From: Bacillota bacterium
GTDB taxonomy: Bacteria; Bacillota; Desulfitobacteriia; Desulfitobacteriales; JAJXUE01
DNA length: 64,000 bases
Assembly (NCBI GenBank): GCA_021783135.1
Contig: JAJXUE010000011.1
Coordinates: 1-64,000 of the forward strand
Direction of reading: 5' to 3'
Both the position numbers and the translations under genes were made by a program. Shown piece after piece: positions 1-64,000 of the stretch. Each line of letters begins with the position of its first letter. Within the stretch, counting starts at the first letter, position 1. Below the pieces are notes generated by a model. The model was not told the DNA's origin, made no database searches, and worked only from the letters and a program-made list of their open reading frames with translations.

Positions 1-3000
1 GCGCCGGTACCGCCTAGGATATAGACTGTCCCTGCGGGGTCTAGGTTTGCCTGCAGGTAAGCTAATACTTTGGCTTGATTTGACTGAGAGCTGCCAACCA
101 GGAGAATTGGTGCTTTAAGCTTATAGGCCAGCACACTTCCGGCTAAAGCATCCGGATAATTGTCTGCCGTGGCCAGGACAACATTCTCAATCTTACCCGG
201 GTATTCCGCTTGGGCGATGTCCAGTGCTGTATCGACTCGGCTCTGGCCCGCCAGTCTGGTGACTCCGGCGGTAATTGGGCTCATTTTGAAGTCCCAGTGC
301 ACGATTTCCTGGCCCACGGAAATGGTCGGGCTCGTGTATTGGTTATACCCGTCCTTGGTGGCGACGATATAGTAATCCGTATCCGGGAAAACCATGAAGC
401 CATAAGCTCCGCTTACATCGCTTGTCTGAGGATCCTGGTTGTTGTTGGGCTTGAAACTGGGGATGCCGGGCAGCGCCACAACGGTATCAGGAGTTGTGCC
501 TGCCGCTTTATTACGCGCAGTAGCGGCATAGTACAGGGTGACGTTCACTCCTGCCAAAGCTTTTCCCGTCGCCGCATCCGTGATGATGCCATAGGGGTCA
601 ATCAAATTTTCGCTTAAGGTGGCAGTACCACTGCTGTCAATTTTAATTTCCAGGGTGCCGATCGTAATCGTTTGCCCATTGCCTAAATCATAGGTGATAT
701 TGTAGTTGTTATCGGTTCCTTTGGCAAGGTCCGCCATTTGGACTGTCCCGCCCGCGGAAATTGTGATAGGCGTTCCCGCTGCTGTTGTAATAGCCACTTT
801 AGAGAGATCACTTAACGGACTTGTGGTTCCGTCCGGCTGTTTGAGCACTGCAAGCTGAGTGGCATTCATGGAAATTATTTCATTGCCGTTGCTGCCGGTC
901 GTTGCGGTAGCTGTAATATTGGCAACATTGCCCCCTGTCGTACTGTCTGTGACACTGCCGGTTACGGTTGTTGAGGCTGAGGTTGGGGACGAGGTTGGGG
1001 CTGAGCTCGACGAACCGCCACCGCCACCGTCGCCACCGTGGGTCGGTGCCGCATTGACGGTAATCGTAAAGTCTTGCGTGTAATCAGTGCTTGCACTCGC
1101 GCCGTCTGCAATAGTCGCCGTTACAATTACGGTACCCGCGACCGTGGTCGAAAGGGTGTTGCCGCTAATACTCGCGCCCGTTGCCCCGGCGTTATAGACG
1201 CTCCATGCAACGGTTTGATTCGAGGCATCGGATGGAGCCACTGTGCCGACAAGCGTCAGGTCCGTACCCGCCGTCGCCGTGGTCGGAACCCCGGTGATGC
1301 CGGTAACAGCTACGAAGGGTGCCGGCTTCCACTGCGCATAAAGCGTGACATTTGGGAGAGTTAAGTTAATGTTATCTCCGGGCGCATAGGCGGTACCGCT
1401 GCCGTCCGGCTTTGCATTCCAGCCGTTAAAGCTGAAACCATTCTTGACTAGGCTGCCTGTATTGCCGAGAACCGTCGCACTTTGCCCATTGACATAATTG
1501 TTTTCATCAGTGGGCGCACTGCCGCTGCTGTTTCCGTTGCCATTATAGATGACTCCGCAGTATTGCTGAAAGATTTTTACGCCATTATCACTATCCGTGA
1601 CATATAGTTTGCCTGTACTGTCCACCGCGATACCGGTCGGGGCGTTAAAGCTCCCGTTGTCAATAATAGTTATAGTACCATCGGGGCTGATTTTTTTGAC
1701 GGCATTGTTTCCGGTATCCGCGACATAGATATTGCCGATATCGTCCACGGCAAGCGCTTCGGGTGCGTTAAATCCAGAGTACACCGCAAGGATATCGCCA
1801 TCAGGACTGACCTTTTTGACTTCATTGTTGGAGGTATCGGCAACATACACATATCCGCTGCTATCCACCGCAATCCCGAGAGCATAGGGAAAAGAAGTGC
1901 TAGAAGAGCTGAATCCCGAGGCGAAGTCGGTAACTGTAGAACCATCCGGACTGATCTTTTTGACTGTGCCGTCGACTAAAGTGTAGACATATCCGCTGCC
2001 GTCCACCGCAACCCCTTTGGGATTGCTCAGCCCCGGTGCGAGGGTACCAACGGTTTTATCCGTAGCAACTTTCTTAATGCCCGAACCGCCGCTGTTCCCT
2101 ACAAAGACATTTCCGCTGCCGTCCACCGCAATTCCATAGGGAATTCCAAAATAGGGAGTGGTAATATCCGCCTGACTGATGAGGGTGTCTACGCCACCGC
2201 CGGCGATCATTTTAGATACGCCGTTCGCAAGACCCCCGTCCTCAACGTAAACATTCCCTCCGGCGTCCACCGCAACCCCTGAACCACCGCCCAGACCGAC
2301 AGCCTGGGTTACTACGGTATTGTCGGTGGGTATGATTTTAGTTATAGTGTTTGCCATGTCGTCCGTAACATAAACATTTCCGCCGCTGTCCAGCGTAATC
2401 CCTAAAAGCTCTCCGAAGTTGGTAGTAGACCAACTCTGGACTTCCGTACCGCTGGGATTGAATTCCTTGACGGCTGCAGGGCTACTGCTATCCGCAACAT
2501 AGACATTCCCGGCGCTGTCCACCGCAACCCCATAAGGTCTGGAAAATGCAGGGCCCCAAGAGGTAACATCATAACCGCCCGAAGCGTTTGGAACCAGTTT
2601 TTTTACACTGCAATTTCCATAGTTATTTCCAATGTCTGCCACGTAGAGATTCCCGCTGCCGTCGACTGCAACCCCCGCAGGCGATGAAAAACCTCCGGCT
2701 ATAATAGTAGTCGTATAACCGCCTGAGGAGTTCGGACTAATTTTCTTGAGGTTGTTAGTCGTAATGTTACTATCGGTAACATAGACATTCCCGGCGCTGT
2801 CTACCGCAATTCCCCAAGGCGCAATCAAGCCTGTTGCAGGCACAACTGTAACCGAGCCGTCCGGACTCATTTTATCGATGCTATTACCATTGCAGATATA
2901 ATAGATATTCCCGGTGCTGTCCATAGCCATATTCCCGACGTTGACCCTCGACGGAATATAAGGCGCTACCGTGCCATCTGGTTTCAGTATCGTCAAAGCA

Positions 3001-4217
3001 CCGCTGCTACCCGCAGAAAAAATGATATTCCCGCCGCTGTCCACCACTATGCCGCAAGGACCAGCAAAACCCGAGCGGTAAAAGGTGCTATCGCTGGTCA
3101 GCGACAGAACCGCACTACTTTCGACAATATCTCCATGGGCGTCCATGATCATGGCGGTGTAGTTTCCGCGGCTGGCTGCGGAAGCGGTTACGGTCAGCGA
3201 GTCGGTCCCACCGTATCCGCTGGTATTCATGGGATGCGTTGCCACGATCACGCCGTCTTTCTTCCACTGGCAGGCATACGAAAATTTCCCCTCTATGGCG
3301 CTGATCTTGAATGTAACCGTCTGCCCCGCCACAGCCTCCTGGGAATTCATGGTGGAAATATTGAGGGGATAATAGAGTGTAATAAAGTTAAGGGGGGTGT
3401 TCGCGCCTGAGGCCACATTAATTCCGCCGAGAGTCTCATCGGCAAATCCGGATTTGCTGAAGGTTACCGTATAACCTGTCCCTTCAGGCACGCCTGTCAG
3501 GGTGAAGCTTCCCATTGAGTCTGTTGTGGTTGAATACACCGCTCCGTCCACCGTCATACTCACGTCTGCACCTTCCACCAGCACGCCATGTGAACTTTCC
3601 ACCATCCCGGTGATGCTGCCCGTACCCACCGGACCTGGTACTCTTGCGGTATACAGGGCGGTTACTGTCAGATCATTGACGATCAAGTCATAGGCCGTAT
3701 CCCAGCCGTTGAAGGCATAACCCGCCCTAAGCGGATTACCCGGCGCCGTCGCCCCGCTTCCTTCATGCACAGTTTGCGTTTTCAGCACAGTCCCGTCCCA
3801 ATCCCTGAAGGTTACGGTATAGGTATTGGCAATATTCGGCATCAGGGTCGCCGCGAAGGAAAAAGCTGTTGCCGAGGTGCCGTACAGGGTGTTGGTCACC
3901 GCACACCTGTACCGGCTCCCGATATCTCCTTTTGTAAAGTCAGTGTAGCTGGAGCTTGTCGCGCCTGCGATATTAATAAATGTCGCAGTGCCAGACAAGG
4001 CTTTCTGCCACTGATAAGAAAGCGTCCCGCCATCCGGCGCTGTGGCCGTAACAGAAAAACCGACCGCGCTTCCTGTGGTCATGCAGGTGCTCTGCGGCTG
4101 TGTGACAATGTTCGGCGTTGCCGCCGTGCCGGCGGCCCATGCCGTAGCTGCGGGTAGCATACTTGACAGTATCAGGATAGCTGATATAATTGCGATTATT
4201 TTGCTTTTTAACCTCAT
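1..4217 (-). CDS. Giant secreted NHL-repeat / CWB2 cell-wall-binding surface protein (C-terminus beyond the window)
   Basis: An open frame of 1405 codons with no stop before the left edge. It starts at ATG 4217, with GGGAGG 9 nt upstream. Approximate residues: signal peptide 1-30 (MRLKSK, hydrophobic core, AWA cleavage site); Ig-like domain 35-125 (SYQWQKA); InlB-type repeat 130-192; carboxypeptidase-regulatory-like fold 192-272; second Ig-like domain 274-369; long array of NHL beta-propeller units 375-875 (recurring GIAVDSAGNVYVTDS); second InlB repeat 885-962; Big-like domain 965-1047; Gly/Ser/Thr linker 1050-1085; another carboxypeptidase-like domain 1205-1295; and a cell-wall-binding repeat 2 from 1315 (NYPDALAGSVLA, APILLV, YILGG). 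CWB2 repeats usually come in threes, so two more probably lie outside. The protein is exported and held non-covalently on wall polymers; its ligand is unknown. Domain names rest on motif recognition. Confidence 0.9.
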   Translation of the reverse strand, partial: MRLKSKIIAIISAILILSSMLPAATAWAAGTAATPNIVTQPQSTCMTTGSAVGFSVTATAPDGGTLSYQWQKALSGTATFINIAGATSSSYTDFTKGDIGSRYRCAVTNTLYGTSATAFSFAATLMPNIANTYTVTFRDWDGTVLKTQTVHEGSGATAPGNPLRAGYAFNGWDTAYDLIVNDLTVTALYTARVPGPVGTGSITGMVESSHGVLVEGADVSMTVDGAVYSTTTDSMGSFTLTGVPEGTGYTVTFSKSGFADETLGGINVASGANTPLNFITLYYPLNISTMNSQEAVAGQTVTFKISAIEGKFSYACQWKKDGVIVATHPMNTSGYGGTDSLTVTASAASRGNYTAMIMDAHGDIVESSAVLSLTSDSTFYRSGFAGPCGIVVDSGGNIIFSAGSSGALTILKPDGTVAPYIPSRVNVGNMAMDSTGNIYYICNGNSIDKMSPDGSVTVVPATGLIAPWGIAVDSAGNVYVTDSNITTNNLKKISPNSSGGYTTTIIAGGFSSPAGVAVDGSGNLYVADIGNNYGNCSVKKLVPNASGGYDVTSWGPAFSRPYGVAVDSAGNVYVADSSSPAAVKEFNPSGTEVQSWSTTNFGELLGITLDSGGNVYVTDDMANTITKIIPTDNTVVTQAVGLGGGSGVAVDAGGNVYVEDGGLANGVSKMIAGGGVDTLISQADITTPYFGIPYGIAVDGSGNVFVGNSGGSGIKKVATDKTVGTLAPGLSNPKGVAVDGSGYVYTLVDGTVKKISPDGSTVTDFASGFSSSSTSFPYALGIAVDSSGYVYVADTSNNEVKKVSPDGDILAVYSGFNAPEALAVDDIGNIYVADTGNNAVKKISPDGTITIIDNGSFNAPTGIAVDSTGKLYVTDSDNGVKIFQQYCGVIYNGNGNSSGSAPTDENNYVNGQSATVLGNTGSLVKNGFSFNGWNAKPDGSGTAYAPGDNINLTLPNVTLYAQWKPAPFVAVTGITGVPTTATAGTDLTLVGTVAPSDASNQTVAWSVYNAGATGASISGNTLSTTVAGTVIVTATIADGASASTDYTQDFTITVNAAPTHGGDGGGGGSSSSAPTSSPTSASTTVTGSVTDSTTGGNVANITATATTGSNGNEIISMNATQLAVLKQPDGTTSPLSDLSKVAITTAAGTPITISAGGTVQMADLAKGTDNNYNITYDLGNGQTITIGTLEIKIDSSGTATLSENLIDPYGIITDAATGKALAGVNVTLYYAATARNKAAGTTPDTVVALPGIPSFKPNNNQDPQTSDVSGAYGFMVFPDTDYYIVATKDGYNQYTSPTISVGQEIVHWDFKMSPITAGVTRLAGQSRVDTALDIAQAEYPGKIENVVLATADNYPDALAGSVLAYKLKAPILLVGSSQSNQAKVLAYLQANLDPAGTVYILGGTG

Positions 4218-4351
4218 TATCTATTACCTCCCGTATATTAATACGTTTTTATATATTCCACCCTCGATAAATGGCCTATTTATACCAATAAATATTAGCA
4301 TGAATAGGCTCATTGTTCATCGTACCTGAGTACTGCGCGATGCCCTCGCAC

Positions 4352-4401
4352 CGCACAAAAAGAGATACGCACCTTTTGTAGCGCGTATCTCTTTTTGTGC
4401 G
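4352..4401 (-). terminator. 19-bp perfect inverted repeat, likely terminator of the LuxR gene
   Basis: Positions 4352-4370 pair perfectly with 4383-4401 around a 12-nt loop. Read on the minus strand it follows the stop of the LuxR-type gene (4418), and the 3' arm contains CTCTTTTTG. It sits between that stop and the start of the CWB2 gene, so an operator role is possible but less likely. Confidence 0.65.
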
Positions 4402-4417
4402 ATTCAAATATCAATGC

Positions 4418-7003
4418 CTAAAGCAGTTCCAATTCTCGCACCACTTTGATGCACTGGATGCGGTTCTTTACGCCCAACTTGGCATATATGTTGCCAGTAT
4501 GCGTCTTGACCGTCCGGAGGCTGATACCAAGCTTTTCGCAGATTTTTTCATTCGTATCGGCATTCGCCATCAGTTCCAGCACTTTTTTCTCCTGCGCCGT
4601 GAACTGTTCCAAGATTTTCTCTGCCATACCCGCCGCAACCTCTGCATGAGCCTCTGCAGTTTGCAGTAGGCTATCGCGGATCTGATTCAGCAGATCTGCC
4701 GCAAAGACCTTTCGCTCTTTTAGAAGATGCTCTTCGGACTGCTTTCCCCTGGATTTGATATAAGCCCGAAGTATCTGAGCCATAGGAGACAATTCATCCA
4801 AGAAGCTTCTGACATACCCTTCTTTTAGACCGTTGTCCAACGATTCATCGAGATACTTTAAAGCCTGGCGCACATAATTATTCTTAAAAGTAAGCAATGC
4901 CAGAAGGTTCAGCACCTCCACTCGACTGTGGAGCCTTTTACCCTCTCCGGTAAACGCAAGAAGCCTTTGCAGAAGAAGCTGCGCGTCCTGCGTCCGGTTA
5001 ATTGTAATCAGGACTCTGGCATAGGTAATCAGTTCAAATTCCCTGACATTGTTAAGCTCTGTGAAAATACCCAGTTTAACTGTGGAAAGCCATTCCTGCA
5101 CCTTCTCCATGTTCCCAATGTCAAGATATAGTCTTACACGGCAGGCGTCAAGCAAAAACAGCCAGTGCGTCCTGCCAATCTTTAGGAGCTGTTTTTCACA
5201 TTCCTCCAGAGCGGCAAAAGCGCCTGATATGTCGCCGACAGCTCGTCTCATTCTTGCTATATCCGCCATAGCCGGAACAAGGGCGCCGGGACAATTCGCC
5301 TCTATGGCTTCCTCCATTGCTTTCAAAAGATAGGGCAGGGATTCTTCCAACCGGTTGTTCTCATACAGATATTCTCCGATCCCCAGCGGCGAATAACCGG
5401 GATTTTTTGAGATAATGCTCCTAAAGCTTTCAGTCATGCTCCTGTATTGCTCGGGATCTTGCCGGAACAAGCCTGCAATAATTCTGGCGGGGCAGCGGTA
5501 AAAATAAATATCCGCAGCATTCAGATCGTAATATTCTGCTATTTTATAGTTTTCGCTGCTATTTATCCCGGCTGCTGAAAAAATAAGCTGTATAAAATCA
5601 TCATTGCCCTCTCTCACAAGCAGATAGGCTTCAACCATCATACACACTCTGTCGCTGTAACCGATCCACTCCGGATTGGGGGAATGTGGATAATCCTTCT
5701 TTAATTTTTTCATCCTTCCAATCCATTGCCTTGACAGGGCATACTGCTCCAGGCTTGCATGATACGCTGCGTAAATCGCAGCAATCTTAAAACTGCAATC
5801 CCGATACTCGTCCGGCAGTCGTTCTACCCATGAGAGCATTCTGCCAAATTCAAAATTGCGAAGCATTGGATCAATTTGATGTTCAATCATATCAAAGGCT
5901 TGTTGATAGTCCTTTCCGCTCAAAAAATGTTCAATAGCCTCCGGCAGCAAGCCCTGCTCCCGGTACCAAAGCCCCGCTCTCGAATACAGCTGGGGGATTT
6001 CCGCTGGGTATGTTTCCTGAAGCAGCTCTAGCAGAACGCTTTTAAAAAGGTGATGATACCGGTACGCTGGCCTTTGCCCATCCACAGCTGTCAGAAAACC
6101 GTTTCCTTCAGCGATTTCCTTTAGCAGCCTATCCCCCTTGTTAGCACCTGCAACAGCGTTACACAAATCCGGCCACATGGTATCCAGAATGGAGGTTTTT
6201 ATGGCGAATAACTGCTTTTCAGGCGGCCAGCCACGAATCACCTCGTCCCTGAGATATAGTCCGATGTCCCGGCTGGAGCGCGATAACGCCGCAAAGGCAT
6301 CATGCCCGCCGCCTTCCTCCATGGAAAGCGTGACCGCGACCAGCGCGGCGGCCCAACCTTCAGTATATTTTTCCACTGCTTCCAGTTCATAGTTTTGAAG
6401 CGTAATCCCACGGGCCTGGTAAAATCGTAATATTTCTTCCTCTTCAAAGCGAAGGTCCTCTTCCTCCAGCCACTGTACCTGCCATTTAATTCGGTGTTTG
6501 GCTAAGCCAACATCAGGCAGCGTCCGGCTGATGAAAATCAGGTGTATTTTTACAGGCAGATAGTCAATCAGATGAGACAATCCGGTTAGGATAGAAGGTG
6601 TTTTTATCAGATGGAGATCATCCAGCACTAGGAAGAAGTCGGACGAAATTTCCGACAGCCGGTCGATGAGGATGTTGATGTGGGTTTCTGCTTTCATCAG
6701 GTCTTGGGAGGATAAAACATATCCCACGTCCTTGGTAATACCGCTTGCAGTATCCTCAAGGGCGGCACAGATGTATTGCCAAAATGTCAAAGGATCATTG
6801 TCCTGGGAGTCCAGCAACAGCCAGGCATAGGGCAGACCGCATTTGCCCAGCCAGTCAAGAACGGCTGTGGTCTTTCCGTAGCCTGCGGGCGCCGTGACCA
6901 GTGTCAGCTTGCATTCCTGCACATGTTGGAGCTTGGTTAGAAGCCTTTCTCTGCTGATGATATTCTTTTGAATGGTAGGTGCATGAAGCTTGGCTTTGAA
7001 CAA
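4418..7003 (-). CDS. MalT-like LuxR-family ATP-dependent transcriptional regulator
   Basis: 861 residues, the usual size of MalT/LAL regulators. The N-terminal STAND-type ATPase has Walker A APAGYGKTT (about 39-46) and Walker B FFLVLDDLH (about 122-131). A long helical TPR-like middle (about 330-780) follows, ending in a LuxR-type helix-turn-helix (about 795-861, with LRTVKTHTGNIYAKLGVKNR). The family binds ATP and an inducer, oligomerises and activates promoters; the inducer cannot be read from sequence. The start is TTG 7003, because GGAGG lies 8 nt upstream and the first residues MFKAKLHAP match family N-termini. It is convergent with nothing: the CWB2 surface gene lies just downstream on the same strand, separated by a strong terminator, so its target may be that gene. 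Confidence 0.9.
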   Translation of the reverse strand: MFKAKLHAPTIQKNIISRERLLTKLQHVQECKLTLVTAPAGYGKTTAVLDWLGKCGLPYAWLLLDSQDNDPLTFWQYICAALEDTASGITKDVGYVLSSQDLMKAETHINILIDRLSEISSDFFLVLDDLHLIKTPSILTGLSHLIDYLPVKIHLIFISRTLPDVGLAKHRIKWQVQWLEEEDLRFEEEEILRFYQARGITLQNYELEAVEKYTEGWAAALVAVTLSMEEGGGHDAFAALSRSSRDIGLYLRDEVIRGWPPEKQLFAIKTSILDTMWPDLCNAVAGANKGDRLLKEIAEGNGFLTAVDGQRPAYRYHHLFKSVLLELLQETYPAEIPQLYSRAGLWYREQGLLPEAIEHFLSGKDYQQAFDMIEHQIDPMLRNFEFGRMLSWVERLPDEYRDCSFKIAAIYAAYHASLEQYALSRQWIGRMKKLKKDYPHSPNPEWIGYSDRVCMMVEAYLLVREGNDDFIQLIFSAAGINSSENYKIAEYYDLNAADIYFYRCPARIIAGLFRQDPEQYRSMTESFRSIISKNPGYSPLGIGEYLYENNRLEESLPYLLKAMEEAIEANCPGALVPAMADIARMRRAVGDISGAFAALEECEKQLLKIGRTHWLFLLDACRVRLYLDIGNMEKVQEWLSTVKLGIFTELNNVREFELITYARVLITINRTQDAQLLLQRLLAFTGEGKRLHSRVEVLNLLALLTFKNNYVRQALKYLDESLDNGLKEGYVRSFLDELSPMAQILRAYIKSRGKQSEEHLLKERKVFAADLLNQIRDSLLQTAEAHAEVAAGMAEKILEQFTAQEKKVLELMANADTNEKICEKLGISLRTVKTHTGNIYAKLGVKNRIQCIKVVRELELL

Positions 7004-7242
7004 TTTACAGCCTCCTTTCCAGCAAAATTGGAATTATTTATCTCATTTGGTAAGCCCCCACTTGTCGGTGGCTTCTTTAACACTCATGTCATCCATCTCA
7101 CATCTCGAATATGTGTCGTTATGCCTAACTATTGTTGGCGAGAGACTAGCGGGTCGAGTACTTGTTCTACCCAAGCATTCAACATTTTTTTCAGATATTC
7201 CTTCTAATCTTGCACTAACAGCGGCTTTAAATCATGTAAATA

Positions 7243-7287
7243 ATCGCCTAATGTGATTAGCATTAAAATCTAATCACATTAGGCGAT
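7243..7287. repeat. 18-bp perfect inverted repeat
   Basis: Positions 7243-7260 pair perfectly with 7270-7287 around a 9-nt loop (core CGCCTAATGTGATTAG). No clear T-tract follows on either strand. It lies just downstream (minus strand) of a decayed CWB2 C-terminus, so it could be that lost gene's terminator. It also sits upstream of the LuxR-type regulator, so an operator is possible. Confidence 0.5.
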
Positions 7288-7353
7288 CATATTTACCTGA
7301 ACCCTTCTAAGCCAATTCTACTTTGTACTTAACTCGCTACCCGAAACTCTTGT

Positions 7354-7446
7354 CTATTGCCCTAGCAACTGTCCAAGCTGCTGTGCGATATTTTTACTGA
7401 CTACAGCCTCTCCCCCGAATAGGGTAGCTCCGGTCATTTTTCCGGC
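7354..7446 (-). pseudogene. Remnant: C-terminal end of a CWB2 cell-wall-binding protein
   Basis: About 30 codons, bounded upstream by an in-frame TAA and ending at TAG 7354. The translation includes GKMTGATLFGGEAVVSK and ends in QLLGQ. This is the typical last strand of a CWB2 repeat (FGG followed by a valine-rich turn). No start or upstream domain remains. It is the second trace of this family in the window. Confidence 0.55.
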
Positions 7447-7490
7447 TTACCCGGGTTCCGCGACCAACCAATTTGCCTAGGGCGAAGTAT

Positions 7491-8741
7491 TTAAAATCGC
7501 TTGGACCAGCAGCATTGCTTCGCTTTGCGACCACTACCGCAGGGGCAGAGATCATTCCGTCCCACACCTCGCCACCTGGCCTGTGACTCGGCAAGTAGTT
7601 CCGCCATAATCGCCTCAGAAGTTAACCCTTGTTTTCTGAACTGCATGGCACGTCTCAACGGCTGTTCAGCGTGAGCAAAAAACTGCCGGAACCCGCCACA
7701 TAAATAATTATGCCCCTGCTCTCCATTCTCTGCTAAAGCAAACCTGTCCTTAGGGCATCCCCCATTACATATCTCAAGCCATGAACAAGAACTGCATTGT
7801 AGGGAAAGTTTGGTCCGCTTTTCATTGCCGAAACGGTGCTGCACCGGCAAGTCGACCAATGCACTCAGAGAGGAAGATTTTATATCGCCGATACGGTGGT
7901 CAGGAGTAACAAAATGATCGCACGAGTACACACTACCGTCATGCTCAACGATGAGTACCTGCCCGCAGGTTGGGGCCATCCAGCATAAGCTAGCACTCCC
8001 CCCAGACCATACCAGTGTCATTTCCGCGAACAGTTGGACATTCAGCCGTCCAAGATCGTGACGGATCCATTCGTCGAAAACTGCGCACAAAAAATCTCCG
8101 TATCCTTCGCCCGTCACCGAGTCCGCTGTCGGCTGTCCGTCCTCCGTGAGCCGTACAATCGGTATGAACTGAATCCACCCTGTATTAAGGTCCTTGAGCG
8201 CTCGGTAAACAGCGAGCGGTTCTTTGGCAGTTTCTGAGGTTACTGTGCACAGCAAATCTGGCTGAATCCCATGAGCTTGCAGGCGGCGGACCGCCGCGAC
8301 CGCACGTTCATAAGAGCCGCTACCGTTATGATCTTTGCGGTTTTTGTCATGCAACCCTCGTGTGCCGTCTATACTCAGCCCCACATCAAATTGGGCGTCA
8401 GCCAAAAACGAACACCACTCGTCATCCAGCAGAATCCCGTTGGTCTGAAGATTGTTCCAGCAGCTCCATCCTTCCGGAAGGTAACGTTTCTGCAGGGTCA
8501 CCGCCAGCCGGTAAAAGTCCAATCCGGCTAAGGTCGGTTCCCCGCCATGCCATGTAAACTGCACGATAGGCCCCGGGCTTGACGCTATATATTGCTGGAT
8601 ATACCTTTCCAGCAGGCTGTCCGACATATGGAATTTATGCTGACTTTGCGAAAAACGTCCGGTCTCTAAATAGTAACAGTAACTGCATTCCAAGTTGCAC
8701 AGCGACCCGACCGGCTTAGCCATTACCACAAATGGCTGCAT
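7491..8741 (-). CDS. anSME-type radical SAM/SPASM maturase with C-terminal SEC-C zinc motif
   Basis: 416 residues. The radical-SAM cluster motif CNLECSYCYY is at about 14-23, after the MAKPVGS N-terminus typical of anaerobic sulfatase-maturating enzymes. A SPASM region follows with CSSCSWLEICNGGCPKDRF (about 315-335), and the protein ends in a SEC-C zinc motif (NDLCPCGSGRKAKQCC). The characterised family oxidises a Cys or Ser of a type I sulfatase to formylglycine using S-adenosylmethionine; related members modify other proteins. No sulfatase is encoded in this window, so the substrate is unknown. The ATG is 1 nt after the preceding hydrolase stop, with AAAGGG inside that gene's end, so the two genes are probably co-translated. 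Confidence 0.85.
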   Translation of the reverse strand: MQPFVVMAKPVGSLCNLECSYCYYLETGRFSQSQHKFHMSDSLLERYIQQYIASSPGPIVQFTWHGGEPTLAGLDFYRLAVTLQKRYLPEGWSCWNNLQTNGILLDDEWCSFLADAQFDVGLSIDGTRGLHDKNRKDHNGSGSYERAVAAVRRLQAHGIQPDLLCTVTSETAKEPLAVYRALKDLNTGWIQFIPIVRLTEDGQPTADSVTGEGYGDFLCAVFDEWIRHDLGRLNVQLFAEMTLVWSGGSASLCWMAPTCGQVLIVEHDGSVYSCDHFVTPDHRIGDIKSSSLSALVDLPVQHRFGNEKRTKLSLQCSSCSWLEICNGGCPKDRFALAENGEQGHNYLCGGFRQFFAHAEQPLRRAMQFRKQGLTSEAIMAELLAESQARWRGVGRNDLCPCGSGRKAKQCCWSKRF

Positions 8742-8742
8742 C

Positions 8743-9522
8743 CTAATCCCTTTGCTCCGTACTTAGATGTTCCCCGAAAAAATCAAAAGCTTTCTCCCAT
8801 GCATCCATCGCCTGTTGCGGCCGATACATTTGGTTATGATAATACATAAACCCGTGTCCTGCACCATCATAACGGTAGAATTTATAATTTTTCCCGTATT
8901 TCTTAAGCTCTGCTTCGTGCAAGTCAACCTGTTCCGGCGTCGGAAACTTATCCTCATTGCCAAACAGCCCCAGCAGAGGGCAGCCTAGCTCAGACGTATA
9001 GTTAATAGGAGCAACAGGCTGGGCCGGAGTCAGTTCTTCTTCGGCAGCGACCACGCGACCACCCCAGCAGTCAACCACTGCATCTAGGCCACTGACCTTG
9101 CATGCCGCGAGGAAAGCATGGCGTCCGCCGGAGCACATACCGATGACGCCTACTTTTCCATTGGAATAAGGCAAAGAATTCAAGTATTTCAAAGCCCCGT
9201 CACAATCACCCATCACGCTATCATCAGCAACTCCACCCGCGGCGCGAGCTTTTGTCGATATCTCATCAGGAGTTCCGTGCCCAAACCGGCAATAAATGTC
9301 GGGGCAGAGAGTCAGATAGCCATGCTGAGAGAACCGGCGGGCGGTCTCGCGGGAGAACTCATCCCAGCCAGGCATATGCGGAATTAAGATTATCCCCGGG
9401 AACGGTCCCTTCCCAAGCGGTCGTGAAAAGTAGGCGTGTATTTGATCACCTTTATCTCCGGGCATGGTGATGGTCTCAGCCAGCATCCCTTCATACTCAT
9501 CAGTTCTTAATTGATTCCACAT
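8743..9522 (-). CDS. Dienelactone-hydrolase-family alpha/beta hydrolase
   Basis: 259 residues, close to the usual 230-260 of the DLH family. The nucleophile elbow GMCSGG carries the Cys typical of DLH, and GAGHGFMYY supplies the catalytic His. The N-terminal part MPGDKGDQIHAYFSRPLG is the usual DLH entry strand. The family hydrolyses lactones and esters in the cytoplasm; the natural substrate here is unknown. It starts at ATG 9522 after AAGGAGAG. It is first in a two-gene minus-strand unit with the radical-SAM maturase. Confidence 0.88.
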   Translation of the reverse strand: MWNQLRTDEYEGMLAETITMPGDKGDQIHAYFSRPLGKGPFPGIILIPHMPGWDEFSRETARRFSQHGYLTLCPDIYCRFGHGTPDEISTKARAAGGVADDSVMGDCDGALKYLNSLPYSNGKVGVIGMCSGGRHAFLAACKVSGLDAVVDCWGGRVVAAEEELTPAQPVAPINYTSELGCPLLGLFGNEDKFPTPEQVDLHEAELKKYGKNYKFYRYDGAGHGFMYYHNQMYRPQQAMDAWEKAFDFFGEHLSTEQRD

Positions 9523-9653
9523 AATGACTCTCCTTCTGAGTTATTTATTCACATTTTTCCATTTAATTATATACTCAATGGACAATTTTGGCTACTCGAT
9601 CCCCACCGCCTCGATTATATATAGGGGTGAAATGCCAGTCAAGTCAATACTCT

Positions 9654-9682
9654 TTGACAAACTAGCTACTAAGCAATATAAT
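9654..9682 (+). promoter_or_regulatory. Consensus sigma-A promoter of the PadR gene
   Basis: TTGACA at 9654-9659, a 17-nt spacer, then TATAAT at 9677-9682: a perfect housekeeping promoter. It lies about 70 nt before the PadR start. An imperfect dyad (ACCATGGATAAT against ATAATTATGGT) lies between the -10 element and the gene, where an autoregulatory operator would be expected. Confidence 0.88.
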
Positions 9683-9751
9683 ACCTATTGTTAATAGTAC
9701 CATGGATAATAGTAGTATAAATAATTATGGTTTTAGTTTGGAGCTGCCAAA

Positions 9752-10276
9752 ATGTTAACTAATATTGAACTCATCCTACTTAAATTCATCAAAGAAAGAC
9801 CCTCGTATGCCTATGAAATTGAGCGTATGATCGATGAAAGAGGAATCCGGAACTGGGTGAAAATTGGAGGCCCTACTGTTTACCAGGTACTGGATCGTTT
9901 GGCTAAGAAAGACATTTTGCAAGTTTCGCTGGAGAAAGAAGGGAATATGCCCCAAAGGAAAAGGTATTCTTTAACTGCTACCGGTGAGGAACTTTGTCAA
10001 ATTTCTGCCCGTAAACTGTTAGGGAACATCGAAACCTACTATTTTGATCTTACAGTAGGCTTAGCCTGCCGTTTCTTTTTATCGGAAGAGGAGTTTCGCC
10101 TGAATATTCAGGAACGCCTGGATAAGCTAAATATTTTTGTCAGAGATTTTAACGAAGAATTTAATAAAGCAAGGGAACTTTACCCTGATAAAAGGCTGCT
10201 GGTTCGCCACTACCTCTTGTCCCATTACAAACTTGAACAGGAATTTCTGCAAGAATTAATAAACGACAATGGGTAG
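9752..10276 (+). CDS. PadR-family transcriptional regulator
   Basis: 174 residues. The N-terminal winged helix (about 1-80) carries the hallmark SYAYEIERMIDERG and PTVYQVLDRLAKKDILQ. The C-terminal helical part (about 90-170) resembles the Vir-type dimerisation domain. PadR proteins are mostly local repressors that respond to small molecules and often control a neighbouring exporter. That fits the start of a major-facilitator gene 45 nt downstream, which is now destroyed, leaving the repressor an orphan. GGAG lies about 9 nt before the ATG. Confidence 0.9.
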   Translation: MLTNIELILLKFIKERPSYAYEIERMIDERGIRNWVKIGGPTVYQVLDRLAKKDILQVSLEKEGNMPQRKRYSLTATGEELCQISARKLLGNIETYYFDLTVGLACRFFLSEEEFRLNIQERLDKLNIFVRDFNEEFNKARELYPDKRLLVRHYLLSHYKLEQEFLQELINDNG

Positions 10277-10321
10277 ACTTATTCGACATGTGCCTAATTG
10301 CTATCGGACAGGAGAACACCA

Positions 10322-10444
10322 ATGATTGATAGTGCCTTAACCACTAAACTAGGCCGGACTTTCCCTGCATTAACTCATAAAAACTATCGTTATTTTTGGT
10401 TTGGTCAGTGCCTATCCCCAATAATCGTTCTAAAAGTAATGTAG
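10322..10444 (+). pseudogene. Truncated N-terminus of a major-facilitator (MFS) transporter
   Basis: A 40-codon frame from ATG 10322 to TAG 10442-10444, preceded by GGAGAA. The peptide ends its recognisable part with PALTHKNYRYFWFGQCLS, the standard first-helix entry of drug-exporter-type MFS proteins (normally about 400 residues). Everything after that point has been lost. It was probably the target of the adjacent PadR repressor. Confidence 0.65.
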
Positions 10445-10654
10445 CTATACACCTACCCTAAACCTTTTCGCACAATCAAGTTTTTTAATGCTTCGAGCAC
10501 TAATTCTACAACTAGGCCCCCAGCTTTTTAACTTATTAGCAACCTCCAAGGCTAATTAAAACCCTTTTGCAGTGCCTACAATTCTCCCCAAAAGAGAATA
10601 CACCTTCCCCTGCCCAATAATTTTAGTTTCCTAATAAAAACCACAAAAGCAAAG

Positions 10655-10709
10655 TAACCATCGTTATTATCTCCACCTTAGCTGCAGGTGAGGATAATAA
10701 CGATGGTTA
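10655..10709 (-). terminator. Long hairpin terminator of the cytochrome b gene
   Basis: The 17 bp at 10655-10671 pair perfectly with 10693-10709, and an inner CACCT/AGGTG extends the stem. On the minus strand it begins at the TAA of the cytochrome gene and is followed by CTTTGCTTTTG. Confidence 0.7.
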
Positions 10710-11333
10710 GATTTTCTTTTGCATCTGAGCATACCAAATTGCGTGCCGGTGTTTGATGTATTCTAAATCAATCTTACCTGTAAACATACTTTTTAACAAA
10801 GGACGGTTAGCTTTAATTAGAAAGGCACCCAAATGGGCAGCTATCCCCATGACCAGTAAAAAAATAGCCGGACCATGAAGCATCCCTAAAATTTTGATAT
10901 ACCTCAGGTTTTGCAATGCCGTATATTGGTGTTCCAGCCTAACCACTCTTGCCAAGCCGGTAATAATTACCAAAATGATACAGGTCAGAATGTATAAGTA
11001 AGCGAGACGTTGTTCGGACAAGTACTTATCATTAGGCGGTTCTTCGCTCCCCGAAAAGGTTGCCTTTATTAATATAATGGAAGCTTTGACATCTCCTTGT
11101 CGCGGGACGATGGGTGAACCCCCGCGAATTAGATAATGGTAAATTAAATGGCCTACCACAACCAGTCCCAGGAAACAGCCCCCAATAATATGGAACGCAA
11201 CACCGGTTCTGGATCTAACACCGACAGTGACTATTTCAAAAATGACTATAAGTACCAATAACCAGTGAAGAGCCATAGTAGAATAACTGTGCCTATTTAC
11301 ATTCTTGTCTGTTTTTTGTTTTTCGTCACTCAT
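10707..11333 (-). CDS. Membrane cytochrome b561/b-type haem protein
   Basis: 208 residues with about four to five hydrophobic spans (roughly 20-40, 47-70, 110-135, 150-170). Possible haem-ligand histidines sit in ALHWLL, AFHIIGG, MLHGPAIF and AAHLGAFLI, the layout of the cytochrome b561 / formate-dehydrogenase-gamma fold. Such proteins pass electrons between membrane quinones and a partner oxidoreductase. No partner dehydrogenase is adjacent, so the role is open. The ATG at 11333 is preferred over a GTG one codon upstream because AAGGGG lies 7 nt before it. The flanking DNA is full of decayed genes, so this may be a survivor of a larger cluster. Confidence 0.75.
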   Translation of the reverse strand: MSDEKQKTDKNVNRHSYSTMALHWLLVLIVIFEIVTVGVRSRTGVAFHIIGGCFLGLVVVGHLIYHYLIRGGSPIVPRQGDVKASIILIKATFSGSEEPPNDKYLSEQRLAYLYILTCIILVIITGLARVVRLEHQYTALQNLRYIKILGMLHGPAIFLLVMGIAAHLGAFLIKANRPLLKSMFTGKIDLEYIKHRHAIWYAQMQKKI

Positions 11334-11492
11334 CACTTTACCCCTTATTTTTCACTATTCTTAATCTATGCTGATTATAATAATAAAGTTTTAAAATTAG
11401 ATTAAAAAGGCGAAAAAGGTATGGGTGATATACCACAAAGGGCTCCTAAAATCAGAAATCACTCTATTGAGATAAAAAATAGGTTCAGCAGA

Positions 11493-11633
11493 CTACCACC
11501 TTCGGCGCAATATCTTGTCCGGCAATATTTGCAGATACATTTTAACTTCCTGGGGCAGGTAAGAAACGTGATTATCCAACAGAATAATCGAGGCTCCCGT
11601 TTTGGCCGCTAAGGCGCTTCCTGTCAGCAAAAA
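11493..11633 (-). pseudogene. Remnant: internal piece of a CWB2 repeat
   Basis: About 45 codons between an upstream TGA and TAG 11493. The peptide contains LLTGSALAAKTGASIILLDN, matching the ALTGSALA-GAPIILV core of cell-wall-binding repeat 2, then loses similarity. There is no start codon with a ribosome site. This is the third CWB2 trace in the window. Confidence 0.5.
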
Positions 11634-11771
11634 TCAAACCCGATTGCTAGGTAAATTGTCCCCGGTGTAGTAGTAAACTGATTTACGCTACTAAATTTGT
11701 TGTAAACCTGTTGTCACCTACTAACCGTATGATATGGCTATTCTCACCTTAACATATCCTTTTAATTTTAC

Positions 11772-12509
11772 TTAATACTGAACATCTCTTAGGAATAGGC
11801 CTTTTGCCTGAGCTAAGGGTCCAGCTTCCCAGCGTTTCTTTTCATTTAAGATAGCTTCAATATCTTTTGGTTTAAGCTTATTTTTGCCTACTTCAATCAG
11901 TGTTCCTACTATGACTCTAACCATATTCCATAAGAATCCATTCCCGTTGACTTCTATTGCCAGAATACCGTCATTTTCAAAAATATTTATATAATTTATG
12001 GTTCTGATCGTAGATTTTTCGCCTTTCTTCATGTTGGTAAAACTCTGAAAGTCATGGCTGCCAATTAGATACTTTGCAGCATTTCTCATTTCCGATAAAT
12101 TTAGTTTCTCAGCCAGGTGATAGGTGTACTTTCTATCAAATACATTCCTGAACTTGTTGTTATTTATTTTGTAGACATAAGTTTTTGAAATGATATTATA
12201 TCTTGCATGGAATCTTTCAGCTACATCCTCAATAGATTTTACCACTATATCTTCAGGTAAAAACTCATATAAATAATTAAGCATTATGTCGATACTATTT
12301 GTACATTTAGAATGGAAATTTGCAATATAATTTTCAGCATGTACCCCTGAATCGGTTCTTCCACAACCAACTAGCTGAATTTCTTCTCCTGTCATTTTAG
12401 ATAATACAGCTTCAATTTTACCTTGGATTGTTAGATTGGTATCTTTTTGTTTTTGCCATCCTCTATACTTGGAACCGTCAAATGCTATAGTCATTTTTAA
12501 ATTTCTCAT
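11772..12509 (-). CDS. truA: tRNA pseudouridine synthase A
   Basis: 245 residues, the normal TruA size. It isomerises uridines 38-40 of the tRNA anticodon arm to pseudouridine. Visible motifs: MTIAFDGSKYRGWQKQ at the N-terminus, the catalytic-Asp motif CGRTDSGVHAENYIANF (about 60), and a C-terminal GNGFLWNMVRVIVGTLIEVG. The start is ATG 12509, because AAGGCGG lies 8 nt before it; an upstream ATG 13 codons earlier lacks a ribosome site. It is AT-rich and alone, flanked on both sides by gene remnants, and is the only clear housekeeping gene in 9.7-15 kb. Confidence 0.95.
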   Translation of the reverse strand: MRNLKMTIAFDGSKYRGWQKQKDTNLTIQGKIEAVLSKMTGEEIQLVGCGRTDSGVHAENYIANFHSKCTNSIDIMLNYLYEFLPEDIVVKSIEDVAERFHARYNIISKTYVYKINNNKFRNVFDRKYTYHLAEKLNLSEMRNAAKYLIGSHDFQSFTNMKKGEKSTIRTINYINIFENDGILAIEVNGNGFLWNMVRVIVGTLIEVGKNKLKPKDIEAILNEKKRWEAGPLAQAKGLFLRDVQY

Positions 12510-12678
12510 TAAGTTCCGCCTTTGTTTTACTTTTAGGCACAATTTCATTTGCCTTTTACCACTTGTAACTCATTGGACATGCTCAGCAAAAATTCCATAC
12601 TTCATTGACAATATTCATATCTTTCCAAGATTTTGGCACTATAATTAGCTTATTAAAATATTGCTTGGAGGTATTAAG

Positions 12679-12892
12679 ATGCTCGAATCAAATTCTAACA
12701 TTGACTTTATCTGGAACCAAGATTGTTGTGACAGGTGCGTCAAGTGGTCTTGGACTAGCGATGGCCGAAGGTCTTCTTCAAACACGAGCCACAATCGCTT
12801 TGGCTTCAAGACCGGGAGATAAATTAGATTCCCAGGTAAAACAGCTTAAATCATCTGGCCTAGATGCACATGACTCATTGCATAGGCTGTAA
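12679..12892 (+). pseudogene. Frameshifted, truncated short-chain dehydrogenase (SDR)
   Basis: A GGAGGT site precedes ATG 12679 (MLESNSNID). The SDR sequence then continues one frame away: LSGTKIVVTGASSGLGLAMA, the Rossmann TGxxxGxG motif, through ASRPGDKL to about 12865. Removing one T near 12705 (GACTTTATC) would join the frames. Similarity stops after SSGLDAH, about 60 of some 250 residues. Beyond that point the DNA belongs to an antisense response-regulator remnant. Confidence 0.65.
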
Positions 12893-12997
12893 TTGCTATT
12901 ATCGGAACATGACCACCTGTTAACTTTCCTTTTCTCTTATTGCCGTAGTTACGTCAAGTCCACTTATTCCAGGCATTTGGATATCCATGCGAACACG
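12873..12997 (-). pseudogene. Remnant of a response-regulator receiver domain
   Basis: The minus strand encodes MDIQMPGISGLDVTTAI (phospho-acceptor loop), then REKES and a stop. One frame away it continues TGGHVPIIAITAYAM, the beta4-beta5 segment with the conserved switch-region Ala/Thr-Ala. One frameshift and loss of both ends make it non-functional. Its 3' end abuts the SDR remnant on the opposite strand. Confidence 0.6.
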
Positions 12998-13038
12998 TTA
13001 CCAAGATGCCAACCCGGCGGGTGGGGACACGCTGAATA

Positions 13039-13578
13039 CTAATTATCCTTAGAGTTCGTATCTCTACTTAGCCCGGCATACCTAATAGCATTTAAAAGAT
13101 TAACCAAGCCTTGGGAACCCAGGAAGATTCCTAGTCCTAAAATTAACTGTGTCACTATACCTGCTGTTCCAAGCGAGCCGAATAAATTTGCTGTAGAATT
13201 GGGGATCCCTCTCATCGTATAAAAACTTACTAATACCGGAACTAGTCGGGGTATTGAGTTGGCAAATAATAATAGCCCAAGAACTGAAAATGATACCCTT
13301 TGAATGTCGCTTGCCGTGACTCCTAATTCCTCACGAAAATGAGGACCTTCTTTCACCATAATGGCCGCAAGCCTATCAGATAAAGGCCACAATAAAACTC
13401 CGAAGATTATTAAAAATATGAAAGAAGAGATTATTGTCATAAAAGTGTTATTGCTAAATCCTTGCTGGGGTACAAACAAATATGCAGTCAGTACGTTCGC
13501 CATTACGTTTATTCCTTGGGTAATCATGTAGATGCCAAGAATCTTACAAGCAAGACTGGCAATTTCTTGTTTGCTCAC
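13039..13578 (-). CDS. Hypothetical four-helix membrane protein
   Basis: 179 residues, not assigned to a family. There are about four hydrophobic spans (roughly 10-35, 45-65, 95-120, 135-165) separated by short polar loops, with a charged segment DRLAAIMVKEGPHFREELG between spans two and three. The start is GTG 13578, with GGGAGGTAAAAA upstream. No enzymatic motif is seen. The intact frame and good ribosome site argue for a real gene among its decayed neighbours. Confidence 0.6.
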   Translation of the reverse strand: MSKQEIASLACKILGIYMITQGINVMANVLTAYLFVPQQGFSNNTFMTIISSFIFLIIFGVLLWPLSDRLAAIMVKEGPHFREELGVTASDIQRVSFSVLGLLLFANSIPRLVPVLVSFYTMRGIPNSTANLFGSLGTAGIVTQLILGLGIFLGSQGLVNLLNAIRYAGLSRDTNSKDN

Positions 13579-13731
13579 TTTTTACCTCCCTATTTTCCAA
13601 TTAGTTCAATAATTCATAATATCATCAAGCCTACGCAGGAAATATCTCGGTATGCATCTGGTTTGCTTTTTGCTAAGCATTGCACCCTGTTTAAATCTGA
13701 GAATGATCCAGGCAGCCATGTATCCTAGGAA

Positions 13732-14145
13732 CTAAAAGTTCTTGAATGTTTCTTTCGCAACAGCGATTTTACAATTGTCCATTTCCTTATACCCTTTTGG
13801 ATTGTTCTTAATGGTTATATTTCCCGCCGATATGTTGCGAGCGAGACCAGAAAAATGTTTGCAGACCCCTAACCTTGAGAAGGTAGTCCCTTCGTCACCC
13901 GGTTTGATGCAGTACTTGCATAACTCCAAGCAACGACACCTAAATACAGATATGCTAGTTAGGTACTTTTGCATTTCTGCCATAATGTTTTGTGGTAAGC
14001 TTTCCGCGCCTACAATATCTTCAAGCTTGTCATTAGTGTAGGTTACGACTACTTGAGCTGAGCTTTGCTTGTTTACCAACCGAAATTCAACAAGACCACC
14101 AGGCATTCTTTTTGAATCCTGTATCGACCAATTCTGTGCTGCCAT
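13732..14145 (-). CDS. Hypothetical cysteine-containing protein, possibly decaying
   Basis: About 137 residues from ATG 14145; an upstream TTG is also possible and no good ribosome site is seen for either. The N-terminal third (VEFRLVNKQSSAQVVVTYTNDKL) looks like a small beta-sheet. A Cys cluster CRCLELCKYC follows. No family was recognised. The weak initiation region and the flanking cupin and MFS remnants leave open that it is non-functional. Confidence 0.4.
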   Translation of the reverse strand: MAAQNWSIQDSKRMPGGLVEFRLVNKQSSAQVVVTYTNDKLEDIVGAESLPQNIMAEMQKYLTSISVFRCRCLELCKYCIKPGDEGTTFSRLGVCKHFSGLARNISAGNITIKNNPKGYKEMDNCKIAVAKETFKNF

Positions 14146-14214
14146 TACGCTAACCAACTTTCTTAAACTACTTTTAGTAGTTACAGCTTACATTTTGTCC
14201 AACCTTTAAGTGCA

Positions 14215-14429
14215 CTACTTATCGCCGTCTTCAGGCACGATACAGATGAAAACAAATCTACCATTACCTTTGTTTGTGAATTGATGCATCTTATCGCTGG
14301 GTACAAAAGCAAACTACCCTGCGTCCACCAGATAATCCTGACCGTCCAAATGCAAAGACCCATCACCTGCGAGAATGTAATTTATGTGCGCATTACATAA
14401 CCTTTCCAACCTTCAGCGTCCCAGATAGT
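14215..14429 (-). pseudogene. Broken cupin-domain gene (deletion plus nonsense)
   Basis: The minus strand reads TIWDAEGWKGYVMR, then skips an expected stretch and shifts frame to HINYILAGDGSLHLDGQDYL. That is followed by VDAG, an in-frame TAG where a Gln is expected, and FAFVPSDKMHQFTNKGNG to GDK-stop at 14215. This is the canonical small-cupin pattern with one internal deletion and one point stop. The original protein would have been about 110 residues. Confidence 0.65.
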
Positions 14430-14481
14430 CAATTATCCACTTTCGATAAAGAAACTATTTTCACCTTCTGATTTAAGAAAG

Positions 14482-14637
14482 TTAATCGTCAAATCTGGTC
14501 GTAAAAGGGTCTAACGAAAATGTGGTTGTATTAGGGGCTGTCATAGTAGACCCGTTTGTCCCTGATACATTTGCAACTGAAATGGTGTAAGTTACCCCAC
14601 GATTTAAGTTCATTATGGGGTTCATATTGATAGCTGT
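14482..14637 (-). pseudogene. Remnant of a bacterial Ig-like (Big_5-like) domain
   Basis: Between an in-frame TGA (14637 side) and TAA 14482 the minus strand encodes NLNRGVTYTISVANVSGTNG and then STM...TTTFSLDPF, the F and G strands of Big_5-type domains found in repeat-rich surface proteins. There is no start codon or signal sequence. It suggests that another large surface protein was once encoded here. Confidence 0.45.
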
Positions 14638-14678
14638 TCATTTGAAGATATTCCGCTGACACCGCTATAATAATATTC

Positions 14679-15302
14679 TTAAGTGTCGATTGGCGTCAGC
14701 TGCTCATGCCTGAATACATTGCTATTGACTAAGTTGAATTCATTGTCACATGTACCTGCCACAAAAACATAAATTCCCTGTCTTCCACTCAAAAATTCGA
14801 CTTGCACTTCAAACTTTACAAGGTCGAGTCCTTCCAGTCCGATATCAAAGGTTTCACACCTTGAACAGTTTCCGCCAAGGATGACGGTTCGATGCTCGGC
14901 TAATTGCTTAGGCCATTTCCTTAAATCAAACAACAGAATTCTAACAGTCCTAGCATCATCCAGGTTGTTTAAAACTTCAACGTACAAGCTCTTTACTCCG
15001 TCACACCGTATGACAGGGCCGGTGGTTAGACCATGATCCCAATCCACAGACTCCAAATTAGTAGTGAGCTCACTAACTGGCCTATCGCTAAACGAAGCTG
15101 GGCCTTCTAACTCGGATTCTGCCTTTCCTATTTCCTCCAAACCGTGCGCAGGATCATTTAGCTTTTCTTCAACTGACTGTAATTGATCCTTTAAACAGTC
15201 CGCTTCGGGTTGAACACTGTCTTTGGTAGGCAAGCGCATAATTCTATCAAGCATTTCTCTTAGTTCCTTGATTCCTGCAATTATCCGATCATGCGAAGAC
15301 AT
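14679..15302 (-). CDS. Hypothetical protein, coiled coil plus beta-rich C-terminus
   Basis: 207 residues from ATG 15302; GGGGAGG is 7 nt upstream, and an ATG two codons earlier is too close to it. Residues 1-75 are charged and helical, probably a coiled coil (ELREMLDRI, LKDQLQSVEEKLND). The rest (about 85-205) looks like one beta-sandwich, with SLYVEVLNNLDDARTVRILL and KFEVQVEFLSGRQGIYVFVA. No signal peptide or enzyme motif is seen. Its position beside the surface-protein island and its beta-sandwich tail suggest a structural protein of the cell or spore surface; that is inference. Confidence 0.6.
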   Translation of the reverse strand: MSSHDRIIAGIKELREMLDRIMRLPTKDSVQPEADCLKDQLQSVEEKLNDPAHGLEEIGKAESELEGPASFSDRPVSELTTNLESVDWDHGLTTGPVIRCDGVKSLYVEVLNNLDDARTVRILLFDLRKWPKQLAEHRTVILGGNCSRCETFDIGLEGLDLVKFEVQVEFLSGRQGIYVFVAGTCDNEFNLVNSNVFRHEQLTPIDT

Positions 15303-15401
15303 CTGCATACCTCCCCAGTTTCCTTGAAGCCTATATTTCTGAGCACTGCAAACACAAATGGCAATTACCGTAAAGCCTAAATACGCGCTCAGTCACAGGG
15401 T

Positions 15402-15431
15402 ATCTGAAGATTACTACTTTAATCTTCAGAT
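15402..15431. repeat. 12-bp perfect inverted repeat
   Basis: ATCTGAAGATTA (15402-15413) pairs perfectly with 15420-15431 around a 6-nt loop. It lies in the 339-bp gap 15303-15641, upstream of the 207-residue hypothetical. It may be an operator or a second terminator; apart from it and the terminator at 15537-15569 the gap holds nothing recognisable. Confidence 0.45.
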
Positions 15432-15536
15432 CTTCCGTAATTCGCATAGTACGTCCTCCCTGCTACGCTGCTCGCTTAATGTATATATATTCTTTATCGG
15501 GCCCAAGGGTTAACTGGGCACTATCCCATTCCCTGC

Positions 15537-15569
15537 AACAAAAAGAGAACATCCCTTACGGTGTTCTCG
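15537..15569 (-). terminator. Rho-independent terminator
   Basis: GAGAACA pairs with TGTTCTC (15546-15552 with 15563-15569). On the minus strand the stem is followed by TTTTTGTTG. It terminates the hypothetical gene that ends at 15642. Confidence 0.75.
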
Positions 15570-15641
15570 ACAATCACTGATGGGTTTTTGCATAGTGAGG
15601 TATCGCAGAATTTAACCATTATGGCAATGATAATGTGTTAA

Positions 15642-16157
15642 TCAAACCAAACTCACCGTGATGGTTCCTACTCCGGGAATAGCAATCTGATTATCCTTTG
15701 TGCAGGTAGCGCCAGTTTCATTTTTATTCACCTTTAGTTCATGTATGAATTTGTCCTGGGTGGCAAACACCTTTGCCACAACGTGAAACTTAGCCCTGGC
15801 TGCCACAATAGTTGGTGTTAACAAAAAAACGTTTATTATACTGTCTGGAGCCATATAAGTCCGATAATGACGCCCAGCAATTGAACACATTCGCCGTTCA
15901 AATAACGTAGAATGTATCCTTAAGTGCCGCACTTTGAGGGCGTGAGTGTCCTGTTCTACATACACGACCCTTAAATTTAAAATCAAATCGGATTTTAAAT
16001 TTTGACCGACTTCAGAGATACGAATATTCTTATTTTGGATATTAACTGTAAATAACTCTTTTGCCTTACTTGGCATGTTAAATTTATAATATTCTGTGGC
16101 AAATAAATCTACTTTTTCTAACAAAGAACTTACTAAAACTTGCGTTTCATCAATCAC
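15642..16157 (-). CDS. Hypothetical beta-rich protein of the surface island
   Basis: 171 residues when started at GTG 16157, chosen because GAGGAGG lies 9 nt upstream; the frame remains open further upstream but without a ribosome site. The sequence alternates short hydrophobic strands (LFTVNIQNKNIRISEVG, SDLILNLRVVYVEQD, AKFHVVAKVFATQD) and ends IPGVGTITVSLV. No family is recognised, and there is no signal peptide or membrane span. It is the leftmost gene of the 15.6-27.9 kb island, divergent from the first MSFPTIPNI gene, and could be a self-assembling coat component. Confidence 0.55.
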   Translation of the reverse strand: MIDETQVLVSSLLEKVDLFATEYYKFNMPSKAKELFTVNIQNKNIRISEVGQNLKSDLILNLRVVYVEQDTHALKVRHLRIHSTLFERRMCSIAGRHYRTYMAPDSIINVFLLTPTIVAARAKFHVVAKVFATQDKFIHELKVNKNETGATCTKDNQIAIPGVGTITVSLV

Positions 16158-16373
16158 TTTGTTGGCCCTCCTCGGGTTAGACGGATACTCATATAGGCTA
16201 TGGTGGTAAACTCTCCAATATACCCACAATTAAATAAAAAAAGGAGTTGCAATTGGCTTTTGAAGTTAAAATCCTCATTCAGATTTCATCAGTACCTAAG
16301 GGGCAAGGCACAAGCTGATTTTCTATAACATTGTCTTCTTAAAAAGTACTTGCTTGCGTAATCAATTTCAGCA

Positions 16374-16401
16374 ACACATAATTATGAGTTCACATAATAT
16401 A
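16374..16401 (+). promoter_or_regulatory. Candidate mother-cell (sigma-K/E-like) promoter
   Basis: ACACA near 16374-16378 is followed, after about 16 nt, by CATAATATA at 16393-16401, which fits CATANNNTA. It is 42 nt before the first MSFPTIPNI gene. The motif is short and AT-rich, so this is weak on its own; a similar arrangement precedes other genes of the island. Confidence 0.35.
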
Positions 16402-16442
16402 AATAGCTTAACAATAGTCATAGATGAGAGGGGTCACGGCTA

Positions 16443-16802
16443 ATGTCCTTTCCAACTATTCCAAATATCAATGCGGAAATAAACATTACTGTTGAGGAAG
16501 CCGTTAATTTGCTTTTAGCCTCGATTGCATTTGAAGAGTTAGGATTAGCTCATATTATTAATGCTGAAGCAGAAAAAATCCAATTTGTTTTAGGCACTCT
16601 TCCTAATCAATGTACAACCGCCCCAACTACTATCGAGGACCTTATGAAAATTGATGTTTCAGTAATTCAGACCTTACGAGAAGTAATTAAGCAGCAAATG
16701 CTCTTACAATTTAAACTTGAAGATGTCATCAGTATATCCACAACAACAACCTCAACCACAACTACCACCACAACAACTACTTGTTGCCATTGCTGTGGCT
16801 AA
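16443..16802 (+). CDS. MSFPTIPNI-family small protein with Thr-rich, Cys-terminated tail
   Basis: 119 residues. The conserved core (1-97) is MSFPTIPNI, then a helical stretch NLLLASIAFEELGLAHIINA, EAEKIQFVLGTLP, and a second helix TLREVIKQQMLLQFKLEDVI. From about 98 it switches to an almost pure threonine run with two serines, ending in CCHCCG. The function is not known to me. Three paralogs lie within 7 kb, interleaved with glycosyltransferases. The Thr-run is what an O-glycosylated stalk looks like, and the terminal cysteines could crosslink or bind metal. There is no signal peptide, so assembly from inside a cell (for example the mother cell onto a spore) fits better than Sec export. GAGGGG lies upstream of the ATG. 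Confidence 0.85.
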   Translation: MSFPTIPNINAEINITVEEAVNLLLASIAFEELGLAHIINAEAEKIQFVLGTLPNQCTTAPTTIEDLMKIDVSVIQTLREVIKQQMLLQFKLEDVISISTTTTSTTTTTTTTTCCHCCG

Positions 16803-16850
16803 GGTGCAGTGACATGTCTCGGCAATTAGGCTCCGTTACAAACGATAAAT

Positions 16851-16883
16851 AGAAAGACGTTGGCATTTAACCAACGTCTTTCT
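16851..16883 (+). terminator. 13-bp hairpin after the Thr-tail gene
   Basis: AGAAAGACGTTGG (16851-16863) pairs perfectly with 16871-16883 around a 7-nt loop, 49 nt after the stop. No long T-tract follows on the plus strand, so it may act in either direction between two convergent genes. Confidence 0.6.
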
Positions 16884-17032
16884 GGTACTATCCTGAAACT
16901 AGCTTCGAGTCGCTGGGGTCGAGTTTACTTTCTGCTCCGTTTCGCTGACTACATCGCCTTGCATACGTTTCGTTTCGGTTCGCTTCCTCACTTCCGTAAA
17001 CGTAGCCATAAATTGGGCGCGAGCGCTCAGTG

Positions 17033-17059
17033 GAAACCGATGCGCGCTTTTCTTGTTGC
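17033..17059 (+). repeat. 27-nt element shared with 27325-27351 (copy 1)
   Basis: It matches 27325-27351 at 25 of 27 positions, same strand, core CGATGCGCGCTTTTCTT. In the other copy this is the 3' arm of a terminator; here only about 5 bp of the opposing arm (GCGCG near 17016) remain. It lies 7 nt beyond the stop of the DUF11-type surface gene. The rest of 16884-17066 is a gene-less stretch rich in CGTTTCG-like words. Confidence 0.7.
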
Positions 17060-17066
17060 CTCGACA

Positions 17067-18569
17067 CTAACTGCCTATTACTATCCATTGGAATGAATTA
17101 CCAGGGGCTAGACTAGGCAGAGTTCCTATTAAGCCTAATACCGAATCGTTTACTACAACGCCAGACAGTGTAACATCGCCATTATTGGTTACTACGAATT
17201 TAAACTGGGGAGTAACGCCGGCAGGTAGTTCTGGTCCTGGAGGTGTGTTGGCATGCACCCAGGTAAGACCATTATCCACCGATACATATTTTATTAAATC
17301 GATAGCCGGTACCGGTGCTTCCACTCCCACCCAATATGCCGGGTTGGTAGCGGTGACCGTTTGACCAAGATAATCCCCGCTAGCAGTTGCGGTATTCACC
17401 TGTTGGCCTAAAAGCCATGGTTCGGTGATCATCCACGTAAAGGATGCTCCAGGGTCTAAACTTGGGAGTGTTCCAATTGGCCCATACACGTCGTCGGCCA
17501 CGACAACATTACTTAAGGTGACGTTACCTGTATTCGTTACTGTGAATCTAAACTGTGGGTTTGTTCCTTGAACAACATCCGGCCCTGGAGGGGTATCCGC
17601 AGGATACCAAGTAACTCCGTTATCCGGCGACACATCTTTTTGCACGTCGATGGCCGGTTGATCAACTGCCGCCGGGTTGGGGCTTACGTAGACGCCACTG
17701 GTACCTGATGTCATGCTAAATTGTGTTGTAAGGGTATACCAGCCACCAACAAAAATTCCATTGCTGAGGGGTTGAGTTGGCCCATAATAAAGCCTGGTCA
17801 CTGGATCAAATATATCTGGCGCACCCGTGGTCAACCAATACCCTGTGAAAAAGCCACCCCCGCTAAAGTCACTCCCTCCAATGATTAAACTGCCTTGTCC
17901 ATCATTGTATCTAGGACCTTGTGGATAGGGGGGTGGTGGAGTAGTTCCGCCGCCTGAAGAGTTAATATCTCCGGCAACGTTAATAAAGTTAGTAGGGGTC
18001 AATCCTCCATGGGGAACAATCGCTCCGCCACTCTGAAACTTCACTATGCCCTGATAACCATTGGAAGGATCACTGTCTTCATCCCAGCGTAGGATATACA
18101 CATCCCCAGGGTCACCTGTAATATTAATTTGACTCGAGACAGTGAAACCAGACGTAACGTTAATCACATAGACTTCGTTAATACCATTTTGGGTATTTAA
18201 TCCATCAAGGGAAGTGGAAACTACACTTTCAAAGCCCGGTGTCGGTGGAAGGGCATTGATTTGTTGTATGGCACTAATTAGATCTGCTGTCAAATTGGCA
18301 ATACGGCTTGTATCACCCGTAACACCCGATGCCTGAGTGGGGTTTTGATCAAGAATGGCTTGCCAGGCACCTTGAGTCGGCGCATTAGTATAAAGCGTTC
18401 CAGCATAGGGCACATCACCAGAGGTGCGCAAACTAGCTACCAAGCCATTAACTGCCACATCCCCAATAAAACCCTTGGTGGCTCCTTGCCAGTTAGCATC
18501 GGCACTACCGTCTGCAAATAAAAGCAAATAATCAGGTAAATTACCCAGATTTATCCCACCGATAATCAA
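17067..18569 (-). CDS. Large surface protein with anchor-like N-domain and two DUF11/DUF7507-type repeats
   Basis: 500 residues from TTG 18569, with GGGAG 9 nt upstream. Residues 1-205 resemble choice-of-anchor / ice-binding-like adhesion domains (GFIGDVAVNG, VYVINVTSGFTVSSQINITG, GDVYILRW). A Gly/Pro-rich linker follows at about 208-222. Two repeats of the DUF11 conserved-repeat type are at about 330-425 and 430-500 (SPDNGVTWYPADTPPGP; SVDNGLTWVHANTPPGP; FTVTNTGNVTLSNVVV). The second repeat stops about 40 residues short of the first. No signal peptide or wall anchor is seen. It lies 37 nt downstream of a MSFPTIPNI gene and is probably in the same operon. Likely a structural or adhesive surface protein; the precise location is unproven. 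Confidence 0.8.
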   Translation of the reverse strand: MIIGGINLGNLPDYLLLFADGSADANWQGATKGFIGDVAVNGLVASLRTSGDVPYAGTLYTNAPTQGAWQAILDQNPTQASGVTGDTSRIANLTADLISAIQQINALPPTPGFESVVSTSLDGLNTQNGINEVYVINVTSGFTVSSQINITGDPGDVYILRWDEDSDPSNGYQGIVKFQSGGAIVPHGGLTPTNFINVAGDINSSGGGTTPPPPYPQGPRYNDGQGSLIIGGSDFSGGGFFTGYWLTTGAPDIFDPVTRLYYGPTQPLSNGIFVGGWYTLTTQFSMTSGTSGVYVSPNPAAVDQPAIDVQKDVSPDNGVTWYPADTPPGPDVVQGTNPQFRFTVTNTGNVTLSNVVVADDVYGPIGTLPSLDPGASFTWMITEPWLLGQQVNTATASGDYLGQTVTATNPAYWVGVEAPVPAIDLIKYVSVDNGLTWVHANTPPGPELPAGVTPQFKFVVTNNGDVTLSGVVVNDSVLGLIGTLPSLAPGNSFQWIVIGS

Positions 18570-18606
18570 AACTTTTCACTCCCTCATCTCGAATTAAGGT
18601 TGTTGT

Positions 18607-19005
18607 CTAAACAGTAGGATAGTGGTAGTACGCTATATCTGTGTCTTGAACAATCACACCGTCAAAAGTACCCGTAGCCGTAGCCACGTTACTCATACTT
18701 GGCGTTGCAGGGGGGATTTCAAAAACATCTTCTAACTTAAATTGTAAGAGCATCTGATTCTTAAGAACTGTTCGAAGTGTTTTCCCAACGCTTCGATCAA
18801 TGGCAATGAGATCTTCAAGGGTTACCGGCTGGGGCACTTGATCCGGGAGTGTTCCAAGCACAAATTGAATCTTTTCACCTTCTGCATTTATGATATGGGA
18901 TAGTGCGAGTTCCTCCATTGCTATTGATGCAAGGAGAATGTTTGCCACGGATGTTCTGTCGAGGCTTATCTGAGGCGTAATATTAGGAATGGTTGGGAAA
19001 GACAT
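18607..19005 (-). CDS. MSFPTIPNI-family small protein (paralog 2)
   Basis: 132 residues. The core is MSFPTIPNITPQISLDR, ILLASIAMEELALSHIINA, EGEKIQFVLGTLPDQ, LRTVLKNQMLLQFKLEDV, closely matching the protein at 16443. Its tail differs: about 35 residues rich in Ala, Thr and Val, ending YYHYPTV. No signal peptide. AAAGGAGAA precedes the ATG. It is followed by the 500-residue surface protein at 37 nt, so the small protein may be its assembly partner or base. Function unknown. Confidence 0.85.
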   Translation of the reverse strand: MSFPTIPNITPQISLDRTSVANILLASIAMEELALSHIINAEGEKIQFVLGTLPDQVPQPVTLEDLIAIDRSVGKTLRTVLKNQMLLQFKLEDVFEIPPATPSMSNVATATGTFDGVIVQDTDIAYYHYPTV

Positions 19006-19056
19006 ATATCAGTTCTCCTTTCGCTTAAGATACTTCCCTTGGCACAAGTCCAATCC

Positions 19057-19084
19057 TAATATATGGTATGTACAAGTTCTTGGT
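19057..19084 (-). promoter_or_regulatory. Candidate sigma-K-like promoter of paralog 2
   Basis: On the minus strand ACC (19084-19082), 16 nt, then CATATATTA (19065-19057), matching an AC...CATANNNTA layout. It is about 50 nt upstream of the ATG at 19005. This is the best-spaced of the sporulation-like promoters seen in the island. Confidence 0.4.
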
Positions 19085-19137
19085 TTTGTCCGCCTGCGAG
19101 ATAGTGTTTTTTCGGCATATTTTCATTCCGAATAAAC

Positions 19138-19173
19138 AAAAAGGCGATTGGCTTATTAACCCATCGCCTTTTT
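19138..19173 (-). terminator. Bidirectional terminator
   Basis: AAAAAGGCGAT (19138-19148) pairs with ATCGCCTTTTT (19163-19173), with an A-tract on one side and TTTTTGTTT on the other. On the minus strand it ends the glycosyltransferase transcript whose stop is at 19264, isolating the downstream MSFPTIPNI operon. Confidence 0.8.
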
Positions 19174-19263
19174 GTTTAAAATTTAAAAAAATATTATTTA
19201 CTAGAGGTTTAAACAAGGCTTGGAGCTACAAAGCACACGGGGAGAAAAGTCTTTTACTTTTCA

Positions 19264-20547
19264 TTACGGAGTTAATAATTGGGCAAATTGATTTTGCCAA
19301 ATCCACTTAGGTGAATATTTCTGTCTAATCATAGTTTTGCTGTAAACTACTGGATTTTCGTGCATGAGATTTAGTACTTTTGACACTTGTTCTTCCAAAT
19401 AGTTTTGTTCCGAAGGATAATATGTTTCCTTACTATCAAAGCCAAAGTTCCTGGCATCCCATCGCATGAAATATGTTTGAAGCTTTGCACCTAGTTCTTC
19501 CAGAGCCGGTACCTTTTCATTTAACACAAGAAAGTTCCCTCTGCTCGCTGCTTCAAGTGCTATCAATCCGAAGGATTCGGAAAAGGACGGACACACAAAA
19601 AGGTTGGATAAGGTAAATAGGTCAAGCACACCACTTCTGGGGAAGCCATCCGTATAACCTAAATCAGAGGTAAAAACAATATCTTCATCCGCTAAATTTA
19701 AAGCGTGCCCCAGTCTTCTTATCAGCGCCTTGTAAAGTTCTGGGTTTATATCAGTTGACGGAAAATCACAGAATACTGCCTTCACACTGGACTTAGTCTT
19801 GTTTTTAATAGTTGCAGCAAAGGTAGTTACCTTGTCAAACTTTTTCCCAGGTGTTAGCCTTGCAGGATATACCATAAGTATTTCGGGTGAAAGTAAATCT
19901 GTCTCATTGGCAAGACCTTTTACCTCACCACTCAAGGGCGAAAGGATATCTAAGCTAGTATAAACTACCCGGCATCTGTCTTCCGAAATAGCATATTGTT
20001 CACCTAAGGCCAACATTTCCGCTCGGCTGGGAGCAACATAGATGGTGTTTGGCATGGAACTATGTACGGTAGAAAAAGGCCACACCGTCTTTGAGGTACT
20101 TTTAACTGGCGGTGAATATGTAAAGGCAATGAATCTAATGTTCGGCAAGGCTTCTTGCACCTTTCTAATCGCTAGATTATATCCAAGGTACCGTTCTTGT
20201 TGAAGTATGTCGTAAAGAATACAGATATCGACATCCGATAAGTTGTTTCGTATCATCTCTGAGATTATATCTACTCCCTGAAAAAACGCCCTTGGGAATT
20301 GGCCAGTTCGTTTTAAATTACCACTCCAACTAATCAAATCGTCTTTAACCGAATCACCTAATTTTACCCACTGGATTCTAGGATCCAAGAAAGTTTTGTG
20401 TTCATAGCGATTAAAGCAATCTAAATCCGCAAGTATTTTTACTGCATTGCCCGCATTAAGCAGCATGTCAAGGTGTTGAACAACTGCACTGACAATGGAA
20501 TCCGTACTGATTAACTCAGTTGCTAATGTCAATATCGCAACCCGCAA
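19264..20547 (-). CDS. GT4-like glycosyltransferase (paralog A)
   Basis: 427 residues from TTG 20547, chosen because GGAGG lies 8 nt upstream. It has a GT-B fold: N-terminal Rossmann domain (RVAILTLATELISTDSIVSAV) and a C-terminal donor-binding domain with LMVYPARLTPGKKFDKV and SFSESFGLIALEAASRGNFL (E-x7-E of the GT4 type). The family moves a sugar from a nucleotide donor to a lipid, glycan or protein. It is clearly paralogous to the enzyme at 21692-22975, which has the same length. With paralogous small surface proteins on both sides, they are the likely acceptors or scaffolds; the sugar is unknown. It is cytoplasmic; no membrane span is seen. Confidence 0.85.
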   Translation of the reverse strand: MRVAILTLATELISTDSIVSAVVQHLDMLLNAGNAVKILADLDCFNRYEHKTFLDPRIQWVKLGDSVKDDLISWSGNLKRTGQFPRAFFQGVDIISEMIRNNLSDVDICILYDILQQERYLGYNLAIRKVQEALPNIRFIAFTYSPPVKSTSKTVWPFSTVHSSMPNTIYVAPSRAEMLALGEQYAISEDRCRVVYTSLDILSPLSGEVKGLANETDLLSPEILMVYPARLTPGKKFDKVTTFAATIKNKTKSSVKAVFCDFPSTDINPELYKALIRRLGHALNLADEDIVFTSDLGYTDGFPRSGVLDLFTLSNLFVCPSFSESFGLIALEAASRGNFLVLNEKVPALEELGAKLQTYFMRWDARNFGFDSKETYYPSEQNYLEEQVSKVLNLMHENPVVYSKTMIRQKYSPKWIWQNQFAQLLTP

Positions 20548-20616
20548 CCGTATTCCTCCTACAGCCCCTATCAAAACTTCATCTTTAAACTAACAACTTT
20601 GTTGCAATAACCCTTC

Positions 20617-21003
20617 TTAGTTCAGACCTATTCTAATATGGATAACTTTGCCTAGATCCCTCAGTGCATTGTAATCTTTTAAACTTATCCATAGAGTAAT
20701 AACCTGATTAGACCCACTTCTGTTATAACCTTTCACATTAAACTTAACGACAATGAATTTATCATTTTTTTGAGGCGAAAACCTTGTTAACAAACTTATT
20801 TTTTTACGATTTATTGCCTTTATTAAACTCAAAGTTGATAAAATCGAATCCTGTTGCAATTTCAAATCAAGAACTTCTTGCTGATTCATCTTGCTTTCCT
20901 TCTCGAGTGTACAGTAAAAATTGTTGAGGGTAACTACATATGTATCTAATATTGATATTCCTTCTACAAGAACATCTTTCAGCTTTTCGAACCTACTAAC
21001 CAT
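20617..21003 (-). CDS. Hypothetical helical protein
   Basis: About 128 residues from ATG 21003, with GGGGAG 9 nt upstream; an earlier possible start lies 10 codons upstream. The N-terminal half is helical and charged (FEKLKDVLVEGISILDTYV, QQEVLDLKLQQDSILS), followed by a basic segment NRKKISLLTRFSPQKND and a beta-like end with VIHIRIGLN. Family not recognised. It sits 36 nt downstream of the divergent paralog at 21040-21402 and is presumably co-transcribed with it and the glycosyltransferase downstream. Confidence 0.55.
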   Translation of the reverse strand: MVSRFEKLKDVLVEGISILDTYVVTLNNFYCTLEKESKMNQQEVLDLKLQQDSILSTLSLIKAINRKKISLLTRFSPQKNDKFIVVKFNVKGYNRSGSNQVITLWISLKDYNALRDLGKVIHIRIGLN

Positions 21004-21039
21004 ATTGACAAACTCCCCTGGCCAACAAGCCAACCACTC

Positions 21040-21402
21040 CTAACTGCCTTGTTGTCCCATCGCCGGATACGTTGATTCATAACACTCACACTTACCGTTT
21101 TTGTCCTTAAGACGCATATCTATTTCTAGTACTGTTTCCATCTTTTTGAGTAAAAGCCACTCTTTAATAATAACTGTATCGACCATTTTGCATGAAGTCT
21201 TATTGCACTTCGCCAGTTCATTCAAAAAATTGCCACTGTCATCCTGACAGAGCTTACTCACTAGAACTTGTGTCTTTTCCGCTTCGGCATTTAGTAAGTG
21301 AGAAATGGCAATTTCCTCCAAGGCTATTGACTCCAATAAATCAATAACCGTTTCTTCCAGCGTAGGCCGGTGCTTTTCCTCAGGTATTTGCGGCATACTC
21401 AT
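21040..21402 (-). CDS. Divergent member of the MSFPTIPNI family (paralog 3)
   Basis: About 120 residues from ATG 21402; AAGGAGG lies 10 nt upstream, and an in-frame ATG three codons earlier is too close to it. The start is MSMPQIPEEKHRPTLEE. The helical core VIDLLESIALEEIAISHLLN followed by AEAEKTQVLVSKL aligns with LLASIAFEELGLAHIINAEAEKIQ of the other members, and the second helix VIIKEWLLLKKMETVLEID matches their QMLLQFKLEDV. The tail is Cys/Lys-rich (KNGKCECYES). First gene of a three-gene minus-strand unit with the 128-residue protein and a GT4 enzyme. Confidence 0.75.
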   Translation of the reverse strand: MSMPQIPEEKHRPTLEETVIDLLESIALEEIAISHLLNAEAEKTQVLVSKLCQDDSGNFLNELAKCNKTSCKMVDTVIIKEWLLLKKMETVLEIDMRLKDKNGKCECYESTYPAMGQQGS

Positions 21403-21648
21403 GCTATTCATGCCTCCTTAGTTTCAATCATGCAAACCATTTGATTCAGCAATCAATCAGCACTCCACCGTAAAATAACAAGATGGCGATTCAGAATAAA
21501 GAATTTATGTTTCACTACGGGTCCGATTATGTAACTTTTCTATTTATGATATTTATGCAATACCATACTTAGATGTGACTCTTATTTTCAAAGAGTGTGG
21601 TTAAGGAAACATACCTGAGCTAACAACACCATTTTTGCAGTGAATGCG

Positions 21649-21657
21649 CATACAATA
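21649..21657 (+). promoter_or_regulatory. Candidate sigma-E/K-like -10 element before GT4 paralog B
   Basis: CATACAATA fits both CATANNNTA and the CATACAAT form of mother-cell sigma-E, with an ACACC about 18 nt upstream. It is 35 nt before the chosen start of the glycosyltransferase. Suggestive only. Confidence 0.35.
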
Positions 21658-21691
21658 TATACCAATAATACGCCGCTATGGAGGTATCCAA

Positions 21692-22975
21692 ATGAAAGTT
21701 GCTGTTCTCACAATGTTTAATGGCCTAAGTACCACGTATTCTCTGGTAAATATTGTGGCGGAACATCTTAGAATGTTACTGGATGCAGGCATAGAAACAA
21801 GTCTTCTTGTTAGCCAAGACTGCCCGGATGATGAAAAATACGGCATATTTACGGACGAACGCTTGGAATTGGTAAAAGTTACAAATAGACTTAACGGTCA
21901 ACTAATTCATTGGCGTGACTACGCCAAACCTGATGGCAAAGTCCATGCTACTTTTTATGAGGAGGCTGAGGTCATAGCCAGCGACTTAGTAACTAAGCTT
22001 TCAGATGTAGATTTCTGTATTATGCATGATATTCACTATCAAGGCTGGCATTTAATTCACAATGTTGCCATAAGAAAGGCCCAAGAAAAGCTGCCCAATC
22101 TGAAGTTCATAGCCGTTACTCATTCAGCTCCTGTCAATAGGCCTCCTAATCCTCAATGGCCTTTTTCGGCACGCTATTCGCCGATGCCTAAAACCACCTA
22201 TGTCTATCCCACCCAGTCAGGAATTCCGGCACTCGCCAAACAATATAACGTCCCAGAAGGTAAGTGTGCTGTAATCAATAACAGTTTAGATCTAATCGCG
22301 GGTATGAGCGACGAGGTAAAATCTATTCAGAAACAGTTCGATCTACTTAGTCCTGATATATTGATTGTTTATCCTGGCAGGCTGACATCCGGTAAGAGGT
22401 TTGAAAAAGTGGCGGCCTTGGCCGGTGCTATTAGGAAAAAAACTGAGCAAACTGTAAAAGTAATTTTTTGTGACTTTCCAGCAATGGATATTAAGCCTGA
22501 CGAATACAAAAATACCATACGCGAGACCGGTTACGCCCATGGTTTGGCAGAGTCAAGCCTTGCCTTTACAAGTGACTTAGGCTATCCCACAGGCTTTCCC
22601 CGTAATAGCGTCCTGGAAATATTCACCTTGTCCAATCTATTTATCTGCCCATCTTACTCCGAATCCTTTGGCCTTACCGTACTTGAAGCTGCCAGTAGGG
22701 GTAACTTTATAATCTTAAATCAGGCAGTCCCCGCGCTAGAAGAATTAGGCAAAAGGCTAAGTTCCTATTTCATGCGCTGGGACGCCCGAAATTTTGGTTT
22801 CGATACCAAAGAAACCTATCATTCATCTGAACAGGCCTATTTAGAAGAGCATGCCTTGAAAGTAATTAATCTAATGCGTGAAAATCCAGTGCTGCATGCT
22901 AAGACAGTGACACGACAGCGCTTTAGTCCTCAATGGGTGTGGCACCATCAGCTAGAGCCATTATTCGAAAGATAA
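21692..22975 (+). CDS. GT4-like glycosyltransferase (paralog B)
   Basis: 427 residues from ATG 21692, chosen because GGAGG lies 7 nt upstream of MKVAVLTMFNG; the frame is open further upstream without a site. GT-B fold: N-terminal Rossmann domain (LVNIVAEHLRMLLDAGIETSLL) and GT4-type C-domain (LIVYPGRLTSGKRFEKV, SYSESFGLTVLEAASRGNFI). The whole length matches paralog A, including the C-terminal YFMRWDARNFGFD and KETY-SSEQ-YLEE motifs. The two face outward around paralog 3. Duplication followed by divergence suggests either two sugar steps or two acceptors. Confidence 0.88.
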   Translation: MKVAVLTMFNGLSTTYSLVNIVAEHLRMLLDAGIETSLLVSQDCPDDEKYGIFTDERLELVKVTNRLNGQLIHWRDYAKPDGKVHATFYEEAEVIASDLVTKLSDVDFCIMHDIHYQGWHLIHNVAIRKAQEKLPNLKFIAVTHSAPVNRPPNPQWPFSARYSPMPKTTYVYPTQSGIPALAKQYNVPEGKCAVINNSLDLIAGMSDEVKSIQKQFDLLSPDILIVYPGRLTSGKRFEKVAALAGAIRKKTEQTVKVIFCDFPAMDIKPDEYKNTIRETGYAHGLAESSLAFTSDLGYPTGFPRNSVLEIFTLSNLFICPSYSESFGLTVLEAASRGNFIILNQAVPALEELGKRLSSYFMRWDARNFGFDTKETYHSSEQAYLEEHALKVINLMRENPVLHAKTVTRQRFSPQWVWHHQLEPLFER

Positions 22976-23013
22976 ATCCTACATCACACATTAGGCCTAG
23001 TCAGCCAAACAGG

Positions 23014-23057
23014 AACAAGGGACCTACCCCTTCAAACGAGTAGATCCCTTGTTTTGC
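23014..23057 (+). terminator. Terminator of GT4 paralog B
   Basis: AACAAGGGA-c-CTAC pairs with GTAG-a-TCCCTTGTT (23014-23027 with 23040-23053), followed by TTTTGCTTT. It also separates this gene from the convergent paralog 4. Confidence 0.8.
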
Positions 23058-23083
23058 TTTGACCTGACGACTACGTGGTCGTA

Positions 23084-23392
23084 TTAGGGCGTATTAGGGC
23101 AACTTTCGAGAACGTCTTCCAACTTAAATTCAAGTAACATCTGGGTTTTTAAAACCGCTTGCAGGGTCCGCCTGACTTCATGGTTAATCGAAAGTAGGCC
23201 ACTGAGAGATATTCCAGGTATTGTTACACCTGGAAGAGTTCCAATTACGGCCTGAATCTTTTCAGCTTCAGCATTAATAATATGGGCTAAGCCGAGTTCT
23301 TCAAAGGCAACGGAGGCTAAAAGCAAATTGCACACTTGACTTCTGTTTAGACTGATAGATGGGGTAATATTTGGAATGGTTGGAAACGACAT
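23084..23392 (-). CDS. MSFPTIPNI-family small protein (paralog 4, tailless)
   Basis: 102 residues, essentially only the family core: MSFPTIPNITPSISLNR, NLLLASVAFEELGLAHIINA, EAEKIQAVIGTLPG, LQAVLKTQMLLEFKLEDVL, ending SCPNTP. Comparison with the tailed members defines the core domain as about 95 residues, with variable C-terminal extensions. AAAAGGAGGA precedes the ATG, and a CATATATTA box lies at 23426-23434. A 10-bp tandem duplication (CGTATTAGGG) spans the stop region. Downstream of a TPR-type glycosyltransferase on the same strand. Confidence 0.85.
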   Translation of the reverse strand: MSFPTIPNITPSISLNRSQVCNLLLASVAFEELGLAHIINAEAEKIQAVIGTLPGVTIPGISLSGLLSINHEVRRTLQAVLKTQMLLEFKLEDVLESCPNTP

Positions 23393-23444
23393 TCTTCAGT
23401 CCTCCTTTTAATGATAGCTTTAAAATAATATATGAAATAGCGTA

Positions 23445-24638
23445 TCATTTGCTACAAATTCGTTGAATTAGTTGTACAACCTCAGGCCCAAAACGTTGTT
23501 GCAAGTCGTCGCTAGCGGTGTCCGAATGCTTATTGATCAACTTGACAAGCGCTTCACTGGCCTGGTTAAAATTGTTCGCAAGTTTTAATGCCTCGAGGTA
23601 AGCCAATACGGCTTCCTTGTCTCTGGCTAATTCTTCAAGGCAAAGACCTTTATAATACCAAGCCCTAAAGCTGCCCAAGCCCCTTAGGCTCAAGTAATTA
23701 AGATTGTCTTCCCCCAATCGTATACATTCGTCAAAGGCCACTAAGGCTTCTTCAATCATTTTCTTGTAATAGAGGATAACCCCCATGTAAAAGTTCAGAT
23801 CAACATAATCCGGAAACATTTTGACTGCCGATTGTATACTCGGCCAGGCCCCTTCCCAACTTCCCGTTTCAATTAAAATCGAATACTTCAAACTATAAAG
23901 CATTGACGGCGGCGGAATGACCCCACGCTGCAAAAACTGCGTTATTGATTGGTTGAGTTCCTCAAAAGCTTGAGCAAAATTTCTCCTGCGGTAATACTCT
24001 GACGCTAAATAGTAACGCGTCCAAGGGTTGTCCCCATCCTCTTCCAATTCTTTTAATAAGAGTTTGACATTTCTCTCATACTTCTGTTTGTCCTCGATTG
24101 TTCTGTCCATATAGCCATAATGGTATATTTTTAGGTTTATAACCCCCACTCTATCCCGCGCATAGGCACTAGATAGATTAAGCCATTCATGAATCTTGTT
24201 TTCAAACCGAAAGCCCTTAGAATTGCGAAAGATTCGGGGTTGAGCAATTCGGATAACATTATCAAAGTCAACCTCATCACCATAAAAATTAATCAGTGGT
24301 ACCGAAAAGGCGTCGTATTCTTCTAAGAGCGAAGGATTATTCAGTAAATCCCTATCCTCTACGGCAACTTCCTCGTCCGCATCTAGCCATAGTATCCAAT
24401 CACCTTTGACTTTGTCTAGCCCAAAGTTACGGGCATCAGCAAAGTCATTCCTCCAGGGATAGGCCAGCACCTGGGCATTAAAAGAACGGCATATCTCTAT
24501 GGTTCGATCCGTTGAGCCCGTGTCCACAATTACAATTTCTTCCACGAGATCCTGCACGCTATCTAGGCATCGTTTAATACACTTTTCTTCATTCTTAACA
24601 ATCATGGCTAAGGAAAGTCTTTGATTCCCGATACCCAC
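23445..24638 (-). CDS. GT2-family glycosyltransferase with C-terminal TPR-like repeats
   Basis: About 397 residues; GTG 24638 lies 8 nt after GGGAGG (a GTG three codons upstream overlaps the site). The GT-A domain (about 5-225) has LAMIVKNEEKCIKRCLDS, IVDTGSTDRT, WRNDFADARNFGL and the DxD motif LWLDADEE. The C-terminal half (about 230-395) has TPR-like helices (YYLASEYYRRRNFAQAFEEL, LNFYMGVILYYKKMIEEAL). GT2 enzymes of this build, including SunS-like proteins, often glycosylate peptides or proteins, with the TPR part holding the acceptor. A protein acceptor such as the neighbouring small surface proteins is a reasonable inference. Confidence 0.87.
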   Translation of the reverse strand: MGIGNQRLSLAMIVKNEEKCIKRCLDSVQDLVEEIVIVDTGSTDRTIEICRSFNAQVLAYPWRNDFADARNFGLDKVKGDWILWLDADEEVAVEDRDLLNNPSLLEEYDAFSVPLINFYGDEVDFDNVIRIAQPRIFRNSKGFRFENKIHEWLNLSSAYARDRVGVINLKIYHYGYMDRTIEDKQKYERNVKLLLKELEEDGDNPWTRYYLASEYYRRRNFAQAFEELNQSITQFLQRGVIPPPSMLYSLKYSILIETGSWEGAWPSIQSAVKMFPDYVDLNFYMGVILYYKKMIEEALVAFDECIRLGEDNLNYLSLRGLGSFRAWYYKGLCLEELARDKEAVLAYLEALKLANNFNQASEALVKLINKHSDTASDDLQQRFGPEVVQLIQRICSK

Positions 24639-24910
24639 CAAAGGCACCTCCCGATCAAACTATGTATCCTTCATGCTGCCAAAAATCAACTTGCTCGTTC
24701 CTATGCATGATATGTGTTACAAATAAAATTCGTGTTCGTGGCTGAAAAGTTAAGGTCTTACAAACGTTTTAGTTTTCATAGAAGAGCCAATAAGCCGTTT
24801 CTTGTAGTCAACTATGCAGACAGCGGCATGAGGGGACACACACGATACAACCTTTAGCTTGCATATGATTTAGGTGTGACCTAGGCACTAGCGAATGTAA
24901 AGGAGAATAT

Positions 24911-25579
24911 ATGATAATTGGGACGATGCTAGTTCGTAACGAAGCGGACAGATGGCTAACACAGGTGCTAGAGCAAATTAACGGAGTCTGCGACAGGCTT
25001 ATTGTCTTAGACGATGCCAGTACGGACGCCACACCTGAAATTTGCGAAAAATATAGGGCTAGTGTCTTCCGATGCAGGCGGAGTTTATGGGGAGTGGATG
25101 AAGCGAAACGGCGCAAAGCCCTTTGGTCCTTAGCAAAGCCTGACCACGGTGATTGGATACTTTGCCTTGATGCAGACGAAACAGTTCCGCAGATCAACCT
25201 GCTGCCGGGATTAATTCAGCTGGCGGAACACTTGGGGATAGACGGTTTAGCCTTTAGCCTTTACGATATGTGGAGTCCGACTCACTACCGCGATGATGAA
25301 TACTGGACAGCACATAACCGTGACTGGGTCATGTGTGTTCGATACGACCAAGACCGTGACTACAAATGGCTAGCCGGTTTACACTGTGGTAGATTTCCGG
25401 TAAATTCCTGTACCCAAATTGGTAGAACCGGCCTAAAGCTTCAGCACTGGGGATGGAGTAGAGCCGAAGACAGGGAGATAAAATACAAACGCTACAAGCA
25501 GGCAGACCCTAATGGTCTCCACTTAGCACAATATGAAAGTATCTTGGACCCAAACCCTAATTTAAAGGAATTTTTATAA
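24911..25579 (+). CDS. Small GT2-type glycosyltransferase
   Basis: 222 residues, a single GT-A domain. Motifs: MIIGTMLVRNEADRWLTQVL, VLDDASTDATPEICEKY, and the metal-binding DxD in WILCLDADETVP. A Trp/Tyr-rich acceptor-side segment follows (LYDMWSPTHYRDDEYWTAHN). It lacks the C-terminal TPR part of its minus-strand neighbour. AAAGGAGAA precedes the ATG. It is 40 nt before the next glycosyltransferase on the same strand, so the two form an operon. The 272-bp gap upstream shows only a short TAGGT/ACCTA dyad near 24870. Confidence 0.83.
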   Translation: MIIGTMLVRNEADRWLTQVLEQINGVCDRLIVLDDASTDATPEICEKYRASVFRCRRSLWGVDEAKRRKALWSLAKPDHGDWILCLDADETVPQINLLPGLIQLAEHLGIDGLAFSLYDMWSPTHYRDDEYWTAHNRDWVMCVRYDQDRDYKWLAGLHCGRFPVNSCTQIGRTGLKLQHWGWSRAEDREIKYKRYKQADPNGLHLAQYESILDPNPNLKEFL

Positions 25580-25619
25580 ATTTATTTAACACAGCAGTAA
25601 ATAGTGAGGAGGATTTCGA

Positions 25620-26426
25620 ATGCAGGAACTCAAACCTAAAGTACTCTTAGGTAGCCCCATTCGTCAAAAAAACGAGATACTAAGCAAATTTCTATCGGGA
25701 CTTGAAGAATTAAACAAAGATAGTCTGCTTAACGTTGACTATTTTTTTATTGATGATAATATCGAAGAGGTATCAAGCCAGCTACTACGCCATTTTACCG
25801 AGAAAAATGCCAATACAACCCTTACACGAGTTCATACTCAAGCAACAAACCATTATTTGTGTAATGAAAACACCCACGTCTGGGAAGAGGAACTCATATG
25901 GAAGGTAGCTGATTTTAAAAATCATATGATCCAGAAGGCGACCAACGACGGTTACGATTATTTGTTCTTGGTTGATTCTGATTTAATATTGCATCCCAAA
26001 ACCCTGGCACATTTAGTAAGTCTTAATAAAGACATCGTCTCCGAGATATTTTGGACCAAGTGGGAACCAGACTTCCCGGAATTGCCGCAGGTCTGGATGT
26101 TTGACCAATATAACTTATATGAGAATTCAGGAGGCTCTGCTTTAACCCCGGCAGAGGTTATCCAAAAAGTTCAAGCCTTTATCAAACAATTAAGAGTTCC
26201 TGGGGTTTACCGGGTTGGAGGATTAGGCGCTTGTACGCTCATTAGCAAAAAAGCGCTACTGGCAGGTGCTAATTACAATAAAATTTACAATATAAGCTTT
26301 GTCGGCGAAGACAGGCATTTTTGCATCCGGGCTGTAGCACTTGGCTTCGAACTTTTTGTCGACACACATTACCCCGCATGTCATTTTTACCGACTTTCTG
26401 ACTTAGAGGTACTTAAGAGGTCTTAG
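25620..26426 (+). CDS. GT-A-fold glycosyltransferase
   Basis: 268 residues. It begins KPKVLLGSPIRQKNEILSKF; the DxD-like motif is in YLFLVDSDLILHPKTLAHL (about 120-138), and a later conserved region is GVYRVGGLGACTLISKKAL and FVGEDRHFCIRAVALGFEL, with the GED/DRHF pattern of catalytic-site loops in this fold. The arrangement recalls Anp1-like or related protein/glycan transferases. GAGGAGG lies 8 nt before the ATG. Second gene of a pair with the 222-residue GT2. Confidence 0.78.
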   Translation: MQELKPKVLLGSPIRQKNEILSKFLSGLEELNKDSLLNVDYFFIDDNIEEVSSQLLRHFTEKNANTTLTRVHTQATNHYLCNENTHVWEEELIWKVADFKNHMIQKATNDGYDYLFLVDSDLILHPKTLAHLVSLNKDIVSEIFWTKWEPDFPELPQVWMFDQYNLYENSGGSALTPAEVIQKVQAFIKQLRVPGVYRVGGLGACTLISKKALLAGANYNKIYNISFVGEDRHFCIRAVALGFELFVDTHYPACHFYRLSDLEVLKRS

Positions 26427-26652
26427 TATACTTTGTAGGTATATCTAATCTGAACCACATTTAATTCATGCTTCATGGGCTTTCTAGCTTCCTTGATAGC
26501 ATCGATAGTTCAGTCAAAATCGATGGGCAGGAATATTATAGATTTATGACTTAACGCAGGGATAAATATCCAGTTGCCTTGGTACAACTTGTTTAAGAAC
26601 GTACTAAGCACATTCAAGTCTGCATACCTGTTATTGAAAGGATGTGTAGCCA

Positions 26653-27201
26653 GTGAGTACACAGGGGTCGTTAATTGTTAAAGAACTTATTGGCAAAACC
26701 GTGCAAACTTTACAGCTAACCAGCTGTTTCGCCGCTCCATTTCCCATCAAAGAAGTATTTGAGGTAAGACACTCTATCCTTCCGGTAAAAACAGTAATCG
26801 GAAAAAAGGGAACCGCTTACTTCGGCAAGGTAAATCTTAAAGCTTACTGCATTAGTGATAACGATTTAAATCTAAATTTAGTTGAAGAGTCTATTAACTT
26901 TAGGGGTTTTGCCATTTACTCAGAATTCTCCCCACCAGAGCAACCCACTATAGACATCAAGACAACGGTTCAAGACGTCTTCGTTGAGGATCTAGATGCT
27001 CAGACAATTAAAATATTTATGATTGTGCTTGTAGACATTACTTTTACCCTTGACAAAGAATTGAACAACCCAGATATTCTTCTGCCTTCAGGCTATATGT
27101 CATTGGCGAACTCGGACCCGACTTCACATGAATTTAAGATTGAGGTCGAAAACTCCGATTCAGATCCTGAATTAACAATTCATGACTTGCAAATTGAATA
27201 G
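26653..27201 (+). CDS. Hypothetical beta-rich protein, SPOCS/coat-like
   Basis: 182 residues from GTG 26653; AAAGGATG lies upstream. After SLIVKELIGKTVQTLQLT, the middle (about 28-135) alternates strands: FEVRHSILPVKTVIGKKGTA, YFGKVNLKAYCISDN, FRGFAIYSEF, TIKIFMIVLVDITFTL. This layout recalls SPOCS (DUF3794) domains of spore-coat proteins such as SipL, but I cannot claim membership from motifs. The C-terminus is acidic (EVENSDSDPELTIHDLQ). No signal peptide. It fits a structural component of the island. The 226-bp gap before it (26427-26652) shows nothing recognisable. Confidence 0.55.
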   Translation: MSTQGSLIVKELIGKTVQTLQLTSCFAAPFPIKEVFEVRHSILPVKTVIGKKGTAYFGKVNLKAYCISDNDLNLNLVEESINFRGFAIYSEFSPPEQPTIDIKTTVQDVFVEDLDAQTIKIFMIVLVDITFTLDKELNNPDILLPSGYMSLANSDPTSHEFKIEVENSDSDPELTIHDLQIE

Positions 27202-27220
27202 CTAGCTAGCGGTCTGTATT

Positions 27221-27344
27221 GACAGGACTTGGCAAACAAGTTCTGTCTCGTACTATCAGACAATATAACCTCGCCAACCAAGCTAGGGCAGCGGAAGATA
27301 GTACGGGGGAAAGCGCGCGTAGAGGAAATCGATGCGCGCTTTTC
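27221..27344 (+). ncRNA. Structured three-hairpin region ending in a terminator
   Basis: There are three adjacent stems: GACAGGACTTG (27221-27231) with 27237-27247 (11 bp, one G-U); CGTACTATC (27249-27257) with GATAGTACG (27297-27305), enclosing 39 nt; and GAAAGCGCGC (27309-27318) with 27334-27343, followed by TTTTCTT. It could be a 3' UTR structure with a terminator, a small RNA, or a leader of the next gene. No known riboswitch consensus was matched. The third hairpin is the confident terminator part. Confidence 0.5.
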
Positions 27345-27351
27345 TTATTGC
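27325..27351 (+). repeat. 27-nt element shared with 17033-17059 (copy 2)
   Basis: It matches 17033-17059 at 25 of 27 positions. Here it forms the 3' arm and T-tract of an intact terminator hairpin (27309-27344). The two copies lie 10.3 kb apart, both at the ends of surface-island genes. Confidence 0.7.
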
Positions 27352-27504
27352 GCAATTAAGGATCCGCTACGGGTACAAACCTTAGTACGTAAGAATATAT
27401 TATAACCAAAGGGAACTTGCTAAGTGTACACCAAGTCCAAAAGTGATAACATGGCTAACACGAATAAGACGACATGACGTTAGCCTATGAAAGGAGTATG
27501 TACG

Positions 27505-27849
27505 ATGTCAGAAATTGAGGTTCAGGCCTGCATTTCACATGATCCGGACCAACCGCATCTGTGCCCACCTTGCACCAAGCAGGACTTTAAGCTATCCGAT
27601 GATGTAAGTGTTAAGGTTAACAAAGGGCAGGAGGTGACACAGGACATTATCCTTCATCCCAACCTGTTGAAAGATTTTGGGACCGTCAGTGGTTGTGTTA
27701 AAGATCCATGTGGACACCCAGTTGCCTATGCGCTAGTTAAGGTTTTCGATCACAAACACCGTCCATTCGCCCATGTTTTCACTAACCACGAGGGACAATT
27801 TCTTATTTGTTTACCGCCCGGCCACTATTTTTTAAAGGCAGTTCGATAA
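27505..27849 (+). CDS. Small carboxypeptidase-regulatory-like (Ig-fold) protein
   Basis: 114 residues from ATG 27505, chosen because AAAGGAG lies 8 nt upstream; an in-frame ATG six codons earlier has no site. The C-terminal 65 residues form a carboxypeptidase-regulatory-like beta-sandwich: GTVSGCVKDPCGHPVAYALV, KVFDHKHRPFAHVFTNHEGQ, FLICLPPGHYFLKAV. The N-terminal part has HDPDQPHLCPPCTKQDFKL, with a CPPC pair that could bind metal. No signal peptide. Proteins of this size and fold occur as surface or coat structural elements; that role is inferred from the neighbours. Confidence 0.7.
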   Translation: MSEIEVQACISHDPDQPHLCPPCTKQDFKLSDDVSVKVNKGQEVTQDIILHPNLLKDFGTVSGCVKDPCGHPVAYALVKVFDHKHRPFAHVFTNHEGQFLICLPPGHYFLKAVR

Positions 27850-27915
27850 TAGCCTACAGGTTGATGCCTTAAAGGCAGGACATTGTTAAAAACCGAGTTA
27901 GTATCAACTAGAAAA

Positions 27916-27954
27916 ATAGGCTACGGGGTCACCAAAAGGTGGTTCGTAGCCTAT
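27916..27954 (+). terminator. Hairpin after the carboxypeptidase-like gene
   Basis: ATAGGCTACG (27916-27925) pairs with CGTAGCCTAT (27945-27954), with inner ACC/GGT pairing and CATTTG following. It closes the surface island before the convergent deacetylase. Confidence 0.65.
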
Positions 27955-28062
27955 CATTTGATGTTACATTTAATTTTTAAGTGGGATTCATGTCTGCACA
28001 GTTTAACCCTTGAAATTACCTAAAATTTAATCTAAATCCATTTTTATTACCATAGATATGCG

Positions 28063-29061
28063 TCACGCCCCGCCTTTAATTGACGGTTGGCTTGTAGTTG
28101 CACCTGGCTTTTGCCCGCTATTTTGCGGCAGCATGGTCACCGGAAAATGTCCCGGATGCGCGATGGCCACGGGCAAAGACGCCACACCGAGATGATCTGT
28201 TGCCAGGATGGTCATTAACTTTTGTACCTCAGCATCAACACCTGGTACCCAGTGTAAGAGAATAATTGCCCCCGGTTGCAGCTGCTTATCGTTATAGGTT
28301 TTGAGCACACCATTACTCATCACGGCACTCCACATTATGACATGTTTGATGCCCGCTTGATATACTACCTGGCAAACCGTATGGTTGTAATCGCCATACG
28401 GAGGTCGAAACAAGACTGGCCGACTCGCCAAAGCGGTAAAATACGCCATAGGTTGCTTGATTTGCTGCTCCATCCCCGTTAAGGAACTTTGCGTCAGATT
28501 AGGGTGGGAAAAGGTGTGGTTTTCCACATCCCCACCCGCGCGGACAAACTCGCGCCAATAAGCCGGGTGCTCTGCTGCCGCCTGTTCGATGAGAAAGGCT
28601 GTTATCGGCAAATGGTAATGCTGCATGATTTGCAAAACAGCAGAATTAGGATACCAGCCATCATCAATAGTGATAAAAACAGCCCTTTCGGTTGGCGGCA
28701 AAGCCCAGATTACATTTGCGGCCGGGGCTTGTCCCAATGGCGAGACGTTAAGCGAAGAGGCAGTGGACTTATCATTTTGACCATTATTTGCATTTCCTTC
28801 AGTTTCGCCTGCTAACGCTGTTGGCCCTGTTGATACTGTTGATACTGTTGAAGCCGTTGCCACAGTGGATGACGTACTCTCTGCTGCATTTGCCGCACCA
28901 GGCAAACCTAATTTCTGCGCTTTTTTAGGACTTTTACCTACAGCCGAAGACGCCTTAAATGCTTGAAAACTGAAAATATTAGCAGGTAATGACAATCCAA
29001 TCAATAAAATAGCAACCACTACAAAAATTATTATAGCAATCAGATACTTCTTGTTGCGCAT
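28063..29061 (-). CDS. Membrane-anchored polysaccharide deacetylase (NodB fold)
   Basis: 332 residues. An N-terminal anchor (about 5-27, IAIIIFVVVAILLIGLSL) is followed by a Ser/Thr/Ala-rich linker to about 120. The NodB domain (about 125-310) has the first-motif TIDDGWYPNS (catalytic and metal Asp), HTFSHPNL (metal His pair), RPPYGDYN, and a late IILLHWVPG. The enzyme removes acetyl groups from wall or capsular amino sugars outside the membrane. The linker is very rich in small residues (STVATASTVSTVSTGPT). It starts at ATG 29061 after GAGGTAAT. Not part of the nif operon; a terminator and an operator-like palindrome lie between them. Confidence 0.88.
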   Translation of the reverse strand: MRNKKYLIAIIIFVVVAILLIGLSLPANIFSFQAFKASSAVGKSPKKAQKLGLPGAANAAESTSSTVATASTVSTVSTGPTALAGETEGNANNGQNDKSTASSLNVSPLGQAPAANVIWALPPTERAVFITIDDGWYPNSAVLQIMQHYHLPITAFLIEQAAAEHPAYWREFVRAGGDVENHTFSHPNLTQSSLTGMEQQIKQPMAYFTALASRPVLFRPPYGDYNHTVCQVVYQAGIKHVIMWSAVMSNGVLKTYNDKQLQPGAIILLHWVPGVDAEVQKLMTILATDHLGVASLPVAIAHPGHFPVTMLPQNSGQKPGATTSQPSIKGGA

Positions 29062-29160
29062 ATATTACCTCTGTTCCCTGCTCTTGCTCAATCTCGACGT
29101 TCTTTTCAACTAAAATTCGTTATAATTCCTTAATTTTCGGTGGTGTTGGAGATTCTTTTG

Positions 29161-29184
29161 TATTGCTTACACTTGTAAGCAATA
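29161..29184. promoter_or_regulatory. 10-bp perfect palindrome upstream of the deacetylase
   Basis: TATTGCTTAC and GTAAGCAATA pair perfectly around 4 nt, 100 nt before the deacetylase start. The short loop and absence of a T-tract suggest an operator (TetR- or GntR-like size) rather than a terminator. Confidence 0.45.
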
Positions 29185-29234
29185 TGATTCTACACCGACA
29201 ACTAATAGCTGTCAATTAAATATGGGGAAACATA

Positions 29235-29282
29235 AAATCCTACTATCCGGACTTATAATTTAAGATCCGAATAGTAGGATTT
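29235..29282 (-). terminator. Terminator of the nif operon
   Basis: AAATCCTACTATCCGGA (29235-29251) pairs with 29266-29282 over 17 positions with one mismatch. On the minus strand it lies 54 nt after the last nif gene. Confidence 0.8.
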
Positions 29283-29336
29283 AGTGCCTATGCGAAGGCA
29301 ATTTAGCATTCGTTAAATACCAGACTTGTACACAGG

Positions 29337-29954
29337 CTAAGAACACCGCTTAGTTATGAGCACCTTGACTTCATTTTGTGCGACTTGTTCAACCTTGGCT
29401 TGCAAATTACCCGTGAGTAATTCCGTTTCCAACCAAGGTGGTATATGGTTACAAATAACCTCGAGCGAATAAAACTTACCCTGTCGCAAGAATGGCAGCA
29501 AGGCTTGCTTAGTTGTAAAACCGACATTACTGCGTTGAATATCTTGCAACGACATGCGGAAGTGCCCCTGTTCAAGCTCACTGGGCCAGGTAGGAAATAT
29601 GGCTGTCTCCACTGTCGGTGCGGCAATATCTTCTTGCGCAACAATGTAATCCAAAAACTCCTCCGGTTGACCGGCAAATTCCCACACACTTATTCCCGCC
29701 TTTTCCAATTCAAAGTAGGGAATCCCGGCTACCGCAGAGCCGGCTAAGACTTTGCAGTCACCTAAAAAAGCCAAGGCCGCAGTCATACTTTGTCGCATAC
29801 CCTTGAGACCGGAACTTTTGTCTAGGGAAAATTCTTGTTCCCGGGCGATGTGCCACCCATCACGTACTTTGTGATATATCACAATTTTGCCCTGATCATA
29901 CAGCGAAGCAGTCTCACCCAGCTCGTTGACATAAACAGCTACGTCTTTCAACAC
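29337..29954 (-). CDS. AnfO-like nitrogenase accessory protein
   Basis: 205 residues from GTG 29954, with GGAGG 7 nt upstream. It begins LKDVAVYVNELGETASLYDQ and has KVIYHKVRDGW-like and LGDCKVLAGSAVAGIPYFEL segments in the pattern I associate with the AnfO family, which was named from iron-only nitrogenase clusters and has no well-established biochemical role. The sugar-phosphate-like DinG-type or NifX folds do not fit. Here it is the last gene of a Mo-type nif operon, after the ferredoxin; no anfG/vnfG or second nifDK set is present. It is probably a cofactor- or electron-supply helper. Confidence 0.65.
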   Translation of the reverse strand: MLKDVAVYVNELGETASLYDQGKIVIYHKVRDGWHIAREQEFSLDKSSGLKGMRQSMTAALAFLGDCKVLAGSAVAGIPYFELEKAGISVWEFAGQPEEFLDYIVAQEDIAAPTVETAIFPTWPSELEQGHFRMSLQDIQRSNVGFTTKQALLPFLRQGKFYSLEVICNHIPPWLETELLTGNLQAKVEQVAQNEVKVLITKRCS

Positions 29955-29982
29955 TTCTATGCCTCCTTCCGCGCCCCGGCTC

Positions 29983-30294
29983 TCATCTCAGCAAAAGTCG
30001 TTCCACCGGTTGACCATTTTCGATATGTTCGTCCATGATAACACTAATGTCAGCCACACTCACTTTGCCGTACCAGACATTATCCGGGTAGACCACAACT
30101 ATTGGCCCTTGTTCGCACAGCCCCAAACACCCAGTATTTGATACCATTACTTCGCTCCCAAGTTCACGCTCCTCCACTTCAAGCAAGAAGTTCTGCATTA
30201 AGTCTACTCCACCTTTAGTGTGGCAAAACCCTTTTTGTTGTCCCGTTGCTCTTGAACTAGTACAGACTAAAATATGATATTTCGGCTTTAACAT
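29983..30294 (-). CDS. Thioredoxin-like [2Fe-2S] ferredoxin
   Basis: 103 residues from ATG 30294, chosen because GGAGGT sits just upstream of MLKPKYHILVCTSS. The four ligands are visible as CTSSRATGQQKGFC (first two Cys) and NTGCLGLCEQGP (last two), the spacing of thioredoxin-fold 2Fe-2S ferredoxins such as the nif-linked FdI/'Shethna'-type proteins. Likely roles are electron transfer to nitrogenase assembly or protection. It lies between nifB and the anfO-like gene with short gaps, so it belongs to the nif transcript. Confidence 0.88.
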   Translation of the reverse strand: MLKPKYHILVCTSSRATGQQKGFCHTKGGVDLMQNFLLEVEERELGSEVMVSNTGCLGLCEQGPIVVVYPDNVWYGKVSVADISVIMDEHIENGQPVERLLLR

Positions 30295-30392
30295 CTTAAC
30301 CTCCATTTCGCAGCAACCGCTGGCAACACAAATGGCAAATTCACGTCTAAATTGGTCTGAAATTGCCCGAGTCAAGCAATTTCCTAGCGGCG

Positions 30393-31652
30393 CTAGCTAA
30401 TTAATTTACTCGCTTGCAACAAACCGTTCGGGATGGAGTCACATGACTCTATAACCAAAATGTCATTATTAAACAATCTTCTTTTGGCTTCGTACCCAAT
30501 ACGCAGTGTTAAAACGGCAGCGCAATCTCGCAAGGCTACAAGTACTTTGTCCTTATTGTGGTCACTCTCCTCGCATCCCTCTACTCCAACGCAATATTGC
30601 GTTACGTCCCGCACTTCGACAAGGGTAAACATATGCCCATTACCGCTGTAAATACGAAATTGCTTGGCGTGGCCGAAATGCTGATCCACCATGATGCCCT
30701 GCTTTGAAGTTACGGCAATTGTGTATTTTTGTTCCGCAACCTCATCGCACTGGTCGGGCAATGTCGGCGACTGGGGAGCACGAAACTCGGGCGATCTATC
30801 TTCACCCAGCAGACCAATGGCATCTGCGCGGCATTGTTGGCAATGGAACATTTGCCGCATATCTACTTGGCACCTTTCTCGCAACTTCGCCAGATCCTTC
30901 TGACTTGTCTGAGGGAAATCGGCAAACGCACTGCCTGGCGCAGGAATCAGGGGCATAATATTGGTAATAAACACACTCAAATCGCGCATTTTCTGCACCA
31001 CCGCCGGGATATGCGTAGCATTAATGCCGGGAATCATCACAATATTAACCTTAACCAACACACCGCGCCGCACCAGGTATTCGATTCCGGCCAGCTGATT
31101 GCACAACAATAGTTCCGCACCTTTGACACCGGTATAGGTTTTACCTTCGTACGTAACAAAGTTATAAATTTGGGCCCCTATTTCCGGGTCAATACTATTT
31201 ACGGTTACGGTCACATGTTTAACGCCCAAATCAACTATTTCCTGGGCATACATGGGCAACATCAAACCGTTGGTTGATAAACAAAAGGTTACCTCAGCGT
31301 CGGTGCCCCGAATTAGGCTTAGCGCGCGTTTAGTTTGCTCCCAATTGGCTAAAGCATCTCCCGGCCCGGCTACGCCTACAACACTTAAATTAGGTACTTT
31401 TGTTTTCACCAACTCATACTTTGCCTGCGCGCCTTCCGGAGTGAGCACCTCACTAGTCACGCCCGGTCTGCTTTCATTAACACAGTCATACTTCCGATTG
31501 CAGTAATTACAGCTGATATTGCACTTGGGCGCTATCGGCAAGTGCATCCTGGCGTACCTGTGATGCGCTTCAGCAGAGTAGCACGGATGTCGCTGCGTTT
31601 CTGTCGTAATTTCGCCGGTTGCGGCTTGGCTGCTACATCCTTTACAACTCAT
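30393..31652 (-). CDS. nifB: Nitrogenase cofactor biosynthesis protein NifB (radical SAM + NifX-like domain)
   Basis: 419 residues from ATG 31652 (GAGAGG 8 nt upstream). It makes NifB-co, the 8Fe-9S-C core of FeMo-co. It has an N-terminal CKGC, the radical-SAM motif CNISCNYCNRKYDC (about 45-58), GVAGPGDALAN (SAM contact), and a second Cys pair MFHCQQCRADAIG near 275. A C-terminal NifX/NafY-like domain (about 315-419, with VDQHFGHAKQF) is fused, as in most bacterial NifB. The start overlaps the end of nifN by 11 nt, indicating translational coupling. Confidence 0.97.
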   Translation of the reverse strand: MSCKGCSSQAATGEITTETQRHPCYSAEAHHRYARMHLPIAPKCNISCNYCNRKYDCVNESRPGVTSEVLTPEGAQAKYELVKTKVPNLSVVGVAGPGDALANWEQTKRALSLIRGTDAEVTFCLSTNGLMLPMYAQEIVDLGVKHVTVTVNSIDPEIGAQIYNFVTYEGKTYTGVKGAELLLCNQLAGIEYLVRRGVLVKVNIVMIPGINATHIPAVVQKMRDLSVFITNIMPLIPAPGSAFADFPQTSQKDLAKLRERCQVDMRQMFHCQQCRADAIGLLGEDRSPEFRAPQSPTLPDQCDEVAEQKYTIAVTSKQGIMVDQHFGHAKQFRIYSGNGHMFTLVEVRDVTQYCVGVEGCEESDHNKDKVLVALRDCAAVLTLRIGYEAKRRLFNNDILVIESCDSIPNGLLQASKLIS

Positions 31653-33063
31653 GTCGCTCACCTCTCAGTCCTGAATTGGGTAGCGTTGCATCAGGCAGCC
31701 TGTCTGCGCCGCGGTAGAAGGTATCATACATAGTTTGGCGATAGCCGCGTTGTTTTTCCGCCAGCAGAGTATTTGTAATCTGATCGAGCAGCATCATACT
31801 ACCGGCATACCCCACGGACAGGATGCGTTGTCCACCGACGCGGTCATGAATCGGAAAGCCCAGCCTTACCAAGGGAATTCCTTGCTTTTCCGTCAGGTAG
31901 CGCCCATCTGAAGGACCGATAGCAATATTTGCGTCCATACTATGAGCCAAAATAGCCACGAAATCAGCATTATGGATGAATTCCACCGGGTGGTCTACAT
32001 CTGTAAGCTTAGGCTGTAATAGTTGCGCCAGGGGAGAATTTTTGCTGCCGGTTGCTACGGTAACCGGATATACACCATTTTCCAAACAAAGCTGACACAC
32101 CGCGTACACCAACTCCGCCTCACCGAAAATAACGCTACGCCCTTGAAAATTGTACTTGTGGGAGTCTACCATAGCATCCAGCAAACGGCCGCGTTCATCC
32201 TGGAGAGCCGCAGGCACTGCAACTCCGCTTATCTCCTGCAAAGCCTGCAAGAACAAGTCGGTGTTTTGCACTCCGATTGGTATAGGCAAGTTGTATAGAG
32301 GTACGCCGAATTCTTTGGCCAGGTAATGGCCCGGGGATAAATTTTGCTCAAGCGTCAGGCCAAATTGCACCGTGGCCCTAGCCCCCGGCATAGCCATAAT
32401 GTCCTCGATCTTTGTACCACCGTCCGGTACCTTGCGATAAGGTTTGACCAATGGACGGTCCAGCGTTGTCGAATAGTCTGGTAGCAAGGTGTAATCCAAC
32501 TGCATCATTGCCAAAATCCGTTTGATTTCCCGGATATCTGCCGGGCTAATATCCGGAATTATCACATTGAGCTTAGAATGTTTTGGTGTCGCCGTGGCTA
32601 AATGGCTTACGATCGTTTTTACTGCCTGCCAATACCCTTCCGCGTGACTGCCCCCATAACCCGGGGTAGACACCGGCACGATCAGAGACTTGAGCAAACC
32701 TCTTTCCTGCAGATATTGTGACGTGATGCGGTCTATATCTTCCCCAATCGTCTCAGCTAGGCAAGTGGTGAGCACGCCGATAACCTCCGGCGCGTAAACC
32801 TGCATCAGATTGTCCAGACCCTGTTTCAGGTTTTTTTCTCCTCCGTAAATAGTGCCGTTTTCATTCAGGGATGAAGAAGCTACGTCGATGGGCTCATTAA
32901 AGTGTTCGGCCATATGCCTGCGCATATAAGTGCTGCAACCCTGGGAACCATGGATTAAAACCATCGAATTTTCCAGACCCTTAAAGGGTAGGATGGCCCC
33001 CATGGGCATGCACATTTTGCAGGGATTTTCTGTTGCCGACCGAAAGTGTACATTTGTGTCCAT
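31642..33063 (-). CDS. nifN: Nitrogenase cofactor scaffold subunit NifN
   Basis: 473 residues from ATG 33063, with AAAGGAGGT 5 nt upstream; the frame extends further but without a site. With NifE it forms the scaffold on which NifB-co matures to FeMo-co. NifK-like signatures: NPCKMCMPMGAILPFKG, HGSQGCSTYMRRHMAEHFNE, TTCLAETIGEDI. It lies 11 nt after nifE. The order nifE-nifN-nifB is standard in clostridial operons. Assigned to NifN rather than NifK by the CMPMGA motif and position after nifE. Confidence 0.94.
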   Translation of the reverse strand: MDTNVHFRSATENPCKMCMPMGAILPFKGLENSMVLIHGSQGCSTYMRRHMAEHFNEPIDVASSSLNENGTIYGGEKNLKQGLDNLMQVYAPEVIGVLTTCLAETIGEDIDRITSQYLQERGLLKSLIVPVSTPGYGGSHAEGYWQAVKTIVSHLATATPKHSKLNVIIPDISPADIREIKRILAMMQLDYTLLPDYSTTLDRPLVKPYRKVPDGGTKIEDIMAMPGARATVQFGLTLEQNLSPGHYLAKEFGVPLYNLPIPIGVQNTDLFLQALQEISGVAVPAALQDERGRLLDAMVDSHKYNFQGRSVIFGEAELVYAVCQLCLENGVYPVTVATGSKNSPLAQLLQPKLTDVDHPVEFIHNADFVAILAHSMDANIAIGPSDGRYLTEKQGIPLVRLGFPIHDRVGGQRILSVGYAGSMMLLDQITNTLLAEKQRGYRQTMYDTFYRGADRLPDATLPNSGLRGERHEL

Positions 33064-33074
33064 GTTGACCTCCT

Positions 33075-34406
33075 TTAGACATAGTGCCAAACCGGGGAGC
33101 AGAGCGTTGAATATACCTCTTGCGCAAAGTTCACTGCACCGACAAAACCGCTTAAAGGGTGTTTGCGATCATGATTATGATCAATAAATGCTACCCCCAG
33201 TTTGTAAGCCAGCGGCCTTTCTTTAACCCCGCCTACTAAGATGTTAGCCCCTTTTTCCACCATGAATTTTTCTAATTCGGCAGGGTTAGCATCGTCCAAA
33301 ATCACCGTACCGTCATTTACTAATTCCTGCATTACGGCATAGTCTTCTTGTTTGCCGGTCTGAGTACCAATCATTACCACTTCAATGTTCAGCTCACGAA
33401 ACTGTTTAATTAAGGATATTGCTTTAAACCCGCCACCCACAAATATGGCCGCTTTCTTACCCTTAAACTTGGTGCGATAAGCTTCAAGTTGCCTATTGAT
33501 GGTGGCGGTCTCTGTCGCAATCAACGCCTCGGTACGATGCGCGAGCATCGGATCGCTAAAACTAGCCGCAATGCTGCGTAGCGAAGCAGCGGTGTCGGTA
33601 AGGCCCAGAAAGGAAACCCGTAAATAGGGGATCGCATAGATGTCCTCCATGCGTTGGGCCAGATAGGCCATCGAGCCGGCGCATTGCATGATATTCAAAG
33701 CCGCCTGCGGAGCCCGTTGGAGAGTGCGATAACTGGAGTCCCCGGTAAAGGTGGCATTGACTTCAATCCCTATGCGCTTCAGATAGTCTTTAATGATCCA
33801 AATTTCTCCGGCTAGATTAAAATCGCCCAAATAATTTACGGTGTTACCCTTCTGCTCTACTGGACCCTCATTGGGCATAATTTTTAATAAGGCATCACAG
33901 GCAGCCCGATAGCCGGCTGATTTGTTGCCGGCAAAGCCACTGGACTGCACCGGAATAATCCTAATGTTGTGTTTTTTCTCGGCGGCCTTACACACCGCTT
34001 GCAAGTCATCCCCGATTACGCCGACTATACAAGTTGAATAAACAAACACGAGCTCGGGCTGATATTTGCTGACCAATTCATCAATGCTGCTGACCAGCTT
34101 CTTTTCGCCACCGAAAATTACATCTTCCTCTTGGAGATCAGTGGAAAAGCTGTTGCGGTACAATTCTGAGCCGCTGCTTAAACTACCCCGAATGTCCCAA
34201 GTGTAGCTGGCGCACCCTATAGGGCCGTGCACCAAGTGAACTGCGTCGGTGATGGGGTTAAGCACTACTCTGGCCCCCGAGTATACGCAAGCACGTTGAC
34301 TTACGGCGCCTGCTACACTGTCCGTATCGCAGGCTACCTGCTGTTTTTGCTGTCCTTTTGTTTTGATCGACGCTGTTCGTGCAGCAATTGCTTGCTCGTT
34401 TACCAT
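33075..34406 (-). CDS. nifE: Nitrogenase cofactor scaffold subunit NifE
   Basis: 443 residues. It is NifD-like, with cluster-binding cysteines in RACVYSGARVVLNPI, HGPIGCASYTWDIRG and STCIVGVIGDDLQ. A poly-charged N-terminal leader (TKGQQKQQVACDTD) precedes the first. It pairs with NifN to finish the FeMo cofactor. ATG 34406 follows AAAGGG; the gap to nifK is 20 nt. It lacks the cofactor His context of NifD (HSYDYSGPY), which separates it from the catalytic subunit. Confidence 0.95.
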   Translation of the reverse strand: MVNEQAIAARTASIKTKGQQKQQVACDTDSVAGAVSQRACVYSGARVVLNPITDAVHLVHGPIGCASYTWDIRGSLSSGSELYRNSFSTDLQEEDVIFGGEKKLVSSIDELVSKYQPELVFVYSTCIVGVIGDDLQAVCKAAEKKHNIRIIPVQSSGFAGNKSAGYRAACDALLKIMPNEGPVEQKGNTVNYLGDFNLAGEIWIIKDYLKRIGIEVNATFTGDSSYRTLQRAPQAALNIMQCAGSMAYLAQRMEDIYAIPYLRVSFLGLTDTAASLRSIAASFSDPMLAHRTEALIATETATINRQLEAYRTKFKGKKAAIFVGGGFKAISLIKQFRELNIEVVMIGTQTGKQEDYAVMQELVNDGTVILDDANPAELEKFMVEKGANILVGGVKERPLAYKLGVAFIDHNHDRKHPLSGFVGAVNFAQEVYSTLCSPVWHYV

Positions 34407-34426
34407 CCCATCACGCCCTTTCCCAA

Positions 34427-35791
34427 CTACATTACCAGCTCAAAGTCCTCATCTTTAGCATCGCGATCTGCGCGATCTAACAGAGCATTGCTAATCATTT
34501 CAATAATCCGCATCGCACCCTTATATCCAACCACCGGCAAATAGGAATGTACACTGCGATCTAATACCGGAAATCCAATGCGCACCAAAGGGATATCCTC
34601 TGCTCTGGCAATATACTTGCCGTACGTGTTGCCAATTAGCAAATCTACCGGTTCATGCTTCAGCCACTGGTGAAGTTCGAACAAGTCACCTTCCGCCTTA
34701 ACCCGGGCGCTAACACCCGCTTCCAGCAGCATCGCATTTACTTTCTTTTCAAACGCATTCCCAGGTGTACCGGTTAGGACATGAATTGGCACCATACCTA
34801 AGCTTAAGACAAACTCAGTCAAAGCAATGACAACATCGGGGTCACCAAAAATCGCTACCTTTTTGCCATGGAAATGGAAATGGGTATCGGTCATAACGTC
34901 TACCAGTTGACCCCTTTCTGTGGCCAGTTCCGCCGGAATCTCCTGCACAAAACTTTGCCGCAAGGCCATGAGCAATTCATCGGTAGCCTTAATGCCGATA
35001 GGCGTTTTTAGCGTGAGTGCGGGCACCTTGCACTTGCGCTCTAACTGGTGAGCTGGATCAGTGGAAGCAAAAGAGCCCAACGCCAATGTTAGCTTGGAAT
35101 TACCGGAATCTCTAATATCTTCCACCTTGGCGCCGCCACTAGGATACATCACATATTCTCCAGTCATGGGTGAATCGACAACTCCCGATGTATCCGGAAA
35201 CATAATAAACTTAATCCCCATCGCCTTAACGAGACGCTTAATCTCCAGCATATCGCCCGGATTAACAAAGCCGGGGAGTAGATTGACCTGCTCCTTTTTA
35301 GGCTTGCCGTCACTTTCTGCCAGATAATTCACCATGCCTTTGGTCATGTTGGCAAATCCGGTGATATGCGAACCAACATAACTCGGCGTATTGGTGTGAA
35401 TGACCAGCTTGCCTGCCGGAATCTCGGCAGAACTGATGATTGAAGGAATATCGTCGCCAATGGTCTCGGTTAAGCAAGTGGTATGAATTGCCATCACATC
35501 CGGGTCATAGATTGCAAAGACATTTTTGATGGCAGTTTTTAAATTAGCGCCGCCGCCAAAAACACACGCTCCTTCGGTAAAAGAACTGGTGGTGGCCATA
35601 ATAGGATCACGGAAATGCCTAGTCAAGTGCATTCTGTGGTAAGAACAACACCCCTGGGAGCCGTGGCTGTGCGGCAGGCATTTGTGGATGCCTAAGGCGG
35701 CATACATAGCGCCAATCGGCTGGCAGGTTTTGGCAGGGTTGATTTTTCCAGCGCTGCGCTCGGTGATTGTTTGGGGTGTACATTCCAACAT
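34427..35791 (-). CDS. nifK: Nitrogenase MoFe protein beta chain
   Basis: 454 residues, shorter than the about 520 of proteobacterial NifK because the N-terminal extension is missing, as in Clostridium pasteurianum. P-cluster cysteines appear in TCQPIGAMYAALG, HGSQGCCSYHRMHLTRHFRD and TTCLTETIGDDIP. It forms the alpha2-beta2 tetramer with NifD and carries half of each P-cluster. AAGGGAGG precedes ATG 35791; nifD ends 31 nt upstream. Confidence 0.97.
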   Translation of the reverse strand: MLECTPQTITERSAGKINPAKTCQPIGAMYAALGIHKCLPHSHGSQGCCSYHRMHLTRHFRDPIMATTSSFTEGACVFGGGANLKTAIKNVFAIYDPDVMAIHTTCLTETIGDDIPSIISSAEIPAGKLVIHTNTPSYVGSHITGFANMTKGMVNYLAESDGKPKKEQVNLLPGFVNPGDMLEIKRLVKAMGIKFIMFPDTSGVVDSPMTGEYVMYPSGGAKVEDIRDSGNSKLTLALGSFASTDPAHQLERKCKVPALTLKTPIGIKATDELLMALRQSFVQEIPAELATERGQLVDVMTDTHFHFHGKKVAIFGDPDVVIALTEFVLSLGMVPIHVLTGTPGNAFEKKVNAMLLEAGVSARVKAEGDLFELHQWLKHEPVDLLIGNTYGKYIARAEDIPLVRIGFPVLDRSVHSYLPVVGYKGAMRIIEMISNALLDRADRDAKDEDFELVM

Positions 35792-35822
35792 CTTGAACCC
35801 TCCCTTAAGGCGTAAGTGCCTG

Positions 35823-37427
35823 TTAATTACTTTCGATTGTCCCGGCTAACAACGGTTGGTTTTTCCAGGGCGGGGTAGTATAGTTCCAGGTCGGAGTGGT
35901 AAAAGCCATGCTTACATCTGCGGCAAAGTTGACGGCACCGTTGAAGCCGGCATATGGACCGCTGTAATCGTAAGAATGCAATTGTTTCGCCGGTATTCCC
36001 ATCTTTTGCACCACATACTTGTCTTTGATACCTGAGGCAAAGATATCCGGCTTAAGAGCCTTAATCAAGGCTTCCGTCTCAAAGTGATTTAAGTCATCGA
36101 CAACAATTGACCCGTCCGTCATCTCAGCCATCAAACCTTGGTAGTTGCTCAACGGAATTGTCTGTTTCAGTTTTGCTGCTCTCTCAGGCGAAATTTTTAG
36201 TTTAAACAACTTCTCGTCCGGTGTGACTGTCAAATTGGGAATGTTTTTGCTGTCCGCATCAGGCTTAATCTCAGGAATTACATCCCTGCCTTCGTAATCA
36301 TCACGATGCGCAAACTCATATCCCGCCAAAACTGTTTTGACGCCCAATTCAGCAAACAATCCCTGATAATGATGACCACGCGAACCTCCTACAAAACAAA
36401 AAGCAGTTTTGCCCTCACACAGTCTTTTATACTGCTCCATGATTGGCTCAATTCTAGCCACTTCCCGCGCAATCACGGCTTCAGTTTTCTGAGTTAAGGC
36501 TGGGTCATCAAAATAAATTGCCATATTACGCAGGGAATCAATGGTGCCCTGAATACCAATAAAATTAACCTTTAACCAAGGCGTGCCATATTTAGTTTCT
36601 AACATTTCGGCAATATAGTTAATGGAACGGTGGCACTGTACCAGATTTAACTCAGCTACATGCGCATTCTTTAAAGCTGCGTAAGAACCATCTCCGGTCA
36701 TCACGGCGATGACGTGGTAGCCAATCTCTTGTAAGATTCTCTCGATTTCCCAGCCATCACCGCCGATGTTATACTCACCTAACAAATTTATGGCGAATTT
36801 TTCCGGAGCCTCGGTCAGTTCACCACTTCCAATCACCTTGTCCATGAGGCCATTATTGGCAATATGGTGACCTGCTGACTGACTTACTCCTTTATACCCC
36901 TCACAGTTAAATCCCAGCACCTGGATGCCATGTCTTTGTTCAGCAGCTTTCGCAACCGCTCCAATATCATCCCCAATTAAACCCACCGGGCAGGTAGCGG
37001 AAATAGTGATAGCATTAGGATGAAAGGTTGCCACCACATCATCAATCATCTTGGCCAGTTTCTTTTCCCCGCCAAAGACAATATCGCTTTCCTGCATATC
37101 AGTGGAAAAACAGTAGTTCAAGTAGTTTTGCTTGGAGTCTTCTGCCTTAGCTTTATTTCTGCGGGTGCCCCAAGCATAATACGCACAGCCGATCGGCCCA
37201 TGGACAATGTGCACCATGTCTTTGAGCGGTCCTAAGACTACCCCTTTGCAACCGGCATAGGCACAGCCCCGATTGGTGATTATGCCCGGTATTGTCCTGG
37301 TGTTAGCCTCAATTTCCTGTCTTGCCTGGGAGGAATCGTGCACCAAGATATGTTTTTTGCGGTTCTTTTTTACCTTCGCCGGATACGCGTTAAGCATTGC
37401 GTCCAAATCTTTTTCATCTAGGGCCAT
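35823..37427 (-). CDS. nifD: Nitrogenase MoFe protein alpha chain (clostridial type)
   Basis: 534 residues from ATG 37427 (AAAGGAAG upstream); the frame opens 28 codons earlier without a site. P-cluster cysteines are in RGCAYAGCKGVV, GPIGCAYYAWG and SATCPVGLIGDD. FeMo-co ligands are the Cys in NLVQCHRSINYI and the His in HSYDYSGPYAGFNGA. A roughly 50-residue insertion (DYEGRDVIPEIKPD through KQTIPLSNYQGLM, about 385-440) marks the clostridial/group III enzyme. These motifs, and the lack of a G subunit, indicate the Mo enzyme, not V or Fe-only. Confidence 0.98.
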   Translation of the reverse strand: MALDEKDLDAMLNAYPAKVKKNRKKHILVHDSSQARQEIEANTRTIPGIITNRGCAYAGCKGVVLGPLKDMVHIVHGPIGCAYYAWGTRRNKAKAEDSKQNYLNYCFSTDMQESDIVFGGEKKLAKMIDDVVATFHPNAITISATCPVGLIGDDIGAVAKAAEQRHGIQVLGFNCEGYKGVSQSAGHHIANNGLMDKVIGSGELTEAPEKFAINLLGEYNIGGDGWEIERILQEIGYHVIAVMTGDGSYAALKNAHVAELNLVQCHRSINYIAEMLETKYGTPWLKVNFIGIQGTIDSLRNMAIYFDDPALTQKTEAVIAREVARIEPIMEQYKRLCEGKTAFCFVGGSRGHHYQGLFAELGVKTVLAGYEFAHRDDYEGRDVIPEIKPDADSKNIPNLTVTPDEKLFKLKISPERAAKLKQTIPLSNYQGLMAEMTDGSIVVDDLNHFETEALIKALKPDIFASGIKDKYVVQKMGIPAKQLHSYDYSGPYAGFNGAVNFAADVSMAFTTPTWNYTTPPWKNQPLLAGTIESN

Positions 37428-37467
37428 GATTGTTCCACTTCCTTTCACCTGTGTCAATTTGCGGCAA

Positions 37468-37842
37468 TTAAATAGCCGCATCGCCCCGTTCGGCGGTTCT
37501 GACCCGCACAACCTCGGTCACCGGCACTACGAAAATTTTACCGTCACCCATTTTGCCATCTTTATTGGCAACAATGATTGTGTCCACCACTTTGGTCACG
37601 TCCGCATCAACAACAACGATCGTCAAGAGCCGTTTCGGTATCAAGCGACCACCCTTCAACAAACTTTCCAGGAGCATATCGCGATTTTCTGCTTGGGCAT
37701 CGGAGATTAGCTCTAATTCACGGAGGAACTTGCCCCTACCCATTACCTTTAGCGCAGTTAATCCATTAAACCCTGCCTCAACTAGAGCCCGTTTGGTTTG
37801 CGCCAGCTTGTTCATGCGAATTATGGCAATGATCTCTTTCAT
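37468..37842 (-). CDS. nifI2: Nitrogen regulatory PII-like protein NifI2
   Basis: 124 residues, GlnK/PII fold. MKEIIAIIRMNKLAQTKRAL at the start, a variable T-loop region (RDMLLESLLKGGRLIPKR), and VDTIIVANKDGKMGDGKIFV with the PII C-loop. NifI1-NifI2 complexes bind the MoFe protein and switch nitrogenase off when ammonia is plentiful, relieved by 2-oxoglutarate and ATP (known from methanogens). AAGGGGGAG precedes the ATG. It lies 11 nt after nifI1 and 41 nt before nifD. Confidence 0.95.
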   Translation of the reverse strand: MKEIIAIIRMNKLAQTKRALVEAGFNGLTALKVMGRGKFLRELELISDAQAENRDMLLESLLKGGRLIPKRLLTIVVVDADVTKVVDTIIVANKDGKMGDGKIFVVPVTEVVRVRTAERGDAAI

Positions 37843-37853
37843 AACGCTCCCCC

Positions 37854-38180
37854 TTACAAACCTTTACTGCCGGAACTAATGGTATAAGCTTCTTCCACCG
37901 GAATAACAAAGATCTTGCCATCCCCAAAGGCGCCTTTCCCTTCTGACTTGGCATTTTTTAGGATAATACTGATTACGTCTTCCTTATCTTCGTCTTGGAC
38001 TACAATTAGCAACAATTGTTTTGGGATCTCGTCATAAACCACATCTCCAACCATTACCCCGCGTTGCTTACCCCGACCGACAACGTCGACTTTGGTTACC
38101 GCCGGAAAGTTAGCATCATTTAGTTCGGCCAAGAGATGATTGACTCTTTCCGGTCTGACTATAGCCTTGATCATAAACAT
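37854..38180 (-). CDS. nifI1: Nitrogen regulatory PII-like protein NifI1
   Basis: 108 residues from ATG 38180, chosen because AGGAGGAG lies 7 nt upstream of MFMIKAIVRPERV; the frame is open 12 codons further. PII signatures: VNHLLAELNDANFPAVTKVD, VGRGKQRG, KNAKSEGKGAFGDGKIFVIP. It lacks the long uridylylation T-loop of GlnB, as usual for NifI1. Partner of NifI2 in post-translational control of nitrogenase. Placed directly after nifH, behind a 10-bp tandem repeat. Confidence 0.95.
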   Translation of the reverse strand: MFMIKAIVRPERVNHLLAELNDANFPAVTKVDVVGRGKQRGVMVGDVVYDEIPKQLLLIVVQDEDKEDVISIILKNAKSEGKGAFGDGKIFVIPVEEAYTISSGSKGL

Positions 38181-38220
38181 AAGCGCTCCTCCTAATAATC
38201 CCGTTCTTTCTTTCACTAAG

Positions 38221-38271
38221 CTACAGCTACAGTAAGCTACAGTAAGCTACAGTGACCTACAGTGACCTACA
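38221..38271 (-). repeat. 10-bp tandem repeats between nifH and nifI1
   Basis: Five and a fraction units of a 10-bp repeat: CTACAG, then CTACAGTAAG twice, CTACAGTGAC twice, then CTACA. The last two units differ from the first two by the same substitutions, so the array grew by stepwise duplication. It fills most of the 115-nt gap between the nifH stop and the nifI1 start. Confidence 0.9.
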
Positions 38272-38295
38272 CTTTGCTAAACACTAAGTTGTAAT

Positions 38296-39189
<894 letters not shown>

Positions 39190-39219
39190 TACCTGAAACT
39201 TTCAAGTTACTTTTTAGTT

Positions 39220-39254
39220 GCAAGGAAGTTTCCGCGCAGTAGAAACTTCCTTGC
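39220..39254 (-). promoter_or_regulatory. 13-bp hairpin in the nifH upstream region
   Basis: GCAAGGAAGTTTC (39220-39232) pairs perfectly with 39242-39254 around a 9-nt loop. On the minus strand AACTAAAAAG follows, with no T-tract. Second of a series of stems ahead of nifH. Confidence 0.65.
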
Positions 39255-39264
39255 TATATAGGTA

Positions 39265-39301
39265 AAAGAGGCCCTGCAGCCTTAAGCTGCAGGGCCTCTT
39301 T
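39265..39301 (-). terminator. 16-bp GC-rich hairpin with T-run
   Basis: AAAGAGGCCCTGCAGC (39265-39280) pairs perfectly with 39286-39301 around 5 nt; on the minus strand the stem ends in CTCTTTTACC. It has the form of an intrinsic terminator or attenuator, lying between the xdhD operon end and nifH. Whether it is inside the nifH leader depends on an unmapped promoter. Confidence 0.65.
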
Positions 39302-39409
39302 GCCCACCACATATAACCACTCTCACCATAACGGTTACTACTAAGACATGCCACAAGTTACACTCCTAACAACTCTTTTCTTAGATGCTCTGGGACTAAG
39401 TGCTAAAAA

Positions 39410-39436
39410 ACGCTCCACGGTTTAACCGTAGAGCGT
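39410..39436 (-). terminator. Second terminator after xdhD
   Basis: A 13-position stem with one mismatch (39410-39422 with 39424-39436); on the minus strand it is followed by TTTTTT. Tandem to the terminator at 39465-39490. Confidence 0.8.
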
Positions 39437-39464
39437 CATTGCAACTAGCGAAACTAAAGTCAAA

Positions 39465-39490
39465 AAGCTCGCCGCTAGTACGGCGAGCTT
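39465..39490 (-). terminator. First terminator after xdhD (end of purine operon)
   Basis: AAGCTCGCCG pairs perfectly with 39481-39490 around 6 nt; on the minus strand TTTTTGAC follows the stem. It ends the hyuA-xdhD transcript, whose stop is at 39631. Confidence 0.82.
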
Positions 39491-39630
39491 CATTACTCTT
39501 TAGTATTTGTTCAATTTGTCCAGTTTATTTGATTATTTACTTAATTAGATTTGTTAACTTGCTTTTAGTTTACTGTTTAAACTAACCCAGGTCAAGGTCA
39601 AAACTGCATGTATACACGTATACTTGCAGC

Positions 39631-42180
39631 TTATTTCGCGTAGGCAGTATCCGCCAAGGGTAATTTCAGCCTCACCTTACCATCATACCGAAAATAGGCC
39701 GAGGCGACTGCCGGGGCAATGGGGATTGCCGCAATTTCCCCGATTCCCTTGGCCCCATACGCCAAAGGAGAGGGATTTTTCTCAATTAAACTAATCTCAA
39801 TCTCCGGCATCTCCGGGGCGCGGAATAGACCTAAAGTACGATATTTTGCCAAGGGTACCCCCTGTTGCAGCGGGAAATCCTCCCGCAGGGCATAACCAAG
39901 ACCCATGGCAATAGCTCCCTCAATTTGCCCTTCAATCGCTTTCGGATTGATAGCGCGTCCAATATCATGCGCAGCGACTAGTTTTTCTACCTTGCCCTGC
40001 TCGTTTAAAACCACGACGTGCGTCGCATAGCTGTAAGTGACATGGTTAGCCGGATTGAGTTTGTCGGAATTAAGCGGATCAGTCTTGCCTGAGTATTCAC
40101 CATAATATTCGCATCCTTCAAGCTCCGGCAAAGAACGTTGCTGCAAATCCTGCTGCAGCTTAAGTGCCGCTTGACGGGCCGCCTCACCCGTGAAAAAGGT
40201 CTGCCGCGATGCCGTAGTTGTGCCGGCATCCGGAGTCTGCCACGTGTCAGGATTAGCTACTTCTATCAGTTCTCCACTTAAGCCGGTAGCTTCATTAATT
40301 ATCTGCGTCAAAATAGTAGCAAGTCCTTGCCCGATGCATTGGGCACTGGTTAAAACGACAATCTTACCGTGCAAAACTTTCAGGTTGACGCGGGAGATAT
40401 CCGGCAATCCAACGCCGATTCCGGTATTTTTCATGACGCTAGCAATGCCTGTGTACGGGTATGAATCATACACTTCACGCACTGCCAACAAGGTTTCTTT
40501 AATCGCCGTACCTTCGTCCGCTATCTGTCCGGTAGCGTTAACCATACCCGGCTCCAAAGCATTGAGATACCTGATTTCCCAAGGTGTAATGCCCACCAGT
40601 TGCGCTAACTGGTCCAAATTGCTTTCACAGGCAAATGCTGCTTGCGGCACCCCAAAGCCGCGGAAAGCCCCGGCCGGGGGGTTATTGGTGTACACACACA
40701 GACCCTCAATATCAACATTAGGTACCTGATAAGGTCCCGCAATATGCGTGCAAGCACGTTCCAATACAGCCGAGCCCAATGAAGCATAGGCGCCGGTATC
40801 CGCGATAATTTTGGCGACCATCCCAGTTACCTTGCCCGTGGCGTCACAGCCTGTCGTAACCTCTAACTCCATGGCGTGACGTTTCGGGTGCACCAAGATG
40901 CTCTCTTGGCGGCTTAGGGTCAGCTTCACCGGCTGGCCCGTTTTTTGGGCAAGCAGTGCAGCATGGTGTTGTACACTTAAATCTTCCTTGCCGCCAAAGC
41001 CACCACCGATAAATTGACTGATGACGCGCACCTTGTCCGCCGGCAAACCCAAAATGGCTGTGATGCCGTGCAAATCATCGTAAACACTCTGACTGCTGAC
41101 ATAAACAGTTATGGCACCGTCTGCTCCGGGCACAGCCAACGCACTTTCAGTTTCCATGAAAGCATGCTCTGTTGGTGGCGTAGAATAATGGTTGGTAATA
41201 ACATAGGCCGAATTCGCCAAGGCCCCAGCTACCTCGCCCCGGCTGAACTTCGTCGTGCTCAACACATTACCCTGCGGATGAATCGATGGTGTACCTTCAG
41301 CCAAAGCCACTGTCGGCGAAGTAATCGGCTCAAGTTCTTCATATTCAACAACAATTAAGTCTAACGCCTGACGCGCTTGTTGCTCCGTTTGAGCGGCAAC
41401 CAAAACCAGCGCATCGCCCACGTACCTAGTTATCTCTCCTACGGCAACCAACGTCGGCCAATCACGGAAGATATGCCCCCAATACCGTTGTCCCGGGATG
41501 GCATCGGCCGTCATCACCGCGACCACTCCGGGTGATTGCCACGCCTGCGACACATCGATAGTCCGCACTAACGCCCGCGGATATTTGCTGCGTAGTACTG
41601 CCGCATGCAGCATATCATCAACCTGCATGTCATCCACATATTTCGCCAAGCCCAGTGTTTTGGCTCGCGCATCAACGCGATTGAGACTGGTGCCAATGCC
41701 GCCTTCAATTATCGCCTTGGGCACAGGTTCACCACGCAGCGCACTAGCGGCGAGAAGAATACCCTTTTCAATTTTCACGTATCCGGTACACCGGCAGATA
41801 TTGCCCCGGATCGCATGCTTGATCTCCTGCGGGGAAGGATCAGGGTTTTGATCCAACAGAGCCTTAGCGCTCATAACCATACCGGGAATGCAGTACCCGC
41901 ACTGCACGGCACCGGCCTCGGCAAAAGCTCCGGCATAAATGTCTTGTTCGCGCGGGGTCAAACCTTCTACCGTCAAAAGCTTCTTGCCGGCAACTTTCCC
42001 CACTGTGAGCGAGCAGGCCCGCATAGCCTTGCCGTTAACCAGCAGAGTACAGGCACCGCACGCACCTTCACTACACCCATTCTTAAGGGAGGTAATCCGA
42101 GCCTCATTACGTATAAAATCTAGCAGGTTCATGTCTTGCTCAACATGGTAAACTTTAGCATTAAGGTCGATCGTAAACAT
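39631..42180 (-). CDS. xdhD: XdhD-like molybdenum hydroxylase (fused 2Fe-2S + Mo domain)
   Basis: 849 residues from ATG 42180; the frame opens 21 codons earlier without a site. Residues 1-155 hold two [2Fe-2S] clusters (SEGACGACTLLVNG, QCGYCIPGMVMSA, NICRCTGYVKI). Residues 175-849 are the molybdopterin domain (IGGGFGGKEDLSVQHHAALL, GAFRGFGVPQAAFA, and the active-site-Glu region GAKGIGEIAAIPIAPA). No FAD domain. This is the layout of E. coli XdhD, linked to anaerobic purine oxidation or reduction and often to selenium-dependent hydroxylases. Overlaps the end of hyuA by 20 nt, so it is coupled to it. The electron partner could be YgfK or the XdhB FAD subunit. Confidence 0.9.
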   Translation of the reverse strand: MFTIDLNAKVYHVEQDMNLLDFIRNEARITSLKNGCSEGACGACTLLVNGKAMRACSLTVGKVAGKKLLTVEGLTPREQDIYAGAFAEAGAVQCGYCIPGMVMSAKALLDQNPDPSPQEIKHAIRGNICRCTGYVKIEKGILLAASALRGEPVPKAIIEGGIGTSLNRVDARAKTLGLAKYVDDMQVDDMLHAAVLRSKYPRALVRTIDVSQAWQSPGVVAVMTADAIPGQRYWGHIFRDWPTLVAVGEITRYVGDALVLVAAQTEQQARQALDLIVVEYEELEPITSPTVALAEGTPSIHPQGNVLSTTKFSRGEVAGALANSAYVITNHYSTPPTEHAFMETESALAVPGADGAITVYVSSQSVYDDLHGITAILGLPADKVRVISQFIGGGFGGKEDLSVQHHAALLAQKTGQPVKLTLSRQESILVHPKRHAMELEVTTGCDATGKVTGMVAKIIADTGAYASLGSAVLERACTHIAGPYQVPNVDIEGLCVYTNNPPAGAFRGFGVPQAAFACESNLDQLAQLVGITPWEIRYLNALEPGMVNATGQIADEGTAIKETLLAVREVYDSYPYTGIASVMKNTGIGVGLPDISRVNLKVLHGKIVVLTSAQCIGQGLATILTQIINEATGLSGELIEVANPDTWQTPDAGTTTASRQTFFTGEAARQAALKLQQDLQQRSLPELEGCEYYGEYSGKTDPLNSDKLNPANHVTYSYATHVVVLNEQGKVEKLVAAHDIGRAINPKAIEGQIEGAIAMGLGYALREDFPLQQGVPLAKYRTLGLFRAPEMPEIEISLIEKNPSPLAYGAKGIGEIAAIPIAPAVASAYFRYDGKVRLKLPLADTAYAK

Positions 42181-43576
42181 AACCCCCAACCTTTCGCTGC
42201 AAAAATGGCTTACGGGCAAGGTACCTTCCCCGCGGGCTTGCATCCGCTAATTTTCCATCAGCTACAACTTGCCGACCGCGTAAAAATACGTGGCGCGCAA
42301 AACCAGTTACACCAAATCCTTCAAATGGGGTATAGTCACAATTATGGTGTAAGTTGTCTGCGTTAATTGTAGTAACAATGTGTGGATCCCATACCACTAT
42401 ATCTGCGTCACTGCCTACAGCAAGTGTACCTTTTTGCGGATACAAGCCAAAAAGTTTGGCCGGCTGTGTAGAACTTAATGCCACAAATTGCGGCAGGGTA
42501 ATTTTACCGTTCCCTACTCCAAAGGTGTATAACAAGTTCAGCCGGGTTTCAACCCCCGGAATCCCATTAGGAATTTTACTAAAGTCCTTAAGACCGAGCT
42601 CCTTCTGTCCCTTGTAATTAAACGAGCAATGATCGGTTGCCACCGTATCAATTGTGCCCTCACGCAGTCCCGCCCACAAGGCTTGTTGGTGTTCTCTCGG
42701 GCGCAACGGAGGTGACATAACGAACTTAGCTCCGGTAAAGTCTGCGGTGTGGTAAGCGGTTACGTCTAACAATAAATATTGAGGACAGGTCTCGGCATAA
42801 ACTTCTACACCGCGTTGCCTGGCAGCTTGAATCGCTGCCAAAGCAGGTGCACTGGTAAGATGCACAATATATACAGGCCCCTCGCTAATCTCAGCCAAAG
42901 TTATCGCCCGCTCCACTGCCTCGCGTTCGGCAGCAACAGGCCGGGTAACCGGATGAAACTTCGGTGCCGTGTTGGCATGTTTAAGCGAATCGCGCACCAA
43001 AAAATCGACTATATCCCCATTTTCACAGTGAAGACATATCAGCGCGCCGCAATCTTTAGCCGCGGACATAGCTTGCAAGATAACTTCATCTTCCACTTGC
43101 AAACTGTGCTTATAGGCCATATACAATTTAAACGAGACTACACCGTGTTGAGCTGCTAACGCACTCATTTCGTGCCCAGTTGAGGGACGCCAATCGGTAA
43201 TAGCCATATGAAAGCCGTAATCGGTATAACATTTGCTATCCGCCTTAGCATGCCAGTTAAGCAAAGCATCCTCCAAGGTTTCACCGGCAAATTGCGTCGC
43301 AAAATCAATAATTGTTGTCGTTCCGCCCAAGAGCGCCGCGCGCGTACCGCTGGCGAAATCATCAGCTGTGACAGTTACTCCTACAGATAAATCAAAATGG
43401 GTATGTGGGTCAATTCCCCCAGGCAGTAAGAAGTGCCCAGTTACATCCATTACCTCGTCTTGCGGTTGTCCAATCCCTGCGCCGACCGCAACAATCCTCT
43501 CGCCTTCAATCCGCACATCGGCGGGACAGTAATCCTGCTCCGTTACGACGGTGCCGCCGCATAGTAGTGTCGCCAT
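42161..43576 (-). CDS. hyuA: Dihydropyrimidinase / hydantoinase-type amidohydrolase
   Basis: 471 residues, the normal size. Metal site: GIDPHTHFDLSVGVTVTADD, the carbamylated Lys in VVSFKLYMAYK, and YAETCPQYLLLD plus TDHCSFN. It opens a cyclic imide or ureide ring by hydrolysis. In the anaerobic uric-acid gene cluster of gut bacteria and E. coli (ygeW-ssnA region) a hydantoinase of this family is a standard member. GGAGGGGG precedes the ATG. The 105-bp gap after arcC has only weak dyads (GGCGAT/ATCGCC). Confidence 0.93.
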   Translation of the reverse strand: MATLLCGGTVVTEQDYCPADVRIEGERIVAVGAGIGQPQDEVMDVTGHFLLPGGIDPHTHFDLSVGVTVTADDFASGTRAALLGGTTTIIDFATQFAGETLEDALLNWHAKADSKCYTDYGFHMAITDWRPSTGHEMSALAAQHGVVSFKLYMAYKHSLQVEDEVILQAMSAAKDCGALICLHCENGDIVDFLVRDSLKHANTAPKFHPVTRPVAAEREAVERAITLAEISEGPVYIVHLTSAPALAAIQAARQRGVEVYAETCPQYLLLDVTAYHTADFTGAKFVMSPPLRPREHQQALWAGLREGTIDTVATDHCSFNYKGQKELGLKDFSKIPNGIPGVETRLNLLYTFGVGNGKITLPQFVALSSTQPAKLFGLYPQKGTLAVGSDADIVVWDPHIVTTINADNLHHNCDYTPFEGFGVTGFARHVFLRGRQVVADGKLADASPRGRYLARKPFLQRKVGGYVYDRP

Positions 43577-43681
43577 TGCTATTTCCCCCTCCAGCGAAGG
43601 ATTACGTGCTCTCCCGCACTTACCGCACGGCAGGTGCGTGGCGATACCTCCCGCGAGGACGGCATCGCCACTGCTTGCCGT

Positions 43682-44632
43682 TTAAGGATATACGTGTGTA
43701 CCGGTTAAGCCTGCTACTGCTTCCTCCAATGATTCCGGATTCGTGATAATGGCTTTTTTGCCACCCTTGGTCAAAAAATTGATTACAGCCTGCACCTTTG
43801 GCAGCATACTGCCGGGTGCAAAGTGGTTTTCCGCCACATAGCCTTGCAATTCAGCCAGGGTTACCTTATCGAGTGCTTGTTCATTCGGTTGACCATAATT
43901 AAGATACACTTTTGGTACGCCCGTGGATATAATCAGGACATCTGCCCTAATCTCTGAGGCCAGCAGGCTGGACGCAAAATCTTTGTCAATGACCGCGTCC
44001 ACACCGGTAAATATTCCATTTTCGCCCTGAATCACCGGGATGCCACCGCCACCAACCCCTACAACGCAGTAACCATCCCGCACCAACTTGCTGATAACGT
44101 CCTTTTCCACAATTTTTTGGGGCATCGGGGAAGGTACGACCCTGCGGTACCCTCTCCCGGCATCCTCCATCAGCACCCAGTCTGGGTTAGATTTCTGGAT
44201 TGCTGCTGCTTGTTCTTGCGTATAAAAGGATCCAATCGGTTTAGCCGGTTTTTGAAAAGCCGGGTCAGTCGGATCTACTACTACTTGCGTTACCAGCGTA
44301 ATGGCGGATTTCTTTAAACCGCGCCTTTTAAACTCATTATCCAAAGCCTGTTGAATTTGATAGCCGATAGCTCCTTGCGTATCGGCACCGCAACTCACCA
44401 GAGGTACACGGTGCATCGCCGCCACATCCGAAGCAATTTCCGCCCGCCGCAGAATAAATCCGACTTGGGGACCATTGCCGTGCGTAACGATAACCTCATA
44501 GCCGAGTTCAATCATCCCAGCAATGTGCTTTGCTGTTTCGCACACTGCCGCATATTGGTCTTCGACACTTTGGTGCAAAGCATCCCTAATCAGGGAATTC
44601 CCACCTATCGCAACAACAGCGAGCTTTTTCAC
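43682..44632 (-). CDS. arcC: Carbamate kinase
   Basis: 316 residues. KKLAVVAIGGNSLI at the N-terminus, VTHGNGPQVG, GGGGIPVI and VIDKDFASSLLASEI are carbamate-kinase signatures. It converts carbamoyl phosphate and ADP to ATP, carbon dioxide and ammonia, the energy-yielding end of ureide breakdown. Starts at GTG 44632, 2 nt after the ygeW stop, so it is directly coupled to the enzyme that would produce carbamoyl phosphate. No arginine deiminase is nearby, which ties it to purine rather than arginine catabolism. Confidence 0.95.
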   Translation of the reverse strand: MKKLAVVAIGGNSLIRDALHQSVEDQYAAVCETAKHIAGMIELGYEVIVTHGNGPQVGFILRRAEIASDVAAMHRVPLVSCGADTQGAIGYQIQQALDNEFKRRGLKKSAITLVTQVVVDPTDPAFQKPAKPIGSFYTQEQAAAIQKSNPDWVLMEDAGRGYRRVVPSPMPQKIVEKDVISKLVRDGYCVVGVGGGGIPVIQGENGIFTGVDAVIDKDFASSLLASEIRADVLIISTGVPKVYLNYGQPNEQALDKVTLAELQGYVAENHFAPGSMLPKVQAVINFLTKGGKKAIITNPESLEEAVAGLTGTHVYP

Positions 44633-44634
44633 GT

Positions 44635-45639
44635 TTATCTGCCACCCATTAATAGTGTCATCACTGCTTTTGCAGTGTGCAAACGGTTTTCTGCCTCGTC
44701 ATAAACAATTGAGTGCGGTCCGTCAATTACTGAGTCCTCAACTTCATTATTGCGGTCAGCCGGCAAGGCGTGCATATACATGACATTTTTATCTGCTATG
44801 GCTATCTTGGCTTCGGTACATTTCCAAGATTTTTGCGCCATCAGCTTATCGTCTACAACTTTAGCCGCCCCTGACAGACTTGCTCCGGTCTGATCGGTTA
44901 CCCAGTTGCCCCAGTTTTTCGGGATAACGATATGCGCATCACGATAAGCTTCCTCTTCATTATCGGTAACCGTAACCGTGCCACCATAGCGTGCTGCATT
45001 AGCTTTGGCCTTCTCAATCACCCAATCCGGCAGCTCCCAGCCCTTGGGATGCGCTAAAACTACATCCATGCCGTAGCGCGGGAATAACAGTATTTGAGAT
45101 ACCGGCACGGAAATTGGTTTTTTATGGCTTTCCGCGTAAGCCCAAATAATTGACACTTTAGTACGTTTTAAATCACCGATTTTCTCTTTCATGGTCATTA
45201 AATCCGCCAAAGCCTGGAACGGATGATATACGTCACACTGCAGATTCATGACAGGCTTAGTCGACCACTCGGCCATTTCTTTGAGATATTTATTACCATA
45301 GCCCCAATTGCAGTAACGACAAGCGATAGCATGTCCAAAGCGGGACAAGATAATCGCGGTATCTTTGGCGCTCTCGCCATGGGCGATCTGCATGCTGCTT
45401 GAATCAAGAAAGCCTGCATGTCCGCCCAGTTGCGCAAAGCCCGCTTCCATCGAGTTACGCGTTCTGGTGGATTGTTCAAAAAACATCAAAAACATCGATT
45501 GGTGCAACAGATAAGGTGTCTGCTCTCCCATAGCAAATTTTTTCTTCAGGTCAAGTGAAACCTCAAGCATGGTGTCTACTTCTTCTTTAGTGTAATCCTC
45601 CAAGGTGATAAAGTGCCTACCCCGAAATGTTGATTGCAT
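44635..45639 (-). CDS. ygeW: Knotted carbamoyltransferase YgeW
   Basis: 334 residues from ATG 45639, with AAGGAGGA 9 nt upstream; a TTG two codons earlier is possible. Aspartate/ornithine-carbamoyltransferase fold with the carbamoyl-phosphate loop EQSTRTRNSMEAGF, the LQCDVYHPFQALADLMT motif and HALPADRNNEVEDSVIDG. The E. coli ortholog is 396 residues with an unidentified acceptor. In the purine pathway it is thought to work in the phosphorolytic direction, releasing carbamoyl phosphate for ArcC. Shorter than E. coli YgeW by about 60 residues, mostly internal or terminal loops. Confidence 0.93.
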   Translation of the reverse strand: MQSTFRGRHFITLEDYTKEEVDTMLEVSLDLKKKFAMGEQTPYLLHQSMFLMFFEQSTRTRNSMEAGFAQLGGHAGFLDSSSMQIAHGESAKDTAIILSRFGHAIACRYCNWGYGNKYLKEMAEWSTKPVMNLQCDVYHPFQALADLMTMKEKIGDLKRTKVSIIWAYAESHKKPISVPVSQILLFPRYGMDVVLAHPKGWELPDWVIEKAKANAARYGGTVTVTDNEEEAYRDAHIVIPKNWGNWVTDQTGASLSGAAKVVDDKLMAQKSWKCTEAKIAIADKNVMYMHALPADRNNEVEDSVIDGPHSIVYDEAENRLHTAKAVMTLLMGGR

Positions 45640-45721
45640 GAACAAAAATCCTCCTTAACATATTGTGTCAAATTCTCCAGGTTACTTGGTTGACCTATTT
45701 GTTAACCTATTTGCTTCAGTC

Positions 45722-46966
45722 CTATTTGACTAAGTTTTGGGTCGCGCTGGGCATCTTAGCGGCGTATTTTTCCATATACATGACCGGAATCATCGCATAC
45801 ATCGCGGCAGAATCGACTAATTCCTTTTTCCAGGTACGTTCATTGGGCGCGTGGGCCTGATTCTCGTGGCCGGGTCCAAACCCAATACACGGAATGCCGT
45901 AACGACCCATGATCGATACACCATTGGTTGAGAAGGTCCATTTGTCTACAACCGGAGCAGTTTGGAATAAACCTGTGTACACGTCGGTTAAAGTTTGACA
46001 AACCGGGTGGTCTTCCTCAATTAACCAAGTGGGGAAATAAGCATCCGTTGGATAAACCAGTTCGGTGTAGGACGGTCTGGCATAAGTGTACATGCTCACT
46101 TCGGCGTCCGCAGCTTTAACGGCAGGTAGGTTTCTGATTTGTTGCAGAGCATAATCCGCCGTTTCACCGGCGGTCAAGCGCCTGTCAACAGAAATCCAGC
46201 AGCTGTCAGCCACCGCACAACGCGACGGTGAAGTGTGGAAAATTTCCGAAACGGTCAAACTTCCTTTACCCAGAAACGGGTGGTCGATCAGGTTTTCATG
46301 TAAGGCCCGCAGTTCGGTGATAATCGGAGCCATTTTGTAGATGGCGTTATCTCCTCTTTCCGGTGCCGAACCATGGCAGCTCACACCTTTAGTAGTCACT
46401 TTAATTTCCATCCGGCCGCGGTGTCCGCGATAAATCTTACCGTCTGTCGGTTCGGTGATTACCACGAATTCAGGCGCCAATTTATCTTCATTGATAATGT
46501 ACTGCCAGCATAGCCCGTCGCAGTCTTCCTCCTGCACAGAACCGACAACTACCAGAGTATAGTCACTTTCCAAGCCTAACTCTTTAATAATTTTGCCGGC
46601 GTACACCATTGAAGCCATACCGCCCAGTTGATCGCTGGCTCCGCGCCCTATAATTATTTCATCATCCTCATACCCGATAAAGGGGTCATAGTCCCAATTT
46701 TCCGGACTTCCCACGCCAACATTGTCAATATGGGCATCCATGGCAATCAAGTGTTTGCCATGACCGATATACCCCATAACATTACCCATAGGATCAATTT
46801 CCACCTTGTCAAAGCCGACCTTGTCCATTTCTTCCTTGATGCGCAGTACGACTTTGGCCTCATTGCTGCTTTCACTCGGTAAAGCAATTAAATCACGTAA
46901 AAACTTACTCATTTCTGGTTGGTACTGTTTAGCTAATTCCAGCACCTTAGCAAAATCTTTTTCCAA
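45722..46966 (-). CDS. ygeY: YgeY-family M20 metallohydrolase
   Basis: 414 residues from TTG 46966 (AAGGAG upstream). M20 peptidase/deacylase metal ligands: [28 protein letters not shown] (bridging Asp), and the EEDCDGLCW Glu pair; a late [14 protein letters not shown] supplies the last His. Annotated in related genomes as a selenium-metabolism-linked hydrolase; in the uric-acid cluster it probably removes a carbamoyl or acyl group from a diaminopropionate derivative. It is preceded by a sigma-54 promoter and a UAS, so it heads the ygeY-ygeW-arcC-hyuA-xdhD transcript. Confidence 0.93.
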
Positions 46967-47033
46967 AATAAATTCTCCTTTCAGTCACTAGCCATGATAG
47001 CTAAAGGATCTTCGGCTGCCTGCATTAATCCAA

Positions 47034-47049
47034 TGCAAAATGCGTGCCA
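47034..47049 (-). promoter_or_regulatory. Sigma-54 promoter of the ygeY operon
   Basis: On the minus strand TGGCACGCATTTTGCA, a perfect TGGCACG-N4-TTGCA (-24/-12) match, about 70 nt before the ygeY start. A palindromic activator site lies about 50-70 nt further upstream. Confidence 0.88.
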
Positions 47050-47100
47050 AGTATTTTAAGTGACACTACCGCGTGCGCCGTAGCTTGAGTAGCACTATTC

Positions 47101-47117
47101 TGTATCATTTTGCGACA
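47101..47117 (-). promoter_or_regulatory. Candidate activator site (UAS) of the ygeY operon
   Basis: TGTATC-ATTTT-GCGACA resembles the perfect palindrome at 51621-51639 with one arm imperfect. It is at enhancer distance from the -24/-12 element at 47034. Confidence 0.6.
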
Positions 47118-47149
47118 TACGTCTCACTTATGCACGGCGCAACCTGAAC

Positions 47150-48478
47150 TTAGAAACGTTCCCAAAGTTTGCTGCTCAATTCGCGTGAGCGAGCACAGAT
47201 TGCCGCTTCGTCAAGGTTCGTCAGTTGCCGTTCATGCATGACAACCTTGCCATTGATGATTGTCGTAGTCACGGAACCGCCCGACATGCCAAACAAAATA
47301 TGGCCGTCAATATTTTGTTCTGTGCAAGGGGTAGGTGGATTGTAGTCCACGATAATGACGTCAGCAAAGCAGCCAGCTGCCAACCTGCCCAAGGGTTTAG
47401 GGAAATAGGCGGCTGCTACAGTAGGATTGTTCTGAAATAACATTGTAGGTATTTCACCCCAAGCAACGCTGGGATTGGCTTGTTGATGTTTATGGAGAAT
47501 ATTCGCTACTTTGAAAGACTCAAACATATCACAGGTATAACCGTCAGTCCCCAGACCTACATTGACCCCCTCGTTGAGCATGGTCAGCACTGGCGCGCAA
47601 CCTACAGCATTGCCCATATTTGACTCCGGATTGTGGACAACGTTGGCGGAAGCATCGCGCAAAATCGCAATTTCCTGTTCATTCACATGAACACAGTGGG
47701 CTGCGATGGATTTAGGACCCAAGACTCCAAAACTTGCCAGGCGTTCCACGACCCGCTGACCGGATTTAGCCAAAGCATCCTCCAAATCAGCAATCCCTTC
47801 CGCTACATGCACATGAAACCCACTGCCCAAGCCCGAGTTTGCTACACTGCACTGCTCCAAGGTTTCATCACTCAAAGTAAGTGAGGCATGCAAACCAAAC
47901 ATCCCACGAATCAGCTCATCACTGCCGTTATTGGCATATCGAATAAAGTCCACATTTTCTTGGATTCCCTCTGCTCTCACAGCAGACCCGTCGCGATCTG
48001 AAACCTCATAGCAAAGACAAGCGCGCATACCAGTGGCCTTGGTCGCTTGGGCCAAGCCAAACAGGCTACCCTTAACCGCGCCCGGGCTAGCATGATGGTC
48101 AAATATTGTCGTTGTACCATTCTTGATGCACTCAAGCAGCGGAACCATCGCACTGTAATAGATATCCTCTTCGGTTAAAACTTTATCAAGGCGCCACCAC
48201 AAACGTTCCAATATTTGCGTAAAGTTTTGCGGCGGGGCATCCTTTAGAGCCATGCCGCGGGCAAAGGTGCTGTACAAATGCATATGGGTGTTGATCATAC
48301 CCGGCATAATAAATTTTCCTTTGGCATCAATAAATTGGGCATCCGGATATTTTTGGCGCAGTGCAGTAGTGGTGCCAACTTCCATAATCACATTGTCGCG
48401 GATAACCAAGCATCCGTCGGGATAATATGGCACAGCGCTGTCACGGGTGATCATTTGTCCGTTACCAACCAATAACAT
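47150..48478 (-). CDS. ssnA: SsnA-type aminohydrolase
   Basis: 442 residues, amidohydrolase superfamily of the guanine-deaminase/chlorohydrolase type. Metal ligands: MPGMINTHMHLYSTFARG (HxH), HVHVAEG, SIAAHCVHVNE and GLGTDGYTCD. Known members deaminate or hydrolyse heterocyclic rings; SsnA is a fixed component of the bacterial uric-acid cluster, likely acting on a purine-ring intermediate. AAAGGGGAG precedes the ATG; it follows ygfK by 33 nt and is co-transcribed with it. Confidence 0.92.
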   Translation of the reverse strand: MLLVGNGQMITRDSAVPYYPDGCLVIRDNVIMEVGTTTALRQKYPDAQFIDAKGKFIMPGMINTHMHLYSTFARGMALKDAPPQNFTQILERLWWRLDKVLTEEDIYYSAMVPLLECIKNGTTTIFDHHASPGAVKGSLFGLAQATKATGMRACLCYEVSDRDGSAVRAEGIQENVDFIRYANNGSDELIRGMFGLHASLTLSDETLEQCSVANSGLGSGFHVHVAEGIADLEDALAKSGQRVVERLASFGVLGPKSIAAHCVHVNEQEIAILRDASANVVHNPESNMGNAVGCAPVLTMLNEGVNVGLGTDGYTCDMFESFKVANILHKHQQANPSVAWGEIPTMLFQNNPTVAAAYFPKPLGRLAAGCFADVIIVDYNPPTPCTEQNIDGHILFGMSGGSVTTTIINGKVVMHERQLTNLDEAAICARSRELSSKLWERF

Positions 48479-48511
48479 AGATCCACTCCCCTTTGCTAAT
48501 TTAAGCTTGCA

Positions 48512-51500
48512 TTAAAACAAGTAGGTGTATTCTTGGTGGGCAGTCCAGATAATGGCCGCAATGCGGGAATCAAGCGGTTGCTTGGGTTTACCTGTCGCGT
48601 CAAACTCAACTTGCAGCGTTTCACCCGCCAGACGGATTTTGAAGCTTACATTCGCACCACCGGATAAACGTACAAAGCCCTGATTAGTGCTGTTGGCAAA
48701 ATCAGCTTCACTCCAAAACAGCGTAAATTTTTCCAGATATGGCGCTCCGCTGTAGGGGCAGAATTGGGCGCAATTGCCGCATTCATTGCACATGCCGTCA
48801 AGGTGGAGAATTTGATTGTAATCGCGAAAGCCAGGTTGGGTGACTTTAATCCCAACGTTAGCCCGGTTCGGGCATACTTCCGTACAGATGTTGCAAATAT
48901 AATTACACTCCAAGCAGCGCTCAGACTCCTGTTCGCCTTGACAGCCGGAATGCAGCACTCCTTTTTTCGCGGCTATTTCCGCCAATTGTCGTTCGCCGGG
49001 TTTATGCACATCTTCTTCTGGCGCAACGTGCTCGATCCCACCAGGAGACTGCTGTTCCTTCGCCAGAATGGCCTTGGCCGCACGCGTAGCATGGGCGATT
49101 GACTCTACCACTGTGGACGGTCCATAGAGTGCATCTCCGCCAATAAACACATTAGCCAAATTAGTCTCGAGAGTCTCAGGGTTGGCTATAATTTTACCCT
49201 TGTCATCTATACTAATACCGTTTTGAACCAAGATTGCCGCATCAACTTGCTCGCCAATTGCAGTCAAGACTTTATCCGCCCTGATAAACTCATAGGTATC
49301 CTTTTTGGCTACCGGACTTCGCCTGCCCTGGGCATCCGCCTCGCCCAACTCCATTGTTTGACATTTTAACATGCCGTTATCCAAATTAACCGGGGACAGT
49401 AATTCACACAAGACAATACCCTCGGCAGTGGCCAACATCAGTTCTTCCAAATCTGCCGGCATGTACTCGCGTGTTCTCCGGTAAACAATACTTACCTTCT
49501 CCACACCCGGCACGCGCAGCGCTGCCCTAGCCGCATCCATGGCAGAATTACCACCGCCAACCACGGCAACGTGCTTGCCCAAATTCAGCTGCGCGGGGTC
49601 AGTTTTAAACTGTTCTAGGAAGGCTATCGCTCCTAGCACATGCTGTGTATCGCCAGTTATCGGTAAAGCACTCGTTTTGCCTGCTCCGATAGCGACATAA
49701 ATATACTTAAAACCTTGCGCCTGTAAATTCTGTAGTGCGAAGTCAGGCTTGGCGCCAAACACAAATTTCACACCGGAGCGTGCAATTAATTCGAGATCAT
49801 TGCCAATTGCTTTAGCGTCAATCCGGAAATGAGGAATAACATGTTCGACTGTACCCCCCGCACGTTCACGCCGCTCAAAAATAGTAACATCCATGCCGCC
49901 TTGGGCCAGAAAATACCCTGCGGCCAGGCCGGACGGACCGGCGCCAATCACGGCAACTTTAGCATTGCCGGATGCGTCGGGTTGATGCTGGGTAGATTGT
50001 GGCAACGCCTGATAACCTTTTTGCGCGGCAGCCAGCTTCACATCTCTGATACAGACCGACTCATCATAGTCGAGACGGGTGCATTTAGTCATGCACTTAT
50101 GATTGCAAATAGTTCCGGTAATAAAGGGTAGTGGGTTTTTCGCAGTGATTACTGCATACGCCTCAGCGTACTTTCCTTCGCCCACTAAACGCACATATTC
50201 CGGCACATCCTGCTCAATCGGGCAGCCTGTCTTGCACGGGGCGATAAAGCAATCAGTCATGGGCAGGGTTTGTTTTATTTTGCGGCTGGCAACCGGACGT
50301 TTGGCCTTGAGATGCTTCGGGTCCGTTAAAGCAGCCTCGGCCAATTTTGCCAACTCGGCCAAATTAATCGAGCCCGACTCGGCGTTGTCGAGCAAATTCT
50401 CTAACTCGGCCGCAACTTGGTGCATGCGCCCATAGCCGCCCGGTTTTAATAAAGTGGTCGCCAAGGTGATCGGGCGAATTCCGGTTGCAAAAATAGCACG
50501 GATATTGCCGGCATCAGCGCCACCGGAGTAGGAAATGCGCAAATCGCCGTCAAACTCACCTGCCAATTTATAGGCTAAGTTGATTGTGAGTGGATACAGA
50601 GCGCGGCCCGACATATACATCTCATCACCTGGCAGTTCGGACTTAGTTATCCTGACAGGTAAAGTGTTGGATAGTTTAACACCAAATTGTCTGCCATGCT
50701 CAGCGGCAAAAGTCCTGAGACGGTGCAGCATAGCTACTCCGTCGGCATATTGCAAATCGTGTGTAAAAGATTCAGGCTTCAATTGAATGTAGGTATAACC
50801 CATTTTATGAAAGACACTACTTACATACTCATAGCCCAACAATGTAGGATTCATTTTGACAAAAGTATGCAACTGCTTTTCTCGCATTAAATATTTGGCT
50901 ATAGCTTCGATTTCTTGCGGCGGGCACCCGTGCAGCGTCGAAAGCGTAATGGAGTTGCACACCCGGCTGGAAATACCGGCAATATAGTTCGCGTCCACAT
51001 GTTTGAACTGACCACATTTACTCTGCAGCACCTCTAAGTACGTTTGGAACACTTCTGTCTTAGCTGCATCTTTGAGTCCCTCAATAAAACTGTCCACCTT
51101 AGGCGAGCTAATTCCCTTTAAGTCATAGCCCACACTCATGTTGAAGACAAAGGTGCGTTCATCTTGCTGCAATAGTTCCTTCTGCACAACGTGCAGTAAC
51201 AGCCATGCTTTAATATACTCGTCAAAAGCGCCTTCAATGGCTAATTCTGTTGACCATTCTGTGTTATAACATTCATCTTCCGCCTTGATACAGGGCTTAG
51301 GAAACTCCAACTTGTCAAGAATCTGCACCGTCTTAAGTTCAAAGAACCTGGCACCGCCCAGATAGGCTGCGACAATGTTTTGTGCGAGCTGAGTATGTGG
51401 TCCGGCTGCGGGTCCAACCGGGGTATCGAGGACTTCCCCGAACAATTTGATATTACCGGTCCCACCCTTATGATAAAATTTGTTTGCCGGCACGCCAAAA

Positions 51501-51580
51501 ACAGAGTTCTGTCGTTGCGATTCCTGCATTGTCCAATCCAGCAGTTTGTCAAAGGGGATTTGTCGCATCAGATCACTCAT
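48512..51580 (-). CDS. ygfK: YgfK-like flavin/iron-sulfur oxidoreductase
   Basis: 1022 residues from ATG 51580 (GGGGAGTG about 10 nt upstream). Residues 1-430 are the YgfK-specific part related to dihydroorotate-dehydrogenase barrels (LDTPVGPAAGPHTQLAQN; MNPTLLGYEYV). A GltD-like module follows: CKTGCPIEQDVPEYVR, CNHKCMTKCTRLDYDESVC, FAD-binding VAVIGAGPSGLAAGYFLAQG and NADPH-binding VAVVGGGNSAMDAARAAL. The C-terminus carries ferredoxin cysteines (CLECNYICNICTEVCPNRAN; CNECGNCAQFCPYSG). Once called a selenate-reductase subunit; in the purine cluster it is proposed to supply or take electrons in a reductive step, matching a soluble, NADPH- and Fe-S-linked enzyme. Confidence 0.92.
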   Translation of the reverse strand: MSDLMRQIPFDKLLDWTMQESQRQNSVFGVPANKFYHKGGTGNIKLFGEVLDTPVGPAAGPHTQLAQNIVAAYLGGARFFELKTVQILDKLEFPKPCIKAEDECYNTEWSTELAIEGAFDEYIKAWLLLHVVQKELLQQDERTFVFNMSVGYDLKGISSPKVDSFIEGLKDAAKTEVFQTYLEVLQSKCGQFKHVDANYIAGISSRVCNSITLSTLHGCPPQEIEAIAKYLMREKQLHTFVKMNPTLLGYEYVSSVFHKMGYTYIQLKPESFTHDLQYADGVAMLHRLRTFAAEHGRQFGVKLSNTLPVRITKSELPGDEMYMSGRALYPLTINLAYKLAGEFDGDLRISYSGGADAGNIRAIFATGIRPITLATTLLKPGGYGRMHQVAAELENLLDNAESGSINLAELAKLAEAALTDPKHLKAKRPVASRKIKQTLPMTDCFIAPCKTGCPIEQDVPEYVRLVGEGKYAEAYAVITAKNPLPFITGTICNHKCMTKCTRLDYDESVCIRDVKLAAAQKGYQALPQSTQHQPDASGNAKVAVIGAGPSGLAAGYFLAQGGMDVTIFERRERAGGTVEHVIPHFRIDAKAIGNDLELIARSGVKFVFGAKPDFALQNLQAQGFKYIYVAIGAGKTSALPITGDTQHVLGAIAFLEQFKTDPAQLNLGKHVAVVGGGNSAMDAARAALRVPGVEKVSIVYRRTREYMPADLEELMLATAEGIVLCELLSPVNLDNGMLKCQTMELGEADAQGRRSPVAKKDTYEFIRADKVLTAIGEQVDAAILVQNGISIDDKGKIIANPETLETNLANVFIGGDALYGPSTVVESIAHATRAAKAILAKEQQSPGGIEHVAPEEDVHKPGERQLAEIAAKKGVLHSGCQGEQESERCLECNYICNICTEVCPNRANVGIKVTQPGFRDYNQILHLDGMCNECGNCAQFCPYSGAPYLEKFTLFWSEADFANSTNQGFVRLSGGANVSFKIRLAGETLQVEFDATGKPKQPLDSRIAAIIWTAHQEYTYLF

Positions 51581-51620
51581 AAATTTATCACTCCCCAAAC
51601 TTAATTTGCTGCAGTCAGCG

Positions 51621-51639
51621 TTGTATCATTTTGATACAA
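51621..51639. promoter_or_regulatory. Perfect 7+5+7 palindrome, candidate activator site
   Basis: TTGTATC-ATTTT-GATACAA in the gap between the activator gene (stop 51665) and ygfK. No -24/-12 element was found between it and ygfK, so it may act at a distance or as an operator. Best-conserved copy of the motif also seen at 47101 and 59693. Confidence 0.65.
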
Positions 51640-51664
51640 TTATTTTATTTCTAGACAGTCCCAC

Positions 51665-53428
51665 TTACCCGAATGTTTTAGTTTCAAATATCTGATATTC
51701 CTTGATCTTACGGTACAAGGTCGCACGACTGATACCTAACAACTTGGCTGCATCATCCTTATGACCCGCAGTGGTAGAAATAGCCAAAGCCTTGGTAATC
51801 GCATCGCGCTCTAGACTTTTAAGATTAATCACCTCTTCGCCACCGCGGGGCTGCGGTAAATTTTTAATCCGTTTGGGCAAGGTACTCTCAGTGATATACT
51901 CCCCGGTTTCCATCGTGACGCAATATTCTATGACGTTGCTTAGTTCACGCACGTTACCCGGCCAAGCATAACCGTTTAATATCGCAGCAGCTTCACCCGA
52001 TATACCGGCCACTTGTCGCCCGGTAACTTCACGATAATAATTAAGGTAAAACTGAATTAGAATCGGAATATCCTCCCGTCGTTCACGTAAGGGTGGAATT
52101 ACTAAAGGTATTACATTTAAGCGATAATATAGATCCTCGCGAAACTCACCCGTTTGCACCATTCTTTCCAAGTCGCGATGCGTGGCGGCAATTACTCGGA
52201 CATCAACCGGAATAGAGCGAGAACTCCCGATACGCTCCACCCGCCTCTCCTGTAAGACTCGCAAGAGCTTAACCTGCAAATGCAAGGACATATCGCCGAT
52301 TTCGTCCAGAAAGATGGTGCCATGATGCGCCAGCTCAAATTTACCAAGTTTACCGCCGCGCTTGGCTCCGGTGAAGGCACCATCCTCGTAGCCAAACAGT
52401 TCACTTTCCAACAAATTTTCCGGAATTGCACCACAATTTAGCGCAATAAACGTGCTGGCTTCGCGTTTGCTGCTTTGATGGATAGCACGTGCCAGCAATT
52501 CCTTGCCTGTACCACTTTCCCCTTGGATTAAAATCGTCGATTTGCTTGGCGCTACCTTGAGGGCCATCTCTTTTAAGTTCTGCATTTTGGCGCAGTTCCC
52601 GATTATTTCCGAAAAGTGCGTTTCTACCTCGTTTAAAGTGGTATCTTTAACTAACTTTTTGATCTGTTGAATATCCTTAAGAGTTATCACTGCGCCTTCA
52701 ACTTTACCGTCTTTGACAATTGGTACCGCGTCACAATAATGTTGCCCGGCAACCCGCCGCCCCTTGATCTGACCGGCAAATGATTCTCCCGCTTCAATAG
52801 CTTTCCACAGCCTTTTTTCGTCCAGCAACTGAGGAAGTGTAATTACGGAATTTACATCAATATCCAGTAATTTGGCGCTTAAGTCATTAAAGTGAGTAAC
52901 CTGCTTATTTTTATCGACGAGCAAAATTCCGTCGTGCAATAAATTAAGCACGGTAATTAGTTGGTTGGTTACTAGCTCGCGTTGGCGGTTGTGTTCTGTT
53001 TCCACAACTTTGCTTTCCAGCAACTCAGCCATTTTCTCTAAAAACTGCAAGAGTGACTCTTTATTGTCCATTAAGCGTTGCGATTGCGCTTCATCAAAGC
53101 TAATTAAACCGATTACGCCAATTATTTCATTCTCAACCCGTATGGGAAGTGCTGCTTCGGCATATTCCAAACATTGCCCCCGGGCAACGCAAGGCTGACA
53201 TAGATCGTTATATCCCGGGTTATCAATAATTACGGCACTGCCTGTTTGTAGAACGTGGCGATACACAAATCCTTCTTCCATCGCACACCCGCAGCGGCTC
53301 TTGCATTCCCCGGTGCCCGCTACCCTTACCAGCTCCGCGTCCGCAATTTCTACTTCTATTTTTAAGGCTGCAGCAATTGCTTCCGCGGTTTGTTGCACGG
53401 TACTTTTGATGTCACGCAGGTGGTACAT
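51665..53428 (-). CDS. Sigma-54-dependent activator with Cys-rich sensor (EBP1)
   Basis: 587 residues. A GAF-like sensor (about 1-130) carries C42, C46, C48 and a CxxCx5C cluster at C77, C80, C86. A PAS-like domain (about 150-260) follows, then the AAA+ domain (about 275-510) with Walker A QGESGTGKELLARA and the sigma-54-contact loop GAFTGA, and a Fis-type helix-turn-helix (AAKLLGISRATLYRKIKEYQ). Such proteins open sigma-54 promoters. Located between ygeX and ygfK, it is the obvious local regulator of the purine locus. The Cys set could hold an Fe-S cluster or zinc and sense redox or ligand. Paralog of the activator at 59801-61597. Confidence 0.93.
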   Translation of the reverse strand: MYHLRDIKSTVQQTAEAIAAALKIEVEIADAELVRVAGTGECKSRCGCAMEEGFVYRHVLQTGSAVIIDNPGYNDLCQPCVARGQCLEYAEAALPIRVENEIIGVIGLISFDEAQSQRLMDNKESLLQFLEKMAELLESKVVETEHNRQRELVTNQLITVLNLLHDGILLVDKNKQVTHFNDLSAKLLDIDVNSVITLPQLLDEKRLWKAIEAGESFAGQIKGRRVAGQHYCDAVPIVKDGKVEGAVITLKDIQQIKKLVKDTTLNEVETHFSEIIGNCAKMQNLKEMALKVAPSKSTILIQGESGTGKELLARAIHQSSKREASTFIALNCGAIPENLLESELFGYEDGAFTGAKRGGKLGKFELAHHGTIFLDEIGDMSLHLQVKLLRVLQERRVERIGSSRSIPVDVRVIAATHRDLERMVQTGEFREDLYYRLNVIPLVIPPLRERREDIPILIQFYLNYYREVTGRQVAGISGEAAAILNGYAWPGNVRELSNVIEYCVTMETGEYITESTLPKRIKNLPQPRGGEEVINLKSLERDAITKALAISTTAGHKDDAAKLLGISRATLYRKIKEYQIFETKTFG

Positions 53429-53505
53429 GTTTTACACCTCTGCTACATTGTGTATTAACCCTAGTCCACTGTGATAAATTTATTGATCAGGGTTTGTTAA
53501 TGTAT

Positions 53506-53523
53506 TCGTCTCATTTTGATATA
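53506..53523 (-). promoter_or_regulatory. Imperfect activator site upstream of EBP1
   Basis: GTCTC-ATTTT-GATAT resembles the TATC-ATTTT-GATA motif. It lies about 80 nt before the EBP1 start and could give autoregulation. Weak alone; counted only because of the other copies. Confidence 0.35.
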
Positions 53524-53586
53524 TTCCTACTATAAACTTCAGAATATTAAAATTCGGATTCGGGACATTATACCCAGGCGCAATTT

Positions 53587-54810
53587 TTAGCGTGCAGCAG
53601 AGGCAAAACAACCGTCCCACACAATGTTAAGATAGGCTTCCGGATCAGTATCCCCTTCGGTATTAAACAGAAGAATCTGGGATTGTTCATTTAACCCCAA
53701 AGCCTCCCTGGCCTTCTGCAAACCATCGTCACGTAGCAAGTTCCACAACAGCCCAACCGTAACTGCACCTGATTCGCCAGATACGACTTTGGGATCACCT
53801 TGCAAGGGGCTACCTAAAATACGCATCCCTTTAGCTGCCACCCAATCCGGGCAGGAGATAAACATTTCACAGTAATCCCGCAAAATATCCCAGCTAATGA
53901 TATTTGGTTCTCCACAGGCCAAGCCGGCCATGATAGTAGTCAACTCGCCGCCCACGGCGCGAGGTTTACCGTCACCAGCCTGAATGGACTTAAGCAAACA
54001 ATTGGCCTGATCAGCCTCCACTACCGCCATCTTCGGTCTATCCTGACCAAAGATGGCCGTAAAATAACCCTCCACAGAACCGGCCAAGGCACCAACTCCG
54101 GCCTGAGTGAATATATGCGTAGGCTTGGCAATGCCAATTTTGTTAAGTTGTTCAAGTGCCTCCGCCGACATAGTGCCATAGCCCTGCATGATCCAGGTGG
54201 GTATTTCCTCATAACCTTCCCACGCTGTATCCTGTACCACAAGCCAACCGTTTGCCTTAGCCTTAGCCGCAGTCATCCGCACAGCATCATCGTAATTCAA
54301 GTCTGTAATATAAGCCTCCGCACCTTCTGCGCGGATGTTCTCCAATCTTTGTAAGGAAGAACCCTTCGGCATATAAATTATAGCCCTCTGTCCGAGTTGG
54401 CGGGCAGTCCAAGCTACACCCCTGCCATGGTTACCGTCTGTGGTTGTAGCAAAGGTGATTTCCCCCAGCTGCTGTTTGACGCTGTCCGAGGTAAGTACCT
54501 GATAAGGCATCTCGGCAACATCCTGATGCAGACGTTGCGCCAGCAAGCGTGCAATGGCGTAAGAGCCGCCTAAGGCCTTAAAGGCATTGAGCCCGAAACG
54601 GTAGGATTCATCTTTAACATAAATCCCACCTACCCCAAGAATTTTAGCTAGGTGTTTTAAGCTTCTAAGCGGTGTCGGCTGATATTGCGGAAAGCTGGCG
54701 TGAAAATTTCTGGCCTTGGCAATTTCACTTAGGCCAAACAACTCTGTAGAATATCCAGTCTCTACACTTCGCCGCATGTTATTTGTTGTCCATTGGATTG
54801 ATGCGCCCAT
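53587..54810 (-). CDS. ygeX: 2,3-Diaminopropionate ammonia-lyase
   Basis: 407 residues, near the 398 of E. coli YgeX. Fold type II PLP enzyme: the Schiff-base Lys in FGLNAFKALGGSYA, ATTTDGNHGRGVAWTARQLG, and the phosphate-binding TQAGVGALAGSVEG. It cleaves 2,3-diaminopropionate to pyruvate and two ammonia, the last carbon step of the anaerobic purine route. GGGAG precedes ATG 54810, 21 nt after ridA, so both use the sigma-54 promoter at 55266. Confidence 0.95.
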   Translation of the reverse strand: MGASIQWTTNNMRRSVETGYSTELFGLSEIAKARNFHASFPQYQPTPLRSLKHLAKILGVGGIYVKDESYRFGLNAFKALGGSYAIARLLAQRLHQDVAEMPYQVLTSDSVKQQLGEITFATTTDGNHGRGVAWTARQLGQRAIIYMPKGSSLQRLENIRAEGAEAYITDLNYDDAVRMTAAKAKANGWLVVQDTAWEGYEEIPTWIMQGYGTMSAEALEQLNKIGIAKPTHIFTQAGVGALAGSVEGYFTAIFGQDRPKMAVVEADQANCLLKSIQAGDGKPRAVGGELTTIMAGLACGEPNIISWDILRDYCEMFISCPDWVAAKGMRILGSPLQGDPKVVSGESGAVTVGLLWNLLRDDGLQKAREALGLNEQSQILLFNTEGDTDPEAYLNIVWDGCFASAAR

Positions 54811-54831
54811 TAGATCTCCCTGCCTTATAGT

Positions 54832-55212
54832 TTACTGTATAGTTGCAATTGCTTCGATTTCCACAGCCGCTTCCAGCGGTAAGCGGGCGATTTGCACCGT
54901 GCTGCGTGCAGGATAGCTTTCCGTGAAGTAACTGCCATAAATCTGATTGACCACCTGGAAATTGTCCAGATCCTTCAGGAAAATGGTGGTCTTGACGACC
55001 TTACTGAGATCAGAACCTGCGGCAGTTAAAATAGCCTTGATGTTTTCCAGGCACTGCTGTGTTTGAGCTTCTATTCCATCCGCCAATTTGCCTGTCGCCG
55101 GATTAAGCGGCAACTGTCCGGAAACGAAAAGCATTTCGGCTTGCTGAACTGCTTGAGAATATGGCCCAATAGCTTTCGGAGCGTGTTCGGTGCTAACGAT
55201 ATGTTTGGTCAT
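54832..55212 (-). CDS. ridA: RidA-family reactive intermediate deaminase
   Basis: 126 residues. Motifs AIGPYSQAVQ, FVSGQLPLNPATGKL, EAQTQQCLENIKAILTAAGS and ARSTVQIARLPLEAAVEIEAIA, with the substrate Arg in PARSTV. RidA hydrolyses 2-aminoacrylate and related imines that PLP lyases release. First gene of a two-gene unit with ygeX, whose reaction passes through aminoacrylate, so the pairing makes biochemical sense. AGGAGGT precedes the ATG. Confidence 0.96.
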   Translation of the reverse strand: MTKHIVSTEHAPKAIGPYSQAVQQAEMLFVSGQLPLNPATGKLADGIEAQTQQCLENIKAILTAAGSDLSKVVKTTIFLKDLDNFQVVNQIYGSYFTESYPARSTVQIARLPLEAAVEIEAIATIQ

Positions 55213-55265
55213 GTTATACCTCCTGTTATTATGGTGTGAGTAATTTTAATTACATTCTATGTAGA

Positions 55266-55281
55266 TGCAAGTATCGTGCCA
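55266..55281 (-). promoter_or_regulatory. Sigma-54 promoter of ridA-ygeX
   Basis: On the minus strand TGGCACGATACTTGCA, a perfect -24/-12 match, 54 nt before the ridA start and immediately after a terminator. No clear copy of the palindromic activator site was found just upstream, where the CysK-like coding end lies. Confidence 0.88.
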
Positions 55282-55293
55282 ACTTGCAAAAAA

Positions 55294-55338
55294 TTAAACA
55301 ACCTTGATCCGCCAAAAACACGAACCAAGGTTGTTTAA
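55294..55338 (-). terminator. Terminator after the CysK-like gene
   Basis: TTAAACAACCTTG (55294-55306) pairs perfectly with 55326-55338; on the minus strand TTTTTTGC follows. It insulates the sigma-54 promoter of ridA from upstream transcription. Confidence 0.85.
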
Positions 55339-55375
55339 TGTAATTTAGATATTAAGCTATAACCGGGAGGGTGCG

Positions 55376-56731
55376 TTAGCGCTGGGATTGAATCGCTTGA
55401 TCATACTGTTCCACCTTGGCATACTCTTTGTCCCAGAACTCTGCTGTACGCATCGCATCAAGATATTCCTGACTGTAGCCAAACGGCAGCCAGTCTTTCT
55501 CTTTTTGTTTATAGAGCTGTTCCTTAGCCGCAACTGAGCGAAAATCCGTAATATTATGGGTGTGCTTGTTGGCAAAAATATCACGTGCCCAGCGCCTCAA
55601 AACAAATTCTTCCGTCTCCAGATACCGTTGTTCTAAGTCTTCTAAAACTGATGGATAACGGTCAAAACCGTCCGTCGCGATTGTTACCACATTGTCATCC
55701 GGTCCCAATTTGAGATAATGAGCCATTTTGATCGCACCCAAGATGTTGCAAATTCCAGATACGCCAAACAAGCCGCGCAAGGCCAGCGCATCTTGTTCCG
55801 CAATTCCCATCTCCTGCAGAATTTTCGTGCCGTCTTGGATGATCTTTAAGCCCTTGACACAATCATCATCCGGTATCTGAGCGACAAAATCAGTGGTGTT
55901 GATGTTATGAATCAGGGTACACATCTTATCGCCAATGCCTTCAATCCGGTGTTGACCGCGTCCGCCGTTGGCTAGCGTAGAGCATTCATATGGCTCGAGA
56001 GCTACTATTTTTGCTTCCGGGAAGACGTGTTTAATTTGATCACCGGCAGCAATGGTGCCTGCCGAACCGGGTGCGGAAGTAAAGCAGGCGATCCGACCAT
56101 TACCAATGCCCTCTACTGCCTCGATAGCGGAATTACCGGTGACAAACCGATGGAAGCGATAATTAGGCATCAATTCAAACTGAGCCAAGGGACGATTTTT
56201 GGGGTTTTTCTTGAGCTCATATGTGCGCTGTAAGGTTAAAATTACATCCGATTCAGTACCCGGCGTAAGATCAAGCTTCGCGCCATAGCGTTTAATTCGT
56301 TCATAACGCTCCTTGCTCATGTTATCCGGCATAATTACTATGGCCTCATAACCCATCAGGTTACAGATATACGACACACCAATGCCAAAATTACCTGTGG
56401 ATGGTCCTAAAATAGTGTGTTGTCCGGGCATTATTTCACCATCAACGCAACCTTCAATCAAAGTAGCGTAAGCCGGTCCAACTTTATGCGATCCCGAAGG
56501 GAAGTATTTGCCAAGTAATACGACGATATTAGCTTCGGTTCCTGTCAGTTCTTTCGGTAATACAATTTTACGTACTGCGCCATTGTCGTCCTTCCACGTG
56601 ATGTTAAAGAGGTTGATAGGATCGAGTTCATTGCTTTCTTTGGCTTTAAGCGCCTGCTCCCGCACCGCTTGAGGTATTGTTTCGGGATGCAGCATTTCGG
56701 TATAGGTCGGTCCGTAAGGAATTTTTCCCAT
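55376..56731 (-). CDS. CysK-like fold type II PLP enzyme of the purine cluster
   Basis: 451 residues. Schiff-base Lys in PSGSHKVGPAYA, asparagine loop GPSTGNFGIGVSYICNLMGY, and Gly-rich phosphate site SAPGSAGTIAAG. Related to cysteine synthase and cystathionine beta-synthase but longer, with a distinct C-terminal about 90 residues. The substrate is unknown; a beta-elimination or beta-replacement on a 2,3-diaminopropionate-like or serine-like compound is plausible. Relatives are found next to ygeW/ygeX-type genes. GAAGGAG precedes the ATG; the gap to the thrC-like gene is 54 nt, so they share a transcript. Confidence 0.82.
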   Translation of the reverse strand: MGKIPYGPTYTEMLHPETIPQAVREQALKAKESNELDPINLFNITWKDDNGAVRKIVLPKELTGTEANIVVLLGKYFPSGSHKVGPAYATLIEGCVDGEIMPGQHTILGPSTGNFGIGVSYICNLMGYEAIVIMPDNMSKERYERIKRYGAKLDLTPGTESDVILTLQRTYELKKNPKNRPLAQFELMPNYRFHRFVTGNSAIEAVEGIGNGRIACFTSAPGSAGTIAAGDQIKHVFPEAKIVALEPYECSTLANGGRGQHRIEGIGDKMCTLIHNINTTDFVAQIPDDDCVKGLKIIQDGTKILQEMGIAEQDALALRGLFGVSGICNILGAIKMAHYLKLGPDDNVVTIATDGFDRYPSVLEDLEQRYLETEEFVLRRWARDIFANKHTHNITDFRSVAAKEQLYKQKEKDWLPFGYSQEYLDAMRTAEFWDKEYAKVEQYDQAIQSQR

Positions 56732-56785
56732 AATTCTTTTCTCCTTCTTCTAGATATCAAGCAGACTACGTTTAAAGTATCTTGC

Positions 56786-58033
56786 TTAAACCAAGTTTCC
56801 CGCCTGCAGTTTGGTGATTAGTTCGGCCATGGACGGTACCACTTTAAGTGGTTCGCCAACTGCCTCAATCGCATTTTTTACGTCCTTAAGCCCATTGCCT
56901 GTCACAATTGCAACAACTGTCTCATTTTGACTGATCACACCTTGCTCAATCAACAACTTGAGTCCTGCCAGACCGGTTACACCGGCCGGTTCACCAAAAA
57001 TCCCGCTACTTGCACCCAACTCACGCATTGCAGCCAAGATTGCCTCATCACTCACGGCCAGCATAGTGCCGTGGGAATCCCGCACCGCCATCAGCGCCTT
57101 CTCCGGATTACGCGGTACACCAACCGCAATGCTATCGGCGATGGTATTCTCCGCTGCAGGTTGCCACGGACGGTTTTCACGCCAAGCGTCAACTAAGGGG
57201 GAACATCCCGTAGATTGTACGCCGGCTATCTTGGGTACGCGGTCGATCCAGCCCAGTCTGTAAAGGTCCTGGAACCCTTTCCAGACACCGGCAATGGTAC
57301 AGCCGTCACCCACAGACACAACCACCCAATCCGGTACCTGCCAATCAAGCTGCTCAGCAATCTCTAAGGCCACTGTCTTTTTGCCCTCAACCAAATAGGG
57401 ATTAATAGCGGCATTGCGATTATACCAGCCCCATTTGTCTATTGCCTCGGCTGATAGGGCAAAGGCATCCTCATACGAACCTTGCACACTGATTACGTTA
57501 GCGCCAAAAATAAGCAGTTGGGCCACTTTACCCTGAGGCGCACGGCTCGGTACAAAGATAAAGGTCTGCATGCCCATGGCTGCAGCACTTCCGGCCAGAG
57601 ATGAGGCGGCATTCCCGGTTGAGGAACACGCTATAGTTGTCGCATTTTCTTCCTTAGCCTTGATTACGGCAATGATCGAAGCGCGATCTTTCAATGAGGC
57701 AGTGGGATTTTGCCCGTCATCTTTGACGTAAAGCTTATCCATACCCATAAGGCGTCCCAAACCTGACGGTCGATAGAGCGGACTCCAGCCGACGCGCAAA
57801 TGGGGTCGGGGGGTATCCGGCTTAATCGGCAGCAACGGAAGATAACGGAAAATCGAATTGTCCTTGTTGTGCGCTAATTGTTCACGGCTGATCAGGCGGT
57901 TAATTACGCTGTAATCGTAAACTACATCAAGAATGCCGTCTTTACGGCCACATGCGGGACAGGTATAAAGACCCGGTTTGGCTGCCAACTCTTGACCACA
58001 GAATATACAACGCAACCCCAAAACATGCTTCAA
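56786..58033 (-). CDS. thrC: Threonine synthase-like PLP enzyme with N-terminal zinc ribbon
   Basis: 415 residues from TTG 58033, chosen because GGAGGTGA lies 8 nt upstream; the frame is open 8 codons further. It starts with a zinc ribbon, CIFCGQELA and YTCPACGRKDG. PLP core: NPTASLKDRASIIAVIKAKE (Schiff-base Lys), CSSTGNAASSLAGSAAAMG, and VSVGDGCTIAGVWKGFQDL. The family converts O-phosphohomoserine to threonine, but no hom or thrB is adjacent, and it is embedded in the purine locus beside two other PLP enzymes, so the true reaction may differ. Confidence 0.78.
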   Translation of the reverse strand: MKHVLGLRCIFCGQELAAKPGLYTCPACGRKDGILDVVYDYSVINRLISREQLAHNKDNSIFRYLPLLPIKPDTPRPHLRVGWSPLYRPSGLGRLMGMDKLYVKDDGQNPTASLKDRASIIAVIKAKEENATTIACSSTGNAASSLAGSAAAMGMQTFIFVPSRAPQGKVAQLLIFGANVISVQGSYEDAFALSAEAIDKWGWYNRNAAINPYLVEGKKTVALEIAEQLDWQVPDWVVVSVGDGCTIAGVWKGFQDLYRLGWIDRVPKIAGVQSTGCSPLVDAWRENRPWQPAAENTIADSIAVGVPRNPEKALMAVRDSHGTMLAVSDEAILAAMRELGASSGIFGEPAGVTGLAGLKLLIEQGVISQNETVVAIVTGNGLKDVKNAIEAVGEPLKVVPSMAELITKLQAGNLV

Positions 58034-58106
58034 ATGAATCACCTCCAAATATATCACCGTATATCCTCGCCCAAAAAGTCAAGCATACCACCACTAAGAA
58101 AGTAAT

Positions 58107-58135
58107 GTGGTGGGAAGGTTTGGCATTCCCACCAC
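58107..58135 (-). terminator. Hairpin between permease and thrC-like gene
   Basis: GTGGTGGGAA (58107-58116) pairs perfectly with 58126-58135, 10 nt after the permease stop. On the minus strand CATTACTTTCTT follows, so it may be a weak or partial terminator letting some transcription reach thrC. Confidence 0.6.
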
Positions 58136-58144
58136 AACTCTTAC

Positions 58145-59494
58145 TTAAACATCAATTCCGGCCATTGCGGCCAAGTCCTCTCTAACCTTGTCAGCAGGTT
58201 CAGACCCATTAAAGAAGGCGTTCAAAATAATTGCCGTTACCGAACCCAAGGTAATACCGCTGTGCACGATGGTTTGACTCCAACCCGGGAGCATATTGAA
58301 GAAATTAGGCGATACCAGAGGAATTAGACCAACTGCCACACTAATTGCTACCACAAAGGTGTTATGGGGGTTCTTTTCATAATCAACCTTTGACAGCGTC
58401 TTGATACCACTGGCTGCAACGATACCAAACATAGCAATACCGGCGCCGCCCAATACCGCATTAGGCAAGGAGGCGATAATTGTCGCTAATTTGGGTAGCA
58501 AACCCATAATTACCAAGATACCGCCGGAAGTCGCTACAACCCACCGGCTCTTAACGCCCGTCAAACCAACTAGTCCGACATTTTGCGCAAAAGCAGTATA
58601 CGGAAACGCATTTAAGATGCCGCCAAGGGTGGTTGATAAACCATCAGCCCTTAAGCCGCGAGCCAAATCTTCCTCAGTGATCTTCTTACCCACTATTTCG
58701 CCGATGGCCAGGAAGTCGCCGGTCGATTCAACCATTACAACCAACATCACCAAGATAAACGAAATGATTGAGCCCAGATCAAAATGGGGCATACCAAAAA
58801 AGAATGGTTTGTCAATTCCCAGCCACGGTGCGGCAGCGACTCCTGAGAAGTCGACCAGTCCCATGGGTATTGCAATAATGAGACCGATGGCAAGGCCAAG
58901 CAAGACCGCGATATTAGCAACAAAACCTTTGAAGTACTTGTTGAACAATAAAATTGCAATTAAAACAACTAAAGCTACAAACAAAAAGTTTAACTGACCA
59001 TAATTTTTAACTCCGGTGCCACCGGCAGCCCAGTCTACTCCAACCGGCAAGAGTGAAATGCCAATAACAGTAATAACACTGCCGGTAACGACTGGCGGAA
59101 AGAAGCGCAATAACTTGCTAAAGAACGGGGCCGCAAAGAAAGTAAATATACCCGCAATTATAATCGATCCGTAAATCGTCGTCATTCCCAGTCCTTTGGC
59201 TGAAGCAATCATGATCATCGGCGTAACAGCAGCAAAGGTTACCCCTTGGATGACCGGGATGCGAATACCCAACTTCCAAAAACCAATCGTCTGAATCAAG
59301 GTGGCAATCCCGCAGGTGAATAGATCGGCATTAATTAGAAAGGCTGTATTTTGTTTTGAGAGATGGGCGACCCCAGCGATGATGAGTGGTACTGCAACCG
59401 CTCCGGCATACATTGCCAGTACGTGTTGCAAGCCATACAGCAGGAGTTTACCGGCTGGTAGCATTTCGTCGACCGGATGCTTGGCTTCTGACAT
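58145..59494 (-). CDS. NCS2-family xanthine/uric acid permease
   Basis: 449 residues with about 12-14 hydrophobic helices. NCS2 signatures: LLYGLQHVLAMYAGAVAVPL at the N-terminus, ESTGDFLAIGEIVG (substrate-site Glu region) and NAFPYTAFAQNVGLVGLTGV. The family imports xanthine, uric acid or uracil with protons or sodium; sequence alone does not fix which, but the neighbours point to a purine. AGGAGG precedes the ATG. Preceded by its own sigma-54 promoter and a palindromic activator site. Confidence 0.92.
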   Translation of the reverse strand: MSEAKHPVDEMLPAGKLLLYGLQHVLAMYAGAVAVPLIIAGVAHLSKQNTAFLINADLFTCGIATLIQTIGFWKLGIRIPVIQGVTFAAVTPMIMIASAKGLGMTTIYGSIIIAGIFTFFAAPFFSKLLRFFPPVVTGSVITVIGISLLPVGVDWAAGGTGVKNYGQLNFLFVALVVLIAILLFNKYFKGFVANIAVLLGLAIGLIIAIPMGLVDFSGVAAAPWLGIDKPFFFGMPHFDLGSIISFILVMLVVMVESTGDFLAIGEIVGKKITEEDLARGLRADGLSTTLGGILNAFPYTAFAQNVGLVGLTGVKSRWVVATSGGILVIMGLLPKLATIIASLPNAVLGGAGIAMFGIVAASGIKTLSKVDYEKNPHNTFVVAISVAVGLIPLVSPNFFNMLPGWSQTIVHSGITLGSVTAIILNAFFNGSEPADKVREDLAAMAGIDV

Positions 59495-59613
59495 ATACTT
59501 ACCTCCTTAATATTGCTACGGGTACTTTTAACTGCTTTGCCTCCTTGATACTTGATAATTCCTTGCTGAAGTCCCGCAACTTCACAAAGAATCTGCGCCT
59601 TGGCAATTAATAT

Positions 59614-59629
59614 AGCAATATCCATGCCA
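59614..59629 (-). promoter_or_regulatory. Sigma-54 promoter of the permease
   Basis: On the minus strand TGGCATGGATATTGCT, matching TGGCACG-N4-TTGCW with one substitution (C to T), 120 nt before the permease start. Confidence 0.78.
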
Positions 59630-59692
59630 ATAGTTGCGCATTGCCTTCAGAAGCCATATAAAGCTGTTTTTCGACAATAGATATCCAAACTG

Positions 59693-59711
59693 ATTTATCA
59701 TTTTGATAAAT
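59693..59711. promoter_or_regulatory. Perfect palindrome, candidate activator site of the permease
   Basis: ATTTATC-ATTTT-GATAAAT, the same architecture and spacer as 51621-51639, lying about 65-80 nt upstream of the -24 element at 59629: a typical enhancer position. Confidence 0.7.
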
Positions 59712-59796
59712 TACTCGTCCCAAGGTACACACGTCACCCTCAGCAGGCTTTGTGTGCAGCAAGTAAGGCGGGTAGCAAACAGGGGGCTAAGGACAG

Positions 59797-59836
59797 TTTA
59801 TCACTTTGATAAATGGTTGTCTCCATTTTGAGACAA
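59797..59836. promoter_or_regulatory. Two more palindromes at the 3' end of EBP2
   Basis: TTTATC-ACTTT-GATAAA (59797-59813) overlaps the EBP2 stop codon, and TTGTCTC-CATTTT-GAGACAA (59817-59836) is inside its last codons. With 59693 they make a cluster of three dyads 65-200 nt upstream of the permease promoter, as expected for cooperative activator binding. Confidence 0.55.
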
Positions 59837-61597
59837 TCCATAGCGACTTAGTTTTCTGTATAACGTAGCTAAACCAATACCCAAAGCTGCGGCCGCCTTT
59901 GATTTGCCCTGAACCGTTTCACCGAATTCCGCCAAGCAACGCATGATGGTGTCGCGTTCGATGGCTGCGAGGCTATAGAGTGATACAGCAGCAGTCAGAT
60001 TGGCTTCTCTAATTTTTTGTGGCAAATATTCTGCATCGAGAACCGGCCCTTCGGTTAGATTCATGACGTATTCAATCGCATTTTGCAACTCACGTACATT
60101 ACCGGGCCAGTCATAACTGTAAACTTTCTGCCGAAAACTCTCCGACATATCGACCACGTGCTTATTGAGCTGTTGATTATAGCCCTTAATAAAGTGGTGG
60201 CACAAAATATCTACATCTTCCTTGCGTTCGCGCAAGGAAGCTATGAATACTGGAATTACGTTAATTCTATAGTAAAAATCCTCACGAAACTCGTGCTGGG
60301 CCATCATCTTTTCGAGATCGCGATGTGTGGCTGCGATGACCCGCACGTCTACCGGGATTGGATTTAGCGCCCCGATCCGCTCCACCTGACGCTCTTGCAA
60401 TACGCGCAACATCTTAGCTTGCAGAAATAAGGGCATATCACCAATTTCATCGAGAAAAAGTGTGCCCTGATTGGCTAACTCGAACTTGCCGATTTTGCCT
60501 CCCTTACGCGCTCCCGTAAAGGCCCCGTCTTCATAGCCAAAGAGCTCACTTTCCAACAAGCCTTCCGGTATCGCGGTGCAGTTAATCGCCACAAAAGGTC
60601 CCATGCGGCGCGGACTGAGATTGTGAATAGCCCTGGCCAACACCCCTTTGCCAGTGCCACTCTCCCCTCGTATTAGGATCGTAGATTTGCTGGCGGCCAC
60701 GGTTTTGGCTTGTTCCCGCAATTCGCGCATGCTGCGGCTGTCGCCCAAAATATCGCTAACCAGGTAAAAACTGTCTTCCTGCATGGCAAGACGATTAACC
60801 ATCCGGCTGATTTCCGCTAGCGGACGAACTGTAATCACAATGCCAGACATCACATCTTGCGCATAGATAGGCATCGCATGTACAACTACGCGCAGTCGGT
60901 TATGTTTGACGCCAACTTTAATTTCCCGTTCGGTGAGTTCCTCCCCGGTGCGGGCTGAGTTTAAAATTTCCGTCGCTATCTCTCCACCTAGGATGGCACT
61001 TAGGTGCGTTTTGGGCATTACCGGTATTCCCGCAAACAAGTTTTGGGCGGAAAGGTTGGCGTGGAGCAGATAGCCCTCCATATCTGCGGTAAAAATCGCC
61101 TCATTCAAGCAATTCATAACAGACGTCAAGTAATGGTTCGCGTCAACCAAGCCATCGACAAGCTCTTGTTCCATAACCTTTAAGGCTATAGTTTCGGCCA
61201 TTTTGCTCAGAAAAGCTAAATAGGACTCGAGGTTTGTTTCAATTATTGCAACCTGGGTCTCGTTACAACAAATTAAACCAATAACACCTACAATTTGGCC
61301 ATGAACATCAATCGGCGAAATAATTTCATACTTTTCACAACACGTTACCTTGGCCTTACACTGTTGGCAAAGATAATGTTCACCCGGATTATCAATCACG
61401 AGCTGCCTGCCTTTACTGAGGACTTCGCGATAAATAGAGCCTTGCTGCTGCATGGAGCTTCCGATGCCGTTACGAAACATGCCTGTGCCAGCCAGCCGGG
61501 TTAGTTTGTTGTCGGCTATTTCCACATCAATTTTGACAATGGCCGAAATTGCTTCTGCGATTTGTTGAGCGTATTCCATTACTGAAGTCATTTCCAC
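59801..61597 (-). CDS. Sigma-54-dependent activator with Cys-rich sensor (EBP2)
   Basis: 598 residues from GTG 61597, chosen because GGAGG lies 8 nt upstream; this start also puts C77, C80 and C86 at exactly the same positions as in EBP1. GAF-like sensor (1-130), PAS-like domain (about 155-265, [20 protein letters not shown]), AAA+ domain with [14 protein letters not shown] and [10 protein letters not shown], and a Fis-type helix-turn-helix ([19 protein letters not shown]). It lacks the C42/C46/C48 group of EBP1. It sits between the xdhABC operon and the permease, so likely controls one or both. A possible TTGACA...TAACGA promoter lies near 61700. Confidence 0.93.
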
Positions 61598-61758
61598 TTT
61601 TTCCACCTCCGTTTCAGGTACGTTATTACGATCACCCCTAGAGTACCGCTCTGAGTTAGAAAGCACGGCAAACCTGTTTGCACGGATATTCGTTAAAAAA
61701 ATCAAATATCCTTGTCAATACCGTAAATAAGGTCGCAACAATATCGGTTAATTACAAA

Positions 61759-61785
61759 CAACAAGCCGTTTAGCGTGGCTTGTTG
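61759..61785 (-). terminator. Terminator of the xdhABC operon
   Basis: CAACAAGCC (61759-61767) pairs perfectly with 61777-61785; on the minus strand TTTGTAATT follows. Located 35 nt after the xdhC stop. Confidence 0.75.
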
Positions 61786-61819
61786 CTGCAAATTTATAAG
61801 TTTTAAGCTCCTATAACCA

Positions 61820-62344
61820 CTATTTACTCTGGCACTCGCCTACCGCAGGTGCCTCAGCCTGGTGTCCCTCTTTACAGGCGCATTTATGCCCGAGGGATTG
61901 TTCCGCAGCATGCAAAATATTCTGATAGCCTGTACAGCGGCAGAGATGACCGGATAGTTCACGCTTAAGCTCATCCCGGGTGAACTCCTGACCGCTTTCA
62001 ACTAAGGCCGTAGTAGTCAATACCAACCCGGGCGTACAAAAGCCGCACTGAACCGCACCCTCATCCACAAACGCTTGCTGAACTTTAGACAATGCGCCGT
62101 TTTGGGCAATACCCTCAATCGTCCTAACTGCCTTACCGTCAGCCCAAACAGCCAAGTATATACAAGAATCTATCGGTTGGCCGTCAATCAGTACTGTACA
62201 AGCGCCGCATTCCCCCACACCACAACCTTTTTTGGCACCCGTGAAACCAAGTTGTGAACGCAAAAGATCCAACAGAGACTGGCGAACATCGACCTCACAG
62301 TTCACAGACTTACCATTTAGTTGAAAGGTAATTTTCTTATGCAA
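61820..62344 (-). CDS. xdhC: Xanthine dehydrogenase [2Fe-2S] subunit
   Basis: 174 residues from TTG 62344, 8 nt after GGGGGG; a GTG three codons earlier abuts the site. Two [2Fe-2S] motifs: CGVGECGACTVLIDGQPIDSC and, in the helical domain, QCGFCTPGLVLT with HLCRCTGYQNI. Transfers electrons from the molybdenum site to FAD. The C-terminal tail is extended and holds an extra CACKEGH. Overlaps xdhB by 8 nt. (Written in two parts, the first motif spans about residues 41-61.). Confidence 0.94.
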   Translation of the reverse strand: MHKKITFQLNGKSVNCEVDVRQSLLDLLRSQLGFTGAKKGCGVGECGACTVLIDGQPIDSCIYLAVWADGKAVRTIEGIAQNGALSKVQQAFVDEGAVQCGFCTPGLVLTTTALVESGQEFTRDELKRELSGHLCRCTGYQNILHAAEQSLGHKCACKEGHQAEAPAVGECQSK

Positions 62345-63218
62345 GTTCAGCACCCCCCGCCCTTACTATTGCTACCTTTAGTGCCCTTTGGGTCAATTCT
62401 GTAACCAAATGTTCGCGATATTCCTTCGAAGCGCGCCAGGAAGTTCTAGCTCGCGTCGAATTCAGGGCAAGTTGACCGATTTGGCCAATTGTAGCCTGAT
62501 TTACTGGTTGTCCAACAGCATAAGCTTCTGCCTCCAAGCACCGTAGGGGGGTAGGACCAGCCACACCCAAGCCTATTCTAACTTGGTCAAAACAGCCGTC
62601 CTTAACTCGGCATACTACCGCCACACCCAAGGTGGCTATATCCATCGCGTTGCGCATCGCAAACTTAATATAGTGGCTACCGCAACCGACATAACTAGCA
62701 GGTTCAATTTGAATTTCTGTTAACATTTCATCCGGAGCCAAGGCGACTTGGCCTGGACCACGGTAAAACTCAGTAATTGGTACCAGCCTGGAACCGGAAG
62801 CATTCTCCAATTTAAGCACAGCGTCAAGGGCAAACAAAATTGGGGCGCTGTCAGCCGATGTTACGCCATTGCAGATGTTACCACCGATAGTTGCAACATT
62901 ACGAATCTGGGGTCCTCCCATGGATAGAGCCGCTTCACGCAAGGCCATCAGATTAGCTTCAACAAGCTTATTTTGGTGGACCAGCGTAAAACTCGCCAAA
63001 GCTCCAATCCGAATTATGCCGTCCTCCGCCATGGTAATGTTCGTCAAGGCGCTGATTGAGCGGATACTCAGAAGTTCCGCTGCCACCAAACTGCCATGCT
63101 GCATTTTAATCAATACGTCCGTGCCGCCGGCAATAATGCGTAACTCAGGATTTTGCGCCAGTAACGCAGTGGCCTCCGCAACACTAGTCGCTTCCACATA
63201 ATTTTTGATATCGTACAT
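62337..63218 (-). CDS. xdhB: Xanthine dehydrogenase FAD subunit
   Basis: 293 residues from ATG 63218 (GGAGGGGG 8 nt upstream; an in-frame GTG three codons earlier is too close). FAD-binding motifs of the CoxM/XdhB fold: IIAGGTDVLIKMQHG and NVATIGGNICNGVTSADSAP. The C-terminal domain is the usual CO-dehydrogenase-flavoprotein type. Passes electrons to NAD or a ferredoxin. In operon with the Mo subunit (16 nt upstream) and the 2Fe-2S subunit. Confidence 0.94.
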   Translation of the reverse strand: MYDIKNYVEATSVAEATALLAQNPELRIIAGGTDVLIKMQHGSLVAAELLSIRSISALTNITMAEDGIIRIGALASFTLVHQNKLVEANLMALREAALSMGGPQIRNVATIGGNICNGVTSADSAPILFALDAVLKLENASGSRLVPITEFYRGPGQVALAPDEMLTEIQIEPASYVGCGSHYIKFAMRNAMDIATLGVAVVCRVKDGCFDQVRIGLGVAGPTPLRCLEAEAYAVGQPVNQATIGQIGQLALNSTRARTSWRASKEYREHLVTELTQRALKVAIVRAGGAELA

Positions 63219-63234
63219 TGCCGTCACCCCCTCC

Positions 63235-64000
63235 CTAAATTAAACCTGCTGCTTTAAACTTTTCAAACACTCGTTGCGGACTCATTGGTAAGGAATTGAA
63301 AGCTATACCGGTCGCATTGAGTACTGCATTGCGGATGGCTGGAGCAGGCGACAAAACGGGTGGTTCACCCAAAGCCTTAACTCCAAAAGGTCCGGTAGGT
63401 TCATCAACCTCCACGAACGCAACCCCAATCTCGGGCGAGTCCAGCATGGTAGGTAACTTATAGTCAAGTAAGTTATTATTCAGCGTTTTACCTGTCGTGG
63501 GGTCAAATACCAATTGTTCCGTTAAAGCATACCCGATCCCCATACTTACGCCGCCATGCACTTGGGCGGCGGCCATTTGCGGGTTAACAATGCGCCCAGA
63601 ATCATGCACATTATAAATTTCAATTACAGTTATTTTGCCGGTTTTGAGATCGACCTCTACCTCAGCAAAGGTCGCCCCAAACGGTATCGCGTTTACCCGG
63701 GCATTATGGGTTACGTCACTGGTAATCGGCTGGGCAAAGACAGGGTCATAAAAGGTCTGCATTGCCGCTTGTTCCAGCGACATCACAACTTCGCCGTTAT
63801 GTTTGTACACGATGGCTTGGTTGTGCAAATCCAGCGCCTCCGCCGGGATATCAGTCATCCCCCAAACGAAATTCAGGAGCTTTGCCCTCACTTCTTCTGC
63901 CGCTTTCTTGACCGCCATCCCTGTGACATAGGTCTGACGCGAAGCATATGACCCGGTGTCAAACGGTGCAATATCGGTATCTTGCGTCGAAATCACATGC
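63235..64000 (-). CDS. xdhA: Xanthine dehydrogenase molybdenum subunit (C-terminal part; start beyond the window)
   Basis: The last 254 residues of a subunit that is normally about 750-780 long; the frame is open to the right edge with no start inside (a GTG at 63996 is internal). It contains TDIAPFDTGSYASRQTYVTG, GRIVNPQMAAAQVHGGVSMG (molybdopterin contact), and the active-site-Glu motif GVKALGEPPVLSPAPAI. Hydroxylates purines at the Mo centre. With xdhB and xdhC it forms a three-subunit enzyme distinct from XdhD. Confidence 0.93.
   Translation of the reverse strand, partial: HVISTQDTDIAPFDTGSYASRQTYVTGMAVKKAAEEVRAKLLNFVWGMTDIPAEALDLHNQAIVYKHNGEVVMSLEQAAMQTFYDPVFAQPITSDVTHNARVNAIPFGATFAEVEVDLKTGKITVIEIYNVHDSGRIVNPQMAAAQVHGGVSMGIGYALTEQLVFDPTTGKTLNNNLLDYKLPTMLDSPEIGVAFVEVDEPTGPFGVKALGEPPVLSPAPAIRNAVLNATGIAFNSLPMSPQRVFEKFKAAGLI

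Follow-up and report, generated by a model that had tools for sequence, protein, structure and literature searches.

A candidate glycosylated spore-appendage cluster: predicted A-ENA-type proteins encoded among glycosyltransferases in a Bacillota genome

A gene cluster of approximately 12 kb in a Bacillota bacterium (GenBank assembly GCA_021783135.1, contig JAJXUE010000011.1, positions 1–64,000; this whole stretch of 64,000 nucleotides is referred to as the window) encodes four small paralogs, A1–A4, which are identified by sequence and modelling as predicted subunits of the A-ENA type of endospore appendage, and five glycosyltransferases (GTs) interspersed with them. With a probability of roughly 0.7, the product of the cluster is a glycosylated layer of endospore appendages, formed by the mechanism proposed below. 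The observations behind this reading are the homology and predicted fold of the core, its modular tails, sigma-K-like promoters, the co-localisation of core and GT genes and the pairing of one GT family with Thr/Ser-run tails. The genes are as follows.

15642..16229, minus strand: small protein without known family; homolog in the syntenic locus L005 (36%)
16443..16802, plus strand: A1, predicted A-ENA-type core with Thr-run tail and CCHCCG
17067..18569, minus strand: DUF11/DUF7507 surface protein, 37 nt after A2
18607..19005, minus strand: A2, predicted A-ENA-type core with short Ala/Thr tail
19264..20547, minus strand: GT4a, EX7E motif ESFGLIALE, 427 aa from a TTG start, ORF to 20574
20617..21033, minus strand: small protein after A3; homolog in L005 only (31%)
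21040..21411, minus strand: A3, divergent predicted A-ENA-type core with Cys/Lys tail
21692..22975, plus strand: GT4b, EX7E motif ESFGLTVLE, 427 aa, ORF from 21644
23084..23392, minus strand: A4, tailless predicted A-ENA-type core, directly downstream of GT2-TPR
23445..24647, minus strand: GT2-TPR, GT2 with DAD motif and TPR, upstream of A4
24911..25579, plus strand: small GT2, DAD motif, distant GmaR similarity
25620..26426, plus strand: Anp1/GT-A-like GT, DSD motif; Anp1 below the Pfam cut-off
26653..27201, plus strand: small protein without known family; homolog in L005 (32%)
27487..27849, plus strand: CarboxypepD_reg-domain protein; homolog in L005 (54%)

Four paralogs and the spore-silk fibre

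The four small paralogs reported in a first-pass annotation of this DNA were all found as open reading frames at their positions, and they are the only copies of the core in the genome (genome search, E 4e-62 to 5e-7, far beyond chance). Three begin with MSFPTIPNI, as had been noted, and the fourth, A3, with MNSMSMPQIPE. A3 is 30–33% identical to the other paralogs, which are mutually about 58–63% identical, and falls in a separate clade of old origin, which has 30 rows and a support of 98. The helical core, originally put at some 95 residues, spans approximately 97: its AF2 model consists of two helices, at residues 17–50 and 63–97, with a mean pLDDT of 86. The tails differ exactly as first described (Thr-run, Ala/Thr, Cys/Lys, none). 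That of A2 resembles the linker preceding the DUF11 part in fused homologs, and the A1 ortholog in L005, a locus syntenic with the window cluster, retains a Thr-rich tail. Inspection by eye of A1–A4 disclosed neither a hydrophobic N-terminal signal, in keeping with the earlier remark that signal peptides are lacking, nor GXY collagen repeats. Pfam and NCBIfam searches returned only sub-threshold noise for A1–A4, leaving the core without a family, and likewise for the small proteins at 15642 and 26653, previously called beta-rich; the DUF11-type surface protein was recognised as DUF11/DUF7507.

The identity of the core is indicated by PDB entry 9IHH, "Ex vivo spore-silk A-ENA fibers". The core profile matches this entry at E 1e-27, and single sequences do so at E 6e-20 (A4) and E 9e-9 (A3); with the AF2 model as Foldseek query, 9IHH is the only match at E <= 0.001 (probability 1.00, TM 0.70/0.76). 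The likeness comprises a homologous core over the whole length, the two-helix fold, the family N-terminus (MPTIP...) and the spore origin. The difference is that 9IHH is a 101-residue protein, whereas here there are four paralogs with tails, five GTs and a DUF11 protein. It is on these profile and Foldseek matches that A1–A4 are taken, by sequence and model, as predicted A-ENA-type subunits, and fibre formation by A1–A4 in this organism appears probable from their sequences. The initial guess of a polymer on the spore surface was thus right, the core having a homolog whose solved structure is that of a spore-derived fibre; the label "undescribed" was not, the fibre type having already been deposited as A-ENA (released 2026-03-04). 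The collection of papers searched contained none on "spore-silk", 9IHH or A-ENA.

Distribution, tails and promoters of the core family

A scan of approximately 85,000 prokaryote species genomes, which gave at least 435 candidate core matches, places all core homologs in the Bacillota, mostly in genera with known spore-formers, and so bears out the suspected tie to such organisms. Sampled genomes of the same family and order are devoid of the core, and the system is therefore patchy; a plasmid collection yielded one Bacillus velezensis replicon with two core copies. The source genome encodes SpoIVA, as do 28 of 30 core-positive genomes against 85% overall in a phylum sample. Because so large a share of the sample is already positive, this co-occurrence is uninformative on spore restriction and was rejected as proof of it.

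The core forms an N-terminal module of proteins from many Bacilli and Clostridia, where collagen-like, Thr/Ser-run, beta-propeller or DUF11 tails follow it. Thr-rich tails are common, collagen GXY repeats are found in 46 of 231 core ORFs elsewhere, and in three loci (L011, L019 and L022) the core, Thr-run and DUF11 parts form a single polypeptide. Most long-tailed core homologs resemble display proteins.

The sigma-K consensus lies upstream of 35 of 169 core genes, where 2.2 are expected and 100 shuffles gave at most 6, and upstream of 6 of 200 other ORFs (1.5 expected). Within the cluster the strict sigma-K-like pattern is present before A1, at −69/−67 with CATAATATA, and before A2, and is absent before A3 and A4. 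Neither a sigma-E-like motif before core genes (7 vs 3.9) nor the sigma-K motif before GT genes is clearly enriched; a generic sigma-70/terminator scan was uninformative (40 vs 29.5 and 7 vs 11.8), with one strong hairpin after A1.

Glycosyltransferases and the cores beside them

GT4a and GT4b are 51% identical and lie in ORFs of 436 and 443 aa. Their likely starts, TTG at 20547 and ATG at 21692, are each preceded by a good ribosome-binding site and give both proteins the equal length, 427 aa, that had been remarked on. The three GT-A enzymes, one with a TPR tail, were also confirmed by domains at 23445, 24911 and 25620, the last a weak Anp1/GT2 match. GT2-TPR matches PF00535 and TPR families and its DAD motif is of the DXD type. 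Its catalytic domain aligns with GmaR (E 8e-40) and SunS (E 8e-24), protein/peptide GTs that are, as judged from sequence, its closest solved relatives, although it falls below the SunS equivalog cut-off (TIGR04195, 107.8 bits vs 350).

Recurrent GT neighbours of the core, anticipated at the outset, are found in other genomes: homologs of the window GTs occur in 54 of 94 distinct core loci, the other 40 having none of these families within the flanks fetched. A BLAST comparison covering homologs of the window GTs only detected them in 8/20 core regions and 0/20 random regions of core-positive genomes. The commonest neighbour is the GT2 family with TPR members (45 loci); homologs of the Anp1/GT-A-like enzyme occur in 12 of 77 first-survey core loci. 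GT4b is present in 4 of 300 sampled genomes, core-positive ones only, and in every case a core gene lies no more than ~4 kb away.

The GT4 and GT2-TPR families differ in the cores that they adjoin. GT4 is next to a Thr/Ser-run core in 11 of 15 cases and GT2-TPR in 0 of 38 (p 2e-8; three duplicate locus pairs were removed before these counts and that of 54/94, with no further phylogeny correction, and earlier survey counts include them). It is GT4, not GT2-TPR, that tracks Thr/Ser-run tails. Among culturable relatives, Heliobacterium mobile and Rossellomorea aquimaris have such core–GT pairs as well. The partner of GT2-TPR is mostly a tailless core, and its acceptor could therefore be either that core or some protein elsewhere. 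Hence the early view of the TPR-fused GT2 as a protein modifier stands as regards its nearest relatives, GmaR and SunS, but not as regards the Thr-tailed paralogs as its partners. The co-occurrence of Thr-rich tails with any GT locus-wide is weak (p = 0.057) and is not relied on.

A proposed glycosylated appendage layer and its alternatives

In the proposed mechanism, sigma-K would drive expression of A1–A4 in the mother cell; from the cytoplasm of that cell the proteins would assemble onto the forespore, to be released together with the spore, and because of this route they would need no signal peptide. On the surface of the spore, the two-helix cores would polymerise with one another into fibres, with tailless A4 probably the bulk subunit. 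A1 and A2 would use their tails to display parts that are Thr-rich or adhesive, and A3, divergent and Cys-tailed, would cap or anchor the fibre. The DUF11 protein, covalently fused to the core in other genera, would be an outward part. O-linked sugars would be added to Thr/Ser of the fibre proteins by GT4a and GT4b together with the GT2-TPR/GT-A enzymes, GT4 acting on Thr/Ser-run tails and GT2-TPR, in the manner of SgtA or GmaR, on proteins docked by its own TPR. The acceptor, the sugar, its placement on Thr-rich tails and the division of labour are what we infer here.

The cores might instead form A-ENA fibres whose proteins stay unmodified, with the GTs serving the synthesis of a distinct polysaccharide on the spore surface, comparable to the crust glycans of Bacillus subtilis. 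NDP-sugar epimerase-like genes, present in 13 core loci, would suit such a pathway, as would sugar acetyltransferase/DegT-like genes (5–6 loci), the mostly tailless neighbours of GT2-TPR and a possible role of the Anp1-like and small GT2 enzymes in glycan extension. Yet among the ORFs of the 12-kb cluster (14679–29061) none was recognised as a polymerase, a flippase or an initiating carrier transferase, and the kinship of GT2-TPR with GmaR and SunS and the specific tracking of Thr/Ser-run tails by GT4b both point to proteins; we regard this explanation as unlikely. Quite unlikely, too, is that the core serves here only as a docking domain that directs tails to a coat or exosporium already in place, as the display-like character of most long-tailed homologs might imply: 9IHH represents one fibre from one species, an organism other than the source of this genome, but that fibre is made of the core itself (29 chains), and tailless A4, nothing but core, is conserved and close to it (44% identity when the structures are aligned). 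Surface proteins of vegetative cells commonly contain DUF11/DUF7507 repeats, and Thr-rich tails are found there as well; both features would fit a vegetative surface glycoprotein system unrelated to spores. This is highly improbable given the homology to ex vivo spore fibres and the sigma-K-like promoters; moreover, neither a signal peptide nor a sortase or S-layer anchor was seen.

The proposed glycosylated appendage layer would connect protein glycosylation with a spore fibre whose structure was solved only very recently. What is new here is the modular core with varied tails, its sigma-K-like promoters, the GT association, the GT4/Thr-run pairing, the likeness of GT2-TPR to protein/peptide GTs and the core/Thr-run/DUF11 fusions. 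The occurrence of core genes beside GTs across spore-formers suggests that spores build fibres from one common block and sugar-coat its variable tails. The core as a modular assembly domain across Bacilli and Clostridia, with collagen-like, mucin-like or adhesive tails, would account for many spore proteins that are collagen-like or labelled "hypothetical"; a GT4 family associated with Thr/Ser-run tails is now named, and what glycans do in the adhesion, hydration and dispersal of spores becomes testable in culturable Paenibacillus, Brevibacillus, Rossellomorea and Heliobacterium. More tentatively, and with somewhat less than an even chance, A-ENA cores may be a platform that spores use generally for surface display, with a tail code: the previously undescribed GT4 family would be a dedicated O-glycosyltransferase for Thr/Ser-run (mucin-like) tails and GT2-TPR would serve tailless or other cores, so that mucin-like coats on a self-assembling fibre would surround the spores of Bacilli and Clostridia.

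F-ENA and S/L-ENA (Ena1/Ena3) are likewise spore fibres of Bacillota but consist of other subunit families (DUF4183 for F-ENA), and A1–A4 gave no such Pfam match even at E 1. A preprint on F-ENA (PMC11952670) predicts glycosylation and reports that a putative GT gene lies close to F-BclA. In Clostridioides difficile, SgtA, a GT-A + TPR enzyme encoded beside the gene of the spore-surface protein BclA3, adds O-GlcNAc to Thr of BclA3 peptides (PMC7157674). GT2-TPR is likened to SgtA by this layout, not by sequence; BclA3 is collagen-like, whereas the window is without collagen repeats and GT2-TPR has a tailless partner. Many core relatives do share with BclA-type exosporium glycoproteins the GXT collagen repeats and C-terminal beta-rich parts, the N-terminal module here being instead the A-ENA core, and in these repeats Thr occupies 80% of the Y positions.

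Four paralogs and their gene cluster

The first-pass annotation had described four small paralogous proteins interleaved with five glycosyltransferases, and this was right: four copies, two GT4 enzymes, two GT2 enzymes and one Anp1-like GT-A protein are confirmed. The paralogs are built on a common helical core of ~97 residues:

A1, 16443-16802, + strand: core, Thr-run tail ending CCHCCG
A2, 18607-19005, - strand: core, short Ala/Thr tail
A3, 21040-21411, - strand: core, Cys/Lys tail
A4, 23084-23392, - strand: core, no tail

Mutual identity is ~60% among A1, A2 and A4 and ~30% between A3 and the other three. Across the 2.71 Mb genome the core occurs in exactly these four copies, all on the window contig. 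Amid or beside them lie GT4a (19264..20547, -), GT4b (21692..22975, +), a GT2 with TPR repeats (GT2-TPR; 23445..24647, -), a second GT2 (24911..25579, +), the Anp1-like GT-A (25620..26426, +) and a DUF11/DUF7507 protein (17067..18569, -); the small cluster proteins have no family assignment in Pfam or NCBIfam. GT4a and GT4b are 51% identical. Their ORFs encode 436 and 443 aa; from TTG 20547 and ATG 21692, both of which follow a good ribosome-binding site, each yields 427 aa, the length of many relatives. On inspection the catalytic signatures are intact: EX7E in both GT4 enzymes, DAD in both GT2 enzymes and DSD in the Anp1-like protein. Directly after A1 lies a strong 14-bp inverted repeat (16851-16883), terminator-like on the minus strand and the best of its kind within the cluster.

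Identity and distribution of the core

No Pfam or NCBIfam model fits A1-A4. A profile of the four proteins matches PDB 9IHH, 'Ex vivo spore-silk A-ENA fibers' (E 1e-27), as do A4 alone (E 6e-20) and the divergent A3 (E 9e-9). The AlphaFold2 model of A4 (pLDDT 86; helices at 17-50 and 63-97) has 9IHH as its sole PDB match with E < 0.001 (probability 1.00, TM 0.70/0.76, identity 44%). Since profile, single sequence and predicted fold all match this entry, the four proteins are homologs of an endospore-appendage fibre subunit, and we put the probability that they are A-ENA-type spore subunits at about 0.93. The earlier proposal of a candidate undescribed surface-glycoprotein system holds in outline and not in every detail. 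The fibre type is already known. The entry was released on 2026-03-04; no publication on 9IHH or the A-ENA fibre was found in the literature searched, so that the PDB record is the source of what is known of A-ENA.

A scan of ~85,000 species genomes gave at least 435 matches to the core; all 77 loci kept are from Bacillota, the genera including Paenibacillus, Brevibacillus, Lysinibacillus, Rossellomorea, Thermoactinomyces, Alicyclobacillus, Heliobacterium, Syntrophomonas, Oscillibacter and Desulfosporosinus. An even sample of the phylum contains the core in 30 of 300 genomes, and its absence from sampled genomes of the window organism's own family and order makes the distribution patchy. SpoIVA accompanies the core in 28 of these 30 genomes vs 85% of the whole sample, a background at which co-occurrence does not discriminate. 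In the window genome SpoIVA is present, split across two contig ends (C28:76431-76796 and C52:3-365); the second piece begins at the contig start, and the split looks like an assembly gap, not a broken gene. A tree of 220 cores, which has few columns and leaves many forks unresolved, places A3 in a separate, old and well-supported clade of 30 rows (support 98); it groups A4 with Desulfosporosinus, Heliobacterium and Syntrophomonas in a clade of 11 rows (support 99). Loci L103-L108 (genomes G254, G140, G164, G188, G275 and G296), all of one genus (g122), carry one weaker homolog per genome (E ~1e-14), aligning only from model position 17 onward and possibly a further subfamily.

The core is a module joined to varied tails. 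Of 231 ORFs carrying it, 70 are practically tailless; the tail is collagen-like (GXY, with Thr at 80% of Y positions) in 46 and has Thr/Ser runs in about 30. Beta-propeller-like and further kinds also occur, and the longest tail reaches 1,780 residues. Thr makes up 21% of tails vs 6% of cores. At three loci (L011, L019, L022) one polypeptide unites core, long Thr-run and a homolog of the window DUF11 protein (68-72% identical), and the window keeps A2 and the DUF11 gene as two ORFs in the same direction with 37 nt between them; fusion and adjacency together tie the DUF11 protein to the core.

A strict sigma-K pattern (AC-N14-17-CATANNNTA, within 150 nt upstream) precedes 35 of 169 core genes (expected 2.2; maximum 6 in 100 dinucleotide shuffles) and 6 of 200 other ORFs of the same loci (expected 1.5). 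In the window it stands before A1 and A2, A4 having the -10 element alone. These sigma-K-like motifs are consistent with expression in the mother cell and with A1-A4 showing no signal peptide by eye.

Glycosyltransferases beside the core

With duplicates removed, homologs of the window glycosyltransferases occur in 54 of 94 core loci; with duplicates included, the commonest neighbour is the GT2 superfamily (45 loci, 102 ORFs), followed by GT4b (17 loci). Such homologs lie in 8/20 core regions vs 0/20 random regions of core-positive genomes. GT4b is found at E < 1e-30 in 4 of the 300 genomes, all core-positive, within ~4 kb of a core gene; the top five hits of GT2-TPR beyond the window (38-71% identity) adjoin core genes as well, and a Desulfosporosinus locus (L005) retains nearly the whole cluster.

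Among solved structures, GT2-TPR is closest to GmaR (8e-40), the related GT2 enzyme 7MSK and SunS. GmaR acts on protein and SunS on a peptide. In layout GT2-TPR also resembles Clostridioides difficile SgtA (358 aa), in which an N-terminal GT-A domain precedes C-terminal TPRs; encoded beside bclA3, SgtA modifies Thr residues in BclA3 peptides with O-GlcNAc (PMC7157674). GT4b has weak PDB similarity only, to 3C48/3C4Q. The neighbouring enzymes probably modify the A1-A4 proteins.

The two enzyme types differ in their partners. The core nearest GT4 bears a Thr/Ser-run tail in 11/15 cases, the pair usually convergent, vs 0/38 for GT2-TPR (Fisher p 2e-8, which overstates independence because the sequences are related); the core nearest GT2-TPR is mostly tailless, often immediately downstream in the same direction. 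Likewise, GT4 lies within 1.5 kb of 14/24 Thr/Ser-run cores vs 0/49 collagen-tailed ones, and the pairs occur in both Bacilli and Clostridia. Within the window the DUF11-A2 pair intervenes between A1 and GT4a; in L005 their orthologs are adjacent and convergent, the A1 ortholog likewise with a Thr-rich tail. Specificity of GT4 for Thr/Ser-run tails is a tentative reading, somewhat short of even odds. In the literature searched, no description was found of the modular tails, the glycosyltransferase association or the GT4/Thr-run pairing, the one exception being an F-ENA preprint in which a nearby glycosyltransferase gene leads to the prediction that a collagen-like tip protein is glycosylated (PMC11952670).

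We infer a scheme in which A1-A4 would be synthesized in the mother cell under sigma-K; in the cytosol GT4 would glycosylate Thr/Ser tails and GT2-TPR docked substrates, the core would drive polymerisation on the forespore surface, and mother-cell lysis would expose sugar-coated fibres.

Among the core loci (L052, L057 and others), genes named by eye as NDP-sugar epimerase-like (13 loci) and YheC/D-like ATP-grasp (7 loci) are possible sugar-supply and spore-surface partners. The window CarboxypepD_reg protein (27487-27849; 120 aa) is possibly shortened relative to its 195-aa counterpart in the syntenic L005. The AnfO and nitrogenase-like genes immediately downstream (29337-34406) are probably unrelated to the cluster.
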